From the IMG/VR virus record IMGVR_UViG_3300030012_002034, positions 1 to 64,000 of that record: a stretch of DNA of 64,000 bases. One strand, written 5' to 3'. The notes beneath the pieces are model-generated. The model saw only the letters and a list, made by a program, of their open reading frames with translations, made no database searches and was not told the DNA's origin. Shown one piece after another: positions 1 to 64,000 of this stretch (positions are counted from its first letter, which is position 1; every line of letters begins with the position of its first letter). The DNA is from a virus. The position numbers and the translations under genes were made by a program.

Positions 1-1346
1 TGTATTCTTTTACCTAATACTACTGACTCATGAAGACTTTTTACAAAATTATATGCTCTGGCTTGATAGTTCATATCTTTACTTTCCATTACATTTAGCA
101 ATTGCTCTTGATCTTCTTTAGAAAGATCTAATGTTTGAACAGAACGCAAAGAGTTTTTAATTGCTTTAATGCTATCAAGTACTTTTGTTTCTTCAAGTAC
201 TTTTCTTATCTCATCATTATTCTTTAATAAGTATCTATTTAATTCTGAGAACTGACCATAAAAATTATTAATAGTATTTTGTAAAGATTCAGGTGTTATA
301 TTTTTAATTTCTTCTAACATCTGAGTATTCTCATCTCTAAACTCTGCAATGTCAAGAGGTGTTAACATACTAGTATCTACAACAAAGTCTCCTTTTAATA
401 GTATATCAGTTAACTCACCAATTGTAGTATCAGTATTTAGCTTTTTTAAGTTTAATTTCTTAGCAAGCTTTCTTATAACTTGTTTAAGAGCAAACAATAG
501 TCCTTTGATAAAACTATTAAAAGACTGATCATCTGACTTAATCTTATTCATTTTATTATCACCGTCTTTTTCAATAGCCCGGATTATAGCTTCTTCTTTA
601 AACCTAGGAGTACCTTCTTCCAACACTCCTGACTTTTTTAATATTTCTATTATACCCTGTCCTGTAACACTAGTTTCCAAGTGAGAATATAATCTATCAA
701 ATAGTTTAGGATTATCTATTTGAATAGCTTTTAAAAATGGATGGGCATACTCATGAAGAACAGTAGCTGCATCAAACTTATCTTTGACAAGAAATACTTT
801 ATTATTAAAGTAAAACCCTGATTGATTATTATAAGGAGTAGAAGTATCTTTAAGTATCTCTCTAGCTTCATCTGAAGTAATTACTTCATTCTCAATACCA
901 AAAGCTTTAGTATATTTATCAGCCAACGCACTTGCTATTTTAGCATCTCTAGTTTTTTTCTGTAGCTCTTCAGTTAATGAAAATGCTTCAAACCTTTGTC
1001 TATCTATCTCATTATCATACTGTTCTGAAAGATCATCAAATAAGTATCTATCTGAGTAAGCAGTCCCTGCTCTTTCCGCATCTTCCATTAACATCTCTCT
1101 AGCTTGAGATTCTTCAATACGTAATTCTTTATCATAGTAAGCATCAATCATTTCTGATGGTACATTAACAGATACCATTGAGCCTATATCAGGATCATTA
1201 AAAAGGTCTAGCACCTTAAATTCCATATCTCTATTAAACTTTCTTACACCAGATAAAGCAGCATTATAGTTTAAGCCATTAAGATACTGACTAGTATTTT
1301 CTATCTCTTTTTGAAGTTCTTTCTTTATTTTTATTCTACAAGGCAT
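1..1346 (-). CDS. Giant-protein fragment with zincin-like metalloprotease motif (C-terminus outside window)
   Basis: The reading frame opens with ATG at 1346 and stays open to the window edge, so only the first 448 residues are visible. Residues 198-202 read HEYAH, preceded by the hydrophobic stretch ATVL. This HExxH helix is the zinc-binding signature of zincin metallopeptidases; a candidate third ligand is a glutamate in the FKEEAI segment near residue 250. The N-terminus is basic (PCRIKIKKEL), and the rest is charged and probably helical. It begins 18 bases after the stop of the RNA polymerase gene, so it is very likely co-transcribed and may be another virion-packaged protein. The domain call rests on one motif; the rest of the protein is not recognised. 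Confidence 0.72.
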   Translation of the reverse strand, partial: MPCRIKIKKELQKEIENTSQYLNGLNYNAALSGVRKFNRDMEFKVLDLFNDPDIGSMVSVNVPSEMIDAYYDKELRIEESQAREMLMEDAERAGTAYSDRYLFDDLSEQYDNEIDRQRFEAFSLTEELQKKTRDAKIASALADKYTKAFGIENEVITSDEAREILKDTSTPYNNQSGFYFNNKVFLVKDKFDAATVLHEYAHPFLKAIQIDNPKLFDRLYSHLETSVTGQGIIEILKKSGVLEEGTPRFKEEAIIRAIEKDGDNKMNKIKSDDQSFNSFIKGLLFALKQVIRKLAKKLNLKKLNTDTTIGELTDILLKGDFVVDTSMLTPLDIAEFRDENTQMLEEIKNITPESLQNTINNFYGQFSELNRYLLKNNDEIRKVLEETKVLDSIKAIKNSLRSVQTLDLSKEDQEQLLNVMESKDMNYQARAYNFVKSLHESVVLGKRI

Positions 1347-1364
1347 TGTTTAAATATAGTTAAA

Positions 1365-4300
1365 TTATGTACATGTTTTACCAGTAAATTTAATAAAAGG
1401 TCCATTACCAACTTGATAACCACCTTGATCAGCATAATATTGAGATGCTAAATCTATAGATATATCAAATCTTGCTTTCTCTTCTTCATTCATTACTCTT
1501 CTTAGTGCTTCATAAGTTGCACGGAATTCCATTTTTAATTTATCAGGTGTAAGTAAATCTTTACCTTCTTTCCAATAAACAGAAATATCATTATTATCTA
1601 TATGATTTTGTTCATGATAAACTAAGAAATCATTTATCTTATCTGTAGTATTTAATATTTTTTTCATATCATCTAATGATATATTAAAATCATCAAACAT
1701 TTTTAATACCTGTTTCTTTTGTTCGGATGTAATTCCTTTTTTAGCTCCCGTAAAATATTCAAAGAATTCATCTACAGATTCTACTGGATTTAGTTTAATT
1801 GTTTTTCCGTCAGTACCTGCTAACCTTTTAGTACCGTTTTTATTCTTAAGATTTCTATCTATAGTATAGTTAATTTCTCCTAGAGTTCCTGTCTCACCAG
1901 CTGGTTGAGCATCTTCTTCCACAACATTGGGTATATATCTGTTATAATCCCATAGATCTTTAAGTCTTGCAAACTTAAGTTTAGCAGTAAAGACATCTGT
2001 CCAATTAGCTAACTGAATTACATCACCATCTTTTGTAGTATAATCAAAAGGTTTTTTCTGATTATATTTTTCATAACTAAAAAAGTCAATAGCCTTAGCT
2101 TCTACTCCTTCTATTACTTCTTCAGATTTAGTATAAGTCTTTTGATCTTTACCTACGTAATCAGTAGTTTCTATTCTATATGTTCCTTCAACTTTACCAG
2201 TCTTTTTATTTACAACATCGTAGTTTTCTAACATTACTCTACTAGTACCATCTTTAGCTTGAACAGTTACTGTTCTAAAATTAGAAATTTTATATCCTGC
2301 TGGTGGTAACATATATGTATCTGTTACATAACCTTCTCCTTCAATGTCTCTTAAGAATACAGCATCAGGATAAACTTTTTCAAACTTAGATTTAGTTTCT
2401 GTTCTTGTAAATGGAGATATCCAATCTATATCATGTAAAGGATTTTCTTCAGGTCTTAGTACGGTTCCTTGTTCTGCTAATGCAGTACTACCTGTAAGTA
2501 TAAAACCTTCTTTACTAAGTCTTTTAACTATACTTGAACCAAACTTATCTGTTTCTAAAGCTTGTTCAATTGTTACTAACTTAGTTGGTTTACCATATTC
2601 TCCCGGTTTATATTTATTACCTGTAATTAAATCCACGTTTTGTTGTAAGATATTATTAGTAATAATTCCAATATTTGTATTAATCAATTCAATATTAACA
2701 CCTTCTCTTAATGTTTTAAAGAACTGCTTAACTAATTGTGCTATCTTACCTAATAGTGATTTACTATACTCACCTTTACTTTTATTTCTTAGATCTTCAT
2801 TTATAAGTTTACCAACTATTTTAAAATACTTGTCTTTATCTTTTATAGATCTATAATCAGTAGTTCCTGCTAGCTCACGTATAATATCTTTTACTAGTGG
2901 ATTATACTGCATCATGTATGCAATAAATTCTCCAGCTACATCAGGTAAAGCATCTCTATCTTTTACATATGCAACTTTATTTAAAATATCAGCAAAACCT
3001 ATATCATCAATAGCAAGTTTAGATTTAATTTGATTTATATCTTTAACTTTTATTCCAAAAGATTTTAAGTATGTTTCAAGAACTTTAGATGTATCTTTAC
3101 CTGCTTTCTTAATAGAAGCACCGTCTATATTAACGGGAGTATTTATTACTTCACCTTTAGGCACACTTTGTACTATATCAAAAATACTATCATTATATTC
3201 TTTTAATTCTGCACCTGTTAATACTCCAATGTCTCCCTTACTATTGAGTATGCCTTCTTCTTGTTTTCCAAAGATTCTACTAACAATATTTGGATTTGAT
3301 GTAGCTAAATATTTAGTCATTTCCTCTCCTCGTAAGTTATGTCTAAACCCTCTAGTAGAAACAGTATAACCGCTTCTTTTATATTTATCTCTTACATCTT
3401 TAGGAACAAAATGTATAAAGTCTAATCCTGAATCTACAATAGCAGGAATAGCCTCAGCTAAAAATTGCTTACTGCTTGGAGAAGATGTTACTCTATTTAC
3501 AAATACAGCATTATCATAATCATAATTTCCAAACATATAAGTATCCTTAAATTTATAAACAGAAAGCCTTTTTATAAAGTTTAAGAATTTTTCTTTTGTC
3601 ATTTCTTTACGGCCAGGAACCTTTGTTATTAATGCTACATAATCGTTATAAAGTTTATTTTGAAATGTCACATCATTATTAAAATTAGGAACTAATTCAT
3701 AGATGTTTCTTTTTAATACATTAGAAGCATCTGTTATAGGTGGATTCTCAAACTCTCCTTGTTCTTGAAAATCTATTTCACTATCAAATGATTCTTCTAT
3801 TACAGGTTCTACAGGATTATCAGTTAAATAATTTTGGAAGTTTCTAGATGATAACATTCTATTATAAATATCATTAAGTTCAGCTGTTATACTATAACCA
3901 TCTAAGAAATTTTTATTAGTTGTATCCAAGAAATTTTGACTAGCTGTTTTCATTAAACTTATATAAGCAGATGTATCAATAACATTATTAAAGTTTAATC
4001 TACTAAATCCTTTACCATGTTGGTATATCATGTTTAAAGAAAATAAATTAAATATCTGAGATATATCCTCATTGGTTTGTAGATCTTTTACTTTAGATAT
4101 AGAAACATTAGCTAATTGTTTTATCTCATTATTATATTTATCAGCTAAATCCGGATCATTACTTACAACATCTCTATTATTTAAATCTAGTACCTTTTCA
4201 CTGTTCTCTAATGGTAATGATGCAAGAGATAAGTTATCAGCTATTTCAAAATATTTATCTAAACCAAATTGGTTAATGGTGTCTAATATTAATTGTGAAT

Positions 4301-7300
4301 AAGAAATATCAGATGTCCCCATAATAAAACTTCTATTATAAGAATTCATTAAACTTCTTTCTGCAATAAATTTAATGTATGCTGTTTTCTTATTTTCTTT
4401 TAAAAACTGCTTGTATCTAAAATTAGTAATCTTACTTTTATCAGAATATTTATTTTTTACAAATACTTCTTTTAGTTTATATTTTACATATGTACCATAG
4501 TCATCAAAAGTTATATTAAAAGCAAATCCTTTTCCTCTACGTTTTTCATATCTATCTTTTAATTTTGTATCGTTAACATATATTATTCCATCTTTTAAAC
4601 TTATTGCTTCTTTATTAGTATCACTTACATTTACAGGTAAATTATTAGAAAACTCAGGATATATTACTATATTTCCTTTAGCATCAGTTTCTCTAGATAA
4701 AAGATTTTGTAGTAAATAATCTGAAATAGCATTAGTAAAAGAAGCTGTAAATACTTCTTCTCCGTCTACTCCTTTTCCAAATCTTGCTTTTAATGCTTTA
4801 TTTTGTCTATAACCCAGTAACTTACCAGTTATAAAACTATTAATATCATTACTAAAGTTCAAATCAAATACCTCTGATGTAATGTCATACATAATATCAT
4901 TTACATTAAAGCCAGATAATATAGATTCCTCAAGAAGTTTTCTTACGGACTCAGGATTTAAATCTCTTCTATCATATATCATTTGAAGTGCAGAGTATTG
5001 TTTATTTACTTGCTGCGCTGTTTTAATAAATGTAGTATCTGGTGTTGAAATAGATTGTATTTCTCTTAGACCTTGAGTTTGTCTTTGAATGTTATAATAC
5101 TGAGCTAGCATAGCTAAAGATTCTTTAGATGTTATATCTTTTTTTAAACCTTTCTCTAGTCTGTCCTGTGTAAGATTTTCTGTTACTCCTAAATCTCTAA
5201 ATAATAATTCTGATACAACATTTGGAGATGTTTCTATAGCTTTTGCTAAGTTTCCAACCATCTTAGCTTTAGGATTTGTAGCCTTATTAAATTTATTTAC
5301 CCTAGCTGTAATCTCCATAGCTACTTTAGGGTCTACTATTCTTGATAATACATTTGATAAAGCACGTTGTTCAGCAGAACCTTTTCCAGAAGTAGGATGA
5401 AGGACAGAATATGGACCATTAAGTTTAGCAATCTCTTGTATATATTCCTTAACTAAAGGTTGGTTTAAGAATGTAAATACTGTATCACTAGGTACACCAG
5501 CTTCTATCATATAGTTTAATACATTAATACTTTCTGGAGTAGCTCCTAACGTAAATGTAAAAGGATCTTTAGCTCTATCTAATATAGCATTTAGTAAATG
5601 TGAAAATATTTCTGATATGTTTTCTCCTTCTGTATTATATTTACCAGCTAAAGATATTGCACCATTAGTTGTATTATGATTAAACTTCATAGTAAAGATA
5701 CCAGGCATTTGAAAGTTTATTTGCTTATATATAGGATGCATTTTATTTTTCAATGCTACAATTCCTAGAGTAATAGCACCTACTAGATTTACCTTATGTT
5801 GATATAAGTTATAACCTAATTCTAAAGTTCGTGTAGGACTTATACTCTTATTACCTTTTTGATTGGTTCTTTCTTCATCAAATACATTTTCAAATCTATC
5901 ATAACCTTCTTCTGCTTCTTCAAGAGTTTCTACAGCTCGTTTGACTAAATGAATATTATTTGGTCTAACTAAGTTGACATAGTTATCTTTTAGTAAGAGA
6001 ACATCTTTAATAGATCTTACAAGCTCATTATGAAGAGCATCTTTTTGTCTTCCTAATATTTTTGAAGTTGACTCCTCTCCTTTTTCTATCTCTGCTTGTA
6101 AATCATCTTTACTTAATACTGTTTTAATTAAATTTCCTTGTCTATCTATCTTTGGAAATAATTCAAATAACTTATCAACATCAAAGTCAGATCCTGCTTT
6201 AGCTACAATCTCTGTAGGAACTATAATTTTATTTCCTTCTTGAGGATTTAAGAAATGATAAATTTCAAATATTTCATTTGAGTTTGTAGCATCAATAGGA
6301 ATCCTAGGACCTAGAATAGTTATTGACTCTCTATGGTCTGCTTTATTTAACCATACTTCATCTTTAATCATTTCATTAAGTCTATCAATATTACCTATAG
6401 GTTCTCCATCATTATGTTTGAGATTTAAAAGATTTATAAAATCTCCTTGTAAAGCTATAACTGCTTGAGCAGGTAAAGTTTTTCCTGTCTTAGGATCTAT
6501 TCTATAATATTGTAAACCATTAGTTCCATTCTCTTCTCCTGGACTTAACCATAAATCTTTATCTAATGTAACCGGAGTTTGTATTAAAGGTTCACCATAT
6601 ACTTTTTGTTTAACTAATCTCTTTTGTATTATTCCTAACAAAGCTTTCATTACATCATCTGATTTAGGATGTATAGAAAGATCTATAAACTTTTCACCAC
6701 TTGGTGTAGTATTAATTAACTTTAATAAGTTATAAGGAAGATTCTTCTGCTCCATTTCATTTTGTAACAATCTCATTAAATTAGTCATGTTACCTTTTGA
6801 AATATATTTATCTTGTTCCGCATCATACTTAAAATCTATCTGAGCTAATAACTCATCCTTTAAGATATTGTTATACTTATTAACAGCATTAGTATAGTTT
6901 GATACAGCCTTTCTAGCTTGAGCACTTATGGATCCTCCTCTTTCAAATAATCCATCTAATAATATACCTCTTAACTGAGTAGGAAAAGTTACTTTACCTT
7001 TATACTGGTCATTAACTTTAGTTACCTCCTTTAAGTTTTGCATATAAATAGTGTTAGGAGTAAACATTGTTTCTCCTTCTACTAGATCTTTTATTTCTGT
7101 TTGAGTATTATCAGTATAAATATCATCTGAGTTTGCTTCTTCATTAGAAGATATTCCACCAACTTTATTACCTGATTCAAATGTTACATATTGAATACCT
7201 TCTTTCATCATTTGTTTATGTAACTTCTCTTTTTGTTTTGATGAACTTCCTGGTATAATAGGAGACAATGCAAATTTATGCATAGATGTAACTACCGCTT

Positions 7301-10300
7301 CATTAAAATCTAAGGCTCCATAATGATGTAACTTATATACAGGAAAGTAAGTATTTATTTGTCTTGGGCTAATAGTTTCACCATTAGCTATTCTTTGAAA
7401 CAAATTTTCTTGTTCATTAGTCCACTTGTTCTGTAACTTTTTAAGAGTTCTATATGCATCAAAAGTAATATAACCATGACCGTCAGATTCCTCCATACCT
7501 AAGTAAGTATCTGCATCTGTGTTTACTAACTTATCAATTTCTTTTTGTGATAGTTTAGGAAAGCGTTCTTTATAATCAGCTTCTAAAGCTTTTTTTATTT
7601 CATCTATAAAATCACTATCTTTTTCAGAGTCTTTTATAATAGCTGTATTTAACTTACCTCTATATTGAAAAGGAGCTATACCTTCTTTAGATAGTCTAGA
7701 TGCATAACTTTTTTGATTCCAAACTTCATTAATAAAGTTTATTGCGTTTTGATCATAAAGAAAACCTTCTCCACCAGATTGTCCACCAGGTGTACGCTTT
7801 TGCATATGTTCTTTACTATGATCAAACTGCACCATATTACCATGTAATAAGTGTATAACTTCAAAGTTATGTATCCAGTTATTTATAGTATAAGCTGACA
7901 TTAATGTATTAATAAGTTGCTTCTTAACTTTAGGGTCTGTAGAATTATAATTTTCTACTCCGGATTTTTCTTTAAGACTTTTACTTAGATAAGGAGCTTT
8001 ATTATAATAATTAGTTATATTATTTTTAACCCTATTTTGAATGTACTCCATTATATCAGCTCTAATCTTTTTATTAAGAGCTGATCCTTCATCAGTCATT
8101 AAATAGTTTTCTATTTTTACTGCAGGATCTAATTGTAACTTATATAACTCATTTTTAGTAGAGTCTCTTAAAATATTATCAAATGCAGTAAAGGTGTTAC
8201 CAGCATATCTATTACCTATTGGTCTATTATACCCGGCCAATCTTAAATACAACTCTTTATTTGCATCAAACATTTTTATTCTATCAAACTCAACTGCCAT
8301 TGCAGGAATAAATAGTTTATCAATTGAGTATCTCATACCCTCACTAATACCAGGGTCTTCAGACTCTTGATTAAACATGTCTATATCCACATAAAGATTT
8401 TTATCTGTCCCTTGAGTTTTCATTAAACCTCCTTGAACTTTTAGACCATAAGAAGCTTTCTTATCGGCAGGTCTAGTATTTTCTTTTATACCATTAAGTA
8501 AAAGAGTATGCATATCTTGCGTAAACTTTTCTACATCTGTAAGATCAGAAGTTACTTTACTATTAGTTTTATTATCTTGTATATTAATACCAGATGTAAT
8601 AAAAAGATCAAAAGTTTTATTAGCTCTCTTATCAAAGGTTCCTTCTTTAACTCTATATACAGAGTTTAATAAATGAGATCTTTTAGTAAAAGGATTTATA
8701 TTAGGATTAAGATAAGATAAAAAGTCATACTCTGATTCTTCTTTATTAGAATTAGTTTTTTGCCAAGTATCATTTCTTAAATTACCTAGTTCATTTAATC
8801 CTGCCACAGTCATTGTCATGTTACTATCTAGTACATGAGGGAATATTCTTTCTCCATCAGCTGCAAGTAAACCATAGTTCTTAGATACACTTCCATATTT
8901 AGATTGCAACTTAGCAAGTTCTTTAATAGACCCGCTTTGACTCACTCCTCTTTTAAGATTTTTACTTAATAAAACTCCTGCAGGAATATCATCTACTAAT
9001 GTTTCAACAGGATTTTGTTTAAACTTATATAAGTACTCAAACTGTTTTTCTGTAAGATTATCCCTATACTCAAGTTCATTAAAATCTTTTACTGTCTGAA
9101 ATATAAATGGTATACCAAACTTACTTTCATTTTCTACATTAGTAAGTTCTGTTTTAATCCTTTGTATATCATCTAATTCTATTCCTAATGTATTTAAGAA
9201 TTCATAATAGTCTTCTTCTCTTAATCCTTTTTTATCAAATCTTTTAACTAAAGCATCTAGATTTAACATTGGAGTATTAGTACCTTCTACTATTGAGATG
9301 TATTCATTAGCATTCTTAGTCTTGAACATTCTTTGAAAATCTCTAAGGATCGCATCTGTATCTATATCAGATTCAGTAACTTCTACGTTACCATCTTTAA
9401 ATACACTTAACTGATAATACTTAATTGCAGACTTTTTAAATGTTTGCCAGAAGCTAGCAATTGCATCAAACTCAAACTCATTAGTAGTATTTTCAGGTTT
9501 AGGTAACTTATATTTTATAAGTTGTTTTAATTCAGGAAATTCTTCAGATGCTTTTTCAATTTCTTGATACATCTTCATAGGATTCTTAATACCTGATATT
9601 CTATTAGTAAGTGTTGCCCAAACTCTTTTAAAATCTGCAAGTTCATTAACTCCTAAATAGTTCTTAGATGTATTTCCGTTTGCGTCTACTTTATGAAGAC
9701 TTTTTAAAATGTATATTACTTCTCTTTCAGCCATTTCAACTAATGACTTTTTACCAATCTCTTTTCCAAACTTTTCAGAACTTGGATCATTACTATCTTG
9801 TTCATCTTCTTCTAATGCTTCTTCCTCTAATATATTTTTATTTAATATAGGGAATGTAGAATTATCATAATAGTACTTAAGTGTTCCTTGTTTAGATGTT
9901 GTCCAGTTACCAAGAGCTGTTTCTAAGATTCTTATTTTATTTAATAAGTTTTGCTGATCTCTTGTTATTTCAATCTCAGGAAGTTTGTTCTCTAATATTT
10001 GAAGTTCACCATATTTTTTTGCTCTTGATTTTAAATTACTTGTTTGCTTAATAACTTCTGTAATGTTATTAGCTACAATAATTCCTACAGGATTTTTACC
10101 TGACTTAATATTTTTATGTGTATAAAAATCTGATATGATATCTATACCATAGAAGTTTTCACCAAAAGATCTTTCTCCTCTTTTAATATCAGCATTTAAG
10201 TTTTTAAAAGAATTTACTTGACTTCTAAAAAAGAAATACTTATCAGATGCAGGAGTTCTTTCTCCTGTCTCAGGATCTACTGCTTCTAAAACAGCAACCG

Positions 10301-13300
10301 CATTCTCCTTAATATCTTTCATGCTATCAATAGCATCAAAAGAAGGCATCTTAGTTTCTCTAGCTAACTTGTCTGTATTAGTTTTTAATATTTTTTTTAA
10401 TTTTTCTCTTACTTCCTCTACTACAATTTTTCTATTTTGAGGATTTAAAACTAAATTTAAAGTAGTAGACTTAGAACTTTTCTCCCCGGCCTTTGCCATA
10501 TCTTTTGACAGCTCATCAACAACTTCAGAGAATAAACTATCCATTGTAGATACAATTAGTTTAGAATCAGCATCATTTAATGCATCTTCTCTTCTATTAT
10601 CTACTTGTCTAATACCTCTATTTAATTGAAGAAACTCTGAATTCTTAACTGAAGGAGTATAATCTGCTAATAAGCTAGGGTCAGAACTAGACAAATATAA
10701 CCTAGAGTATAATTCATTAACAGCTGGTATACTCATTACATCTATGTTAGCAGCTTTGCTACTATTCTTAAATGCTTTTCCAAAAAGAGCTTTTAAAAAG
10801 TTTAAGATTTTTCTGAATATAGTATTACGCTTTGGTCTATTCTTTTTTATCTTAGGATTTTTAGCATAGCTTCTAAATTCTTCTGCTAAAATTTCTTCTA
10901 TTTGATAGTTAGAGTAATCTTTATATTTAGCATTACTGTTTCTTACTTCATCATATAAAGCTTTTCTTTGTTCAGGAGTTAAATACAATTGAGAGAATCC
11001 ATGCCAAGCTTCATGATAAATATCAACAGCTGTTCCTTTATCAAATACTTTTATAGTACCTAATGTAGAATCTGATAAAGCAGATGCATTTACAACAAAC
11101 TCTGCAAACTGACCTGAGTTAACTATATCAGTTATTTTTTCTAGACTTATTACTTTACTTAAAGGTGATGTACTCCACCATTTAACAGCATCTTCTATTT
11201 GTTTCTTAGTTACATTGTCAGGATCATAACCTTCTCTTTTTAAACTACTCCAATCTCCTTCCTTTTTAAATCTCTCTAATAATCTACCTGAGCTATTTGT
11301 AACATTTTGATTTGGATTAGGCTCTAAGTTAGAATCTATATTATCTGCTTTATTCTGATTTTCTTTAGATGCAGATTCTTTTCTTTTTTCCTCTTCTATT
11401 TTTTTTAGTTCTTCATCAGTATACCAAGGAACATCATCTTCTGTTTCAAGGATCTCTGTTAAATTTTGAGCATCTACTACTTCTTTTGCTTTAGATAAAC
11501 TTTCATTTAAAGCAGAATATGGATTCTTAAATGCAATAGACATATTATAAAATCCAGGATTAAGAGTATTTAACTTAACATTAATTCTATCTCCTATACT
11601 CATTAGAAATTCTCTAAAGTCCGTAGGTACTAGCTCTCCATCTATTAATCTTAAAAAAGGTTTAGTCTCTTGAACTATTGCTTCATTGTATATACCAACG
11701 GTGGGTCTCCAATTAGCAGGAGCTAAGTTTGTAGAATTATTATTGAGTGATGCATTCTTCCAATAGTAACCTTTTGCTAAAACAGTTTTAACAGCTTTGG
11801 CTGCATTTTCTCTTTGAGCTTTATTACTTAGTTTATCTTTACTTAATTCAATTATAATAGGCTTTTTACCTGATTCATCTATAATCTGAAAAGTACCATC
11901 CGTATTAATTTTATAGTTTCTTTGAGACTTACTTACATTATTATTTAAAAACTGATCAAGAAAAGCTTTTCTTTCAGATTTTGAAAATTTAGGATTAGTT
12001 ACAACCTCTGCTATTTCATTAATTAATTCCTCAGTAAGAATATATCTTTCTAATGCAAAGTTATTTCCATTTAAAGTAATATAAGCAGAACCAGAAAGAT
12101 TTACGTTTCTTGTTTTATTATTAGAAATTTTTATACTTTGTATAACTCTTTTTATATTGTTATCATTATTAGAATTAGTAGAGTTATTTAAAGCTTTTGA
12201 TAATACATCTAAAGATATATCAGGATTTACTAGTTCATCAGACATACCTTCTGTTATTCCTTGTATGTCAACAAGCATTGAATGATTTTTATTTTCCTTT
12301 CCTAAGAATTCTTTTTTAATTTTAGAAAGTATATCAGCTCTCTCATCTAAATATTCTTTTGCTTCTTCAACAGTAATTCCTAATCTTTTAGATAAAGCTT
12401 GAGGAGACATTATTCTTTCTTCTTTACCATAAATATCAGTTATCTTTGTACCGCTTTTATCTGTTCTTACATCTCTTAAAAATTGAAATACTACTTTACC
12501 ATCACTTCTTGATTCTGCATAAGAACCATCTTCAGTAAAGAATACAGGTTGTCCAAACTCATCTGCTATAATAGCAATAACTCTTTCATTAGCTTGAGTT
12601 ACTTCTTTACGTGCATCTCCTCTTTTTAATCTAGCAAAAGATTCTATAGCTTCTTGTTGTACAGATGCTGGTAATAAATCTCTTGTTTGTGAATTTGTAA
12701 CAAATGCATCAAACCTTACAAACTTTAATTTTAAAGTTTTAGTTTGTCCTGATAAATCGGTATAAGAAAAAGCTTGAGGACCAGTTCCTTCAAGTGTGTT
12801 ACTTAACTTTAGATTAGCTAAAGTATTTACTATAGTAGTTTGACTTGGATCTAGTTCTTGTATTTCAAGAGCATTACTGTTAGGCTTTTTTTTAACAAGG
12901 TTCTGTCCTGTAGTAGTTAAAGGATTATCAGACTGTCCTCTAAATATTTCTTTTTTAGGTTCTTTAGCAGGATCTTGTTCAACTAAAACAGGATTATTAT
13001 TATCTTGCTCATTAGTTGCTGCATCAAATAATACTTGTTTAGGATCTACAGAAAAGTTTTTTACAATCAAATCTATGCCTGTATCAGGATTTAAATATTC
13101 TAATGATAATTTTCTTAATTTATTTAAATCTAAATCTTGGCTTAAATCATCTTCAGCTATATATATCATAGATATCATCTTAGGTATAGGTTGAATAAAC
13201 TGAGCTGCTTGTTCTGCAGAACCTGTTTCTTCTTTAACCATATCAAATATATCTTGCATATAAGTATCCGGATCAAAGTTTTTATTTTCAAACATATCTC

Positions 13301-13358
13301 CAGCAATATCTGTATATAAAGCTTTTATTTGCTCATTATCTAGTGCACACTTAATCAT
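1365..13358 (-). CDS. Giant crAss-like virion RNA polymerase with extra zincin and nucleotidyltransferase-like modules
   Basis: This is a 3997-residue protein. Residues 2391-2395 read DFDVD in the context AGSDFDVDKLF. This matches the DxDxD metal-binding loop of two-barrel RNA polymerases and is close to the DFDID of the packaged polymerase of Cellulophaga phage phi14:2. The family role is transcription of early phage genes after the enzyme is ejected with the DNA. Other motifs seen are HEAWH at 782-786 with a downstream EEILAEEF (zincin-like), GSTAL at 3623 followed by DID at 3643-3645 (nucleotidyltransferase-like), and HEQNH at 3915-3919 with a downstream EF (second zincin-like site). The length is far above the roughly 2200 residues of phi14:2 gp66 as I recall it. 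The start ATG overlaps the previous stop as ATGA. Polymerase identity is fairly secure; the other domains are motif-level calls. Confidence 0.85.
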   Translation of the reverse strand: MIKCALDNEQIKALYTDIAGDMFENKNFDPDTYMQDIFDMVKEETGSAEQAAQFIQPIPKMISMIYIAEDDLSQDLDLNKLRKLSLEYLNPDTGIDLIVKNFSVDPKQVLFDAATNEQDNNNPVLVEQDPAKEPKKEIFRGQSDNPLTTTGQNLVKKKPNSNALEIQELDPSQTTIVNTLANLKLSNTLEGTGPQAFSYTDLSGQTKTLKLKFVRFDAFVTNSQTRDLLPASVQQEAIESFARLKRGDARKEVTQANERVIAIIADEFGQPVFFTEDGSYAESRSDGKVVFQFLRDVRTDKSGTKITDIYGKEERIMSPQALSKRLGITVEEAKEYLDERADILSKIKKEFLGKENKNHSMLVDIQGITEGMSDELVNPDISLDVLSKALNNSTNSNNDNNIKRVIQSIKISNNKTRNVNLSGSAYITLNGNNFALERYILTEELINEIAEVVTNPKFSKSERKAFLDQFLNNNVSKSQRNYKINTDGTFQIIDESGKKPIIIELSKDKLSNKAQRENAAKAVKTVLAKGYYWKNASLNNNSTNLAPANWRPTVGIYNEAIVQETKPFLRLIDGELVPTDFREFLMSIGDRINVKLNTLNPGFYNMSIAFKNPYSALNESLSKAKEVVDAQNLTEILETEDDVPWYTDEELKKIEEEKRKESASKENQNKADNIDSNLEPNPNQNVTNSSGRLLERFKKEGDWSSLKREGYDPDNVTKKQIEDAVKWWSTSPLSKVISLEKITDIVNSGQFAEFVVNASALSDSTLGTIKVFDKGTAVDIYHEAWHGFSQLYLTPEQRKALYDEVRNSNAKYKDYSNYQIEEILAEEFRSYAKNPKIKKNRPKRNTIFRKILNFLKALFGKAFKNSSKAANIDVMSIPAVNELYSRLYLSSSDPSLLADYTPSVKNSEFLQLNRGIRQVDNRREDALNDADSKLIVSTMDSLFSEVVDELSKDMAKAGEKSSKSTTLNLVLNPQNRKIVVEEVREKLKKILKTNTDKLARETKMPSFDAIDSMKDIKENAVAVLEAVDPETGERTPASDKYFFFRSQVNSFKNLNADIKRGERSFGENFYGIDIISDFYTHKNIKSGKNPVGIIVANNITEVIKQTSNLKSRAKKYGELQILENKLPEIEITRDQQNLLNKIRILETALGNWTTSKQGTLKYYYDNSTFPILNKNILEEEALEEDEQDSNDPSSEKFGKEIGKKSLVEMAEREVIYILKSLHKVDANGNTSKNYLGVNELADFKRVWATLTNRISGIKNPMKMYQEIEKASEEFPELKQLIKYKLPKPENTTNEFEFDAIASFWQTFKKSAIKYYQLSVFKDGNVEVTESDIDTDAILRDFQRMFKTKNANEYISIVEGTNTPMLNLDALVKRFDKKGLREEDYYEFLNTLGIELDDIQRIKTELTNVENESKFGIPFIFQTVKDFNELEYRDNLTEKQFEYLYKFKQNPVETLVDDIPAGVLLSKNLKRGVSQSGSIKELAKLQSKYGSVSKNYGLLAADGERIFPHVLDSNMTMTVAGLNELGNLRNDTWQKTNSNKEESEYDFLSYLNPNINPFTKRSHLLNSVYRVKEGTFDKRANKTFDLFITSGINIQDNKTNSKVTSDLTDVEKFTQDMHTLLLNGIKENTRPADKKASYGLKVQGGLMKTQGTDKNLYVDIDMFNQESEDPGISEGMRYSIDKLFIPAMAVEFDRIKMFDANKELYLRLAGYNRPIGNRYAGNTFTAFDNILRDSTKNELYKLQLDPAVKIENYLMTDEGSALNKKIRADIMEYIQNRVKNNITNYYNKAPYLSKSLKEKSGVENYNSTDPKVKKQLINTLMSAYTINNWIHNFEVIHLLHGNMVQFDHSKEHMQKRTPGGQSGGEGFLYDQNAINFINEVWNQKSYASRLSKEGIAPFQYRGKLNTAIIKDSEKDSDFIDEIKKALEADYKERFPKLSQKEIDKLVNTDADTYLGMEESDGHGYITFDAYRTLKKLQNKWTNEQENLFQRIANGETISPRQINTYFPVYKLHHYGALDFNEAVVTSMHKFALSPIIPGSSSKQKEKLHKQMMKEGIQYVTFESGNKVGGISSNEEANSDDIYTDNTQTEIKDLVEGETMFTPNTIYMQNLKEVTKVNDQYKGKVTFPTQLRGILLDGLFERGGSISAQARKAVSNYTNAVNKYNNILKDELLAQIDFKYDAEQDKYISKGNMTNLMRLLQNEMEQKNLPYNLLKLINTTPSGEKFIDLSIHPKSDDVMKALLGIIQKRLVKQKVYGEPLIQTPVTLDKDLWLSPGEENGTNGLQYYRIDPKTGKTLPAQAVIALQGDFINLLNLKHNDGEPIGNIDRLNEMIKDEVWLNKADHRESITILGPRIPIDATNSNEIFEIYHFLNPQEGNKIIVPTEIVAKAGSDFDVDKLFELFPKIDRQGNLIKTVLSKDDLQAEIEKGEESTSKILGRQKDALHNELVRSIKDVLLLKDNYVNLVRPNNIHLVKRAVETLEEAEEGYDRFENVFDEERTNQKGNKSISPTRTLELGYNLYQHKVNLVGAITLGIVALKNKMHPIYKQINFQMPGIFTMKFNHNTTNGAISLAGKYNTEGENISEIFSHLLNAILDRAKDPFTFTLGATPESINVLNYMIEAGVPSDTVFTFLNQPLVKEYIQEIAKLNGPYSVLHPTSGKGSAEQRALSNVLSRIVDPKVAMEITARVNKFNKATNPKAKMVGNLAKAIETSPNVVSELLFRDLGVTENLTQDRLEKGLKKDITSKESLAMLAQYYNIQRQTQGLREIQSISTPDTTFIKTAQQVNKQYSALQMIYDRRDLNPESVRKLLEESILSGFNVNDIMYDITSEVFDLNFSNDINSFITGKLLGYRQNKALKARFGKGVDGEEVFTASFTNAISDYLLQNLLSRETDAKGNIVIYPEFSNNLPVNVSDTNKEAISLKDGIIYVNDTKLKDRYEKRRGKGFAFNITFDDYGTYVKYKLKEVFVKNKYSDKSKITNFRYKQFLKENKKTAYIKFIAERSLMNSYNRSFIMGTSDISYSQLILDTINQFGLDKYFEIADNLSLASLPLENSEKVLDLNNRDVVSNDPDLADKYNNEIKQLANVSISKVKDLQTNEDISQIFNLFSLNMIYQHGKGFSRLNFNNVIDTSAYISLMKTASQNFLDTTNKNFLDGYSITAELNDIYNRMLSSRNFQNYLTDNPVEPVIEESFDSEIDFQEQGEFENPPITDASNVLKRNIYELVPNFNNDVTFQNKLYNDYVALITKVPGRKEMTKEKFLNFIKRLSVYKFKDTYMFGNYDYDNAVFVNRVTSSPSSKQFLAEAIPAIVDSGLDFIHFVPKDVRDKYKRSGYTVSTRGFRHNLRGEEMTKYLATSNPNIVSRIFGKQEEGILNSKGDIGVLTGAELKEYNDSIFDIVQSVPKGEVINTPVNIDGASIKKAGKDTSKVLETYLKSFGIKVKDINQIKSKLAIDDIGFADILNKVAYVKDRDALPDVAGEFIAYMMQYNPLVKDIIRELAGTTDYRSIKDKDKYFKIVGKLINEDLRNKSKGEYSKSLLGKIAQLVKQFFKTLREGVNIELINTNIGIITNNILQQNVDLITGNKYKPGEYGKPTKLVTIEQALETDKFGSSIVKRLSKEGFILTGSTALAEQGTVLRPEENPLHDIDWISPFTRTETKSKFEKVYPDAVFLRDIEGEGYVTDTYMLPPAGYKISNFRTVTVQAKDGTSRVMLENYDVVNKKTGKVEGTYRIETTDYVGKDQKTYTKSEEVIEGVEAKAIDFFSYEKYNQKKPFDYTTKDGDVIQLANWTDVFTAKLKFARLKDLWDYNRYIPNVVEEDAQPAGETGTLGEINYTIDRNLKNKNGTKRLAGTDGKTIKLNPVESVDEFFEYFTGAKKGITSEQKKQVLKMFDDFNISLDDMKKILNTTDKINDFLVYHEQNHIDNNDISVYWKEGKDLLTPDKLKMEFRATYEALRRVMNEEEKARFDISIDLASQYYADQGGYQVGNGPFIKFTGKTCT

Positions 13359-16300
13359 TTTCCTCTCTTTTTACACTTTATTAGATCTTTTAAACTACTC
13401 TTTCTTTCTTCTTTATTCTTTTTCTTTGCATCCTCTCTTGCTTTAGTTTGAGATTCAGGATCACCTAGAAAATCTTCACTAACTTTCTTAGATTGTTTAA
13501 CATCTGTTTTTTCCTGTTTAGTCATAGGTTTTGTTTTTTCTACTTCAGTGTTTACTAAAGCTGGTAATGTATAGTTCTTTTCTAGTTCTCCAAATGTAGC
13601 ACTATATTTTTTATTTTTACCATTAATAACTATGTTTAATTCTGCACCATCTTTGGTCATCTTTTCTATAGTCACAGTAGAGTTTGTAAGCTTGTCATAG
13701 TTCCATTTACCTGGGCCTAGTTTTGGTCTTATCTTACCTGTTACAATAAGAGTAGTTCCTTCTTTATAGATCTCACTCTTAGGAATAGCTGGACCGTCTA
13801 GTGTTGTTTCTTCTTTTTTAGTTGATACACTAAGTTCTTTAAATCTTTCTTCAACCAAGGGGAATAAAACTTCTTCTTGAATTTGTATAGGAATGTTACC
13901 GTATTTAGAAGATAGATCTAACATAATGTTAGACAACTCATTAGCTTCTGCTTTAGCAATAGCAGCTTTTGCTTTCTCTACTCTTTTATTAATAGCTTCA
14001 TTCTCACTTAATTCTATTTTAGTAGCTTCAGGATCTTGTTCACCTTTTTTAACTTCAGGTTTAACAGGAGCTTTTTTAGTTTCTTTTTTAGTTTCTACAG
14101 GAGTTTCTTCTTTTTCTGCAGCTACTTGTTTTTCCTTCTCAGCTATTTCTTGCTTAAGTTCTTTTATTCTTGCTTCTATTTGTGGAGTACCTAAGTTCTT
14201 TTCAACTAGTTTTTCTTCATTAGCTAGTGAAGCTTTTAAAGCATCTACCTCTTGTTCTAGTTTAGATTTCTCAGGAGCTTTTTCAGGAGCTTTCTTTTTA
14301 ACTTCTTCTTTAACACCAAGTTTCTTCTTAATAGATTTAAAGTTATCTCTTATATAACTATTAATTAAGTTATTCTTTTGTTGTTGACTGGTAGATTCTT
14401 TATATTGAGTACCATAGTCTTCATCTTGTTGCATCTCTTCAAAGACTTCTTTATAAACTCTAGGAGATAATCTTCTTAAGTTTGTAGCAGTAGGATCATT
14501 TGTAAATCTTCCAATACTAGTTTCTTGATTCTTTTCAAAGTTTTCAACTAATTCTTTTTCAAGAGCTTCATATTTCTTTTCTATCTTAGCAACTTCTTTA
14601 GCATCTCTTTCTATAGTTGTTGTATATCTTATAGCCTTTTCAAAACTATCATCCATCTCATTAACAATCTCTCCAGCTTGGTTAACTAAGTTTCCATTTT
14701 CTTTTCTAAGAGTTACCTTATCTTTTGATTGAGCAATAGTAGCTACTATTCTTTCTCCTTCTAATGCTTTAGATTGTATAGCTCCTATTTTAAAACTTGT
14801 TAAAGGTCTTTCAGGTAGTATAACTTCTACCTCTACTTGTTTTTCTACTCCTTCTAATGCTTCAATTTCTTTTCTTTTTCTTTCTTTAAGCTCATTTATT
14901 TTTTCTTGTAAGAAATCTTTTTCTCCTGCTTCTTCTTCTACAGATAGTTTTTTAAGATCTTTATTTTGAATTAATAAGAAAAGAGCTGCATTATATTCTT
15001 TAGTACCTTTAGTGTATACTTGTTTAGTACTATTTTTAATAAAGTATTCTGGCAACACTCCTTCATCCATAAATAATCTAAATGCTGCAGGCTCCATAAG
15101 TAAATTATACTGAGAATATAATGCATTTAACACTGCATTATTTTCTATATCTGCTATCTGATTATTTACTATATTATCAAAGTATTCTTTTTTATTTTCA
15201 TAAACCCTGGTCATCCACTCTTCATTTCTCTCAACATGATTTAAGAAACCTTTAGGGTTATGCATAAGATTTACATAATAAGCAAGTACTTGTTTTTCAT
15301 CTTCTAGTTTAGAATAATCAACTACATCTTCAAAAGCTTTTTCTATTTGTTCATCAAATACAATTTCTTTATTACTATCAGCAATAAAATTAATATACTT
15401 AGAGAAAGCTTTTTTGAATTCAAGCGTAACTTTATTATCATTAGTTTCATTTCTTTCTAATACACCTTCCTTCTTTAACTTTGCTATATCTTCTTTGTTT
15501 ACAGGAACATCTTCTACAATCTTACCTTTATCATCATAAACTTTTTTTCTTCCTTCCTCAACTACAATCTTATCTTTCTTAAAATACTTATTAAAAGTTT
15601 CTTTTGCTTTTTGAAACTCTTTTAAAATTTCTATTTTTTCATTATTCTTTTTAACAATCTTTTTAGACTCCTCATCTGTTAGTCCTTCAAGTGAAGAATT
15701 TTCTCCTGTAAGTAAACTTATTTCTGCAACTAATGCATCTTCATCTAGCATTACCTGAACATCATTACTAGTTATGTTCTTTAAAGGTCCTTTTGCAGTT
15801 AGATTATTAGCAATGCTTACCATTCTTTTAGCCACATCATTATAAGATTCACGGTAAAATACAGCTTGTTTTTTAGCTTCTCTCCATGCCATATGTAGCA
15901 TTGCAGCTTGTTTATATTCTTGTGAGTCTGTATCAGGAAATTTACTAAGATCTACAGGATCAGGAAATCTCTCTTCATAGAATTCATAATGTCTTTTAAT
16001 CTCTTTAGCATTATCTATTACTGTATCAATTTTAGACTGATATTCTTCTCCTGTTCCTTTTTCAAAACCAAATGTTTTTTCAAACTCATCTGCTGGAAGT
16101 TCTTTCATTGAATCTAAATGATCAATAAAAATATCAAAAGATCCTTTATCTAAACTCATATTAACCATAGAAATAAGAGCTTCATTTTCAGCATCTCCTT
16201 TTTCTTTAGTAGTACCGTTTTGTTTTACTTGACCTACAGCATTTTGTACAGAGTAGTTAAATAATCTAGAGTCAAATAGTTTTACAGGATCTGCATATAA

Positions 16301-18190
16301 AGCATTCAAACTAGCAGCAGCTTGTTCGCCAAACTGTTTTCTTACTTTTTTGTATTCTTCATATTTTTTCTTATCTCCAAAATATTTATTATATCCTTTA
16401 CTCATTGCAGGTATAGCAGCATTTAATGGTCCTGCAAACATACCCATGAAGAAACCTGATGCAAAAGTTTCAAATCCTTGTTCACCAAGTTGACTAGATA
16501 CAGCATTTTGAAAGTATTGTTTTTTTGTAGCGTAGTCATAAGAACCTTCAGCAAAATGAAATGCTTCTCTATTCTTTTGTTTAAATGAATCTACAAAATA
16601 ATTTTCATAATAATTAGAACTTATCTCTTGAGCAACTTCTTGAAAACCTTCAGTAAAGTTAGCTTTAAAATAACCTAGTCCTCCTTTTATAGATTTTCTA
16701 AGAGGATCCTTAGCAAATGATTTTAAAGTGTTTGTTAGACTATTTTCTGCATATTTAAACTTACCTCCTATACCTCCTTTTTTAGGAGTCCATTTTAAAG
16801 ATCCGTGTTTAAAAGATTTAATGTCATCAATCTTAGATCCTAAGAAACTTCTTATACCACCTTTTGGTCCTGTTATATTTGGGAATACTAATTTATTAGT
16901 ACCAAAAATTAAAGCAGTATTAAATGCCATATTTGAAGTAGCTGCAGTATTAGCTTGTTGAGTAAAGTTCCATTGAACATCATTATCTGGAGTTACTCCA
17001 TTAGCTCTATAGTAATCTTCATAAAGTCTATTATATACTTTATTTTTTGTAAAGCCTCCTTCCAATCTAGATTCTGCAAGAGCCATGTTTACATTTCTTA
17101 CATCTCTATAAAATGCACCTACTGTTTTTGCACCTTTAGCTAAACTAGTTAGATTATCAACTTTATTAAAAGATCTTACAGCATCTATAGTATTTTCAAT
17201 AGGATTAACAAGTCTTCCTACTGAACTCATAGCTCTACCTGTTCTAGTACCATTCCAAAAAGTTTTAGCTCCTTTATATGTGTTTACACTTTTTAATGTA
17301 TTATTAATACCTTTAGCCATATCAACACCGGTTCCAATACCTTTTATAGATTTTAATCTACTTCCAAGTTTTCCTAATACAGCTCCTGTTCCAAGTAAAC
17401 TAGCTCCTCCTGTTGCGGGAGCTAATAATCCAAGAGCAGCTTCTTCTACTAGTGCTTCAGTCATAATACCAGCAGTGTATCCAAAGTTCATCAGTGTATT
17501 ATTAAAGAATGCACCAAGTCCACCTTTAGTTGACTGTCCAATTGCTGCAGCTCTTTCATAAGCTTCAGCATCTTCTGTATCAGGAGAAAAGTCAAATTCA
17601 GTTACTATCTTGTATAAACTTTTAGGACCAGAAACAAAACCTCTAGTAGCTAATGGTAAAAAAGAATTAGACATCATTCTACTAAGATCATCCCAACCTG
17701 TAGTATGTTTATTATATAAAGATTCATTATCACGGAAAGGATGAAATCCTAACTCTTGTATTTTCTCACTTCCATAACCTGCATATCTATCATAGAAAGC
17801 ATCTCCATCAGGTCCATCATTATAAGAATATATCTTACCATATGTATTCCTCTTTTGGATAGTGCTTGTAAGTGCTTGCACTTCTCTTCCTAAATTTTGT
17901 GCATATGCTACTCGTGCTCCATAAGAAGTATCAATATCGTCAGGATCATTTTTAACTTTTTTTACAGGAGGTTGATTAGGAGGGTTACCTACAACCTTTT
18001 GTCTTACTTGTTGCTGAGGTCTATATAAACCTGTTGGTGGAGTAATAGGAATCTCAGATTGAGGATCAATAATATTATCTCCTTCAAATGCTTGATAACT
18101 TGTTGGATCAACATTAGTAGGATTTAGATTGCCGTATTGTGGTCCTAACTCATCAAGTGGACTTACTGGTATGTTTTCTTCCTCTGCCAT
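13355..18190 (-). CDS. Large cargo-like virion protein (1611 aa) with hydrophobic segments and charged coiled-coil half
   Basis: No enzymatic motif is recognised. The first 80 residues are rich in proline, asparagine and glutamine and are probably disordered. A Gly/Ala-rich apolar stretch lies near residues 237-275 (ALGLLAPATGGASLLG), and a second (GFFMGMFAGPLNAAIPA) near 575-600. From about residue 640 the chain is dominated by Lys and Glu, including KKAPEKAPEKSK and VETKKETKKAPVK, which suggests long coiled coils and linkers. The gene sits immediately upstream of the RNA polymerase and overlaps it by four bases. In crAss-like phages, large proteins next to the polymerase are packaged and ejected. 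A role as ejected cargo that could insert in a membrane is inference. The start ATG follows the previous stop by one base. Confidence 0.65.
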   Translation of the reverse strand: MAEEENIPVSPLDELGPQYGNLNPTNVDPTSYQAFEGDNIIDPQSEIPITPPTGLYRPQQQVRQKVVGNPPNQPPVKKVKNDPDDIDTSYGARVAYAQNLGREVQALTSTIQKRNTYGKIYSYNDGPDGDAFYDRYAGYGSEKIQELGFHPFRDNESLYNKHTTGWDDLSRMMSNSFLPLATRGFVSGPKSLYKIVTEFDFSPDTEDAEAYERAAAIGQSTKGGLGAFFNNTLMNFGYTAGIMTEALVEEAALGLLAPATGGASLLGTGAVLGKLGSRLKSIKGIGTGVDMAKGINNTLKSVNTYKGAKTFWNGTRTGRAMSSVGRLVNPIENTIDAVRSFNKVDNLTSLAKGAKTVGAFYRDVRNVNMALAESRLEGGFTKNKVYNRLYEDYYRANGVTPDNDVQWNFTQQANTAATSNMAFNTALIFGTNKLVFPNITGPKGGIRSFLGSKIDDIKSFKHGSLKWTPKKGGIGGKFKYAENSLTNTLKSFAKDPLRKSIKGGLGYFKANFTEGFQEVAQEISSNYYENYFVDSFKQKNREAFHFAEGSYDYATKKQYFQNAVSSQLGEQGFETFASGFFMGMFAGPLNAAIPAMSKGYNKYFGDKKKYEEYKKVRKQFGEQAAASLNALYADPVKLFDSRLFNYSVQNAVGQVKQNGTTKEKGDAENEALISMVNMSLDKGSFDIFIDHLDSMKELPADEFEKTFGFEKGTGEEYQSKIDTVIDNAKEIKRHYEFYEERFPDPVDLSKFPDTDSQEYKQAAMLHMAWREAKKQAVFYRESYNDVAKRMVSIANNLTAKGPLKNITSNDVQVMLDEDALVAEISLLTGENSSLEGLTDEESKKIVKKNNEKIEILKEFQKAKETFNKYFKKDKIVVEEGRKKVYDDKGKIVEDVPVNKEDIAKLKKEGVLERNETNDNKVTLEFKKAFSKYINFIADSNKEIVFDEQIEKAFEDVVDYSKLEDEKQVLAYYVNLMHNPKGFLNHVERNEEWMTRVYENKKEYFDNIVNNQIADIENNAVLNALYSQYNLLMEPAAFRLFMDEGVLPEYFIKNSTKQVYTKGTKEYNAALFLLIQNKDLKKLSVEEEAGEKDFLQEKINELKERKRKEIEALEGVEKQVEVEVILPERPLTSFKIGAIQSKALEGERIVATIAQSKDKVTLRKENGNLVNQAGEIVNEMDDSFEKAIRYTTTIERDAKEVAKIEKKYEALEKELVENFEKNQETSIGRFTNDPTATNLRRLSPRVYKEVFEEMQQDEDYGTQYKESTSQQQKNNLINSYIRDNFKSIKKKLGVKEEVKKKAPEKAPEKSKLEQEVDALKASLANEEKLVEKNLGTPQIEARIKELKQEIAEKEKQVAAEKEETPVETKKETKKAPVKPEVKKGEQDPEATKIELSENEAINKRVEKAKAAIAKAEANELSNIMLDLSSKYGNIPIQIQEEVLFPLVEERFKELSVSTKKEETTLDGPAIPKSEIYKEGTTLIVTGKIRPKLGPGKWNYDKLTNSTVTIEKMTKDGAELNIVINGKNKKYSATFGELEKNYTLPALVNTEVEKTKPMTKQEKTDVKQSKKVSEDFLGDPESQTKAREDAKKKNKEERKSSLKDLIKCKKRGK

Positions 18191-18191
18191 A

Positions 18192-21100
18192 TTATAAGTA
18201 CTTACTTAATTCACCTGCATAAAGACCCTCAGCCATTGATAAACTTTCAACATCAGGAGTCATTCTACTATAAGGACCGGTTTTCAAATTATACAAAGCT
18301 TGTTCACTAGGATTTCTTTCAAATCCTCCTATGCCTCTACTTCTTAATTCTTCTCCTGCTAATAATGATTCACGGTCAGTTAATCTATCTTTTGGATCTC
18401 TTTTACCTGATTCAACATCAACTCTATCAGCCCATTTTACAGGACCTTGATTTGAATATCTATTAGTTATAATAGTTTCTTTCATATCTTCCCAAGTTTC
18501 TATTTGTTGATTATTCCAAGTTGCTTTATCTTTATTAGGAAATAACTTATTAAATACTCTGTTATTTGTCTCTTCTAAGTTTTTCATGTATTGTTCCTGT
18601 TGAACATATACTTGATCCCAATCACCTGAATTATATGTACCAGGTTCAGTTTGAACTTTATATCCTTGATCAGTTAAAACCAGCATGCTTAATTCAGTTG
18701 TATAACTTTTAGTAAGCTTATCATACTTAATATTATAAGATGCATCACCAGGTAGTTCAAATGTTTTACCTTCTGGACCTGCATTTCTAATAGCTATGTC
18801 TATAGCATCTTCTCTAGATCCCACTGCTAGCGCATGATCAAATGTACCTTTAGCACCAGTGATTGAGAAGCCATTTGTTTTTAAACCAGCTGCTACTTCA
18901 GGAGTAAATAGTTTTGTTTCATCTTCTGTTTTACCAGTATTATCATCTATCCATTTTGGATCTAACATAAGTATTGTAGCTTCTTTACCTATTGAACCAT
19001 GAGATACTCCAGAATATTTAATCGTATGACTTAAATTATCTGTTCTTTGTTGAGCAAGATATGCATTAAGAACTCCCGGAGCTATTTTATTAAACGCTTC
19101 TTGTTTTTCTGTCATATCACCATCAAACTCATCAGGATTCCCAAGACCTAGATATGAATAAGATAAAGGCTCAACGCTTTGACTAATATCATTTTGTACT
19201 TGTCTAGTCACTTCTGCCCCATAACCCAATCCTGTTCCAACGTCTATAGCTGTACTAAAGTCACTATGTACTCCTGTACCCTTTGAAGTTACTCCTAAGT
19301 TTTCCATTATTATAGGAGGAACACCTTTACTTCTTTTTTCACTAAATTCTTTCCATTTTTGTGTAACATAATTAAAAGGATTTTCTTTACCAACACCAAG
19401 AGCATCTCCAATGAATCCTGATATGCCATCTCTACCACTTAATCCTTTATATCCAGTGAAATTTTCTATTATTCTACTTCCATAATCAAAAACTTTAGCA
19501 CCAGGAAAAATAGTTTGAGCAACTTCTTGCTGCTTTTCTTCTAAAAGTAATAATGGCGCAATTGAAGTATTAAACATAGGTTCTCCTTTTTTACCCATTC
19601 CAATAGCTTGCATTGAAAGATTATTTAAAGGAATTCCGGCAGCATTCATTTCTTTTATAAATTCATCTTGAGTTCCACGACTTGATGTCTCCCAATCTTT
19701 AACTGTTTGTATGTTATCTTGATGAGCTGAAATATCTGCTTTTTCCTTAAGACTTATCATACTAGCTAAATCAGTATTATTAATATAACCACCTATATTA
19801 TTTTTTAAATCTTTATTTTGTTTTGCATAATTGTCTATTCTTTCATAAAGATTTAAAACTGCTTTACTATTTGATTTAACATATTTATCTTTTTTAAGAT
19901 CAGCAAAAGTTTGTTTAAAATCTCTTCCATCAGTAAGATATTTATAATCTTCAGGACTTTCTGTTTTTATAAATTCTAAGAAGTCCATAGTTTTTTGTTC
20001 TTTCGGCAAAATAATAGAATTAATACCTTTTGCTTGTTGAGCTCGTACAGATTCTGCCGCTTGCTTAATTTCTACAGCATCTATACTATCATCTGTTGTT
20101 CCATCCATACTTGTTGTTTCTGAACTTGCTCCTTTAAACTCTTCTTTTTCTCTTAGAGCAGGCATTCCAAATTCATCTTTATTAACAACCATTTCTATTT
20201 GCTCTGTTGCAGCAGGTAAATCATTATATACATCTTGTGGAGTAACAATAGCATTAGGATCCGTTTTTCTTTTTTCTTCTGTTGCTTGTTGAGCCATTGT
20301 AACTAACCTTGGATCATCTTCATAAACTTTAACACCGTTGACTACTCTGAACTTCTTTTCTACAATATCATTCTCATAAAGACCACTATCTAGTAATGCT
20401 TTATTTTCTAATTTTTTATTAGCTATTGCTTCTTTTCTTGCTTCTTTATTATATTTAATTCGATCATCAGATAGCTTGTCTCTTCTCTTTTGTTCATACA
20501 TTGCTCTTTGGTTGCTAAACTTTCTACTTTGTAAAGCTAAAGCATTTCTAAACTTTTCTGCTTGTAGGGCATAAGGATTAGTTTTTATAGTTTGACTATA
20601 TCCTCTCATTGACTGAATCTGAGCTGCTTCATCTAAATCTTTTCTCATTAACATTTGAGCAACACCCCCATCTACTTTTCTTCTTAATGCATCAACATCA
20701 CCATATGGATTCTCAAACCCTGAAGATGTGGTAGCAGTACTTGAACCATTTTTAAATTGCTCATACTCTTTTTCAATTCTTTGTAAACTTTGACTATTAA
20801 TATCTCTGTTCATCTTAAGATCTTCAAGCATCATTAACTCTTGAGGACTACCTTTCTTAGATTTCATTTTTTCTTCTAAGGCAGCAATCTTATCATTATA
20901 TTTCTGATCTCTATCTTTTAATCCTAAGTAATATTTTTTATTTTGATTCTGAAGTATCTTATAATTATTCTCAAGATATTTCATTTCAGCTGCATTCTTA
21001 TCTCCTCCAAACTGAGCGGCATTACCAAATGCATAATCTTTTCTATTTACATAAGATTGAGTTTTATATACAGCTTGTATTCTAGGATCTTTTCCTAATT

Positions 21101-21761
21101 CATTTTCAAAAAGTTTTTGTAATGGTTCTTTTATTTGTTGACCATTCTTAGTAGTAATTATAAATCTACCATCTTTACTAAACTTTACTGTCTGCGCTTC
21201 TATACCTGCAGCCTTAGCAATCTTTCTTGCTTCTACACTTGCATTAACATATGATGTATAATTAGGAGATCTAAATGTCATTGCCTCTTCAGCTGATGCA
21301 TTTTTAAATTCATCTCTTAGATACTCCATTTCTCTTATACCTGTATTCCACCAAAGTTTTCTTTCTTCTTCACTACCAGAATTCTTTAAATTCTTAGCGG
21401 CATTATATTGATTATTCCAATTTTTAGTATAAGCCATATCCTTCATCAAAGACTTATCTTGATAGAAAGGAGTAAATACTTGTACTGCTTGATCAACATT
21501 TTGTTGTAAGCTAAGATCTAGCCCAGCAACTCTTTGCAGATTAAAACCAATATTTTTAACTAGCTCTTCTTTCTTTTTGATGTTATCATCTCTTGTTAAA
21601 TCAGCATAAAAATATTGACCATAGACTTTATTTAACTGCTTCCAGTTACTATCATACTGATTCTGTTTTGTTTTTAAAACAGTATCATAGAAATTTAAGT
21701 CCGGAGTAAACGGTTGATACTGCGGAATAAAGTCTGTCACACCTTGTAAATACGTTGCCAT
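18192..21761 (-). CDS. crAss-like cargo protein, 1189 aa
   Basis: The N-terminus (GVTDFIPQYQPFTPDLNFY, then a tyrosine- and lysine-rich helix) resembles a protein repeatedly found beside the virion polymerase of crAss-like and marine podoviruses; I recall this as a family but could not search it. The first 550 residues are mainly charged helices with Gln/Lys/Arg-rich coiled coil. The C-terminal half is more globular, with Gly, Thr and aromatic residues (GAKGTFDHAL, SYSYLGLGNPDEFDG). No catalytic motif, signal peptide or clear membrane segment was seen. It lies between two other giant proteins with only short gaps, consistent with one cargo operon. An ejection or tail-lumen role is inferred from position. 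Start choice: ATG at 21761 is the first in frame after an AT-rich leader. Confidence 0.7.
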   Translation of the reverse strand: MATYLQGVTDFIPQYQPFTPDLNFYDTVLKTKQNQYDSNWKQLNKVYGQYFYADLTRDDNIKKKEELVKNIGFNLQRVAGLDLSLQQNVDQAVQVFTPFYQDKSLMKDMAYTKNWNNQYNAAKNLKNSGSEEERKLWWNTGIREMEYLRDEFKNASAEEAMTFRSPNYTSYVNASVEARKIAKAAGIEAQTVKFSKDGRFIITTKNGQQIKEPLQKLFENELGKDPRIQAVYKTQSYVNRKDYAFGNAAQFGGDKNAAEMKYLENNYKILQNQNKKYYLGLKDRDQKYNDKIAALEEKMKSKKGSPQELMMLEDLKMNRDINSQSLQRIEKEYEQFKNGSSTATTSSGFENPYGDVDALRRKVDGGVAQMLMRKDLDEAAQIQSMRGYSQTIKTNPYALQAEKFRNALALQSRKFSNQRAMYEQKRRDKLSDDRIKYNKEARKEAIANKKLENKALLDSGLYENDIVEKKFRVVNGVKVYEDDPRLVTMAQQATEEKRKTDPNAIVTPQDVYNDLPAATEQIEMVVNKDEFGMPALREKEEFKGASSETTSMDGTTDDSIDAVEIKQAAESVRAQQAKGINSIILPKEQKTMDFLEFIKTESPEDYKYLTDGRDFKQTFADLKKDKYVKSNSKAVLNLYERIDNYAKQNKDLKNNIGGYINNTDLASMISLKEKADISAHQDNIQTVKDWETSSRGTQDEFIKEMNAAGIPLNNLSMQAIGMGKKGEPMFNTSIAPLLLLEEKQQEVAQTIFPGAKVFDYGSRIIENFTGYKGLSGRDGISGFIGDALGVGKENPFNYVTQKWKEFSEKRSKGVPPIIMENLGVTSKGTGVHSDFSTAIDVGTGLGYGAEVTRQVQNDISQSVEPLSYSYLGLGNPDEFDGDMTEKQEAFNKIAPGVLNAYLAQQRTDNLSHTIKYSGVSHGSIGKEATILMLDPKWIDDNTGKTEDETKLFTPEVAAGLKTNGFSITGAKGTFDHALAVGSREDAIDIAIRNAGPEGKTFELPGDASYNIKYDKLTKSYTTELSMLVLTDQGYKVQTEPGTYNSGDWDQVYVQQEQYMKNLEETNNRVFNKLFPNKDKATWNNQQIETWEDMKETIITNRYSNQGPVKWADRVDVESGKRDPKDRLTDRESLLAGEELRSRGIGGFERNPSEQALYNLKTGPYSRMTPDVESLSMAEGLYAGELSKYL

Positions 21762-21800
21762 AGTTAATCTTTTCTTATGTTATAAATATATTAAAATTTT

Positions 21801-21830
21801 ATAAGTTTAATAAACATTATAAGTTTAATA
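21801..21830. repeat. 12-bp direct repeat in AT-rich intergenic gap
   Basis: The sequence ATAAGTTTAATA occurs at 21801-21812 and again at 21819-21830, with starts 18 bases apart. The second copy covers the stop codon of the 916-residue gene. It lies in the only gap of appreciable length (63 bases) within the downstream cargo group. It may be a leader or promoter element for the 1189-residue gene, or low-complexity AT DNA. Confidence 0.4.
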
Positions 21831-24575
21831 GTACCATCCTCCTCTTTGCATTTGAGCAACAGGTGGCATCATTTGTCCACCTTGTTCTGCTACTGGTTGT
21901 GGTGGAGGCGGTATTAAATCTTCTTCTCTAATTCCATTTGCTTGCATATAAGGTCTTGCTACCATAGGTATACCTTGAGGAAAACCTTTTGATGATTCTT
22001 GAGCTAAAGCTAAAGCGCCTAGTTTCATGTTATAGTTTTCAATCATTAATTCAGCTGTTCTTCTAGTAATCTTATCTGAATTAGGATCTTCTAATAATGA
22101 TCTGTATTTATTAATATCATATTGTTTAGATAACTCAGCAGGAGTATAAGCAGGTTTTCTACGGCTACCTTTTTTCTTCTTACCTGATTTACCAAACATC
22201 TCTAACACATTAGGATCAGATATTTTCATACCTCCTGTTTTATAATCACTGTATATAAAACTATCATCTGGAAGATTTAATGGTACTCCGCCTTGAGCAT
22301 GTCTAGGGCCTACTATAGTATTATGTTCAGGAAACCCATCACCATTAATATCTCCAAATACTGTTTCTCCACCTTCTGCTTCTAAGTTAGCTTGATCTCT
22401 TGGAATAGCACCTATAGTTCTAGTAGTCTGACTAGAAGAAGGAATGCCTCCAACTTCATAAGCATCTGAATATCCAGGAGGTAATATTTGATTCATGTTA
22501 CTTGTACCAAAAGGCATCTTATGTGCTCCACCATGTTCATAGATTGCACCACCTTGTTGGACATTAAAAAATTGAGAATAAATATTAGGGTTAATACCCG
22601 CTCCTCTATCATTATAAGTATTTCTCATTTTACCTGCTAGTATTTGTCTAGCAGTCTTAGATGCTTCTTCAGATGTCATTCCAGGAAGCCTACCAATTTT
22701 ATTGTATACTTCTGCAAAGTCAGCTTCATAAGTTGGATCAGGTTTTTTAGGTGAAGGAGTAAACTCAAATTTACCACCTACACTTGGATCAAAACTATAA
22801 TCAGGATACATTTGATTCAGTGCATCTGCCTTATATCTATTAGTTAAAGCATTAGCATATTGATCTCTAAGAGCAGTTCTCATTGCTCTTTTAGTATTAT
22901 CAAACTGCTGATTAGCTATAGTAGTTGCATCATATAAACCTTGTTTAATCTTTTGATTAGCAAGAGCTTCTTTATTTCTTATATCAACATTTGCGGCAGC
23001 TTCTTGATTTTGGAAACCAACATTTTGTCTGTTATATTGATCAAGTAAATTTGCTGCATTACCTGCTGCCTTACTTTGAATACCAGATAGTCTAGCTGTT
23101 CCTTGTGGTCCCGCAAATGAAGCTGCTGCTTGAGATGCAATATTAGCTTGTTCTGCGTTAGCTGCTAAAGCTGCTGTAGGATCTACTCTTGCCATACTAA
23201 CTTCTTCAAAGTCAACAGGTGCTGCGTATGGTAAATATTTTTTAACTCCAGCTAAATCACTAGCTATACCAGTAGTCTTAATTGTATCTTGTAAATAAAA
23301 CGGTGCGGGAGCTTTAGGTTGTGCCATAGGTTGTTCTCCTTGACAAACACATTCTTCTTCACCAGTCTGAGGATTCTTTTGTTTAACTGCAGTTGAACCA
23401 TCAGCACAAGGTTGACATTCTTTTACTTCCTCTTTAGCTTCTGCACAAGGTAAACAGTTATTATCTTTATCTCTTTGAGGTGTTGTTCCATCAGGACATT
23501 TAGGACACTCTGAGTAAACAGGTTTAAGATCTAATGTTAAATTAGCTTGTCTTACACCAAACTTGTTTTCTACTTTACTTGTTATACCTTCTCCTGATTC
23601 TCTTTTACCTCTAAGATCTGCAAAAGGCAAACCTGTTAATTCTTCTACTCTTGTTTCAAGAGCTTTAAGTTTATTATAATATTCAGGAGAAGCTTTTTTA
23701 ACTTCTTCTACAGGAATCTGTCCTTTGTATCCTGGATTTTTTTTAGGATCTTTCCAACCTCTTTCTCTAAAACTTTTTGCTTCTGTTTCTCCTCTTCTTT
23801 TAAACTTATAATCAAGCATAAAATTTTGGAGTTCTTCATACTCTTTTTTAAGTTTTAATAGTTCATCATACTCAGATCTTCTCATTTTTTTAGTGACAGG
23901 TTTAGCACCATAATCACCAAAGTATGTTGACTCATCTCCTGTATCTGCAGCAGCTGGATTAACATATCCTGTATATCCTGCAGTTACTTCTACATATTCA
24001 TCAGGATTGTATGTCCCTGTAGATTTAACTTCTCCCTTATCTTGATATTTAGGAACAGTTCCTCCTTTTTGAATAAGTGTGAGATCTTTTGCACCCATCT
24101 TCTGTTCCTCAAATAAACCAGAATTAGGATTGAACCCTCCTCTAAAATCTTGAGTTTGACTAGCATAAAGTTCTTCTGGAGCAGTCATGTTTTCCATAAG
24201 CTCTCTTTCTTGCTTTGCAGCATTCATTCTATCAAAGAAACCTGCTACTCCTCTACCTACTGTATTTGCTTGATTTAAGAAAGATTCTGCATCAAAATTA
24301 AACATGTCCTTTCTCTTAAAGTCTTGAGTAAAAGTTCCTTCTTCTCTTTCATCAGCAAGAGTTGGGATTATCTTAGGAGGCAAAGTTTTCATTTTTGGTA
24401 ATTGTTTATCTATTGGAGAATTAACTCCACCAGCTACTCCACCGCCATCAAATATAAATTTTTGTAATCCTGCATAGTTTACCTTATTAGGTAATGAATA
24501 GTCAGTAGAAGGATATTTTTTTATCCTTACTTTACGTTTGTTACTTGGTAATCTTTTTATTCTAACTCTAGGCAT
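21825..24575 (-). CDS. Cargo-like virion protein (916 aa) with basic N-terminus, cysteine knuckles and a DxNGDG loop
   Basis: The protein opens with a basic leader (MPRVRIKRLPSNKRKVRIKK) that ends in LQKFIFDGGG. The same pattern starts the neighbouring 1679-residue protein. Residues about 355-415 hold two related cysteine knuckles (CPKCPDGTTP and CQPCADGSTA) followed by CVCQG, possibly zinc binding. An Ala/Asn/Gln-rich helical region follows. Near residues 735-800 is a module with GGETVFGDINGDGFPEH and GGVPLNLPDDSFIYSD, which I remember from crAss-like phage proteins; its DINGDG is a calcium-loop-like pattern. Gly-Gly motifs recur (IQKGG, VQQGG, EQGGQ, MQRGGWYY at the end), with PKYQDKG near 180. 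No enzyme was recognised. Position among the cargo genes suggests a packaged virion protein. Confidence 0.65.
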   Translation of the reverse strand: MPRVRIKRLPSNKRKVRIKKYPSTDYSLPNKVNYAGLQKFIFDGGGVAGGVNSPIDKQLPKMKTLPPKIIPTLADEREEGTFTQDFKRKDMFNFDAESFLNQANTVGRGVAGFFDRMNAAKQERELMENMTAPEELYASQTQDFRGGFNPNSGLFEEQKMGAKDLTLIQKGGTVPKYQDKGEVKSTGTYNPDEYVEVTAGYTGYVNPAAADTGDESTYFGDYGAKPVTKKMRRSEYDELLKLKKEYEELQNFMLDYKFKRRGETEAKSFRERGWKDPKKNPGYKGQIPVEEVKKASPEYYNKLKALETRVEELTGLPFADLRGKRESGEGITSKVENKFGVRQANLTLDLKPVYSECPKCPDGTTPQRDKDNNCLPCAEAKEEVKECQPCADGSTAVKQKNPQTGEEECVCQGEQPMAQPKAPAPFYLQDTIKTTGIASDLAGVKKYLPYAAPVDFEEVSMARVDPTAALAANAEQANIASQAAASFAGPQGTARLSGIQSKAAGNAANLLDQYNRQNVGFQNQEAAANVDIRNKEALANQKIKQGLYDATTIANQQFDNTKRAMRTALRDQYANALTNRYKADALNQMYPDYSFDPSVGGKFEFTPSPKKPDPTYEADFAEVYNKIGRLPGMTSEEASKTARQILAGKMRNTYNDRGAGINPNIYSQFFNVQQGGAIYEHGGAHKMPFGTSNMNQILPPGYSDAYEVGGIPSSSQTTRTIGAIPRDQANLEAEGGETVFGDINGDGFPEHNTIVGPRHAQGGVPLNLPDDSFIYSDYKTGGMKISDPNVLEMFGKSGKKKKGSRRKPAYTPAELSKQYDINKYRSLLEDPNSDKITRRTAELMIENYNMKLGALALAQESSKGFPQGIPMVARPYMQANGIREEDLIPPPPQPVAEQGGQMMPPVAQMQRGGWYY

Positions 24576-24585
24576 AATTATAATT

Positions 24586-27500
24586 TTATATATATTCTAC
24601 TACTCCTCCACCCATTACAAACATTCTTATTTCTTCTTCGGTCATTTCAACTTCATCATCAATCATTGGACCTCCATAAGCCATTGATCCAGGAGTACCC
24701 ATAGCTTGAATAAAAGGATTTCCTTCTCCCTCATATATTCCTGTATTATCATCCGTACCCATTGGTCCAACTATTTGATTTTGAAGCATGTTTGCATTAA
24801 AAGGTCTTTCAGGATTTCTATTTTGTAATGTAGGCATACCTGTTCCTGTTGGATTAAATGTTGTAGCATCGCTACCATCCATTAAAACTCTTTGACCACG
24901 ACCTTGTCCCTTTACATTTACAGGAGTTGTAATTCTACCAGGAGAAAAAGCATTATATGATTTACCTGTAGCTGCTGATCCAAAATTTCCTGTTTTACCA
25001 AACTTCATTTTTTGATCAATATCTGCCATAGCAGCATTTCTTTCATCCTCTTGTTCTTTTGCAAATCTAGCTTCATCCTCTTGAAAGTTCATTTCTTCTT
25101 CCTCTCTAAACATTTGTTCCATCTCTGCATCTGTTATAACATCATCTTGAACATTATCAATTGCATTTTGATAATCCAGTTCTTCTTGTCTAGCTATTTC
25201 AGCTTCTTCTGCTTTTTGTTCTCGATATGAAAGCATACCATCTCCTACACCTTTTTTCATAGCTCTTCTTCTATTTCTTTCATATTTATTTTCTGCTCTT
25301 CTCTCTTTTCTGTTAAGTAAGTTATCAGTTTTTCTTTCAGCTCTAGAACGTGTATCTTGTTCTTCTGATGATACTCTATTTCCATCATCATCTACACCAT
25401 ACAACTTAGGAGCACCTGTTCCATATGTAGCAGTCCATCTTTTTGGTCTACCAAATATTCCAGATTTAGTTACATCAATCTTCTGAAGATTAGCTCCCGG
25501 AGGAACCATTCCCATAAATGGAGAACCTGATCTTTTATTATAGATAGGTTGTGCATAAGAACCTGCATAACTAAATGCTGGGTTAGCTGACATAAAGTTT
25601 CCAAATAGGTTACGCCCTCTTCCCATACTAGGATATCTCATACCTCTCATAGAATTCTGATAATTCTGCATTAGTTGTTGTTGCAGCATTTTCATTTGTT
25701 CAGGAGATATTCTTGAATTTGGATTTGGATTAGCTAAATTTGTATTGTTAGAACTAATACGTTGTTGTTCTTTAGCTCTTTGGTCTTGAACTTCTTGAGT
25801 AGGACTCATCATACCTAATGCAGGATCTAATCTAGGATCACCAGCTTGTTGTTGAGTATAATCTACTACTGGTCTTTTAGCATTAGGACCCACATCTGCA
25901 CCACTTACAGTAAACTGAGTAGCGCCAGCTTTTTGATATTCATCTAGTTCACCACCATACTTTTGTTGCATAATTTTTTGTTGAACTGACAAAGGTAATG
26001 CTTTAAAACCAGGATTATCATATGAACCTCCTTCTTTAAATACACCTCTACCTTTTAAGATATCAGCTCTAGTAACTTTACCATCACCTGTTAAATCAGG
26101 AAAGCCTCCTTTTTTGTATATCTCATCAGGATTTAAATCATATGTATCTATCATATATTCAAGTCCTTCATCACCACCAACTCTTTGATAGTATTCCCCT
26201 TTAGTTTCACCTTTAAAAGGTTTTCCTAAACTTTGATTATCATATAAGACTTCTTCTCTTGTATCACCAGGATTTCTTTCATCACCTGTACGTATATTAT
26301 TCATCATCCAATTTTGAAGAGTTTGATCATAAGAGTCTACAGGTTTTCTTGCAGATAAAGGTGACATATACACAGTTGGAATATCATAACTTTCTGAAGA
26401 CCCATCAGAATAGTTAATTAACGTCTTAGCTCCAAATCTATCTCCAGCTTTAAAAGCTGCTTCTGGATTATTTGGATCAGCATAAACTACGTTTAAGTTA
26501 TTATAATCCTCTTCATTATATAACTTCGGTCCTTGTCCTAAATAATTTGTTTCTTTTGTAACTGTTATTCCTCCAGGTTGATAAACATCTTCATCACCGC
26601 CATATACAAATTTATATAAGTCAGGATTAGATGAATCTGTAAAACCTCCTTGTTGAAATCCTGTATTCCATCCGGGATAGTTACTAATATAGTCTAATTC
26701 TTTTTGAGTATAATTTTTAGCTTTAAGTTCTTTTAGATATTCTTCTTTTGTCATTCCTTCATCTATTCTTTTTTGTATACTTCTTTTCCCCTTTCTTCCA
26801 TATTCCGCTACATCTTTCCACCCATCATGCCAAGACTTTATAGCATCTTCTTTTCCAGTAGGATTTACTGGACTATTTCCAACAGATTGAGCACCAGGTA
26901 ATTTCCAATCATCACCACTCCAAGTTTTAGTCATGTCTTCTTCAGAGAATGCTTCCATATATTCATCACCACCTCTACCAGTTCTTGCAAAGTAAGCTTG
27001 TAGAGTTTCTCCTATTACAGGATCATGGCCTGCATAATCAGAAGCCATTCTTCCTTGTTTTTCTATATCAGGAATACCATTTCTCATTTGAATTTCTTTT
27101 TCAGCTTTAGTAGTTGTATTTGCTTTATTGCTTTGAGTTATAAAAGGAACAGTATATTGATAAGGCATTCCCATACTAGATAACATCCCCTGCATCATCA
27201 TCATAGGATTTCCCATCATTCCCATAAGACCGCTGTATGCAGGATCTATTGTCATGCTATATTCTTTTGGATTACCGAAGATACCACTTTTTGTTACATT
27301 AATTTCTGAAACACCCGGCATCATCATACCACGTCTCATCATTTTTCTTATAGGTCTTGTAGCTCTTCTTAACATTCTACGTTGTTTACCTCCACCAAAT
27401 TGTGCACTAGGTACTTCTTCTTGCATGTTTGTCATATCAATTATTTCTTCTCCTATAGGAGGATTATACATTTGTTGTTGTTGTGCCATCATAGCATCAT

Positions 27501-29625
27501 ATTCAGCTTCTAGTCTTTTCTTTTCTTGATCTTTTGCTACATTAGTTTGAGCATAGTTTACAAGAACATTCTTTTGAGCTTCTCTAGTTCCTGTTTCATT
27601 ATTTACATTCCAAGGAGTTGCATTATTTATTTCTTGTCCACCAGCTTCAAAGTTTTTCATTCCTTGTTTAACATATTGTTTTTTAGAAATGACTCCTCCT
27701 CTTCGTGCCATAGTTTCCATAGGTAATGGAGAAGAAGATGGTGTTTGAGAATATCTCTCTAACCATTCTTTATTATATATATTTTCTCTTAATTGTTTTT
27801 CTCCTTCAGGTGAACTGTGTTCTTTCATAATATCCTTTATTCTATAATCAGGCATATCAGGATATAATTCTTTTAATTTTCCTTCTATATCAGTTCCTTC
27901 ATATGAAGCTGGTTTATCCTTCATTAATTCTTCTTCGGCTGGAGTAAGCTTTCTTTTTAAAAATTCTAGCTTAGGTCTTTCAGGAGCAATAATTGGAGAA
28001 AGATATTTATCAGCAGCATAGAAGCCTGCAGGTATCATACCATATTTACCTATACGCCATAATTTTCCACGGGTAGAGAGATCTTTAAAAGGTACACGCT
28101 TACTAGTTTTACCTGTAGAAGTACTTGTAGTTTTACCTGTAGTTGTTCCTACCGTTTCACCTGTCATTTGTTCAAGATAACTAAGATCTTCTATACCATC
28201 CTTTGCAACTTTACTTCCTTTTGGAACTCTACCACGTCTAAAAAAGTTTTTTATACCTTTAGGCATAAAAGGAAATATCATAGCTGTATTTAAAGCTGCC
28301 TTTGTAAGATTAAATTCTGAATCAGTATCTTTAAGTTTATCAGCAACTTGATTACCTAAATCATATAATCCTTCTGCACCAAAAGCTAAAGTTGATGGTC
28401 CAGCAGCCGGACCAACAGCAAAAGGAGTCATAGCAGTTATAGCAGCTAGCGTTTTAGTTTGATCTACAAAATCTCCTGAAGTTCCTCCTAAATAGTCAGG
28501 TAAGTCTTCTTGTTGATAACTAAAATCTCCTGTTGTAAGACCTCTTCCTAAAGCACTAAATGGATTCTTCTTCCATCTATATAATGCTTCTAATCCATCA
28601 TAACTAGCGCCAGGTCCAAAACCACGTCTGTTATTTGGATCTACTTCTGCTAAACCTTCTCTTACATACATACGGGACCAATCAGCTAGACCAATTTTAT
28701 CTGTATCTACTTTTCCATCTGGTGTATGGTACTTATCCCATAACATTTGTTTCCTTTCTAATTTTTGTCTTGCATCTCTAGCTTCAGTTCTATATTGTTT
28801 TCTATTCTTAAAAAAATTTGCTAACTGGTCAAGAGTTAAATTTTTATATTCAGGAAGTCTTTTATATTTTTCTAAAAATTCTTCTTGAGTCATATTAGGA
28901 TTATCCTTTAGTAGGCTTTTAGCTAAATCCGTAAACTGAGCTTCTCTTGCAGCTTGTTTATCTTCTTTAGTAAATTTTTCACTTCCAAAACCAGGTTTAC
29001 GGACATCAATAGTTACTTCCGGAATATTTATAACATCCCCTCCTTCTTGAGAATCAGGAATATCTTCTTCAACAGTTTCTTCTACTACTTCTTCTTCTTG
29101 ATTATCATCCATTGACTCAATCATCTCATCAACTTGATCATCCTCATTAACTCCTTCAGACATTGAAGAGTCTTGATTCATCTCATCAATTAGTAATTGT
29201 TCTTTAGCAGCAGCTGCTTCTTGCTGTTCTTGCTCAAGTCTTTTTCTTTCTGCAAGAGCTTCTTCTCTTTCTATTTCTGCCTGAGCTAAAGCTTTTTCAG
29301 AATCAGCTGAACTTCTTCCTTCAGTTATTCTTTTAATACTTAATTCAATAATAGTCTTAACTAAATTAGGATCCATACCCTGTTTAGTTAATGTTTCAAA
29401 TAACATTTGAGGATCAGCCTGGTCAATATCAAGAGAATCATATACATAATTATACAACTGTTCTTGTTCAGCAGGAGACATTCCTTGTTGTTGCGCACCT
29501 TGCTGAGGAGCCGCTTGTTGAGGAGCGCCACCTGCTTGTGCAAGAAATAAAAAGTTTTTTAAATTACTTCTATACTCTCCTTTGCCGTTTGGATCTTTAT
29601 ATATTCTTACTTTTCTCTTTGCCAT
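24586..29625 (-). CDS. Cargo-like virion protein (1679 aa), modular and repeat-bearing
   Basis: The N-terminus (MAKRKVRIYKDPNGKG, then LKNFLFLAQAGG) matches the leader of the 916-residue neighbour. A Gln-rich segment and a Glu-rich acidic coiled coil occupy roughly residues 35-190. An Ala/Gly-rich hydrophobic stretch occurs near 390-420. VTKSGIFGNPK near 775 is repeated as VTKSGIFGRPK near 1382. Residues about 1173-1194 contain DLTGDGKVTRADILKGRG, a dockerin/EF-hand-like calcium loop. Many short QxGG or xGGx motifs are spread along the chain. The last residues (EMTEEEIRMFVMGGGVVEYI) copy a module found twice in the 1494-residue protein. No catalytic residues were recognised; a packaged cargo role is inferred from neighbours and shared motifs. 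An AT-rich promoter-like motif precedes the start. Confidence 0.65.
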   Translation of the reverse strand: MAKRKVRIYKDPNGKGEYRSNLKNFLFLAQAGGAPQQAAPQQGAQQQGMSPAEQEQLYNYVYDSLDIDQADPQMLFETLTKQGMDPNLVKTIIELSIKRITEGRSSADSEKALAQAEIEREEALAERKRLEQEQQEAAAAKEQLLIDEMNQDSSMSEGVNEDDQVDEMIESMDDNQEEEVVEETVEEDIPDSQEGGDVINIPEVTIDVRKPGFGSEKFTKEDKQAAREAQFTDLAKSLLKDNPNMTQEEFLEKYKRLPEYKNLTLDQLANFFKNRKQYRTEARDARQKLERKQMLWDKYHTPDGKVDTDKIGLADWSRMYVREGLAEVDPNNRRGFGPGASYDGLEALYRWKKNPFSALGRGLTTGDFSYQQEDLPDYLGGTSGDFVDQTKTLAAITAMTPFAVGPAAGPSTLAFGAEGLYDLGNQVADKLKDTDSEFNLTKAALNTAMIFPFMPKGIKNFFRRGRVPKGSKVAKDGIEDLSYLEQMTGETVGTTTGKTTSTSTGKTSKRVPFKDLSTRGKLWRIGKYGMIPAGFYAADKYLSPIIAPERPKLEFLKRKLTPAEEELMKDKPASYEGTDIEGKLKELYPDMPDYRIKDIMKEHSSPEGEKQLRENIYNKEWLERYSQTPSSSPLPMETMARRGGVISKKQYVKQGMKNFEAGGQEINNATPWNVNNETGTREAQKNVLVNYAQTNVAKDQEKKRLEAEYDAMMAQQQQMYNPPIGEEIIDMTNMQEEVPSAQFGGGKQRRMLRRATRPIRKMMRRGMMMPGVSEINVTKSGIFGNPKEYSMTIDPAYSGLMGMMGNPMMMMQGMLSSMGMPYQYTVPFITQSNKANTTTKAEKEIQMRNGIPDIEKQGRMASDYAGHDPVIGETLQAYFARTGRGGDEYMEAFSEEDMTKTWSGDDWKLPGAQSVGNSPVNPTGKEDAIKSWHDGWKDVAEYGRKGKRSIQKRIDEGMTKEEYLKELKAKNYTQKELDYISNYPGWNTGFQQGGFTDSSNPDLYKFVYGGDEDVYQPGGITVTKETNYLGQGPKLYNEEDYNNLNVVYADPNNPEAAFKAGDRFGAKTLINYSDGSSESYDIPTVYMSPLSARKPVDSYDQTLQNWMMNNIRTGDERNPGDTREEVLYDNQSLGKPFKGETKGEYYQRVGGDEGLEYMIDTYDLNPDEIYKKGGFPDLTGDGKVTRADILKGRGVFKEGGSYDNPGFKALPLSVQQKIMQQKYGGELDEYQKAGATQFTVSGADVGPNAKRPVVDYTQQQAGDPRLDPALGMMSPTQEVQDQRAKEQQRISSNNTNLANPNPNSRISPEQMKMLQQQLMQNYQNSMRGMRYPSMGRGRNLFGNFMSANPAFSYAGSYAQPIYNKRSGSPFMGMVPPGANLQKIDVTKSGIFGRPKRWTATYGTGAPKLYGVDDDGNRVSSEEQDTRSRAERKTDNLLNRKERRAENKYERNRRRAMKKGVGDGMLSYREQKAEEAEIARQEELDYQNAIDNVQDDVITDAEMEQMFREEEEMNFQEDEARFAKEQEDERNAAMADIDQKMKFGKTGNFGSAATGKSYNAFSPGRITTPVNVKGQGRGQRVLMDGSDATTFNPTGTGMPTLQNRNPERPFNANMLQNQIVGPMGTDDNTGIYEGEGNPFIQAMGTPGSMAYGGPMIDDEVEMTEEEIRMFVMGGGVVEYI

Positions 29626-29642
29626 AATTTGGTATATATAAT

Positions 29643-29652
29643 ATTAATATAC
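29643..29652 (-). promoter_or_regulatory. Promoter-like motif GTATATTAAT upstream of the 1679-aa gene
   Basis: On the minus strand the gap reads TTAGTATATTAATATT, ending 17 bases before the start codon at 29625. The identical 10-mer GTATATTAAT occurs in two other minus-strand leaders, at 41688-41697 and 55110-55119. Recurrence in leaders suggests a transcription signal; the polymerase that reads it is unknown. In AT-rich DNA some chance matches are expected. Confidence 0.4.
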
Positions 29653-29666
29653 TAATTTTTAGTTTA

Positions 29667-29687
29667 ATGTTTAAACATATAATGTTT
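29667..29687. repeat. Overlapping inverted repeats ATGTTT / AAACAT / ATGTTT
   Basis: Three 6-base arms lie at 29667-29672, 29673-29678 and 29682-29687. The first two form a perfect 12-bp palindrome (ATGTTTAAACAT). The second and third form a 6-bp stem with a 3-base loop. The unit lies just after the stop codon at 29689, in the gap between two giant genes. It could be an operator, a weak 3' structure or RNA processing signal; the stem is AT-rich and weak. Confidence 0.4.
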
Positions 29688-29688
29688 A

Positions 29689-32600
29689 CTACTTTTTCTG
29701 CATAATTGTAAGATACTCTGAGTTTTTAATTGCATTTCGTGTATATGTATCTCTCTTATCTCCACCAGCCCATTCTCTTGGTAAGCTAGTAGATATATCT
29801 GAAACTTTCATTTTCTTACCCTTATTAGGACCTGTTCTATTTTTTCTAGTTTTATAGTAATAAGCTAAAATTGCTGCTGTTGCTTTAGCTGCATTTTTAG
29901 GATCCATAAAGGCTTTATTATTTGTTATCCCAATTGCTGCTAGCTTATCTTTTAATGAACCTTTCTTTCCTGCTTCACGGTATAATTTATCATCCTCCTC
30001 AACCCATTTCCATCTAAATTGTGTAAGACCAACACTTCTATTATTTCCTGTGAATCCCATTTGATATTTAGCTTCATAGTCAGGACTTCCAGATGAACCT
30101 CTTTTAATAACTTTTCTACCTAATCTAAGTGCATTACCTGCAGCACTATGTGTATCTCCAAAGTTACTTTCATTACCAAATATACCAAATGTAATTTTAG
30201 CAATTTCATTATACTCATCACCACTTACGCCCATAACTCTCATAACCTCTTTTTTACTATCTTCTAATGATTTTATAAAAGGTAATACAGTTTCATTATA
30301 TTCTACATTATCATCAATGTCAGTAGAAGTAAACTGATTATCTATAAATCTTTTTTGATCAAACTTAAATTTAATTGGTTTAGCACCAGCAACTCTTTTT
30401 TCTCTAGGTGTTCTATTAACTTTAGCATCACCGCTTTTAAAAATTAATTGACCATCTTCATATACAAATTTATTTTTATTTTCTTTTATGGTCTTTCCTT
30501 TTTCATCTTTATATACTTCAGGTAAAACAAATACTTCAGTTCCTGAACCAATATTATACTCGTTTTTCATTTTGTTTAGATCTGAACATATGCCATTAAT
30601 ACAACCATAACTCATTCTATTATCATCTAGATCTGCATTACCAAATTTATCTCTTCTGCTTATTGGAGCTCTATGAATTGCAGTAGGTATTTTTATACCT
30701 CTATCATTTACCATTGTAAAAGAAGGAGCATTTAAATATTCATATACATTATCAATAGTATATCTACCAGCTCCAGTTTGTTTATTACCAAGATTTCTGT
30801 CTTTTTCTACACTTATTGTTTGCTCATCACCCTTAAACATTCCTGTTCCTACTTCAAATGAATCAATTAGTTTATTGCCTCTATAAAGATGCATTCTTTG
30901 ATGCTCTTTATCTACAATCATATATTGTTTATTAGGATCTTTATTTGCTTGATAATTTATTATAAGATTTGATTGATCCATCTTATTCATATCATTTTTA
31001 TGTTTCTTAAGATCTTTAAAATTTTCATATCCTGAAAAGTCTACTTGTTTAATATTAGTATAAGGACTTTCAGCAAGTTCACTATAAGCATTTTTTAATG
31101 GTGTAAATACATTATTATCAATACCTTTTTTTATTTCTTCATATGTGTTTTTAGCTTGATCCATTTTTCTAGCAAATTCACCTTCAGAAACATCTTCTAT
31201 TACGTCATATCCTGTGGTTTCTTTTTTATATGCTTCTAATACATCAGCAGGTATTTGACTTTCTTTGACTGGTCCAGATTTTATAATTTTATCATATTCA
31301 GCTAATAATTCTTTATCACTTCTTTTTTTAACAGGGGTCATAAAATTTTTCTGACTTTCCATTAATTGTAATTGATCAGCAAGCTCTTGATCTTTAGCAA
31401 TCTGATCTCGTTTGCTAAAGTTCATGCTAAGTCTATTTGATAAGTTTTGAGCATCTTGATCTTCAGCTGGTGTATTATTTTGCTGATTTAATAAATTAAC
31501 TATATCACTTTCAAAGTCACCCGTAAAAGCTGGCAAACCATAGTCTGATGGAGTCTGTTGACTTTTAATTTGTTTTTCAACTTCTTGCCCTATTAATCTT
31601 TCTCTTTCTTTTTCCTCATCACTTCTAAGATCAAATTGTATACCTGCTGTTCTAGGTTTAAAAAATTCTTTAAAATTTTCATCAATAGATTTAGAAGGAT
31701 CATATGCAGAGTTTCTTACAAAAGGCGAATCTATCCTAAGCTTTGTAGGTTTAAAATTTGCCGCCATTTTTGTAAATGCAAATGGACTGTCATCAGGCTT
31801 TCCTAGATTAACATTACTAAATATATTAGATTGTTTAGGATATCTTCTTTCTCTTCTAGTTCTTCTTCTTTCTTGTTGAGCTAGCTTTTCAAATGCTTCA
31901 GAACTTAAATCATCTAAGCTTATTCTTCCTTTACGATATTTATATATTTCTCTATCTTCAGGGGTAACCTCTATTTTAGGTTGATTTAAAAGTGCATTTT
32001 CTTCTTTTGAAAGTTCTTCTCCATATATTTTAGATTTAATTGCAGCTAAAGGTTTACCCTTTGCTGTTACCCAATTATCAGCTCCAGATTTTTTTGTAAA
32101 ATATTTATCACCTTCTTTTTTATAATCCCAACCTCTTTGAGATATAACACTACCATCTTGATATTTAGGTATCTCTTCTACTATATATCCACCAGCTGCG
32201 TATTCTTTAATTTCTTCATCACTTAACTCAGCTTCTATATAGCCACCTTCTTGTAAACCAAACCTATCTCTAAGGCCAGTTCTTCTTCTACCTTTGCCTA
32301 TAATAACTCTAGGTGTTTTATCACGCTTTTGTCTACCATCTTGTTTACCTTCTCTTTCTTGTTGTCTAAGTTCTCTACGAGTATATCCTTCTTCTTCTGG
32401 CCAATTAAATTCTGGAGCCTCTGCAACAAATTGTTGTAGATTTGTAGGAATCACTTGAGGATCTAAAGTTTCCATTTGTGGAATAGTCATATCTTCAAAT
32501 GTAAGTTCTTCTTGAACGGGTGTTCTTCCTGCATAGTCAACATAATCCATTACCTCTTCTTCACTTGCCGCTGGAGTTTTTTTAATTACTTTATTTGGAT

Positions 32601-34173
32601 CAATAATAACTTCAAACTCTGGTTTTTTATAAAATACATTCCATGTTACATATTGATCATCTCCATGACCTGATGCATAATCAGTATCAGTAAAATCAGG
32701 ATTAAAACCATATTTTTTTCCTAAATTATAAATTCTTTTCATATCCGTATCAAGATGTAGCTCTCCTAATTCTTTTGGAGTAGAAACTAATTTTGTACCT
32801 CCTGGATAATTACTACTTAGTCTTTTTCTTGCAAAGTCATATTTATGCGTATATCTATCTGGATCTTTCTTCCAGTTATCATAAGATTTTTTATCTAAAA
32901 ATTTGTATGTTGAATATTCCTTATCTCTTAATAAATTATCATATCTTCTACGACTTGGTTTAGTCCAATCACCCTTACCTCCTTTAGTTATGTATGCTGT
33001 GAAAAAAGGTTCACCTCTAAAGTTTTGTCCTTTATTTATATTTTTTTGTTTTTTATAAAAAGCTTCTCTAGATAAATCATAAAGTTCTTTTCTTTTTAGA
33101 TACTCTTGATATCTAGGATCATTTTTATCTTTAACATATATAGGTCCTCCTGGTCCTGGTTCTCCTCCTTCTTTATAAGGATATTTAAATTTTGGATTAT
33201 TAGGTATGTAATCTTCAAGATCATTAGTATTATGAATTCTACCGTACCATGTATTTTTATAAGCTTTTAAATCTTCATTGATACTACCTTTACCTCTTTC
33301 TATATTTTGATAATACCAGTCTCTTCCTTTATTCATAAGAATTCTTCTCTCATTTTCTGGAAGTTTTCCTATGGTAGATTTATATATATCAGTAAAATCA
33401 CTACCTCTTCTACCAGGCCATTTGTTATCCTTTAATTGATCTCTACCATACTTTCTATAATATTCTTGAATAGCATAAGCTCTTGGATCTTTTCCTGTAT
33501 TATAAATAAAATCTGCAGCCTCACCTTTTTCAATAGGAGTTGGATAATAAATAAGATCAGGACCTATATTTTCCATTACCCAATTTATAGCATCTTCTCT
33601 AGTAGCTCCTGGTTTTAATTTAGGATTTCCGTAGTTGCTTAAACCTGTACCATATTGACTTCCTCTATTATACTCGTAATCCATGATTTTACCAATCTGA
33701 TGTCTTAAAAGTTCCTCATCTGTTTGCCTTCCCGGTTGTGCTTTAGGTAACTCTTCTACTATATAACCTCCTCTTTTATACTCTTCTATTTCTTCATCAG
33801 TAAGTTCTGCTTCTATATAATTTGGAGAACCTCCAAAATTTCTTTTAGGTAACTTTTTTATTTTACCATTATGAGTTCTAGCATATCTAGCTTCATTAGT
33901 TTCCATACTAGGTATTAAAGTTCCTGAATATGTTTTACCCTTAAAGTTCCAAGATACATTACCACCATTACCATACATTGGTATCTCATAAACAGAGTTT
34001 CCAGGAAATTGATATTCTCCACCAGGCATCATCATTTGTCTATTGCCTTTATCATCAATACCCAATACAGGATAATTTACACCCTGCATAGTTATGCGTC
34101 CATTTGCGTTTGGAATTAATGTATTCTCTCCTGGGTAAGCCCATTGACCATATTTACTTTTTTTAAATTTCAT
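29689..34173 (-). CDS. Virion peptidoglycan-active protein: L,D-transpeptidase-like plus lytic transglycosylase-like domains
   Basis: In this 1494-residue protein, residues about 1098-1215 look like a YkuD L,D-transpeptidase fold. QYMIVDKEHQRMHLYRG is its typical first strand pair, then AIHRAP with H1167 and SYGCIN with C1191. The usual Arg after the catalytic Cys pair is Asn. The C-terminal ~170 residues look like a lysozyme-like transglycosylase: GNESNFG with E1335 as candidate catalytic acid, then SVGLTQFRW near 1383. The N-terminus (KYGQWAYPGENTLI, then MMMPGGEYQFPG) matches what I remember of crAss-like tail proteins. Two copies of an EEI-GG module followed by LPKAQ or IPKYQ lie near residues 118-148 and 640-675. 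The start overlaps the muzzle gene stop by one base. Likely role: opening the cell wall during ejection. Confidence 0.75.
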   Translation of the reverse strand: MKFKKSKYGQWAYPGENTLIPNANGRITMQGVNYPVLGIDDKGNRQMMMPGGEYQFPGNSVYEIPMYGNGGNVSWNFKGKTYSGTLIPSMETNEARYARTHNGKIKKLPKRNFGGSPNYIEAELTDEEIEEYKRGGYIVEELPKAQPGRQTDEELLRHQIGKIMDYEYNRGSQYGTGLSNYGNPKLKPGATREDAINWVMENIGPDLIYYPTPIEKGEAADFIYNTGKDPRAYAIQEYYRKYGRDQLKDNKWPGRRGSDFTDIYKSTIGKLPENERRILMNKGRDWYYQNIERGKGSINEDLKAYKNTWYGRIHNTNDLEDYIPNNPKFKYPYKEGGEPGPGGPIYVKDKNDPRYQEYLKRKELYDLSREAFYKKQKNINKGQNFRGEPFFTAYITKGGKGDWTKPSRRRYDNLLRDKEYSTYKFLDKKSYDNWKKDPDRYTHKYDFARKRLSSNYPGGTKLVSTPKELGELHLDTDMKRIYNLGKKYGFNPDFTDTDYASGHGDDQYVTWNVFYKKPEFEVIIDPNKVIKKTPAASEEEVMDYVDYAGRTPVQEELTFEDMTIPQMETLDPQVIPTNLQQFVAEAPEFNWPEEEGYTRRELRQQEREGKQDGRQKRDKTPRVIIGKGRRRTGLRDRFGLQEGGYIEAELSDEEIKEYAAGGYIVEEIPKYQDGSVISQRGWDYKKEGDKYFTKKSGADNWVTAKGKPLAAIKSKIYGEELSKEENALLNQPKIEVTPEDREIYKYRKGRISLDDLSSEAFEKLAQQERRRTRRERRYPKQSNIFSNVNLGKPDDSPFAFTKMAANFKPTKLRIDSPFVRNSAYDPSKSIDENFKEFFKPRTAGIQFDLRSDEEKERERLIGQEVEKQIKSQQTPSDYGLPAFTGDFESDIVNLLNQQNNTPAEDQDAQNLSNRLSMNFSKRDQIAKDQELADQLQLMESQKNFMTPVKKRSDKELLAEYDKIIKSGPVKESQIPADVLEAYKKETTGYDVIEDVSEGEFARKMDQAKNTYEEIKKGIDNNVFTPLKNAYSELAESPYTNIKQVDFSGYENFKDLKKHKNDMNKMDQSNLIINYQANKDPNKQYMIVDKEHQRMHLYRGNKLIDSFEVGTGMFKGDEQTISVEKDRNLGNKQTGAGRYTIDNVYEYLNAPSFTMVNDRGIKIPTAIHRAPISRRDKFGNADLDDNRMSYGCINGICSDLNKMKNEYNIGSGTEVFVLPEVYKDEKGKTIKENKNKFVYEDGQLIFKSGDAKVNRTPREKRVAGAKPIKFKFDQKRFIDNQFTSTDIDDNVEYNETVLPFIKSLEDSKKEVMRVMGVSGDEYNEIAKITFGIFGNESNFGDTHSAAGNALRLGRKVIKRGSSGSPDYEAKYQMGFTGNNRSVGLTQFRWKWVEEDDKLYREAGKKGSLKDKLAAIGITNNKAFMDPKNAAKATAAILAYYYKTRKNRTGPNKGKKMKVSDISTSLPREWAGGDKRDTYTRNAIKNSEYLTIMQKK

Positions 34174-37100
34174 TACCTTTGAGATAGTTGAGTTTTAGTA
34201 TTAACCATTTTAATAACCATATTAACCGGTCCTGATATATTTCTTTTTAAACTTATAAAGTTAGCATAATGTCTAAATCTTTTACGCTGCTCTCTTGGTT
34301 TTTGATAATCAATATTTATAGGATTAAGCTCTCTTATATATCCATTTGGTTTAGTTATCCATATATGTCTTTCATTATAATTACCATCTAATACAGTACT
34401 TCCTGGTATTACAGGAGCATTTGGAGGATAACCCGCACCTATAGGAAACTCTCCTCTATCTTTAGTAATGTCCCAGAATTGATTAAATCTATATTTCTGT
34501 TCTTCTTTTGAGAATAATATATCATATGAAGGATTAGCCACATTATACTTTGGATAATCTAAAGATAATGGTAAGTCGTTCTTTGGCATTAAGTTTAAAT
34601 TTAATAAACCTGATACTTGTTCTGAATTATAAATCACAGCTTCATCAAAGTTAAAGTCTAATACATGAAACTGATCAAAACAATTAAATTCAGCTCTTTT
34701 ATAACATTCTAATAGATATTCTACACTTTTTAATGTTCCTACATTTTGTCCTGTAGATGCAACTAATTCTATTTCAAAAGGATAATTTCTACCATAATAA
34801 TTACCATAGTCATTACAAACATTATTATGTTTCCATAATTCATTTCTTTTTGTAGTCACCCAAGTATTTTTTCCAGGCATCATTAAATCCGGATGCCAAT
34901 CATGGAAAGAAATAAACATTTTACTTTTAGGATCAAAACTTATGGTCCATGACGCATCATCAAAAATCTCAGGATCTCCAAGTTTAAATTTAGTGGCTCT
35001 TCTATCTTTTATAATAAATACATCTTTTGCAAAATCATAAGTAACTTGCCCAACAAACTCTGACTTAAGCTTATAGTCTTTCTTAGAAAAGTATAAAAGT
35101 AAATTGTCATTATCATATAATGTTTGACAACCAATGCCGCATACTGGATTATTAGTATAAGGATAATCTGGAAAATCTTGTGCTAACTGATAAGGCAGAT
35201 AAGTATCAAACCACCACTTCATTCCATTTTGAGATATTTCATTTAATCCATTAGCATAAGAAAATATCTTACCTTGGTTTTGAGATATATAAAAGAATCC
35301 TGCTGGTGTTGATAATATAGATTTAGAATCTTGACAAGATCCATATTCAAATGGTGCAGCTGCTACAGATATATTTTGAGGCGGTTGAGCAAAAAGTCCT
35401 CCATCTCCAATTGTAAGCTCTGTATTTGCATCAGTAGTAATAGTATCTACTCCTCTATATATTATTGGACTCTGATTATGAAAAGTAATAAACATACCAC
35501 TTTTAGCAAAAGATTTAACACCGCTAATTGCAGCCTTCATATCTTTATAGTTATTAACTAAATATACTTTCCATGCATCTTTATATGAAGCATCCTGTTG
35601 AGGTAAAGAATAAATAATTCTATTTGGGTAAGATTCATAACATAACTTAGCTATATCTGGATCATAGTTTCTATTCTGTAAGTTTCCTTGTGAGAAGTAC
35701 TGAGTCCAAGCTTTTGAAATACTTAATGAATAATCATACAAGTAAGTATTGTCTCTTGTTATAATTTGAGGGTCCATATTAAACATACTTCTATAATCAG
35801 TATATCTATATGGATCATAATGTTTTTCTGCAATATTGTTAGTTGTTTCTCTAAAGTCAACTAATACATCACTTTCTACAAAAAAGTCTCTTATTGAAGA
35901 TGCTGATAAATAAAAGAATGCATCTTTAATAGTGAATAATCCAGGAGGATCTCCTTCCATTTGAGCTGTTGCATAATTATATCTGCTACCAGAATTTTTG
36001 AAATAGTCAAGTTCATAAAAAGCTTTTGGAAATATTCCTGTTCCAGGAGTACTGTTTCCTATAAAGTTAGCAGGCATTAAATTAAATGCTTCATAACTAG
36101 TACTATTAGCCCAGAACCTAGGTTCATGAATCATTTGATATAATTTATAGTTATACTCAAATCCATCAGGTTGACCATATAGCCAATCATAGAAAAAGAA
36201 CATGTTATTCTTTTCTGTATATCTATTTATAAATGTATCTCCTCCAAAAAATACTGGAGTATTAGGTATTATATTTAGATGTAAAGGATTAGGATCATTA
36301 GTACCACATATAGGCCCATTTGGCTGTAATCTAAAGTCTTTTTGTTCACACGGTGTTATTGGTATTTGTTTAATAGAATTTAATTGTCCATATTGATTTT
36401 GTAATCTAAATTTTAAACCTCCGTAATAACTTCCTATAGGTAAACTAAACCCATTTGCTTGAGGATCATCTGTAGTAGGTAATGCTCCACTAGGTGAACC
36501 AGGAGGTGCACCAGTTTGTATTAAAGCTCCTAAAGTAGTTAATGATTTATCTTCATCAATTAAAAGTTTAGGTCCTTCAAACTGATTAGGATGTCCATAA
36601 GGACCTGTTTTAGTTCTTAAAGTTACGTGACTATTTCTTTTAAGATTATTTATTTTATATGATACACTGCCTGATGTATTCTGATATAAAGGCACATCTT
36701 GAAAAGTATTCTTAGTATAGAAGCTATCTTCTATTTTAAATCTAGAAGTACTAGAAGTTTTTACAGCTTCCATATTATCATATAAACCATGACACTTCAT
36801 CTGAAGAGCATATTGTCTAAATGGTGTAAGTGCTCTTATAAGTTTTGCAGTAGTATCAGCACCTTCTGAAAAATAAAATGTTAAATGATTTAAAGCACCT
36901 AAAAATCTACTAGCTGGATCTAAGTATGCAAACTTAGGATACTCAACAGTTTGTAGTTGTTGTAAAGGACTTGCAGCATCTGTTGCAATTAAAGCTAATG
37001 CAGGATCTAAAATAGTAGTTTTAAGCCCACCTACGGCAGTATCAGGTACACCTGAAACAACAGCTGTAATAGCATCTGTTAAAAATCCAGTACCAGAATT

Positions 37101-39485
37101 ATAATAAGTATCTAAACCAACGTTATATGCTAATACAGCAGCTTTAAGAGCTTGATTACCTAAACCACCAGCAGCAGCATCTGTTATACCAGGACCTACT
37201 GTTACTTCAGGAGCATTAAAAGTTCTTTTACCAACTAAAGAAATTAAAGCTTCTGCTACTCCTGCTAATATCATAGCAACTGCTGAAAAGTTAGAAAGTA
37301 ATTTTACTTCAGGATGTTGATCAGGATAACAAAACTCTTGTTCAGAAAATCCTTTTATGACTCCATAAAGTTTTAATTCTGTAGTAGATAAATAAGGATT
37401 AGTAAACATTACATCTGGAGAATGAAATGATATTATATCTGATGGAATTTGTTGATGCTTTAATTTATCATCTCCTGGCACCTTAATAAAAGGATCATTA
37501 AACTGATAGTTGTATTGACTACTAGGTGCACCATTATTTATATATGGTATAATAGTATTAAAAGGATAATTAGCATATAGTCCTGTTCTTCCTTTTTTAG
37601 CAGAGCCCTTAAGCTCATAAGTTCTATAATTGTTAATCATTCCTTTTGCAACTATAGATTTATTACCTTCTCTAGAACCTCTCAATATTTCATAACCTAC
37701 TATACCTTCAATATCATTTCCTGCATTATCTTTTGGATAAGCTATATTCTCAAAATATACACCCATCAATCTAATTCTTAAATCATCGGCATTTACACCA
37801 CCTAAAGGATTAGGTTTAAAATGCATAGTCTCATTTAATAAACTATTATCAGGAAACTTATGATGTCTTATAGGTTTACCACATAAATCATTACCAGGAT
37901 CTGATTGATATGTCCAACAGTGACTAGATGAATTCCATATGTTAGGTTTATTATCAGGATATATTTCAGTTGATTCCCAATAACCCATATCTCCAGAAGC
38001 TATAATTTCTCCACCATCATCTAGAGTAGTACTTAAATTTGAATTCAGAGCTCCAGCACTAGCAGTATTATATACTTCATATACTTTTTCTGTAGAATCT
38101 AAAGTTTCTAAATCTTGAATTCCAAGTGTTTCAGAGTATTGCCCAGGTACTCCAGGAATAACAAAATCTCTTGGAGGTCTTCCAGGAATATGATAGGAAG
38201 CAGATTTATCACCTGTATCATAAACCCATCTAATAAAAAATGCATATACCTCATCTCTTAAATAACTGCCTTTATGTCCTCCGTCTACATAGTATGTAGC
38301 AGGATATTCTACAGATGCCCATTTAGCTCTAATTAAATTAGCTAATGGCTGATAATTAAAATCAAACTTTCCAGTAGGAGCTACTCTAAGTAAATAACTA
38401 TTTACTTTCTCCATAGAATTAGATGTCTCATATACAACAGATTGAAGAGGTATATTCTCTTTAGGTACAGATATTAGATCTGATTGTAATAAATCAATTG
38501 TTACTCTAGATGTTTTTGTAGAATAAAACCCTACTTGTTTTGCAGATATTCCTTGATTTATATTTTGAACAACTACTAAAACAAACTCTTCAAAATTTTC
38601 ATCATCAGCAGTAATTTCAATTTCTAAAGAATTTTTAGAATCATCTTCATGCCATAAGGGTTGAGTATTACTAGGTGAAAAATAATCTGTTACTTTTTGA
38701 CCTTTAATTGTATATGCTATTACTACAAAGTAAGTTCCATTTCTTAATGTTCCTCCTGATACTCCTGCTTTGATTTTAATACATGGAGTTTTCATCAAAG
38801 GAGCTAGTCTTATTTTTGGACAATCTAATTTATTATCATCTTCAAAAGTTTGACAAGGTGGTGGAGTTATTTGCGCATTTGTATCTTTTTTCCATTGAAC
38901 TCCAGGCCATAAAATTTTAGTAACTCCATTAGTATAATAATTTATATCACTTTGACCAATAAAAGTAAATGTACTGTCTGGCCAAGTTTCAGGATCACCT
39001 ATATTTAAAAACCTATCAGGATTTAATCCATCACACCAATAGACTTGCCAAGTACAATCTTCCATTTCTCTAGCAGCTCCATCAATAAGATATTTTTTAT
39101 CAAACTTTAAACAAGCATCTTGAACAATTGGCCTATAGTTGCATGAATCTTCTTCAAATAAACCTATTTCAGACATAGTTGCTGTGTCAGCCGCATTATG
39201 ACCAACAGTATATATCACCCATTTATCCGCATAAAGATGTACTGTTCCTATAATAAATCTATTAGGATATGTATTACTCATTGTTGCACCAGCAGTAGCA
39301 CAAAATTGATTTGAAGATGCATTAGATATAGTACCTTGATTTCCTTCAATAGTATTATTAGTTGCATTACGAGCATGTGTCCACATACCATTTTGAAGAT
39401 ACGTAAAGTCTGAATCTTTATTAAGACCTTTTACAAAACTGTGAGTTTGTACATTTGAAGTATTAGGAAGTCTTCTCTTTGCCAT
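34173..39485 (-). CDS. crAss-like tail muzzle / tail stabilisation-type protein
   Basis: This is a 1770-residue, largely beta-type protein rich in Asn, Tyr, Pro and Gly. The N-terminus (SFVKGLNKDSDFTYLQNGMW, followed by ARNATNNT and the EGNQGTISN segment) matches the pattern I know from the conserved large tail protein of crAss-like phages. That protein is called tail stabilisation protein in genome papers and muzzle in the phi-crAss001 virion structure. It would form the distal end of the short tail and gate cargo release. Residues about 730-860 are unusual: an apolar run (AVAMILAGVAEALISLVG) leads into a Gly/Ala-rich stretch, which could insert in a membrane or plug the tail. It sits between the ring proteins and the wall-active protein, as expected for a tail tip. 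No catalytic motif was seen. Confidence 0.75.
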   Translation of the reverse strand: MAKRRLPNTSNVQTHSFVKGLNKDSDFTYLQNGMWTHARNATNNTIEGNQGTISNASSNQFCATAGATMSNTYPNRFIIGTVHLYADKWVIYTVGHNAADTATMSEIGLFEEDSCNYRPIVQDACLKFDKKYLIDGAAREMEDCTWQVYWCDGLNPDRFLNIGDPETWPDSTFTFIGQSDINYYTNGVTKILWPGVQWKKDTNAQITPPPCQTFEDDNKLDCPKIRLAPLMKTPCIKIKAGVSGGTLRNGTYFVVIAYTIKGQKVTDYFSPSNTQPLWHEDDSKNSLEIEITADDENFEEFVLVVVQNINQGISAKQVGFYSTKTSRVTIDLLQSDLISVPKENIPLQSVVYETSNSMEKVNSYLLRVAPTGKFDFNYQPLANLIRAKWASVEYPATYYVDGGHKGSYLRDEVYAFFIRWVYDTGDKSASYHIPGRPPRDFVIPGVPGQYSETLGIQDLETLDSTEKVYEVYNTASAGALNSNLSTTLDDGGEIIASGDMGYWESTEIYPDNKPNIWNSSSHCWTYQSDPGNDLCGKPIRHHKFPDNSLLNETMHFKPNPLGGVNADDLRIRLMGVYFENIAYPKDNAGNDIEGIVGYEILRGSREGNKSIVAKGMINNYRTYELKGSAKKGRTGLYANYPFNTIIPYINNGAPSSQYNYQFNDPFIKVPGDDKLKHQQIPSDIISFHSPDVMFTNPYLSTTELKLYGVIKGFSEQEFCYPDQHPEVKLLSNFSAVAMILAGVAEALISLVGKRTFNAPEVTVGPGITDAAAGGLGNQALKAAVLAYNVGLDTYYNSGTGFLTDAITAVVSGVPDTAVGGLKTTILDPALALIATDAASPLQQLQTVEYPKFAYLDPASRFLGALNHLTFYFSEGADTTAKLIRALTPFRQYALQMKCHGLYDNMEAVKTSSTSRFKIEDSFYTKNTFQDVPLYQNTSGSVSYKINNLKRNSHVTLRTKTGPYGHPNQFEGPKLLIDEDKSLTTLGALIQTGAPPGSPSGALPTTDDPQANGFSLPIGSYYGGLKFRLQNQYGQLNSIKQIPITPCEQKDFRLQPNGPICGTNDPNPLHLNIIPNTPVFFGGDTFINRYTEKNNMFFFYDWLYGQPDGFEYNYKLYQMIHEPRFWANSTSYEAFNLMPANFIGNSTPGTGIFPKAFYELDYFKNSGSRYNYATAQMEGDPPGLFTIKDAFFYLSASSIRDFFVESDVLVDFRETTNNIAEKHYDPYRYTDYRSMFNMDPQIITRDNTYLYDYSLSISKAWTQYFSQGNLQNRNYDPDIAKLCYESYPNRIIYSLPQQDASYKDAWKVYLVNNYKDMKAAISGVKSFAKSGMFITFHNQSPIIYRGVDTITTDANTELTIGDGGLFAQPPQNISVAAAPFEYGSCQDSKSILSTPAGFFYISQNQGKIFSYANGLNEISQNGMKWWFDTYLPYQLAQDFPDYPYTNNPVCGIGCQTLYDNDNLLLYFSKKDYKLKSEFVGQVTYDFAKDVFIIKDRRATKFKLGDPEIFDDASWTISFDPKSKMFISFHDWHPDLMMPGKNTWVTTKRNELWKHNNVCNDYGNYYGRNYPFEIELVASTGQNVGTLKSVEYLLECYKRAEFNCFDQFHVLDFNFDEAVIYNSEQVSGLLNLNLMPKNDLPLSLDYPKYNVANPSYDILFSKEEQKYRFNQFWDITKDRGEFPIGAGYPPNAPVIPGSTVLDGNYNERHIWITKPNGYIRELNPINIDYQKPREQRKRFRHYANFISLKRNISGPVNMVIKMVNTKTQLSQR

Positions 39486-39497
39486 TTGAAATAACTA

Positions 39498-40469
39498 TTA
39501 GCTTTTAAACATATCATAATACTTAGAATACATTGCCTTTCTATTTGCTCTATGTATACTTTCTAGCTCTTTAAAGTTAGGCATATTAACTACACTTAAT
39601 GCATTATTTCTAGCAGGTCTTAATTTCTGCTCTATTAATTGCATTCTTTGAGCTACATCTTCTCCATTAATATATAAGTTTTCTAAAATTCTTGATTTAA
39701 TAGCATATTCATAATATTCATTTAATAAAGGATGATCTGGAACAAGTAAGTTGCCATCATGATCCTCCATTGTTCCTTGGTAATTTAAATATACTTTCCC
39801 TGTATTAAAATTTGTACATAAAAATCCATTTTTAATATAACCTTCATTTGTACTACTAATATATAGATTGGGACATTGAGCTTCAATGTTTCTATTAGGC
39901 TTCATTTTTAAAGGTAAGAAATTTCTAGAAACATATGCATTGCCTCCAGCTACAATTTGTATAAGTTCAAACTTATCATTTTTACAATTTGTAAATACTC
40001 TTGGTTTAATACATGTATCTCCAAATACTCCAATTGATTTGTTTAAATCTACATTAGAAGGCAAACATCCCGCAGCTGTATTTTGACAAGGGTTAGAATT
40101 ACAAGCTGAACAGTTTACAGTAGGAGCAGCACATGGATCTGTAGATGCAGGAGTTTCTGTATAAGGAACTTCTTGTATGTTAGTTCCTCCTATATCGTAA
40201 CCTACAGTTTTAATAAAATCTCCACAAATATATGCTAAATTAAAAGTATCAAAATCATCAGGTAACCTAACTTTTCCATGACATACATCTAGTATAACTT
40301 CTTTAGTTTGATTAATTCTTAACCCAAGATCATAATTTACTTTTCTAGCTATTTTAATTAACTGTTGGGGCTCTATCTTATTTTCTAAGGCAAGTCCTGT
40401 CATATCAACTGAAACATCTTCTATAAGCTGATCATAGGTTCTATATTTAAGTGTATAATTGTGATCCAT
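39498..40469 (-). CDS. Ring/tail-connector structural protein, 323 aa
   Basis: The protein begins with helical sequence (TYDQLIEDVSVDM, QQLIKIARKVNYDLGLRI), followed by a beta-rich core with VRLPDDFDTFNLAYICGD. A cysteine-rich insert (DPCAAPTVNCSACNSNPC) lies near residues 110-135. The C-terminal part returns to helices with a conserved-looking YYEYAIKSRILENLYING. This helix / LPDDF / helix organisation is what I associate with crAss-like ring proteins between head and muzzle. It directly precedes the muzzle gene with a 12-base gap and overlaps the upstream ring gene by one base, so the three probably assemble together. Exact ring position cannot be told from sequence. Confidence 0.65.
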   Translation of the reverse strand: MDHNYTLKYRTYDQLIEDVSVDMTGLALENKIEPQQLIKIARKVNYDLGLRINQTKEVILDVCHGKVRLPDDFDTFNLAYICGDFIKTVGYDIGGTNIQEVPYTETPASTDPCAAPTVNCSACNSNPCQNTAAGCLPSNVDLNKSIGVFGDTCIKPRVFTNCKNDKFELIQIVAGGNAYVSRNFLPLKMKPNRNIEAQCPNLYISSTNEGYIKNGFLCTNFNTGKVYLNYQGTMEDHDGNLLVPDHPLLNEYYEYAIKSRILENLYINGEDVAQRMQLIEQKLRPARNNALSVVNMPNFKELESIHRANRKAMYSKYYDMFKS

Positions 40470-41143
40470 TATCTAAGAACATTTTGATTATCATCTGCAC
40501 CATTTGCTGGTACTTTCATAGTAGTAGTTAATTCTTGTATAACCATTTGCTCTACTTCAGCATACAAATATTCAGGAATACCCATTTGCTCATTTTGTCT
40601 TAAAGAGCATTTAGCAGGATCATCATCACAAAGGAATGGAGCTATACTTCCTTCAAAGGCTCCTTCTATTCTAACCGCATCCCATTCTAAATTTGGAAAA
40701 TATAAATATCCATTTAAAAACCAAAAGTAGAATCTATTATTATATTTAAACGAAGTTAATTTTGTCATTGATGTATAGGTACCGGGATCAGTTCTATATA
40801 ATTCAATTGATCCATCAAGTGAAGAAACTGTTCTAATTACAGGTCCATTTAACCCATCAAGAAATCCAGGCATTTTATATCTAGATCTTTTTATAATACA
40901 TCCTGATTGTATTCCTGCACAAGAAGCTTCTACTTTATCTACTTCTATAAGTTCTACATTTGGAAGAACATTAAATATAGAACTTAGTTTCATAAGTCTA
41001 TTATTAACATCTTCTCTTTTTATTAAAGCTTGTGCATATTTAATAATAGCATAGTAGATAGTTCTATCAGTTAAGAAAGGATCTTCTTTAACTGCTTTAA
41101 GAACATTTCTTACTCTTGATATTACTTGTCCTACCGTGGTCAT
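40469..41143 (-). CDS. Tail-tube / ring connector protein, 224 aa
   Basis: The N-terminus is helical (TVGQVISRVRNVLKAV, then FLTDRTIYYAIIKYAQALIKRED). It is followed by a beta-rich domain with GYLYFPNLEWDAVRIEGAFE and a short Cys pair (FLCDDDPAKC). It ends with IPEYLYAEVEQMVIQELTTT. This is the plan of small head-to-tail connector proteins of crAss-like phages (tail tubular or ring proteins). Its start overlaps the upstream gene by four bases (ATGA) and its stop overlaps the next start by one base, so translation is probably coupled. Function is inferred from context and pattern; no enzymatic motif is present. Confidence 0.65.
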   Translation of the reverse strand: MTTVGQVISRVRNVLKAVKEDPFLTDRTIYYAIIKYAQALIKREDVNNRLMKLSSIFNVLPNVELIEVDKVEASCAGIQSGCIIKRSRYKMPGFLDGLNGPVIRTVSSLDGSIELYRTDPGTYTSMTKLTSFKYNNRFYFWFLNGYLYFPNLEWDAVRIEGAFEGSIAPFLCDDDPAKCSLRQNEQMGIPEYLYAEVEQMVIQELTTTMKVPANGADDNQNVLR

Positions 41144-41676
41144 ATATCTTTATTTAATATGTTACTATCATAGAGAGCCCTAACTTTTTTTGTAGGTTCT
41201 ATTTCCATATATATTGGCCAATTATCAGAATACGCTTTGGATACATTTCTTTTAAATCCTCTGCATGCATCTAGTTTCCAATACTCTCTATGTTTAAATT
41301 GATACTTAGGAGCGTAGTTACTATAAAATATTTTAGCAAGCTTTCCATCTGTTTCCCAGTTTTTATTTCTTACTTTTATTCCATATTTAATTGACTTTCC
41401 TAAATCAATATTATTTTCATTATTAGTTTTACAAGTACCAATAAAAATCCATCCTAAACTTTCTGGAAGTTCAACTCCATCTCTATTGTTTATAACTTCC
41501 TGACAAACATATTTATTAAAGCTTTTTATAATTTGATATATCTCAGATGTTTTCTTTTCTTTATACTCCGGATACTTTTTAAAAAATCTTTTATAAAAAT
41601 CATCATTTATTATATGATGTACTTTTTTTCTATATCTTGGCGCTTTTAAGTCAGGTTTATTAAAACTTTTATCCAT
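41140..41676 (-). CDS. Conserved crAss-like protein, possibly IHF/HU-related
   Basis: This is a basic 178-residue protein that starts with KAPRYRKKVHHIINDDFYK. A helical region (TSEIYQIIKSFNKYVCQEVINN) leads into DGVELPESLGWIFIGTC, then YGIKVRNKNWETDGKLAKIF and a basic C-terminus. The helix / helix / glycine-containing turn / beta-arm order is reminiscent of HU/IHF-type DNA-binding proteins, which are encoded in this part of crAss-like genomes, but the match is loose. It is the first gene after a terminator and has a GTATATTAAT promoter-like motif 11 bases before its start, so it probably opens the ring-muzzle-cargo transcription unit. Confidence 0.5.
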   Translation of the reverse strand: MDKSFNKPDLKAPRYRKKVHHIINDDFYKRFFKKYPEYKEKKTSEIYQIIKSFNKYVCQEVINNRDGVELPESLGWIFIGTCKTNNENNIDLGKSIKYGIKVRNKNWETDGKLAKIFYSNYAPKYQFKHREYWKLDACRGFKRNVSKAYSDNWPIYMEIEPTKKVRALYDSNILNKDI

Positions 41677-41687
41677 GCTACTTATTA

Positions 41688-41697
41688 ATTAATATAC
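41688..41697 (-). promoter_or_regulatory. Promoter-like motif GTATATTAAT at the head of the tail/cargo unit
   Basis: Minus-strand sequence TTTAGTATATTAATTAATAAG lies between a strong terminator (41734-41769) and the start at 41676. The 10-mer is identical to those at 29643 and 55110. Placement just downstream of a terminator and upstream of a gene makes a promoter role plausible here. Confidence 0.45.
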
Positions 41698-41733
41698 TAA
41701 ATTTAAATGAGTTTAACAAGTATAAAGATAACA

Positions 41734-41769
41734 TAAAAAACAAAACCCCCACTTGTGTGAGGGCTTTGT
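41734..41769 (-). terminator. Intrinsic terminator after the appendage genes
   Basis: Read on the minus strand, arms ACAAAGCCCTCAC and GTGGGGGTTTTGT form a 13-bp stem with a 4-base loop. The two non-Watson-Crick positions are G-U wobbles only on this strand. A T-run follows directly. The wobble asymmetry shows that the hairpin serves minus-strand transcription, ending the unit that finishes with the gene at 41809-42360. Confidence 0.8.
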
Positions 41770-41808
41770 CCTTGTTAGTCACAGAACCAACAAAACTGCG
41801 ACATGTCT

Positions 41809-42360
41809 TTATCCAATTACTATAGCTCTTACTTTATCATAAGTAGAACCACTAGATAATGTTATTGTAATGTCTCCTGTACTACCATTTATAGTAATAT
41901 CAGTTGTAGCTTCAGCTGTCATTCTTTTCCAAGTTGTAGTTCCTGTAGTATAATAATAAACATCTATTGTAAAATCTACTTTATCTTGTACAGGAGTAAG
42001 ACCTCCGTTAGGAATAAAACAACCATCTTTTAAACCATTACAAGCAGTAAGCTCGGCTTGAGTAATAGTTATAGGTGTTCCTGATCCTGATGTTGCTAAT
42101 GAAGCCCACTCTTTAATAAATTTGTTAGTAGTGCTAGAACATATTAATGTTACAATGTTTGTAAGTGCTGTATCAATAAAAGTATTTTGAGGAACTATTG
42201 TATTAGTACCACATGCTAACGCAGAACCTGTGTATCTAGTACATTTAGCATCTACTACTTCTGAACACTGTACTGTTTCAGCACATGCCTCTGGATCTGG
42301 ACAAGGAGCTGGAGATGGTAAAAATTTATCATCACATCCGCATTTTTCACAATTTGTCAT
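41809..42360 (-). CDS. Cysteine-rich virion appendage protein, 183 aa
   Basis: The N-terminal 40 residues are packed with cysteines (CEKCGCDDKF, then PCPDPEACAETVQC), a signature I recall from small structural proteins of aquatic Bacteroidota phages. The rest is Thr/Ser-rich and beta-type (TGSALACGTNTIVPQ, STTWKRM-like strands, and TINGSTGDITITLSSG at the end), resembling a fibre or adhesin head domain. It follows the 630-residue fibre-like gene with an 18-base gap and is the last gene before a strong terminator. A role as accessory fibre or receptor-binding protein is inferred; no enzymatic motif was seen. Confidence 0.55.
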   Translation of the reverse strand: MTNCEKCGCDDKFLPSPAPCPDPEACAETVQCSEVVDAKCTRYTGSALACGTNTIVPQNTFIDTALTNIVTLICSSTTNKFIKEWASLATSGSGTPITITQAELTACNGLKDGCFIPNGGLTPVQDKVDFTIDVYYYTTGTTTWKRMTAEATTDITINGSTGDITITLSSGSTYDKVRAIVIG

Positions 42361-42378
42361 TTTCTAATTTTTTAATTT

Positions 42379-44271
42379 TTAACAAGTTTTAGATGGTTGA
42401 ATATCTGTAGTACATGGATCTATAAAACAAGTTAATCCATCTAAACTAAATTTAAATCCACCTACTTGATCATGTCTAGATGCATCCAATCCAAATGAAT
42501 AATCTGCATAACCTCCTGCACCATCTGAATGTGTTCCAAATCCTAAACCAGGTCCTGTTGCAATTGTTGAACCATTAGTCCAAGTTGTTGGTGTTGTTCC
42601 GGTAGCTATAAAAGTTACTTTAGTAGCATTGGCTCCTGCACCAACATTACTAAAATTATCACCTGTTTGAAAATTATATATTGTATACATTTGACCAACT
42701 ACAAGAGTACCTGAAGTTTGATAAGAAGGTTCAGTACGTATTGCATTACTATGTAAAGTTCCAATTGGACCTTGATCATAATTAGGAACTGAAGCACTGG
42801 CTACAGCAAATGTTGTTATAAAGTTAGCAGCAGAAGATCCTAAAAGGGGAGCTGAATCTGAAGTATTAGTTTCTAAATTATTTAATGTTTTAAAATATAA
42901 TTTTTTATCTGCTGAAATAGATACTTCCATAAAAGCAGTCATAAGAACTGTACCTGTATCTACAGCTACTTGTCTTGTTGCTACAATATTACCTCCTCCT
43001 AATGTAACAAGATTTTCAAAGTTTGTTCCAGTATTCATGATAGTTGTAGGAACAATAGAATTATTTTCATTAAAATATGCTGTAGTTACACCACTACCAG
43101 TTATAGCACTAACTCCTCCTGTTACACCTAATGCAGTTGCAGATCTTGTTATAGTTCTATAAGTATCTACATTACTCATAGCTTCTATTCCTGAACTACC
43201 TCCATTCATTAAAGGTATAAAAACATCTCCTCTAAAGTGAACTACATTACCAATTCTTCTTGCTTGAGGTTTACCTACAGTTCCACCTTGATGATCAAAA
43301 CCAGATAAGTCTTTCCATCCAGTATCTACTATTTTAGCACTAAGTGTAACACCCATATCGCCATATGTAGCATCTTTAGTTACTGTTAAGTCAATAGTAT
43401 TAGTATCTGTTACTTTAACTTCATATGTAGCTAGAAAATTATAAGTATCACATAAAGCAATCCATATATTATTTATAGCAGATGCCATTGTAGTATTACT
43501 TACATCAGTAATCCAGCTTCCTGCATATTTTGTAATCATATTCTGACCTGATGCAGAAAATAAAGCTAAGTCAGCATCTAATATACATTTTCTAGATATT
43601 GCATCTGTAATTGTAGTATTACCACCTGTTAATGCTCTAAAAGAACAGTAACCATAAGTTGAATCATTAACTAAAGCAGTAAGAATATCAGTTAAGGTGT
43701 GAGATGTTCCTGATGTAACAGTACTACTTAAATCGCAAGCTACTGTAAAACTAGGCATAGTAAAACTAGGAGCTGGAGCATTTTCTAATGCATCAACTCT
43801 AATATCTAAACTGTTAATTTGATTTTGAAGTAAGCTTATATCTGTTATTAATGAACATACTTTTCTAGCAATTAAAGTTACATAATCAGTTAAGTTCATT
43901 GTGGTTTCTTCTCCTGTAATTAAACAAGATTCAATTGTCATAATACAACTATTAGGACAATCACCTGATGAGCTTGATGTAGAATCTGTTGTACTTACAC
44001 TTTCTAAAGCACAAATTCTTTTTATTAATAATTGAATTAATTCCTCAAACTTTGCTGGAGGACATGTAGCTAAACTAAAACAAGAAAGATCATAACTACT
44101 TACTTTTAAAGAAGTCATGATTGTACAAAGCTCAGTAGCTAATTTACTAACAGTATCAGATATAGTATCTCCTGTACATAGATTTATACATGATATATCA
44201 GGCCCAGCCCAAATAACACAGTTGGAGGACTGAGGTGCACAAGGAGAGTTATCAGCATTAATAGGTTTCAT
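42379..44271 (-). CDS. Tail/head fibre-like adhesin, 630 aa
   Basis: The N-terminal module has C11, C18, C28 and C32 within SNCVIWAGPDISCINLC, a motif I remember at the start of fibre-like proteins in Bacteroidota phages; it probably anchors the protein to the virion. Helical segments follow (FEELIQLLIKRICALE and a coiled coil ISLLQNQINSLDIRVDALE near residues 144-165), consistent with trimerisation. The C-terminal two thirds are Thr/Ser/Gly-rich beta domains. Near residues 525-567 lies the recurrent phage module with GDNFSNVGAG and TGTTPTTWTNGST, which is widespread in fibre proteins and moves between phages. It sits between two other Cys-rich appendage genes. Likely a receptor-binding fibre, but fibre versus head decoration is unresolved. 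Confidence 0.65.
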   Translation of the reverse strand: MKPINADNSPCAPQSSNCVIWAGPDISCINLCTGDTISDTVSKLATELCTIMTSLKVSSYDLSCFSLATCPPAKFEELIQLLIKRICALESVSTTDSTSSSSGDCPNSCIMTIESCLITGEETTMNLTDYVTLIARKVCSLITDISLLQNQINSLDIRVDALENAPAPSFTMPSFTVACDLSSTVTSGTSHTLTDILTALVNDSTYGYCSFRALTGGNTTITDAISRKCILDADLALFSASGQNMITKYAGSWITDVSNTTMASAINNIWIALCDTYNFLATYEVKVTDTNTIDLTVTKDATYGDMGVTLSAKIVDTGWKDLSGFDHQGGTVGKPQARRIGNVVHFRGDVFIPLMNGGSSGIEAMSNVDTYRTITRSATALGVTGGVSAITGSGVTTAYFNENNSIVPTTIMNTGTNFENLVTLGGGNIVATRQVAVDTGTVLMTAFMEVSISADKKLYFKTLNNLETNTSDSAPLLGSSAANFITTFAVASASVPNYDQGPIGTLHSNAIRTEPSYQTSGTLVVGQMYTIYNFQTGDNFSNVGAGANATKVTFIATGTTPTTWTNGSTIATGPGLGFGTHSDGAGGYADYSFGLDASRHDQVGGFKFSLDGLTCFIDPCTTDIQPSKTC

Positions 44272-44302
44272 AGTCTTTATATTTATAATATAGTTATAAT
44301 TC

Positions 44303-46144
44303 TCAAGAACTGCAAGTCTTAGGGGTAGAACAATTACACGTTGAACAAGTACTCTGATTACAGCCGCAACTACTAGGTACTGTAGAACATGTATAATTAG
44401 GATCTATTAATGCTTGAAGTTCAATTAATTCTTTTTTAATAGTCCATTTATCAATTTCTTCCGGACAACAACTAGATATACCATATCTTTTTTGTACTAC
44501 AGACTTATAAAGTTGTTCTCCAAAGTTACATGATATCTTTTCATATTTTTCTATTGAACATGCTGGTGTATTATATCCTGGTTTAATTTTCTTAACAGGG
44601 TATACTTGAGCAGGACATGTCCAAGGAGAATCTGCATTTGCTTGAGTACAATTTCCATGAAATAAAGGTAAAGTACCAGTATTCCATCTGATTACACAAT
44701 ACCTTTTACTTCTAGATTTAGCAGCAACAGATTCAGTAGTTTGTAAAATTCCATTACAATCTATATAAGTAAATGTAGCTGCTTCTGTTCCTTCATTATA
44801 TATGGTTGAACATCTACATGCAAAATCTTTTAAACACGTTGCACAATCAGAATATTGTGAATGAAAAGTAACTCCTACAGGATTTACAGGAACACCTGTA
44901 AAGGTAGAAACTGTAAAGCATTTTTCACAATTTTGAAGTTGAATTACCCTACCAACATAAGCTGATAAATCTGTGCTTGTATATGTAATAGGATCAGCAC
45001 CATCACATGATGTTAGTTTATAGTATGTTGTTTTACACTCTTGACATGTGTCAAAACCACCAGCTTGGATAACTACTGTTGTATCACTAGGAGGTGCTAC
45101 ATTTATTTCTTCAACCGTGTAGCATCCGCAAGGATCAGCTAACTCTACTACTTTATTTTTATACTCTGATAAATCCTGAGTAGTATATACTATTTCTTCT
45201 TCATTATCACAAGAAGTTAGTCTGTAAGCTATTGTAGGTTTGCAAGCCTCACAACTAACATAATCAAATCTAACTATAACATCAATTGGACACTCACAAT
45301 CACCAGACTGAATAGCTACAGTATAACATCCAGAATGACCTTCTATAGTAACTACATTACCTAAGTAAGCAAATAAATTCTGTGATTTACTATTTATTAC
45401 AACACCTGTTGTACATTCTGTAAGTTTATAACAAATCTCAGGACACTTACCGTCTATACAAGCCGTACTTGTAGTAATAGTCCCAGAACCATCTGAATCA
45501 AAAACTGGTTTAGTTAAAGCACAAACTTGAACTGGAGCTAATACTCCTGAACGTGCTATATTATCACAACCAACATAACTAATAGTTCCTGTTCCTGTAA
45601 CTGTATAACATTTGCATGTACAAGCACTACAAGCAGAAGCATAAGTTACAGTAGTAGTTACTCCTGAGCATTCATTTGGTGATTCTTGTACAAACCAACA
45701 ATCTGAATTATCATTGATTGTTATAAATGTATTTACATAAGCTGAAAGATCAGTAATTGTAAGAAAGGAATTACCATCACAGTTTGTTAATCTAAAACAA
45801 GGAGTTACACAAGTAGGACATATTGAATAATCAGCATCTAGAGGTTGTTTATCTTCACATGTCATCTTACCAGTATAGCCAAAACTAGTATCTTGTAAGG
45901 CATCAAATGCTAAAACTGTTGCAACATCAGCTTGTTTTGCCTCAACATAATAACACTTGTTATTTTCAAGTGGTTTAGTTGATCCATCAGTAGCTGTATA
46001 ATTAGTAGTAGAACCTTGATATAAATATACAGAATCTGGACCCCAAAAAGGATTCCAACTAGATTTATCTAGTCTTACATTAAATTGAATTGATGGATCA
46101 CAACAATCTGTTAATGTATAATATCTTATGGAGTTTGTTGACAT
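44303..46144 (-). CDS. Cysteine-rich tandem-repeat virion protein, 613 aa
   Basis: I count 52 cysteines in 613 residues. A module starting YxLTxC recurs. Copies start at about residues 238 (YKLTEC), 306 (YRLTSC) and 374 (YKLTSC) with an exact 68-residue spacing; a degenerate copy starts near 116 (FRLTNC), and the protein begins with a related YYTLTDC. Each full copy has LSxY or LFAY near position 20, CYTV or CFTV near 35, and a terminal CxxC pair. The C-terminus is a cysteine-dense tail (SCGCNQSTCSTCNC). No catalytic motif was seen. The repeat architecture suggests an adhesin or surface array stabilised by zinc or by disulfides formed outside the cell. Neighbouring genes are fibres and small structural proteins. 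Confidence 0.6.
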   Translation of the reverse strand: MSTNSIRYYTLTDCCDPSIQFNVRLDKSSWNPFWGPDSVYLYQGSTTNYTATDGSTKPLENNKCYYVEAKQADVATVLAFDALQDTSFGYTGKMTCEDKQPLDADYSICPTCVTPCFRLTNCDGNSFLTITDLSAYVNTFITINDNSDCWFVQESPNECSGVTTTVTYASACSACTCKCYTVTGTGTISYVGCDNIARSGVLAPVQVCALTKPVFDSDGSGTITTSTACIDGKCPEICYKLTECTTGVVINSKSQNLFAYLGNVVTIEGHSGCYTVAIQSGDCECPIDVIVRFDYVSCEACKPTIAYRLTSCDNEEEIVYTTQDLSEYKNKVVELADPCGCYTVEEINVAPPSDTTVVIQAGGFDTCQECKTTYYKLTSCDGADPITYTSTDLSAYVGRVIQLQNCEKCFTVSTFTGVPVNPVGVTFHSQYSDCATCLKDFACRCSTIYNEGTEAATFTYIDCNGILQTTESVAAKSRSKRYCVIRWNTGTLPLFHGNCTQANADSPWTCPAQVYPVKKIKPGYNTPACSIEKYEKISCNFGEQLYKSVVQKRYGISSCCPEEIDKWTIKKELIELQALIDPNYTCSTVPSSCGCNQSTCSTCNCSTPKTCSS

Positions 46145-46150
46145 TTTATA

Positions 46151-46309
46151 TTAAGTTGTTTCCTCTCTTCTTTTAATTGCTTTTAATTTTAAGTCTTCTT
46201 CATATTTAGATGCGCACATATTACATACTTTTGTGCCATCTGAAGCAGTTCTTAATTGACAACTACAATTCATTGTAGCTCCGCAGTTTGGACATCTTGA
46301 CGTTCCCAT
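46151..46309 (-). CDS. Small zinc-ribbon protein, 52 aa
   Basis: This short frame fills the otherwise empty gap between two virion genes. It starts ATG at 46309 and ends TAA at 46151. The sequence has C6xxC9 (RCPNCGAT), CSC at 15-17 and C29xxC32 (CNMC), the spacing of a zinc ribbon, followed by a charged helix (KYEEDLKLKAIKRREE). The start lies 20 bases after the upstream stop and the stop is 6 bases before the next start, as expected for a real gene in this operon. Role unknown; a zinc-binding structural or assembly factor fits beside such cysteine-rich partners. Confidence 0.7.
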   Translation of the reverse strand: MGTSRCPNCGATMNCSCQLRTASDGTKVCNMCASKYEEDLKLKAIKRREETT

Positions 46310-46329
46310 AGTTTGTTGGTTTTATTTAT

Positions 46330-46872
46330 TTAACAATTAGTACAATTCATCTTTCCTAATAACTTACACGCATAATTATATAATGTCATTCCTTTTTGAG
46401 GTTCATGACAATATTCTACTTTAGCTTTTGCTGCTTCAAGATACATTTTAATTAAACGTAATTGCTCCAGTTTTTTCTTTATATCAGCTGGAGGGTCACA
46501 AGCAGATACATCAATATCACACAATATTTTATTATATTTTATTAATGCATCAGTAATTCTTAAATGATTATAAGTAACAAATACTACATCATTTGGTGAT
46601 ACACTATATTTTATAATGTATACTCCATCGGGAAGATTAGCATATTTTTCACCGCAATCTTCTGTCTGTAGGTTTAAATCACAGGCAGTTATAGTTTTAG
46701 TAAAATTTTCTGTAACATTTAACTGTATAGAAAATCCATATCCAGGAACAGTAATATTTAAATGTGTACAGTTTACATCAATTAAACTTGAATAAACACT
46801 TGTATCTACAACTCTCATTATACATGAGTTCATAACTGTAGGCACTTCTAAACTTAATACGTGATTTGCCAT
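46330..46872 (-). CDS. Conserved small virion protein, 180 aa
   Basis: The N-terminal half is a beta domain (MANHVLSLEVPTVMNSCIMR, then LNITVPGYGFSIQLNV). The motif LPDGVYIIKYSVSPNDVVF is followed by a helical C-terminal half (DIKKKLEQLRLIKMYLEAAKAKVEYC) and a terminal CKLLGKMNCTNC. I recall proteins of this plan among structural genes of aquatic crAss-like and other Bacteroidota phages, without a defined function. Ten or so cysteines, several in pairs, continue the Cys-rich theme. It lies 11 bases after the 118-residue gene and is probably part of the same appendage unit. Possible baseplate/adaptor or fibre-attachment protein. Confidence 0.55.
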   Translation of the reverse strand: MANHVLSLEVPTVMNSCIMRVVDTSVYSSLIDVNCTHLNITVPGYGFSIQLNVTENFTKTITACDLNLQTEDCGEKYANLPDGVYIIKYSVSPNDVVFVTYNHLRITDALIKYNKILCDIDVSACDPPADIKKKLEQLRLIKMYLEAAKAKVEYCHEPQKGMTLYNYACKLLGKMNCTNC

Positions 46873-46883
46873 AATATATATTT

Positions 46884-47240
46884 TTAAAGTTCAAATATAC
46901 CTACTTCTAAAACAGGTGTACCTGACGCAGCATCAGCTTGAAGATCTACTAATGTTGCCCAAGGGAAGAATGCAAATTCTCCAGGACCTAATGTCATATA
47001 ATGATCTCCACCCTCTGATTTTACTAAATTGATATCAATAGTAGAATCTATATTTTTTACATATACAAAAGCTTTTGTATAAGAAGCTGCAGCTACAATA
47101 TTAGAAGCTGTAGTGCTTATTGTAATTCTTTTTAGCTCTACATTTTTCTCAACATTAATAAGATCAGTTATAGTCATGTTAATTACATCAGAAGTAAGAT
47201 CACTACTGGTTAAAACTAATTTTGCATTTAATGTTCCCAT
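46884..47240 (-). CDS. Small beta-rich decoration or fibre-base protein, 118 aa
   Basis: The sequence alternates short hydrophobic strands (LNAKLVLTSSDLTSD, VELKRITISTTASNIVAA, AFVYVKNIDSTIDINLV) and ends with MTLGPGEFAFFPW and a strand-rich tail. The LGPGEFAFFP pattern is one I associate with small virion surface proteins in many phages. No Cys, no catalytic residues. It follows a strong terminator (47252-47288), so it either has its own promoter or depends on read-through, and it starts the group of appendage genes that runs to 41809. Start ATG at 47240 is preceded by AT-rich DNA without a Shine-Dalgarno site. Confidence 0.5.
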   Translation of the reverse strand: MGTLNAKLVLTSSDLTSDVINMTITDLINVEKNVELKRITISTTASNIVAAASYTKAFVYVKNIDSTIDINLVKSEGGDHYMTLGPGEFAFFPWATLVDLQADAASGTPVLEVGIFEL

Positions 47241-47251
47241 ATTTTATTTTT

Positions 47252-47288
47252 AAAAAAAAAGGAGAGGAAAGATAACTCTAACCTCTCC
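47252..47288 (-). terminator. Intrinsic terminator after the 526-aa structural gene
   Basis: Minus-strand arms GGAGAGG and CCTCTCC (47261-47288 overall) with a short inner AGA/TCT extension are followed by nine T residues. It lies 31 bases after the stop of the gene at 47320-48900. The hairpin plus T-run is the classical intrinsic form. Confidence 0.8.
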
Positions 47289-47319
47289 CTTTAGGTTTAT
47301 TATTGAATTCAACTAGTGA

Positions 47320-48900
47320 TTACACACAAGGTGGGAATTTTGTTAAAGGTGTACATGCAGCTGTATCACATGTAATTGTTTCCATTTGAACATCACAGTT
47401 TCCACAACCTCCTAACCAAGTATTCATAAAGGTTTGGAAGTCAGTGTGGTTTTCATCACATATAATTTCAACTAAATATTGATCATTATCAAATACTCCA
47501 GTTGGGTTATTATAACGTGGAACAGTATGTAAAATTTGGTAACGTACCCATGTATTTTTACTTCTAATTGATGCTCCTGTATCATCAGTAAGAATATCAT
47601 TTCCTTGAGTTATCTCACGGATTCTGATATCAGTTGCAAAGTGATTTTGACCATAAGATTCTGATAAAATCAAGTCTCTAACCACTGTTTCACCTAGACC
47701 CATTGGAGAAACTGGTGCACATACTTCACTAACACAAATACCAGTGAACTCACATGGATTACCTGTGTAATCTACTTCAGAAACAAAAATCTTAATAGGC
47801 TGATAATCATATCCATCTAAGTATTGGAATGAACAATCTCCAAATTTAGTACTTACGTAGCATCCTTCAATTGTTAATCCTGCACACTCACCTGTAGTGT
47901 GACCAGTAGAAACATAATCTTTCCAGTTACCACCAATTGTAAATCCAGTTGGAGCTACTAAACCTGATGTGTCAACATCATCAGCATACCATAATTTATT
48001 ATCCTCTCCAGTAACAACTATTTGAATAAAGTCTTTCATAATAGGACTTGTAGTAAGTTGTTTAGCCCACTCAATAAATACAAGTGTACTATCTACTGGC
48101 GTAGGATTTGTAGGATCTGGACAACAATCAGTAGACATTTCAACTGTTAAATATGCATTATGTGCAAGAAGATCTAATGCAGGCTCTCCTTTTAGATCTA
48201 CTCTTAAAGAGTAAGTTTCATCACAAAGGAATTCTTGACAACAATCTTTAGATCCTTGTGTCATTGCAGCTGTATAAGTACCATCTATTGAACCAGAAGA
48301 AGGTGTTCCTGCACCTAAGTCAGCTGCAGCAATAGACCAAGTAAGTGTAGTAGCAGGTAAACCATATCCTTGACCAGCAGCAGTAATAGTAACACTAGCA
48401 ACAACACCACCAGCAACTACAACAGTAGCTAAAGCACTATTAGCTCCTGTAGAACCTGTAACTTTAACATTAGTATATGTATTATTTGTTAAGCCGCCAC
48501 CACCATTATCAACAATTGTTAATGCTTGAGTAACTAGTAAACCAACTGTGTCAGGAGTATACCCAACAGCAACAACATGATTTTGTGCAGCACAGTCATC
48601 TATTCTGTAGAATTTGTGCACATATCTAGGGTTAATAAGTTTAGACTTATTAGTTTCTTTATATCCACCGTGGTGAGGTCCTACTTTATCTTTATCATAA
48701 AGTGATCCTGAAACTAATGTTAAGGGACAACAATCAGTTGGTGCTGACCCTATGTCAACAAGATTCCAATTCTTGTCAACAAAACCAAATTCACCTTTAT
48801 CTAAGGTGTTTCCAGTTGTGCCTAAAAGGCCTTTTGCTTTTTCTACAAAGTCCTTGCTACCTAGCATGGTCTTCTTAAAAGCGTGATTAAAATAACTCAT
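47320..48900 (-). CDS. Abundant-type virion structural protein, 526 aa
   Basis: The start SYFNHAFKKTMLGSKDF is a pattern I recall from structural proteins of crAss-like and aquatic phages. Residues about 132-182 are a low-complexity beta insert (LTNNTYTNVKVTGSTG, then VVASVTITAAGQGYG) of a kind common in phage surface proteins. It looks inserted in an otherwise Cys-rich protein (DCCPLTL, DCCQEFLCDE, DCCPDPTNP, GGCGNCD). The C-terminus ends CDTAACTPLTKFPPC. The gene has its own strong Shine-Dalgarno-like site and its own terminator, so it can be expressed as a single-gene unit at high level, as for a major virion component. Possible roles are head auxiliary protein or tail-surface protein; sequence alone does not decide. 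Confidence 0.6.
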   Translation of the reverse strand: MSYFNHAFKKTMLGSKDFVEKAKGLLGTTGNTLDKGEFGFVDKNWNLVDIGSAPTDCCPLTLVSGSLYDKDKVGPHHGGYKETNKSKLINPRYVHKFYRIDDCAAQNHVVAVGYTPDTVGLLVTQALTIVDNGGGGLTNNTYTNVKVTGSTGANSALATVVVAGGVVASVTITAAGQGYGLPATTLTWSIAAADLGAGTPSSGSIDGTYTAAMTQGSKDCCQEFLCDETYSLRVDLKGEPALDLLAHNAYLTVEMSTDCCPDPTNPTPVDSTLVFIEWAKQLTTSPIMKDFIQIVVTGEDNKLWYADDVDTSGLVAPTGFTIGGNWKDYVSTGHTTGECAGLTIEGCYVSTKFGDCSFQYLDGYDYQPIKIFVSEVDYTGNPCEFTGICVSEVCAPVSPMGLGETVVRDLILSESYGQNHFATDIRIREITQGNDILTDDTGASIRSKNTWVRYQILHTVPRYNNPTGVFDNDQYLVEIICDENHTDFQTFMNTWLGGCGNCDVQMETITCDTAACTPLTKFPPCV

Positions 48901-48911
48901 TTTTTAAATTG

Positions 48912-48917
48912 CCTCCT
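48912..48917 (-). promoter_or_regulatory. Unusual strong Shine-Dalgarno (AGGAGG) for the 526-aa gene
   Basis: AGGAGG lies 11 bases upstream of the ATG at 48900. Other starts in this window have A- or T-rich leaders with no such site, so this one stands out. A CCTC at 48928-48931 could pair with GAGG and form a short hairpin that covers the site. Upstream, 48940-48997 is very AT-rich (TTATATTATAGTATC on the minus strand) and may hold the promoter. Confidence 0.45.
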
Positions 48918-48997
48918 ATTTTATTCAGAGGACTTTTTTTGTTTATAAATAAATAGATACTATAATATAATAAAATTTAGTATAATATCAAAATAGT

Positions 48998-49696
48998 TTA
49001 ATTATTTCTTTCAGCTGTATCTGTACCTCTTGAGAACTGACTCATAGATTCAATATCTCCAGCTAATACACTAACTGTTTCATCAATAATTAATTCAACT
49101 ATATCATCTTTAAATTCAGATATAACATCTGTAGTAGATTGTACCTGAGTATAAGGATTAGAGCATCCTTTAATTTGAATTTTACGTGGTTGTCTATAAT
49201 AGACAAACTCACTTTTATCAATTTCAAAATCTTGATTAGTAAAAATATTTAGTTTATTTCCTTGTAGAGTAGCAAATGTTTCTGACCATTCAAAGCTTGG
49301 TTGTTTTGATTTATCTCTTAAAAGTAAATTAAGGTTAGCTTCTTCAACTAAGTATACTACCATTCTTCTATTCTCACAACAATCCTTTTTTGCAAAAGCA
49401 TCTACTCTTTTCCATTGTAAATAATCTATAGGAACAGCGGCAGAAAAATGATCAACTTTATCAGTTAATATTAAATTATCAGTTACCAATAAAGCTTGAA
49501 GATCATCTATTCTTCTAGTAGATTGTTCATCACCTTCTTTCATTAAGTTCATACCATGAAGTTGCCTACGGGCCCATTCTACTTGTGCTTTATTAAAAGC
49601 CTCAACAATCATCCAGCATTCTATGTTATCATAGTCATTACTGTCTAATTTATTTAGACGCTGTTTTACTTTAATTGTTATAGTACTATTTAACAT
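48998..49696 (-). CDS. Head-tail connector / ring protein, 232 aa
   Basis: The N-terminal helices (TITIKVKQRLNKLDSNDYD, ECWMIVEAFNKAQVEWARRQ) are followed by a beta domain with FSAAVPIDYLQWKRVDA and SEFVYYRQPRKIQIKG. A C-terminal helical part ends with VELIIDETVSVLAGDIESM. This helix / beta / helix plan and the VPIDYLQWKR segment resemble connector proteins found downstream of the capsid gene in crAss-like phages. It overlaps the last of six very basic genes by one base. It probably sits below the portal in the neck; the assignment is by pattern and position. Confidence 0.6.
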   Translation of the reverse strand: MLNSTITIKVKQRLNKLDSNDYDNIECWMIVEAFNKAQVEWARRQLHGMNLMKEGDEQSTRRIDDLQALLVTDNLILTDKVDHFSAAVPIDYLQWKRVDAFAKKDCCENRRMVVYLVEEANLNLLLRDKSKQPSFEWSETFATLQGNKLNIFTNQDFEIDKSEFVYYRQPRKIQIKGCSNPYTQVQSTTDVISEFKDDIVELIIDETVSVLAGDIESMSQFSRGTDTAERNN

Positions 49697-49905
49697 TACT
49701 TCTTTTTCTTTCTTAATTTACCTAATGTAATTGCAAATCTAGCACGTTGAGCAGTTTTACCTTTACCTTTAGCTTTTTCTCTAAGCCAAGACTTTTTTAT
49801 TTTCTTATTCTTTTTATCATATCCTCCTTCTCTTTTAGCTGTCGCAGTAAGAGAACCTGGTTTCTTAATTGCTTTTTTAATATTTAACTTTTTCTTTTGT
49901 GCCAT
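49696..49905 (-). CDS. Very basic small protein, 69 aa (KPGSLT / TAQRARFA type)
   Basis: The sequence is nearly a third Lys plus Arg and has KKPGSLTATAKREGGYD and GKTAQRARFAITLGKLRKKK, a small-protein pattern I have seen in many phages. I chose ATG at 49905 (MAQKKKLNIKK), five bases after the upstream stop. An in-frame GTG at 49923 would add six residues and overlap the upstream gene by 13 bases. It is the last of six consecutive basic genes. Likely DNA- or RNA-binding, possibly packaged; function unknown. Confidence 0.65.
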   Translation of the reverse strand: MAQKKKLNIKKAIKKPGSLTATAKREGGYDKKNKKIKKSWLREKAKGKGKTAQRARFAITLGKLRKKKK

Positions 49906-49910
49906 TTTTA

Positions 49911-50195
49911 TTAGCATTTCCACCTTCTTCTAGCCTGTCTTATTCTAGAATTAGGATTATTTCTTGTTTTAGCACTACTCCTTTTTAGCTGCCCTAAGCT
50001 TCTAGCACAATATGATTTACGTCTTTTAGCAGCTTTACTACCTTTCTTGACTTTACCCGTTACAGCTGTTTTTAACTTAGATCCGGGATTAGCACGTCTA
50101 TATGCTCTAACTCCCTTTTTAGTCATTCCTGCACCAGATTTAGTCTTACGGTAGTTACCACCTTTACCAATTGTTCTTCTTATTGCTTTAGCCAT
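49911..50195 (-). CDS. Very basic small protein, 94 aa (GAGMTKKG / KRRKSYCAR type)
   Basis: The sequence contains GAGMTKKGVRAYRRANPGSK, KGSKAAKRRKSYCARSLGQ and a terminal ARRRWKC. This combination (a GMTxKG segment, then KRRKSFCAR-like and a closing WxC) recurs in small proteins of many phages, I believe related to the DUF6321 type, though I could not check. Two cysteines, one near the middle and one at the C-terminus, are conserved in that pattern as I recall it and could bind metal together. The stop is five bases before the next gene and the start overlaps the previous stop by one base. Confidence 0.65.
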   Translation of the reverse strand: MAKAIRRTIGKGGNYRKTKSGAGMTKKGVRAYRRANPGSKLKTAVTGKVKKGSKAAKRRKSYCARSLGQLKRSSAKTRNNPNSRIRQARRRWKC

Positions 50196-50494
50196 TATTT
50201 CTTCTTTTTAGCATTATGTGCTTTTCTAATAGACTCTTTTCCTCTTTTAAATATAGCAGCTTGTTTAGGCTTTCCTCCATATTTAGATCTTTGTTCACCT
50301 ACAGTTAGTATTTGAATTTTTCTAGCATAAGGTTTTCTAATTCTTTTTACTTTAGCTACTGTAGCTCTTGCATCTGCTTCAGTTGCATATTTTATTTTAA
50401 CAGTATCTTTAGGATTTTCATCTGTATAAAGTCTCCTACTGCTACCTTTAGGTTTCTTACCTGTGCCAACTTTAGGATCTTTTTTCTTAGCCAT
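50195..50494 (-). CDS. Very basic small protein, 99 aa (GSSRRLYTDENPKDT type)
   Basis: After a Lys-rich start come GSSRRLYTDENPKDTVKIKY, EADARATVAKVKRI and KPYARKIQILTVGEQRSKYG, then a basic tail. The central part looks like a small folded domain (strand, helix, helix) rather than a disordered tail. The same sequence pattern occurs in small proteins of assorted phages and large DNA viruses as far as I remember. Start and stop each overlap a neighbour by one base, so translation is coupled with the rest of the basic cluster. Confidence 0.65.
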   Translation of the reverse strand: MAKKKDPKVGTGKKPKGSSRRLYTDENPKDTVKIKYATEADARATVAKVKRIRKPYARKIQILTVGEQRSKYGGKPKQAAIFKRGKESIRKAHNAKKKK

Positions 50495-50622
50495 TACTTC
50501 TTTTTCTTAGATGGCTTAGACATACTTTTAAGCATAGCATCAATTCTTGCTGCTTGACCTTTATGCATAGCAGATGCTTTCTTTAACTCTGCAGAAATCT
50601 TTTTTAGTTTTTTAGTATCCAT
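50494..50622 (-). CDS. Very small basic helical protein, 42 aa
   Basis: ATG at 50622, TAA at 50494-50496, where the stop overlaps the next start (TAATG). The predicted peptide is a single amphipathic helix (KKLKKISAELKKASAMHKGQ, then AARIDAMLKSMSK) with a Lys tail. It fits exactly between two accepted basic genes, with two bases on the upstream side. Its amino-acid composition matches theirs, which supports it as a real gene despite its size. Function unknown. Confidence 0.65.
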   Translation of the reverse strand: MDTKKLKKISAELKKASAMHKGQAARIDAMLKSMSKPSKKKK

Positions 50623-50624
50623 AA

Positions 50625-50867
50625 TTATCTTTTTTTCTTTTTGTGTAAACCATGTTTAGCATGTTGTTTACCTGCTCTAGTAGCAGCTCTTTTCTTTTTA
50701 TTTGCGGCAGCTAATTTCTTTCTACCTTTTTTAGTACTTTTTAATTTTGCAATAGTTTTAGAAGGAGCATAGACTTCACCAGTTTCAGAAGACTTCTTAC
50801 CAGAAGGAGTTCTCCATTTCTGTTTAGTCCATCTCTTTAAACTTTTTTGTTTCTTAGTTAGTCCCAT
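50625..50867 (-). CDS. Very basic small protein, 80 aa (WTKQKWRTPSGKKSSETGE type)
   Basis: The sequence holds SLKRWTKQKWRTPSGKKSSE, TGEVYAPSKTIAKLKS and KKRAATRAGKQHAKHG. This W-K-W-x-T-x-S-G-K pattern is known to me from small proteins of large algal viruses and aquatic bacteria and phages (I believe the DUF5872 type; not checked). The protein is strongly positive and probably binds nucleic acid. It lies in the middle of the basic cluster, overlapping the upstream stop by one base. Confidence 0.65.
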   Translation of the reverse strand: MGLTKKQKSLKRWTKQKWRTPSGKKSSETGEVYAPSKTIAKLKSTKKGRKKLAAANKKKRAATRAGKQHAKHGLHKKKKR

Positions 50868-51097
50868 TATCTATATCCTCCTCCTTTAGCTTTATATTGT
50901 TTAGCTAGCATCTGTGCTTTTCTAGCAGACCACTGACCAGGTCTCCCCCCTTTACTGCCCGCTTTAATACGTTCAAATAATCTTTTACGCATACCAGGTT
51001 TAGTATAATTACCAGAAGAATTAACCGTACTCTTCTTTTTTTTAGAAGTGCTCTTTCTCTTAGAAGAAGACCTTTTCAATGTTTTTTTCAATGCCAT
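50867..51097 (-). CDS. Very basic small protein, 76 aa (KPGMRKRL / GRPGQWSARKAQ type)
   Basis: A histone-tail-like N-terminus of Lys, Arg and Ser (LKRSSSKRKSTSKKKK) is followed by a recognisable small domain: NYTKPGMRKRLFERIKAGSK then GGRPGQWSARKAQMLAKQY and a terminal GGGYR. The same domain pattern is familiar from aquatic bacteria, phages and algal viruses. It is the first of the six basic genes, two bases after the stop of the 335-residue gene. Likely DNA-associated; exact role unknown. Confidence 0.65.
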   Translation of the reverse strand: MALKKTLKRSSSKRKSTSKKKKSTVNSSGNYTKPGMRKRLFERIKAGSKGGRPGQWSARKAQMLAKQYKAKGGGYR

Positions 51098-51099
51098 TT

Positions 51100-52107
51100 T
51101 TAACTATTCCAAAATTTTTCACATTTAGTATTTAAATCACTAAGAATATCCTCATGTAAAGGGTTCTTAAGATACTCAACAACATCACTAACATTTCTGC
51201 CTAGTGCAGCATTTGTATCATTGTGATAAATATAACCATCACTCTTATTAACAATATACTTAAAAAAAACGGAATCTTTAACAATTGCCTTAATTTTTAA
51301 TGTTTCCATATTCATTTTGCATGCATCTAAGAATGAAGTTGCTGCTCTTTCTTTATTACTTTCAATACCTTGACCACTAATATAAATATCCATATTATCA
51401 TAAATAACATCATTTGGAGTATCTTTCTTATATAGTGTACTATGAGTATCTACTACTTTAGCAATATAAAATAACTTACTACTATTCTTATCAAATAATT
51501 TTTGTAGTTCAGAGTATGCTTTGTTTCTTAGTTTCTTATACTCTGTTCTTATCATTGCAGTATCTTCTTCTTTATCTAGATAAAACTTAGGCGGTACTGC
51601 TTGTGATCTTGCATCATCATAACTTTTTGCAACTAAGGAAAATCCTCCTGCTTCTATTGCATGAAACTTAATTCTATCATAAGGGTCTTTTAAATCTAGG
51701 TATACGGGTTCATTACCGCATTTAATTTCAATCTTATTCCAGAATTCAGCGTTATTAGGTTTTAATAAAGTTACTTTATTCCAAAAGTCTTTATCTTCTA
51801 TATCAATAACATTTGATGCTAATTCTTTTTCTAGCTCTGCTACTGTAGTTCTTATTTGTTTTATCTTAGCTTTCTTTGCATCTCCTGTTAATAATTTAAC
51901 TGCAGGTGCAAATTCATTTAATCCGGTAACATATCTTATAATACCGTTTTTTTCAATACATGCTAGTTGTTCCATATGTTTGACACCATCAAACATTGTT
52001 ATTCCATAATCCTCTAATCCCATATTTGAGACAGTAGGGTCAAAGTAAGGTTTAATTCTTACTTGTGTTTTCTTATTTGTTTTTGTAATTACTTGTGTAA
52101 ATGACAT
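51100..52107 (-). CDS. Conserved protein following the major capsid gene, 335 aa
   Basis: A mixed alpha/beta protein without cysteine pairs or catalytic motifs that I recognise. Noticeable segments are TQVRIKPYFDPTVSNMGLED, a charged helix (AKIKQIRTTVAELEKELASN), VYLDLKDPYDRIKFHAIEAG and EDILSDLNTKCEKFWNS at the end. Position directly after the capsid gene, but beyond its terminator, and before the basic cluster suggests a head-assembly or virion role. I recall a protein of similar size at this place in crAss-like genomes with no assigned function. The start follows an A-rich leader. Confidence 0.5.
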   Translation of the reverse strand: MSFTQVITKTNKKTQVRIKPYFDPTVSNMGLEDYGITMFDGVKHMEQLACIEKNGIIRYVTGLNEFAPAVKLLTGDAKKAKIKQIRTTVAELEKELASNVIDIEDKDFWNKVTLLKPNNAEFWNKIEIKCGNEPVYLDLKDPYDRIKFHAIEAGGFSLVAKSYDDARSQAVPPKFYLDKEEDTAMIRTEYKKLRNKAYSELQKLFDKNSSKLFYIAKVVDTHSTLYKKDTPNDVIYDNMDIYISGQGIESNKERAATSFLDACKMNMETLKIKAIVKDSVFFKYIVNKSDGYIYHNDTNAALGRNVSDVVEYLKNPLHEDILSDLNTKCEKFWNS

Positions 52108-52122
52108 AATGTTGGTTTAAAA

Positions 52123-52161
52123 AATTAAAAAAAAGAAAATGGGGAGCAATGTCTACTCCCC
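52123..52161 (-). terminator. Intrinsic terminator after the major capsid gene
   Basis: Minus-strand arms GGGGAG and CTCCCC (52141-52161) with a 9-base loop are followed by ATTTTC and a run of eight T residues. It begins 16 bases after the capsid stop codon. This GC-rich stem contrasts with the AT-rich surroundings and should limit read-through from the capsid gene. Confidence 0.8.
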
Positions 52162-52176
52162 GTTTTCATATATATA

Positions 52177-53793
52177 TTAGAATGATCCGCCAGTGATTGG
52201 GTTACGCATCACAATCTTAAGCACTTTAGTTGGGTCTTTTACCCATACTGCAGGCATTGTTTGTGACATGTATACACGGTAACCGTTAAACTGTCCTGAT
52301 CCTTGGAAGCCTTGAGTTCTTCCTTGATAATCCATAGTTCCATTTTGATAGAACCATTTTAATTGATTATCCCAAGATAATTTCAACATAAAGATGTTGT
52401 CATTAGTATTATCCGTTACATCAAAGATAATGAAAGAATAAGATGATAATGGGAATCCATCAATAATTGGGTTCTCAATGTCATTAGTATGAACATTGTC
52501 AAACGCAGGATTAATTACAAACTTCACGTTTGCTAAGAAAGGAATTACATAAGAAGTATATGCAAATCCAAAGTTAAGGTCCATTCCTTTACCAGTAATT
52601 GCACCTATATCAGCAGCTTGAATAGTAAGACCTGAAGCTACAGCTTCTAATTTAATAGCCTCATTAACCATTCTCATACCACCCATACCTGTTTGTACAA
52701 TTAATTGACGTTGTGGATCTGGTCCAGTAAAGTCAACTTTACCATTGAAGAAATTAAAGATCTCTCCACGGAATAAATCAAGGTTGAAGTTATTCTTGTT
52801 GTATACTCTTTTGAAAGAGTTATCCAACTGTTTCCAAAGACCTACAGATAATCTTACATCATCTGGACCGTCTTGTCTAACTCTACCACCATGACCCCAC
52901 ATTAGGTAAGTCTCAATGTCAGTAGCTACTTTTGTTAAGTGAGCTGCTTCCATATTTGTTAAGAAGCTTCTTGATAAATCTCCGTTATCAAATGCTTTCT
53001 TAACTGCATCTTTACCCATGATTTTAACCATATCTTCCATAGAAGAAACAGAAGGATTAAGATTCTTGTCAAAAGATCTCCAGATCTCTGTAACAGGAAT
53101 AGTACCATCTGCATTCATTCCACCTTTGATCATAAGATCAGCTCTAGAAGAAATAGAATAGTGAACGTGAGCTTCAGCTCCTCCTACATAGTTGTAGAAT
53201 TCACGGAAACCAGTGTTAGTAATGATATCAGAAAATCTCTCTCCATACTCACCTCTTGCAGAACCTTTTCTAAAAAGTTTAGTTCCATTAGCAAGATACT
53301 TGTTGTCTAGAAATTTAGTACTATCATTATTAACTAACTGAACAGTGTAGATGAATCCATCACCAAGAGGTTGTATATCATCTGCTGTAATATAAAGTTC
53401 AGCACCGTTATACTTGTCATAAGTAATGATATCACCGTGACCAAATTCACGTTTGTTAATTTTAATCTTAAAGGTAGTACCATCAATACCTTTAGACGTA
53501 TTGGAAGCTTCAATATCCTCAATGATATAAGGAAGATCCTGATTAACAGGAGTCTGCCATTTATACTCACCACGGGCATTGTCAACCATGATTACATTTT
53601 TACCACCAAAACTAGAAAGTTGATAAAGAGGCATCTCTACTTTTTGAGCCATAGCCCATAGGTCCACTGGACCCATATCCATAGGTTCTGCATCTTGCAA
53701 CATGTTTCTAAGGTGATAGGAATCCAAATGTGACGAAGCCTGATAAGCTGTGTCTCTCATAAAGATCCCATTGTTTAAAACTGGAGTTGCCAT
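52177..53793 (-). CDS. Major capsid protein (crAss-like, HK97-type fold expected)
   Basis: This is a 538-residue protein in the canonical place after portal and scaffold-like genes, with its own terminator. It starts MATPVLNNGIFMRDTAYQAS, and includes GPVDLWAMAQKVEMPLYQL, HVHYSISSRADLMIKGG and IETYLMWGHGGRVRQDGPD. It ends AVWVKDPTKVLKIVMRNPI. This succession, especially the N-terminal MRDTAYQASSHLDSY part and the central LMWGHGG segment, is what I know of crAss-like major capsid proteins. The family forms the T=9 icosahedral shell in phi-crAss001. The long N-terminal arm may be a fold-specific extension. The ATG is preceded by AATAACAA, an A-rich leader with a duplicated element, fitting high expression without a Shine-Dalgarno site. 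Confidence 0.85.
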   Translation of the reverse strand: MATPVLNNGIFMRDTAYQASSHLDSYHLRNMLQDAEPMDMGPVDLWAMAQKVEMPLYQLSSFGGKNVIMVDNARGEYKWQTPVNQDLPYIIEDIEASNTSKGIDGTTFKIKINKREFGHGDIITYDKYNGAELYITADDIQPLGDGFIYTVQLVNNDSTKFLDNKYLANGTKLFRKGSARGEYGERFSDIITNTGFREFYNYVGGAEAHVHYSISSRADLMIKGGMNADGTIPVTEIWRSFDKNLNPSVSSMEDMVKIMGKDAVKKAFDNGDLSRSFLTNMEAAHLTKVATDIETYLMWGHGGRVRQDGPDDVRLSVGLWKQLDNSFKRVYNKNNFNLDLFRGEIFNFFNGKVDFTGPDPQRQLIVQTGMGGMRMVNEAIKLEAVASGLTIQAADIGAITGKGMDLNFGFAYTSYVIPFLANVKFVINPAFDNVHTNDIENPIIDGFPLSSYSFIIFDVTDNTNDNIFMLKLSWDNQLKWFYQNGTMDYQGRTQGFQGSGQFNGYRVYMSQTMPAVWVKDPTKVLKIVMRNPITGGSF

Positions 53794-53815
53794 TTGTTAT
53801 TATTTATTTGTTATT
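53792..53815. repeat. 10-bp direct repeat in the capsid gene leader
   Basis: On the minus strand AATAACAAAT occurs twice, at 53806-53815 and 53792-53801, with starts 14 bases apart. The second copy runs into the capsid ATG. The duplication fills nearly the whole gap between the scaffold-like stop and the capsid start. It could be an A-rich translation enhancer. Confidence 0.4.
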
Positions 53816-55082
53816 AAAATCGTTTAAAAAAATTATTTTTGTTTCTAGGAATACTCTTTTTCTTTGTAGTTCTAGAAGTTGTTTTCTTTTCCGGTGTTAC
53901 TGAGGATGTTATCTTTCTTGAAGACTCAGTCTTCAACATCCTTACAGTTTTTTCATTTGCCTTATTACTTCCTTGACTTTGAATCTTACTTCTGTATCCT
54001 TGAGGATCTGCAAGTAACCAAAGTGCTTCCGCAATAAGATCATGTCTTGGTTCTACATATTGGTATTTCTCTAACAAGTGTCCCAATAAATTTGTAGGTT
54101 TACCTGACATAGAAGGGTAACTAGGTTGAACTAAACCTGTGTATAAAAGTCCTTGTGTCTTTTTATCTAGTTTTACCTCTCCTAATTTACCTACAGATAA
54201 TGTATTATAAACATCATCCATATAAGCTCTTGCTGCATCTTCTTGTTGCTTTTTCATTTGCTCTTGTTGAGCTAACTGTCTAGCAACAATTTCTTCTTGC
54301 ATTCTATCTAACTTAGGTTTAAACTGATTAGCTTTCTTTTCTAGCTTTTCAATATCTCTCCATGTATCTATCTCTTCTTGAATTTCTTCAGGAGTTCCAA
54401 AGTTAGTAGCTGTTAAATACTGTCTTGCTATTTCAGCCTGGTGTTGCTCATTAGAAGGATCTAATTGAGTAACCTCTTCAACGTGTGCAAGAGTTCTAAA
54501 TAATCCCTTCATGTCAGTACCCCCATCTGCTACATATTTTGCAGCTATCTGAAGTTCTTGAGGAAGAGAGTTAAAAAATTCTTTAGGTGTATCCTGTCTA
54601 ATTTTTTCTTCTCTTTGTTGAAAGTTAGCTTCAAACAATTCTCTAAAATCTTTTGCTGTATAGTCCTCTATAGGTTTATCATCATCAAAAGGCATTAAAG
54701 AACCTTCTTCAATCATCTTATTAGCTAAGTCTGCAAGACCACTTTTATCCAGTCTACGTCTTCCTTTCCCTTCAGCATCTTCTTCCTGACTAATTAAATC
54801 ATCTAGTTCAGCAATTGCTTCTTCTGTCTGTTCTGCTATTACTTCATCTGAAACAGGTTTTTCTTCTGTTTCAGTTTCTGTTTTTGCAGGCTTGTCAATG
54901 AACTCAGTGTCAAACGGCTTTTCAGTCGCTAAGACATTTGTTGGTTTTTCAGTTTCTTCTTCTTTTGGTAGCATTACATTGCTTGCATCCGGGCTTGCAC
55001 CAAATATACTATCAATATCTACATCTACCTGACCTACCGTTGTAGTATCTTGTGTTTCCACATTAGTGTTTTCTTCACTCAT
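53814..55082 (-). CDS. Acidic scaffold-like head assembly protein, about 422 aa
   Basis: The gene lies between portal and major capsid genes, the standard place for a scaffold. The N-terminal 110 residues are very acidic and disordered (EEETEKPTNVLA, ETETEEKPVSDEV). The middle is helical with long charged coiled coil (EEIQEEIDTWRDIEKLEKKA, QLAQQEQMKKQQEDAARAY), and the C-terminus is basic (KKTTSRTTKKKSIPRN), as often seen where scaffolds contact capsid protein. I chose ATG at 55082 (MSEENTN). The frame can be extended to a TTG at 55121, but that extension contains a promoter-like motif. No protease motif was seen. Confidence 0.65.
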   Translation of the reverse strand: MSEENTNVETQDTTTVGQVDVDIDSIFGASPDASNVMLPKEEETEKPTNVLATEKPFDTEFIDKPAKTETETEEKPVSDEVIAEQTEEAIAELDDLISQEEDAEGKGRRRLDKSGLADLANKMIEEGSLMPFDDDKPIEDYTAKDFRELFEANFQQREEKIRQDTPKEFFNSLPQELQIAAKYVADGGTDMKGLFRTLAHVEEVTQLDPSNEQHQAEIARQYLTATNFGTPEEIQEEIDTWRDIEKLEKKANQFKPKLDRMQEEIVARQLAQQEQMKKQQEDAARAYMDDVYNTLSVGKLGEVKLDKKTQGLLYTGLVQPSYPSMSGKPTNLLGHLLEKYQYVEPRHDLIAEALWLLADPQGYRSKIQSQGSNKANEKTVRMLKTESSRKITSSVTPEKKTTSRTTKKKSIPRNKNNFFKRF

Positions 55083-55109
55083 TTTTGTTGGTTTTAAATT
55101 ACTGTTACT

Positions 55110-55119
55110 ATTAATATAC
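55110..55119 (-). promoter_or_regulatory. Promoter-like motif GTATATTAAT upstream of the scaffold-like gene
   Basis: Minus-strand TTTGTATATTAATAGTAAC lies 27 bases upstream of the chosen ATG at 55082. The 10-mer is identical to those at 29643 and 41688. The 60-base gap from 55122 to 55182 is AT-rich and has no recognised hairpin. A promoter here would boost scaffold and capsid over portal. Confidence 0.45.
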
Positions 55120-55182
55120 AAATTAACTTTAAAATAAACTTAAGAAATTTAAAAATTTTTGATAAAAATCTGCACTATATAG

Positions 55183-55455
55183 CTATTTTATTTTTTTATA
55201 TAACTTTTCAAGCTCTTTTATATAAAAATTTCTTTCTTCTGATCTTACTAAAGCTATTTCTTTAATAAAGTTTTCTCTCTCTAAATGACATTGTTTTAAA
55301 AATTGTTCTCTTTCTTTATGCCATGTTTCACGTTCTCTTGTTGATCTATCAGATATCTCTTCAATTTTTCTAAGCAGCCACCTCTCTCTTGTAATAGCAT
55401 ATACTACCCAAACACCAAGAACTCCGTATTGTGTAAGTATATCAAAGAATTCCAT
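55183..55455 (-). CDS. Small membrane-anchored coiled-coil protein, holin-like candidate, 90 aa
   Basis: A short N-terminal hydrophobic segment (FFDILTQYGVLGVWVVYAI, about residues 4-22) is followed by RERWLLRKIEEISDRS and a highly charged helix to the end. One N-terminal membrane span plus a charged coiled coil resembles BhlA/UviB-type holins and some spanin parts. The gene overlaps the portal stop by one base, an unusual place for a lysis gene, so a head-assembly or membrane-tethering role is also possible. No catalytic motif. Confidence 0.45.
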   Translation of the reverse strand: MEFFDILTQYGVLGVWVVYAITRERWLLRKIEEISDRSTRERETWHKEREQFLKQCHLERENFIKEIALVRSEERNFYIKELEKLYKKIK

Positions 55456-58205
55456 TATTTCTCTTTATCTTTTTTAGATTTAGGTTCAGATTTATCAAAT
55501 TGATTTTTATTTTCTCTAGCAATTTGTAATTGAGTTTGTGCTACATCTCTTTGAACTTGTAGTTTTTCTCTTTCAATAGCATTTTTCTGGTTAGCTTGCA
55601 TTTGCCTGTTAGATTCTTTTTGTCTAGCCATTTGAGTTTGAGTTTGATATTGTTCTGTTTTACGTATATCATCCATAGCATCTCTATAGTCACTCATTTG
55701 ATTTTGATTTATATCAGACATAGATCCATAACCCGCAGCTTTTATCTCAGCAATAAGAATATCTTTTTGTCTATCTTTCTCATCTCTACCTTCTTCATAT
55801 TCACGTTTAAGTCTTTCTTCTTCTGCTTTAGCTTGAATTTGTTGCTGTTGCATTTCTTGCTGCTGCTGTTGTTCTTGCTGCTGTTGTTGTCGTTGCTTTT
55901 CTTCAGAAGCTTTCATTACACTATTAAGATCAGCAATAGAATCTGATTGAACAATTTTACCAAGGTCATAAATACTAGCGCCAGTAGTATTGTTAGTCAT
56001 TGCCATTTGCTTAAGTTGCTCAAGCACTGCTCGATGATTAGCATTAGTAGTTGAAAAGATATTTAAATCTCTCATTAACAAATCAGTACCATTTATTTCA
56101 AAATTAACTTTTTCAGCAGCTGTTGTTATATAAGTCAATCTAGCAGATGGTTTAGTTGAATGATAGTACTGAGCTAAATCAGTTCTCATTTGATGAACTC
56201 TTGGCATTAAGTAATCACAATGCTGCATAAAATAAGTTTCTGTTTGAGCATATGATGCACTTACAGCTTGTTCTACTCCTGTTGCTGTAGTTTGTGCTAT
56301 TTGCTGTCCCATTCTTTGAGGGTTAACTCCTACAACATCATAAGCTTGTTGTTTAAAGTGATTACCTAATTGAATTCTAGACATAAGCCTATTAGTCTGA
56401 GATAGATCTAATTTTTGGAAATGCTGAAAGTTTAATGCATTTTCTGTATTTGTAATAGAAGTATCTAAAGGTAACATTTGGAAATCTTTCATAGCCACAT
56501 ACGCCTTAGCTAAATTACCTTTACCCCAATCTTCTCCTAATGAATGCCTAGGTAAAGTATTCTGATCTAACATTATTATAGTTCCTAACTCATCAACAAG
56601 TATATCTGCTATTTGATTATTAACCATATTATATCCTATCTGATATGGTTTCATCATATCTACTAATGAAGTAGATCTAGTATTTCTATCTGAGAATACA
56701 GATCCTTCTACAGGAAGCTTGCATCCATACAAACTAGAATCTCCTTTAAATTGAAACTTAAGAGGACCTATATTATTTTTATCAATACCTAAATAAATAG
56801 GATCTAGTCCTTCAGGGTTATTCATGCCCCAATAACTAGGAATGTTTGGACCAATTTTAACACCGCCCCATACTTCATTAATCCATATCCAATCTATATG
56901 TTCTCCAAATACTAAATTATCTTTAGATTTATTTTTAAATAATCTAGTATCATATTGAGGTTTATCTGTAACTTTATATGCTTCAGTAATTATTTCATTT
57001 ACTACTTCACCATTTTCTTTTATTTTAGTGAGATGTCCTACTTTTCTTTGAGACTTCCAGTATACTGTACAAACTCTAAGCAGGTCATTAGTACCATCTA
57101 CATAATATTCTTCACCTTGTAATAATAATTTTTCTACAATATCATCACCATACATTGCCTGTGAAGAAGCCAATGATCTCCAAGCTAAAGATGGAGGATT
57201 GGCGTTTGCTTCATATGATTTAGTTGCATCATAGTATGTACCATCATTTTGATAACCTGTCATATTATATCCTACTGCTTTCATAGGATACACAGCTTCT
57301 AGTGCTTCTAATTGTTTTTCTGACATAAGATAACCATACTTATCAATTACATCAGCGCCTGTCATCATATCAATTTTACCTACCCAGTTACCTTGAGATA
57401 TATATCTAACATCAGGAGACTTGTGATAAAAAGTAATTAAAGGATTCCATAGTTCTACTTCATAATCATCCTCCATCATTTTCATATGCCAGAATTCTCT
57501 ATCTGTGATAAGCATATCACGGAAAGCTCTTTCTTCTAATTCATCTAGTTTAAATCTTTCTACATCAACCTTATGCTGATGAGAAGCCCATTGCTCTACC
57601 ATAGATCTATAATCTTTTTTAAAGAAAGATTCAATTTCTGGTAATTGCTTCAAAGCATCTGGAGCTAGTTGTTGTTGAGCTTCTTCAGATTCAGGGTCTA
57701 AACCTTGTTCTAATAGTGCAGTACCTATTTTTACTTGAGCATCTTGAAATAAAACTTCTTCAACAGCTTGTCTTTTTTGCTCAAGCATTTCATTATAAGA
57801 ACCTTCATCAACTGCTCTATAAGTAAGTTTAGTTGCTCTTTTAGCAAATTCTGCTACAAGTACATTAACCACATTAGGAATAATAGGATAAAACTTTAGT
57901 TCTAATGCTGTAACATCTTCTTTAGTAAGAATATCAATTATTTCAGCATACTCATTATCTTCCTCAACAATATAATCTGTTTTGTCTATAATACCTTTTG
58001 CAAGTTTATAATTTTTAGAAAGCCTTCTAGCATTTCTTTTAATTTGCTTTAGACCATTCCACTCTAGCCAGTCTATATTCCATGCTGCCCACTCACCATC
58101 TTTATCTTTTGGAGATAAAAACTGTAAAGGTTGTGTTATATTTCCTATTCTATTATGTTCTGCTTTAGCTCCTTTTTTGAGCTGCATTGCGTTGAGGACC
58201 TGCAT
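55455..58205 (-). CDS. Portal protein
   Basis: A 916-residue protein directly after TerL, as expected of a portal. The region after residue 200 has the wing/stem-like mix of strands and helices seen in portals (WASHQHKVDVERFKLDELE, REFWHMKMMEDDYEVELWNP, then DVRYISQGNWVGKIDMM). The long helix near 640-700 (GVNPQRMGQQIAQTTATG, then AVSASYAQTETYFMQHCDYL) is typical of portal crown/stem regions. The C-terminal about 150 residues are Gln-rich coiled coil (near 766-809) and a basic charged tail, probably facing the head interior. The portal ring is the DNA entry channel and seat of the terminase. The size is larger than most podoviral portals but usual for crAss-like ones as I recall. Confidence 0.8.
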   Translation of the reverse strand: MQVLNAMQLKKGAKAEHNRIGNITQPLQFLSPKDKDGEWAAWNIDWLEWNGLKQIKRNARRLSKNYKLAKGIIDKTDYIVEEDNEYAEIIDILTKEDVTALELKFYPIIPNVVNVLVAEFAKRATKLTYRAVDEGSYNEMLEQKRQAVEEVLFQDAQVKIGTALLEQGLDPESEEAQQQLAPDALKQLPEIESFFKKDYRSMVEQWASHQHKVDVERFKLDELEERAFRDMLITDREFWHMKMMEDDYEVELWNPLITFYHKSPDVRYISQGNWVGKIDMMTGADVIDKYGYLMSEKQLEALEAVYPMKAVGYNMTGYQNDGTYYDATKSYEANANPPSLAWRSLASSQAMYGDDIVEKLLLQGEEYYVDGTNDLLRVCTVYWKSQRKVGHLTKIKENGEVVNEIITEAYKVTDKPQYDTRLFKNKSKDNLVFGEHIDWIWINEVWGGVKIGPNIPSYWGMNNPEGLDPIYLGIDKNNIGPLKFQFKGDSSLYGCKLPVEGSVFSDRNTRSTSLVDMMKPYQIGYNMVNNQIADILVDELGTIIMLDQNTLPRHSLGEDWGKGNLAKAYVAMKDFQMLPLDTSITNTENALNFQHFQKLDLSQTNRLMSRIQLGNHFKQQAYDVVGVNPQRMGQQIAQTTATGVEQAVSASYAQTETYFMQHCDYLMPRVHQMRTDLAQYYHSTKPSARLTYITTAAEKVNFEINGTDLLMRDLNIFSTTNANHRAVLEQLKQMAMTNNTTGASIYDLGKIVQSDSIADLNSVMKASEEKQRQQQQQEQQQQQEMQQQQIQAKAEEERLKREYEEGRDEKDRQKDILIAEIKAAGYGSMSDINQNQMSDYRDAMDDIRKTEQYQTQTQMARQKESNRQMQANQKNAIEREKLQVQRDVAQTQLQIARENKNQFDKSEPKSKKDKEK

Positions 58206-58209
58206 ATTT

Positions 58210-60411
58210 TTATTTTAAATTTTTAAAAGCTGACTTTTTAAAAACTTTGCCGTTAACCATTCTTCCTCTTCCCATATTGCGAAAAGGACTATATTTTAAT
58301 TTAAATAAATTATCTGACTTTTGCAAGTTTTTATTGACATCATCAGTGATAGTTCTTTTATTATAACCTCTATTAGAATTTTGAATTGTCATAAAGGCGA
58401 TTAGTGCTGTAAATGCTATTAAACGGTCAACATTGACTCCAGGTTGATATTCTCTCATTTCTTTTAAAAGCATTGGATCTGGTATTCTTTCTACACCATA
58501 CTTAGTTCTTACTATTGTACCATCTATTTTAGTTTCTACATCTAACTCTTCCCTAAGATATTCAATTGAGTAATTAAGTAAATGTCCTTTAAATAGATTA
58601 CCTGTGTTTCTCCAACCATATTCTTGATATACATTAGTATTAGAACCCAACTCTTTTAGAAATAATATTTGATTTTTAGGTACTAAATACTTTTGCTTTC
58701 TTTGAGATATCATATACTGAATAAATAAAGAAATGTTATTCTCTATTACTGTCCATGCATTATACCATTCTATAATCATCTCAAGTTTCTGATGTGTCTT
58801 CTTTAGATCATTAAATCTACCGCACCAGGCAGCTACAATTTTATCTGGTTCTATATAACTTTCATGTTCTCCATCATTTAATTTAGTTACTTCCACAGGA
58901 GCTTTCATAACATAAATGGAACAAAGAGACTCTGAGGTTGTGGTCTTGCCTGCTGATACAGGGTCAATAGAGGCATAGTAAGTTCCAAACTTAGGATCTT
59001 TTACTGGTCTTTCCCATACTACTAGCGCTCCTTCTTTATTCTCTGATCTCTTAGATATAGGAAACTCTTTTATTGGTTGTTTATTAGTTTCTTTAGCTTT
59101 TATATTAAATTTTTCATCACGGCTAAGTTCCAGTAGTTCATAAGCATATTCTTTTTCTTCTATTCTTTTTAACTGTGCTGCTAAAAGATTAGGAGGAAAT
59201 AAAGACTCTTTTCTGTATGCAAATGCCTCTTCTATATTTCTAGGATGTTGAGATATTCTTAACTGATATTGTTCAGGACTAAGTTCTTTTTTCCATTTTT
59301 CAAATTGATCATTTAAAGCTTCTAATGCTTCTTTAACTTGAGAATTACCATATTTATCTATAAATGGCGGCATAGACCATTGCTCAGGAATAAATAATCC
59401 TGATCTCCCTTCAGTATTTTTTTTATCTATAAGATTAGTTTCTACAGAATAAATATCATTCATTTCAGGATTAAGTATCATATCCTTTAATGGTTCACAC
59501 TGATCTAAGTCTCCTACTGAACCTGCCGCTATAAACACACCAGTTGTAACTAGTCCTGCTCTCATAGCAGGTCTTAGATATTCATATGTAGTATTCATCT
59601 TAGGTGCAATTCCCGCCTCCTCATGAAAGAAGAACTTAACAGGTCCCCCTACTCCAGTTGTAGGATCTTTTTCAAAAGACATACCTTGTATTGTACCTTT
59701 TAATCCTACTTGAGTTTTTCTACCTCCTTTTCTTACTTCAATCTTTTGTTGCCACATCATAACCTTTTCAGGATTCATAGGTCTATACCAGGCTGTATGT
59801 TCATTTAAAAATCCAGCGTATTCATTAAGAAACTTCCAAGATCCTTTTTCATTTATATAATCTTTTAGAGCGGCTCCTACTTTTAGAGTGACACCTTCTT
59901 CAAACCAAAGCTGATTTATAAGTTTAGCCATATGAAAGTAAGAAGATCCAAACTGTCTTTTCTTTAGTATTGCACAATGTCTATAATATATTTCTGCTAG
60001 TATTTCATATAATGCCATATGATATTGAGCATCTCTTAATTTAGGAAATCCAAACTTTTGTGTTTCTTTATCAAATATAGGAAGGAAGTTAAGAAACATA
60101 TAATAGTCTCTTGTAATGTACCAACTATTATCTCCGGATTTTACAATCAGACCTTTTCTACATTTAGCCTTCTCACCATCCCAGTATTTAATAAAATCTT
60201 TTGATTTAAACGGTGCAGTACAGTATACATTTTCTTGAGTAAACTTTACACCTTCTTTAATAAACTCTTCTGATGTTTTATCAAAGTTATATTGACCAGG
60301 TAATTTAAATAAACTAATAAGATATTCTCCAAATTCATCTCTGGAACTAAAAGAAGTTAAAGTAATTTCTCCATCTTCCCATGTAGGTATATCTTCATAT
60401 ATTTTATTCAT
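58210..60411 (-). CDS. terL: Terminase large subunit (TerL)
   Basis: A 733-residue packaging ATPase/nuclease. A Walker A-like motif lies at residues 150-157 (KKRQFGSS). The Walker B position reads VKFFFHEEAG with H263, E264, E265, so the usual Asp before the catalytic Glu is His. A nuclease-type motif is YASIDPVSAG with D483, and VDRLIAFTALIAF near the C-terminus fits the last nuclease helix. The RQFGSSYFHMAKL and SQHPRNIEEAFAYR segments are typical of phage TerL. The C-terminal about 50 residues are basic. The start overlaps the preceding membrane-protein gene by eight bases and the portal gene follows after four bases. It translocates DNA into the head and cuts the concatemer. The atypical Walker residues may be normal for this lineage. 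Confidence 0.9.
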   Translation of the reverse strand: MNKIYEDIPTWEDGEITLTSFSSRDEFGEYLISLFKLPGQYNFDKTSEEFIKEGVKFTQENVYCTAPFKSKDFIKYWDGEKAKCRKGLIVKSGDNSWYITRDYYMFLNFLPIFDKETQKFGFPKLRDAQYHMALYEILAEIYYRHCAILKKRQFGSSYFHMAKLINQLWFEEGVTLKVGAALKDYINEKGSWKFLNEYAGFLNEHTAWYRPMNPEKVMMWQQKIEVRKGGRKTQVGLKGTIQGMSFEKDPTTGVGGPVKFFFHEEAGIAPKMNTTYEYLRPAMRAGLVTTGVFIAAGSVGDLDQCEPLKDMILNPEMNDIYSVETNLIDKKNTEGRSGLFIPEQWSMPPFIDKYGNSQVKEALEALNDQFEKWKKELSPEQYQLRISQHPRNIEEAFAYRKESLFPPNLLAAQLKRIEEKEYAYELLELSRDEKFNIKAKETNKQPIKEFPISKRSENKEGALVVWERPVKDPKFGTYYASIDPVSAGKTTTSESLCSIYVMKAPVEVTKLNDGEHESYIEPDKIVAAWCGRFNDLKKTHQKLEMIIEWYNAWTVIENNISLFIQYMISQRKQKYLVPKNQILFLKELGSNTNVYQEYGWRNTGNLFKGHLLNYSIEYLREELDVETKIDGTIVRTKYGVERIPDPMLLKEMREYQPGVNVDRLIAFTALIAFMTIQNSNRGYNKRTITDDVNKNLQKSDNLFKLKYSPFRNMGRGRMVNGKVFKKSAFKNLK

Positions 60412-60739
60412 AATGTTGTTGGTCCCAAAATTTCTTTAGTAACCTAGAACCACATTCTGTATTTTCTATTTCTCCAAGCAATGATCCAAATATTTTATTT
60501 TCTTTAAGAAGCCTTCTATTTTCTTTTTCTGTTAAATATAGTTCATATTGTATATCTCCAGCATCTTTTCTAATTATTTCAATCTCTTCTTCTAAAAGCT
60601 TATAATCTTTTAAAGATACTGTATTACTTTTTGTTTTTACAGGTTCTTTATTTATTATAGAAATTATAAAGAATAAAATAATAGATACTATAATTCCAAT
60701 AAGAAGTAATACTATTCTTAACTTTATTTGGTTATTCAT
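60404..60739 (-). CDS. Single-span membrane protein with coiled coil, 111 aa
   Basis: Residues about 7-29 are a strong membrane span (IVLLLIGIIVSIILFFIISI) after a short basic start. A charged coiled coil follows (LLEEEIEIIRKDAGDIQY, YLTEKENRRLLKENKI). The topology is that of an inner-membrane spanin (Rz-like) or another membrane-tethered protein. No lipobox partner was found embedded in it. It overlaps both neighbours by eight bases, in the packaging operon just before TerL. A lysis role is only a guess; a packaging accessory role is equally open. Confidence 0.5.
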   Translation of the reverse strand: MNNQIKLRIVLLLIGIIVSIILFFIISIINKEPVKTKSNTVSLKDYKLLEEEIEIIRKDAGDIQYELYLTEKENRRLLKENKIFGSLLGEIENTECGSRLLKKFWDQQHYE

Positions 60740-61376
60740 CTATATCAGTGTTATCATAGAACATTCTATCTGAATCTTCAGTATGCCATTTTTCAAAGCC
60801 TTCTGCATTATAAAATTCCTTACATACTAAATAGTCAGGTCTTGCTGGAAAAGGTTTAGTTACAAAACTTGGTTCTGTCCATCTAATTCTATTATTAGGC
60901 TGTAAAGCAATTTGTCCATTATCTAATAAAATTATATGATGGCTTTTGTGTTCCATAGGATCTTCTGATAATGTCATGTCAGCATTTAAATTATTACTGC
61001 CCCAATTTATAGTAGAGTGATAAACACCATCATACCACTTTTTATCTTTCATGTATACAGATACAGGAGTATCATATAAATATGATAATTGTACTACAGT
61101 AAAGTTATATGAAAAGCAATTCCATATTTGTAAGTAATCAAATGGTAAATCAGGAGTTGGAGTTTTAGGTTCTGTTAATAGCGCATGTGAAGGAAGCTTA
61201 TCTCTCAGTACACCATTATCAAGTAATACCTGAAACAATGCAACTTGTCCAGGCATACATCTAACGGATATAATTACGCCTTCGCTAAATTCACCATGAC
61301 CTTTCTTGTCTTGATATAAGTATTCATTTCTTAAGAATACTTTCATTGGAAAAAAATTGTGTTCTATGTGTGCCAT
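60732..61376 (-). CDS. Conserved protein upstream of TerL, 214 aa
   Basis: A beta-rich protein: FFPMKVFLRNEYLYQDKKG, EGVIISVRCMPGQVALFQVL, LPFDYLQIWNCFSYNFTVV. It ends with HIILLDNGQIALQPNNRIRW and an acidic tail. I remember a protein of similar length and plan next to TerL in aquatic crAss-like phages, without known function. It overlaps the next gene by eight bases. No catalytic residues, membrane span or Cys cluster. Candidate for head assembly or packaging; not assignable further. Confidence 0.5.
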   Translation of the reverse strand: MAHIEHNFFPMKVFLRNEYLYQDKKGHGEFSEGVIISVRCMPGQVALFQVLLDNGVLRDKLPSHALLTEPKTPTPDLPFDYLQIWNCFSYNFTVVQLSYLYDTPVSVYMKDKKWYDGVYHSTINWGSNNLNADMTLSEDPMEHKSHHIILLDNGQIALQPNNRIRWTEPSFVTKPFPARPDYLVCKEFYNAEGFEKWHTEDSDRMFYDNTDIDE

Positions 61377-61388
61377 ATTTATTATTAA

Positions 61389-61904
61389 TTAAGAGTCATA
61401 CGCTAGTCCTTGACCACCACGTACTTGACTTTGTTGTTCTTCTTGTAAATCTTTATATGCTCCTTTAAAAGAGGATCTTATTTGCTCAAACTTTGCAGCT
61501 GCATTAACTAATGAATTTATATTACCATCTCTACCATGTTCAATAGGGACAGTCTCCATATATCTTGCTAGTTTATCAAGCATTGTTTTAATACCTTTAT
61601 ATGCTCTAGAAGTAGGAGTGCTATACATTTCTTCACAAAATGCTAATGCATGTCTTACAGCACCATCTTCTGTAGAAAATTCTGCTTCTATTTCTTGAAG
61701 TATTAATTCTTCTTTATCTCTTTCTGGAGTATGAAAAAATGGATTTTCTTCTGGGTTAGGATAAGTCATATAAAATATATACTGATATATCTTTAGATAA
61801 TCATCCGGATAATTATCCATTATTTTCTTTAATGTCTTTAGTGTATAACAATGTTCTGTAGGTACTACAGTATTATTCTCTACATCAAATAATCTTACAA
61901 TCAT
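61389..61904 (-). CDS. Conserved protein, possible small-terminase-like candidate, 171 aa
   Basis: A mostly helical, acidic protein: YTLKTLKKIMDNYPDDYLKI, EELILQEIEAEFSTEDGAV and RAYKGIKTMLDKLARYMET. The C-terminal IRSSFKGAYKDLQEEQ precedes a Gly/Arg/Gln tail (VRGGQGLAYDS). The ending is one I have seen in proteins just upstream of TerL in related phages. Position and helical nature would fit a small terminase subunit, but there is no recognisable helix-turn-helix, so this is a guess. Its start overlaps the nuclease gene by four bases. Confidence 0.45.
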   Translation of the reverse strand: MIVRLFDVENNTVVPTEHCYTLKTLKKIMDNYPDDYLKIYQYIFYMTYPNPEENPFFHTPERDKEELILQEIEAEFSTEDGAVRHALAFCEEMYSTPTSRAYKGIKTMLDKLARYMETVPIEHGRDGNINSLVNAAAKFEQIRSSFKGAYKDLQEEQQSQVRGGQGLAYDS

Positions 61905-62734
61905 TTTTTAAATTTTGATCTATTATCATATAACCAATGAATTATACTTATTACTTCATCTTTTAAATAATCAACAGGCATTTGTATTATCTCTTTTATA
62001 ACAGGGTCTCCTTCCGGAGTATATTTAGTTATAGGATAACCATATTCATCTTTACCTTCTTCTTCAAATTTAACATGATGTATGTATATCTTTCCTGGTT
62101 TAAGTTTAGGGTTATGCTTTATTATAATATACATATAAATACTGAGCTGTAAAGTATAATGACTAAAATTACAATCATCTAAATGAGATAAGGGTAAAGT
62201 CATTCTTTCTGATTTACCTTCCCAATTTTTAAAAGATTTTGTTTTAATTTCTTTATTTGTTTTATAATCTATTATGTTCACTTTTCCATCAACTACTTCC
62301 ACTAAATCTGCTTGACCACAAACACCTGCAGATTTTAAATATACCATATGTTCAGGATATATACCCGGATCTAATTTTTGAATTGGTGCAATTTTAATTC
62401 CATCTTCTTCTCCTTTAGGAGCAAATACAGGAATAGTAAAGCCATCTCTTTCTATAGAACTAAGACTACAAATATCTTTCTCTCTTTGATCATGATAAAA
62501 AGTTCCTAAAGTCATTGCACGTATAGATTCATTATTCCATATTTCTTGAATCTTTTTAGGTTTAATACCATACCATTTTGAATTCTTTTTTTTAGATACT
62601 TTAATAGCTATCTTTTCTGCATTAAATGGATTTTTAAATTTGGATATAAGAGTAGTTACACTAATCCAATTAATATTTTCATCAGAGCTTATGCTTTTAT
62701 AACTATGATCTTCTGCATTAAATATTATACTCAT
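61901..62734 (-). CDS. PD-(D/E)XK superfamily nuclease
   Basis: Residues 77-85 read GTFYHDQRE, with H81 in the place of the family's early His. Then come GQADLVEVVDGKVNIIDYKT with D143, D156 and K158, and YTLQLSIYMYII with Q196 and Y200. This H / (A)D / DxK / QxxxY order is the RecB- and Cas4-like PD-(D/E)XK exonuclease arrangement. No cysteine cluster for an iron-sulfur site was seen, so RecB-like rather than Cas4-like. Likely role: processing phage DNA ends, concatemers or recombination intermediates ahead of packaging. It overlaps both neighbours by four bases (ATGA), in the packaging operon. Confidence 0.8.
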   Translation of the reverse strand: MSIIFNAEDHSYKSISSDENINWISVTTLISKFKNPFNAEKIAIKVSKKKNSKWYGIKPKKIQEIWNNESIRAMTLGTFYHDQREKDICSLSSIERDGFTIPVFAPKGEEDGIKIAPIQKLDPGIYPEHMVYLKSAGVCGQADLVEVVDGKVNIIDYKTNKEIKTKSFKNWEGKSERMTLPLSHLDDCNFSHYTLQLSIYMYIIIKHNPKLKPGKIYIHHVKFEEEGKDEYGYPITKYTPEGDPVIKEIIQMPVDYLKDEVISIIHWLYDNRSKFKK

Positions 62735-63021
62735 AGCTCATTCAATTTATCTTCTTGCTCTTGTGTCATAACTGCTTTCCATTTATCTAAAGGACAATCA
62801 CTAGATAAAGATCTTAATTTAAACCCTAATGAACAACCACATTCTCCACAACAAGGTTGCGTTCCAGGAACAGCGCATTTATCTCCATTAGATTCACAAA
62901 GTTTACAAATAGCCCATCTTTCTTTTGCAATAGCTTCTACAAACTCATCTCTGAGTACTGCATTTTTTATACCCTCTAAAATCTTTTTTCTATTTTTCCA
63001 AATTTCCTTTAGATTGAACAT
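62731..63021 (-). CDS. Conserved zinc-binding protein, 96 aa
   Basis: Eight cysteines lie at residues 39, 42, 49, 57, 58, 61, 63 and 76, in RWAICKLC, TQPCCGECGCSLGFKLRS and DCPLDKW. This suggests two zinc sites. The CCGECGCSL-x-KxRSL-x-CPL-W combination is one I recall from phages of aquatic Bacteroidota. The N-terminal 35 residues are a charged helix. The gene overlaps its upstream neighbour by 32 bases and the nuclease gene by four. Role unknown; perhaps a nuclease or packaging partner. Confidence 0.6.
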   Translation of the reverse strand: MFNLKEIWKNRKKILEGIKNAVLRDEFVEAIAKERWAICKLCESNGDKCAVPGTQPCCGECGCSLGFKLRSLSSDCPLDKWKAVMTQEQEDKLNEL

Positions 63022-63376
63022 CTTTTTTATTTTTAAATTCTTTCTTTTTATTTACTTCTTCATAATGTTTTTCTCTAACACTAAGAAGCTTTTCTAACAA
63101 TGATTCTTTATATTTAAAATATTGAAAACTGTTAAAGGTATAAACATCCTTATTTTTTATAATTTTTTTGCATCTATTAATTTCTTTATTAACAGCTTTA
63201 ATCTTTATATTAAAAACACCTAATCCAGGAGTATTTATTGAAATATGATTAAGCTCTGTTAAAGTTGATCTTAAATCTCTGTAATAAAAATCAATACAGG
63301 CAGAAATAAAATTTTTATTAGCATCTAAATCTTCAGCTATCTCTTTATAAATCTCTTTATATTTTTTAGGTTTCAT
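62990..63376 (-). CDS. HU/IHF-like DNA-bending protein candidate, 128 aa
   Basis: An N-terminal helix pair (YKEIYKEIAEDLDANKNFI, CIDFYYRDLRSTLTELNH) leads into SINTPGLGVFNIKIK (residues 46-60). This matches the helix-turn-helix plus glycine/phenylalanine turn of HU/IHF (GFGxF in HU; here GLGVF). The long helical basic tail (KIIKNKDVYTFNSF, then HYEEVNKKKEFKNKKD) replaces the usual beta arms. crAss-like phages are known to carry IHF-like genes. It overlaps both neighbours. Likely function: bending phage DNA for packaging, replication or transcription. Confidence 0.6.
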   Translation of the reverse strand: MKPKKYKEIYKEIAEDLDANKNFISACIDFYYRDLRSTLTELNHISINTPGLGVFNIKIKAVNKEINRCKKIIKNKDVYTFNSFQYFKYKESLLEKLLSVREKHYEEVNKKKEFKNKKDVQSKGNLEK

Positions 63377-63732
63377 TTAGCTAAAAACTTATAGTCAAGT
63401 AAAATACTTCCATCTGTTTGTATTTTTAATTTTTTATTCAAACTAATAATCTTTTTATTCTTTCTATCTTTTATTACTAGTTTGTTCTTTGCACATTTAT
63501 TAATACAGTTCCTTACTGTTTGTTGCGATTTAAATATTTTATATTCCTCAGCTGCATCATAACAAAAATCAGTAAGTTCAATTGGTCCTGATTCACTTAA
63601 TAATGTTAAACATTCTAATTCAGAATTACTCACCGCTATACTATTTATATAACAGTGAGTTAATATCTGATATTTAATGATATCTTTTTTAGACATCACT
63701 ACACGCTTTTGTACCTGATTTACAATAGCCAT
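63373..63732 (-). CDS. Winged-helix-like protein, 119 aa
   Basis: The segment ELECLTLLSESGPIELTDFC, then QQTVRNCINKCAKNKLVIKD and a beta hairpin (KNKKIISLNKKLKIQ), has the helix / helix / recognition helix / wing layout of MarR-type DNA-binding proteins. The N-terminus (RVVMSKKDIIKYQILTHCYI) is an added helix. I recall similar proteins in crAss-like phages without an assigned role. It may act as a regulator of late genes or as a DNA-recognition (small terminase-like) subunit, given its place in the packaging operon. Starts and stops overlap neighbours by one to four bases. Confidence 0.55.
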   Translation of the reverse strand: MAIVNQVQKRVVMSKKDIIKYQILTHCYINSIAVSNSELECLTLLSESGPIELTDFCYDAAEEYKIFKSQQTVRNCINKCAKNKLVIKDRKNKKIISLNKKLKIQTDGSILLDYKFLAK

Positions 63733-64000
63733 TATTTTTTCTTAAGCGTTCTTTTTTTTGGCTGAGATTTCGTTTGGGGCTCTTCTTCCATTTCTTCAGG
63801 TGGATTCATCATCATTGCAAACTGCATTTGAATCTGAGCTCTTTTAAATCTCACTTCATCTAGCTTCATAAGAGTCTCTTCATATTTGTGTTGAGCATCT
63901 AAATAAGGAATAGATTCAGTGTAAAAGTCTAGCATTTCTTTTTTCTTTTTTGCTAGTTCTTCTGGAGACATTTGCTCCATTTCTTGTTCTGTTGGTTCTG
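63732..64000 (-). CDS. Coiled-coil protein, possibly cut by the window edge
   Basis: From ATG at 63980 the protein has 82 residues: a charged helix (MSPEELAKKKKEMLDFYTES, then YEETLMKLDEVRFKRAQIQM), an MMMNPPEEMEEEP linker and a Lys-rich tail. The frame stays open from 63980 to the window edge (EPTEQE precede the Met), so the true start may lie outside. It overlaps the winged-helix gene by one base. No family assigned. Confidence 0.55.
   Translation of the reverse strand, partial: EPTEQEMEQMSPEELAKKKKEMLDFYTESIPYLDAQHKYEETLMKLDEVRFKRAQIQMQFAMMMNPPEEMEEEPQTKSQPKKRTLKKK

Follow-up and report, generated by a model that had tools for sequence, protein, structure and literature searches.

A mobile GNAT- and nucleotidyltransferase-like module associated with the giant virion RNA polymerases of crAss-like phages

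P0001 and its genomic context

The window analyzed here is a stretch of 64,000 nucleotides of viral DNA (positions 1 to 64,000 of IMG/VR record IMGVR_UViG_3300030012_002034), and one of its genes, P0001, raises the question of why a virion-type RNA polymerase (RNAP) should carry so much additional protein. The first-pass annotation of the window had described a 3997-aa ORF with a DFDVD site at residues 2391 to 2395 and, in the extra material, two zincin-like motifs and a nucleotidyltransferase (NTase)-like motif. All of these were located in P0001, with HExxH motifs at residues 782 and 3915 and the NTase-like motif at residues 3623 to 3645. P0001 is encoded on the minus strand and continues for 1602 residues behind DFDVD.

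1365..13358, minus strand: P0001, putative 3997-aa fused virion RNAP/polyvalent protein (ORF and homology)
11001..11015, minus strand: HEAWH motif, residues 782-786 (sequence motif)
6174..6188, minus strand: catalytic DFDVD, residues 2391-2395 (motif and alignment to 6VR4)
2424..2492, minus strand: NTase motif GSTALAEQG...HDID, residues 3623-3645 (sequence motif)
1602..1616, minus strand: HEQNH, residues 3915-3919, putative second zincin-like motif (sequence motif)

The reading frame is real, since collinear ORFs exist in other contigs, namely, L001 (4073 aa, ending at the locus edge; 96% identical), L002 (4078 aa), and L003 (4409 aa). Single-sequence scans of P0001 against PDB, Pfam, PHROG, and NCBIfam gave no useful match. 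PF00940 had no match in the genome, which is uninformative because this model represents single-subunit T7-type polymerases and was also silent in every control genome. The C-terminal region containing HEQNH (window positions 1368 to 1901) is weakly similar to part of a 2508-aa protein of cr116_1 (L066, 12001 to 12372; E 4e-3). Several proteins of the virion block end in short Cys-bearing tails (GKTCT, PSKTC, and PKTCSS at window positions 1365, 42379, and 44303, respectively).

The genome is represented by a 107,381-bp virus record, the ends of which share a 99-bp overlap (98/99 identical; window positions 1-99 versus 107283-107381), and it is therefore circular or terminally redundant with a length of ~107.3 kb. 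Its portal, terminase, and major head protein match PHROGs of phage head and packaging, and its TerL matches the TerL proteins of crAss001, DAC15, cr4_1, and phi14:2; the source genome is that of a crAss-like phage. P0001 is flanked by two large genes.

1..1346, minus strand: start of the next subunit (1984 aa, running over the contig join to position 102674 of the record; HEYAH at residue 198)
13355..18190, minus strand: P0002, 1611-aa upstream neighbor in the same block

The 1984-aa protein (102674 to 1346) is a homologue of crAss001 gp49 and phi14:2 gp76 (hhalign E 1.6e-23). P0001 thus adjoins a gp49-type large cargo/RNAP subunit in a crAss-like genome, as expected of a phi14:2-type virion RNAP. 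P0002 was considered as a homologue of gp47/gp78, but this was unsupported, as no relation to crAss001 gp47 was detectable.

The RNA polymerase core

A core profile was built from six homologues over P0001 residues 1600 to 2799. Against PDB it gave one strong match, the phi14:2 DNA-dependent RNA polymerase (6VR4; E 4.2e-24), with SDFDVDK of P0001 aligned on SDFDIDK of 6VR4 and residues K2028 and K2065 aligned on two first-barrel lysines. The DFDVD site, as the annotation had proposed, therefore sits on the DxDxD loop of crAss-like polymerases. In addition, a profile-profile comparison (hhalign) with Steigviridae RNAPs (crAss001 gp50, tikkala, DAC15, phi14:2, and Dulem virus 41) was collinear from residue 1204 to residue 2642 (E 3.5e-40), so that both searches bear out the assignment of P0001 to the crAss-like virion-type RNAPs.

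5370..9749, minus strand: RNAP core region, residues 1204-2663 (homology to crAss001 gp50 and the phi14:2 RNAP)
7164..7277, minus strand: first-barrel region (K2028 and K2065 fall on 6VR4 lysines in the alignment)

An AF2 model of residues 1600 to 2799 made from six sequences had a mean pLDDT of only 35.5, a low confidence that is due to the shallow alignment and that speaks neither for nor against the double-psi beta barrels. Two such barrels in one chain are predicted from the sequence alignment, which covers both regions, and a two-barrel-type RNAP is the best explanation for residues ~1204 to 2663. For relatives of P0001, the presence of the RNAP in virions (PMC10172136) and the transcription of early genes (PMC7886860) have been described.

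Size and subunit fusion

The DFDID position given in the annotation for the phi14:2 RNAP, which is gp077 in KC821624 and gp66 in the literature, was accurate: the protein has 2180 aa, and its DFDID is at residue 1361. Unlike P0001, it has no HExxH in the same chain. P0001 is indeed far larger than this protein and than crAss001 gp50 (2412 aa), but RNAPs that match or exceed P0001 in size occur in deposited uncultured crAss-like phages; gp26 of cr4_1 (Suoliviridae) has 4491 codons, with a zincin at 2002 and DFD at 3433. The cr4_1 gene contains in-frame stops under table 11; reassigned stop codons have been described for crAss-like phages (PMC7886860).

10734..11186, minus strand: zincin domain 1, residues 725-875 (homologue of the zincin at the C terminus of crAss001 gp47)

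The zincin at residues ~725 to 875 matches the C terminus of crAss001 gp47, which is the product of a separate gene in that phage. Since the gp47 zincin accounts for some of the additional N-terminal sequence, the layout of P0001 is a subunit fusion. P0001 combines the gp47 zincin and the gp50 core, and the gp49 homologue is the next gene, whereas crAss001 has three genes, with gp47 on the other strand. A zincin followed by the RNAP in one ORF is also present in cr108_1 (gp_22606, 2967 aa, interrupted at the catalytic loop; collinear with P0001 residues 769 to 2391) and in cr4_1 (collinear with residues 769 to 2648), although both have a longer stretch ahead of the zincin. These fusions, together with a review according to which crAss-like RNAP genes encode up to ~6000 aa and giant size is a hallmark of these RNAPs (PMC10136315), make the size and N-terminal extension of P0001 ordinary. 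Accordingly, the proposal of a polymerase fused with other modules stands insofar as the extra material does contain separable modules but not as a novelty. The cr108_1 RNAP ORF (L012, 7119 to 18709) ends exactly at the expected DFDxD loop, and the core resumes in the next ORF ~300 bp on; there seems to be an intervening element in the catalytic loop.

A discrete module behind the core

The NTase motif noted in the annotation is part of a module of ~570 aa that also has a GNAT-like domain and circulates between phages, which had been missed.

1923..3713, minus strand: mobile module, residues 3216-3812, ~570 aa (BLAST, profile search, and identity comparison)
3252..3689, minus strand: GNAT-like domain, residues 3224-3369 (AF2; Foldseek, assigned by size and position)
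1962..2579, minus strand: NTase-like domain, residues 3594-3799 (AF2; Foldseek 4ok0; invariant motifs)

In a profile search, 22 crAss-like viral contigs proved to carry the module, and by BLAST it is ~50% identical among contigs whose RNAP cores are only ~20% identical. Its placement varies: (i) it is fused to the RNAP at the C terminus in the window, L001, L002, L003, L006, and L038; (ii) it occupies the N-terminal portion of the next large ORF in L004, L005, L008, L009, L032 to L034, L037, and L041 to L043; (iii) it forms a separate ORF in L036 (787 aa), L039 (857 aa), L040 (767 aa), and L035 (1312 aa); and (iv) it lies upstream of the RNAP in L007 and within the RNAP in L010. Wherever the locus extends far enough, the module is in or beside the RNAP gene.

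No module was found in the searched records of crAss001, phi14:2, DAC15, cr108_1, cr4_1, and Dulem virus 41. A tblastn search (E up to 1) of 50,697 annotated phage records, a plasmid search, and a scan of GTDB genomes likewise yielded no match. Scans of the module against Pfam, PHROGs, and PADLOC gave scattered weak matches only, and NCBIfam gave none. With neither an annotated phage or plasmid nor a convincing family matched, what looks novel here is this uncatalogued GNAT/NTase module, together with its mobility and its nested insertion.

AF2 modeling of the module with 21 sequences predicted two confident domains (residues 3224 to 3369 and 3594 to 3799), with the middle, about 3400 to 3580, lying outside both. 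The best PDB matches in Foldseek were GNAT acetyltransferases (probability 1.0; E 1.4e-3 and above) and the nucleotidyltransferase 4ok0 (probability 0.99); as no PDB match fell below E 1e-3, these are weak matches and are taken as leads, the GNAT match fitting the first predicted domain and the NTase match the second by size and position. The signature of Pol-beta-type NTases is present, with GS, HDxD, and the Asp of AIDFF invariant in 21 members. No canonical GNAT acetyl-CoA loop was recognized by eye in the module, and Pfam gave no match to GNAT. A decayed zincin with kinship to the gp49-type subunit was considered for the middle of the module but discarded (hhalign probability only 15 to 21%).

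Several contigs differ around the module. The standalone L036 protein (9890 to 12250, 787 aa) has no N-terminal GNAT-like part and has an extra P-loop-like segment, VASGLGKSVLAKKN, between module parts, and the ends of standalone modules are also Cys bearing (LIC, NCI, and KCKL). In L003 (14283 to 16967), the stretch separating the RNAP core from the module is ~330 residues longer than in L002. L001, which is 96 to 98% identical to the window protein in this region, has an extra domain of ~150 aa (GFAEGIAGSSTANYAQQAG...; 21440 to 21910) just behind the module, bounded by the direct repeat GCTCAACCAACT; the window (~1900 to 1935) has a single GCTCAACCA, and the domain is absent. This is an in-frame gain or loss of a domain between near-identical phages.

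Exchange between phages and a nested insertion

The identities of TerL and of the module to their window counterparts are 74% and 55 to 56%, respectively, for L002, 73% and 43% for L038, 74% and 40% for L042, and 71% and 39% for L034, compared with 26% and 53% for L010 and 22% and 40% for L035. Among 14 phages, identity in the RNAP core correlated with identity in the next subunit (rho 0.64, permutation p 0.0015), whereas no correlation was seen for the module (rho 0.07, p 0.25). The next subunit thus tracks the RNAP and the module does not, so that the module travels independently of its phages. Its tree is divided into two deep halves, and constraining the TerL clade to stay together on it was rejected (AU p 1.6e-33). 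Slow evolution alone is insufficient to explain the pattern, since the window module is 55% identical to that of the closer relative L002 and 53% identical to that of the remote L010, and the modules of L010 and L002 share 62%.

In L010, the RNAP matches are split by the module: they correspond to P0001 residues 1948 to 2259, followed by the module and then by residues 2344 to 2663. With the module removed, the L010 RNAP gives a continuous alignment (E 1.1e-14) and matches the Steigviridae profile (E 7.7e-33). Eight relatives of the L010 RNAP (32 to 58% identical in the upstream flank) have an empty site, with 6 to 13 residues or none in place of the module, and none of their records, several of which are fragments, contains the module elsewhere. 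The insertion lies ~140 residues ahead of the catalytic motif, between the two conserved core regions that correspond to the two 6VR4 barrels, the barrel assignment being taken from the published structure. Sequence comparison thus demonstrates a discrete module, exchanged between phages and nested within the RNAP of L010, in addition to the homology of the RNAP core and zincin and the order of their fusion.

Discussion

We consider the module to be, probably, a swappable effector on an injected, fused virion RNAP of the polyvalent-protein type. P0001 would comprise, in order, an N-terminal part with the zincin, the RNAP core, the GNAT/NTase module, and a short C-terminal region with the second HExxH. 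In crAss001, gp47, gp49, and gp50 are virion proteins by mass spectrometry, and according to the published model this cargo leaves through the tail (PMC10172136); in phi14:2, gp76 to gp78 are annotated as structural proteins detected by MS/MS. By analogy with these two phages, P0001 would be carried in the phage head and enter the host upon ejection, after which its core would transcribe early genes; its delivery should resemble that of the crAss001 cargo. To judge from domain type and mobility, the module most likely has an effector role: it would covalently modify some host molecule at an early stage of infection, and the RNAP would be its delivery vehicle. The activity of each domain and the host target are given here as predictions.

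Polyvalent proteins are injected, multidomain proteins that combine an RNAP or a primase with zincins, GNATs, and Pol-beta NTases, and every N4-type RNAP carries a fused zincin (Iyer et al. 2017; PMC5512222). crAss-like phages are not mentioned in that study. In P0001, whose gene lies among virion genes, a zincin and an RNAP are recognized by profile and GNAT-like and NTase-like domains by fold, the last two as weak matches. P0001 fits the concept, with an injection presumed from the crAss001 cargo and with an RNAP of the two-barrel type, to which the single-subunit-type polymerase of N4 is unrelated.

It is rather unlikely, in our estimation, that P0001 is a polyprotein from which its own zincins, or else a protease of the host or the phage, release the zincin, the RNAP, the module, and the C-terminal region as separate pieces, either ahead of packaging or once ejection has taken place. 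Two HExxH motifs in the chain, the occurrence of the module and other parts as separate ORFs in relatives, and the processing of P1 DdrB, probably by its own zincin (PMC5512222), would agree with such cleavage, whereas the N4 virion RNAP is packaged unprocessed with its zincin (PMC5512222). Any autocleavage would be compatible with an effector carried on the RNAP, and the two readings are not exclusive. The module could also be an accessory part of transcription that modifies, for example, the polymerase, its transcript, or a transcription factor of the host; its position beside the RNAP would then reflect a joint function, and recombination of the entire block would account for its exchange. 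Both NTases and GNATs are able to act on RNA or RNAP, and the module is in or next to the RNAP gene wherever this can be judged. This reading is nevertheless unlikely: phages with the same RNAP family (crAss001, phi14:2, DAC15, cr4_1, cr108_1, and Dulem virus 41) do without the module, and the neighboring subunit tracks the core while the module does not, which argues against recombination of the whole block.

The two deep halves of the module tree and the hallmark status of giant RNAPs (PMC10136315) would also be expected of an ordinary giant RNAP whose extra length is structural or serves packaging, with the discordance of the module reflecting ancient paralogy and differential loss. A single module per genome in the records searched, the empty sites in the relatives of L010, and, within one half of the tree, the similar module identities of the near L002 (55%) and the remote L010 (53%) make this improbable. 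Least credible is a selfish, intein-like or homing element inserted in frame and having no role in infection. Introns and inteins are abundant in crAss-like genomes (PMC7886860), and the L010 insertion is nested in frame in a conserved gene that has empty sites in relatives. However, scans with Pfam, PHROGs, and PADLOC revealed no splicing or endonuclease domain, and standalone ORFs, terminal fusions, and invariant NTase residues also make such an element very improbable. An intein in particular was rejected, as no Hint domain was found with the same three collections and the L010 junctions lack splice-junction residues by inspection.

If the module is an effector delivered by the RNAP, crAss-like virion RNAPs may, more tentatively, be interchangeable vehicles, with the GNAT/NTase cassette moving between lineages into positions beside the RNAP, at its end, or in the inter-barrel linker, always keeping the frame, and being coinjected to disarm or reprogram the host. 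L010 and its eight empty-site relatives provide a natural before-and-after case of a two-barrel RNAP that tolerates a 570-residue insertion between its barrels. Defined, transferable, and apparently enzymatic, the module is a short and testable candidate for an injected effector.
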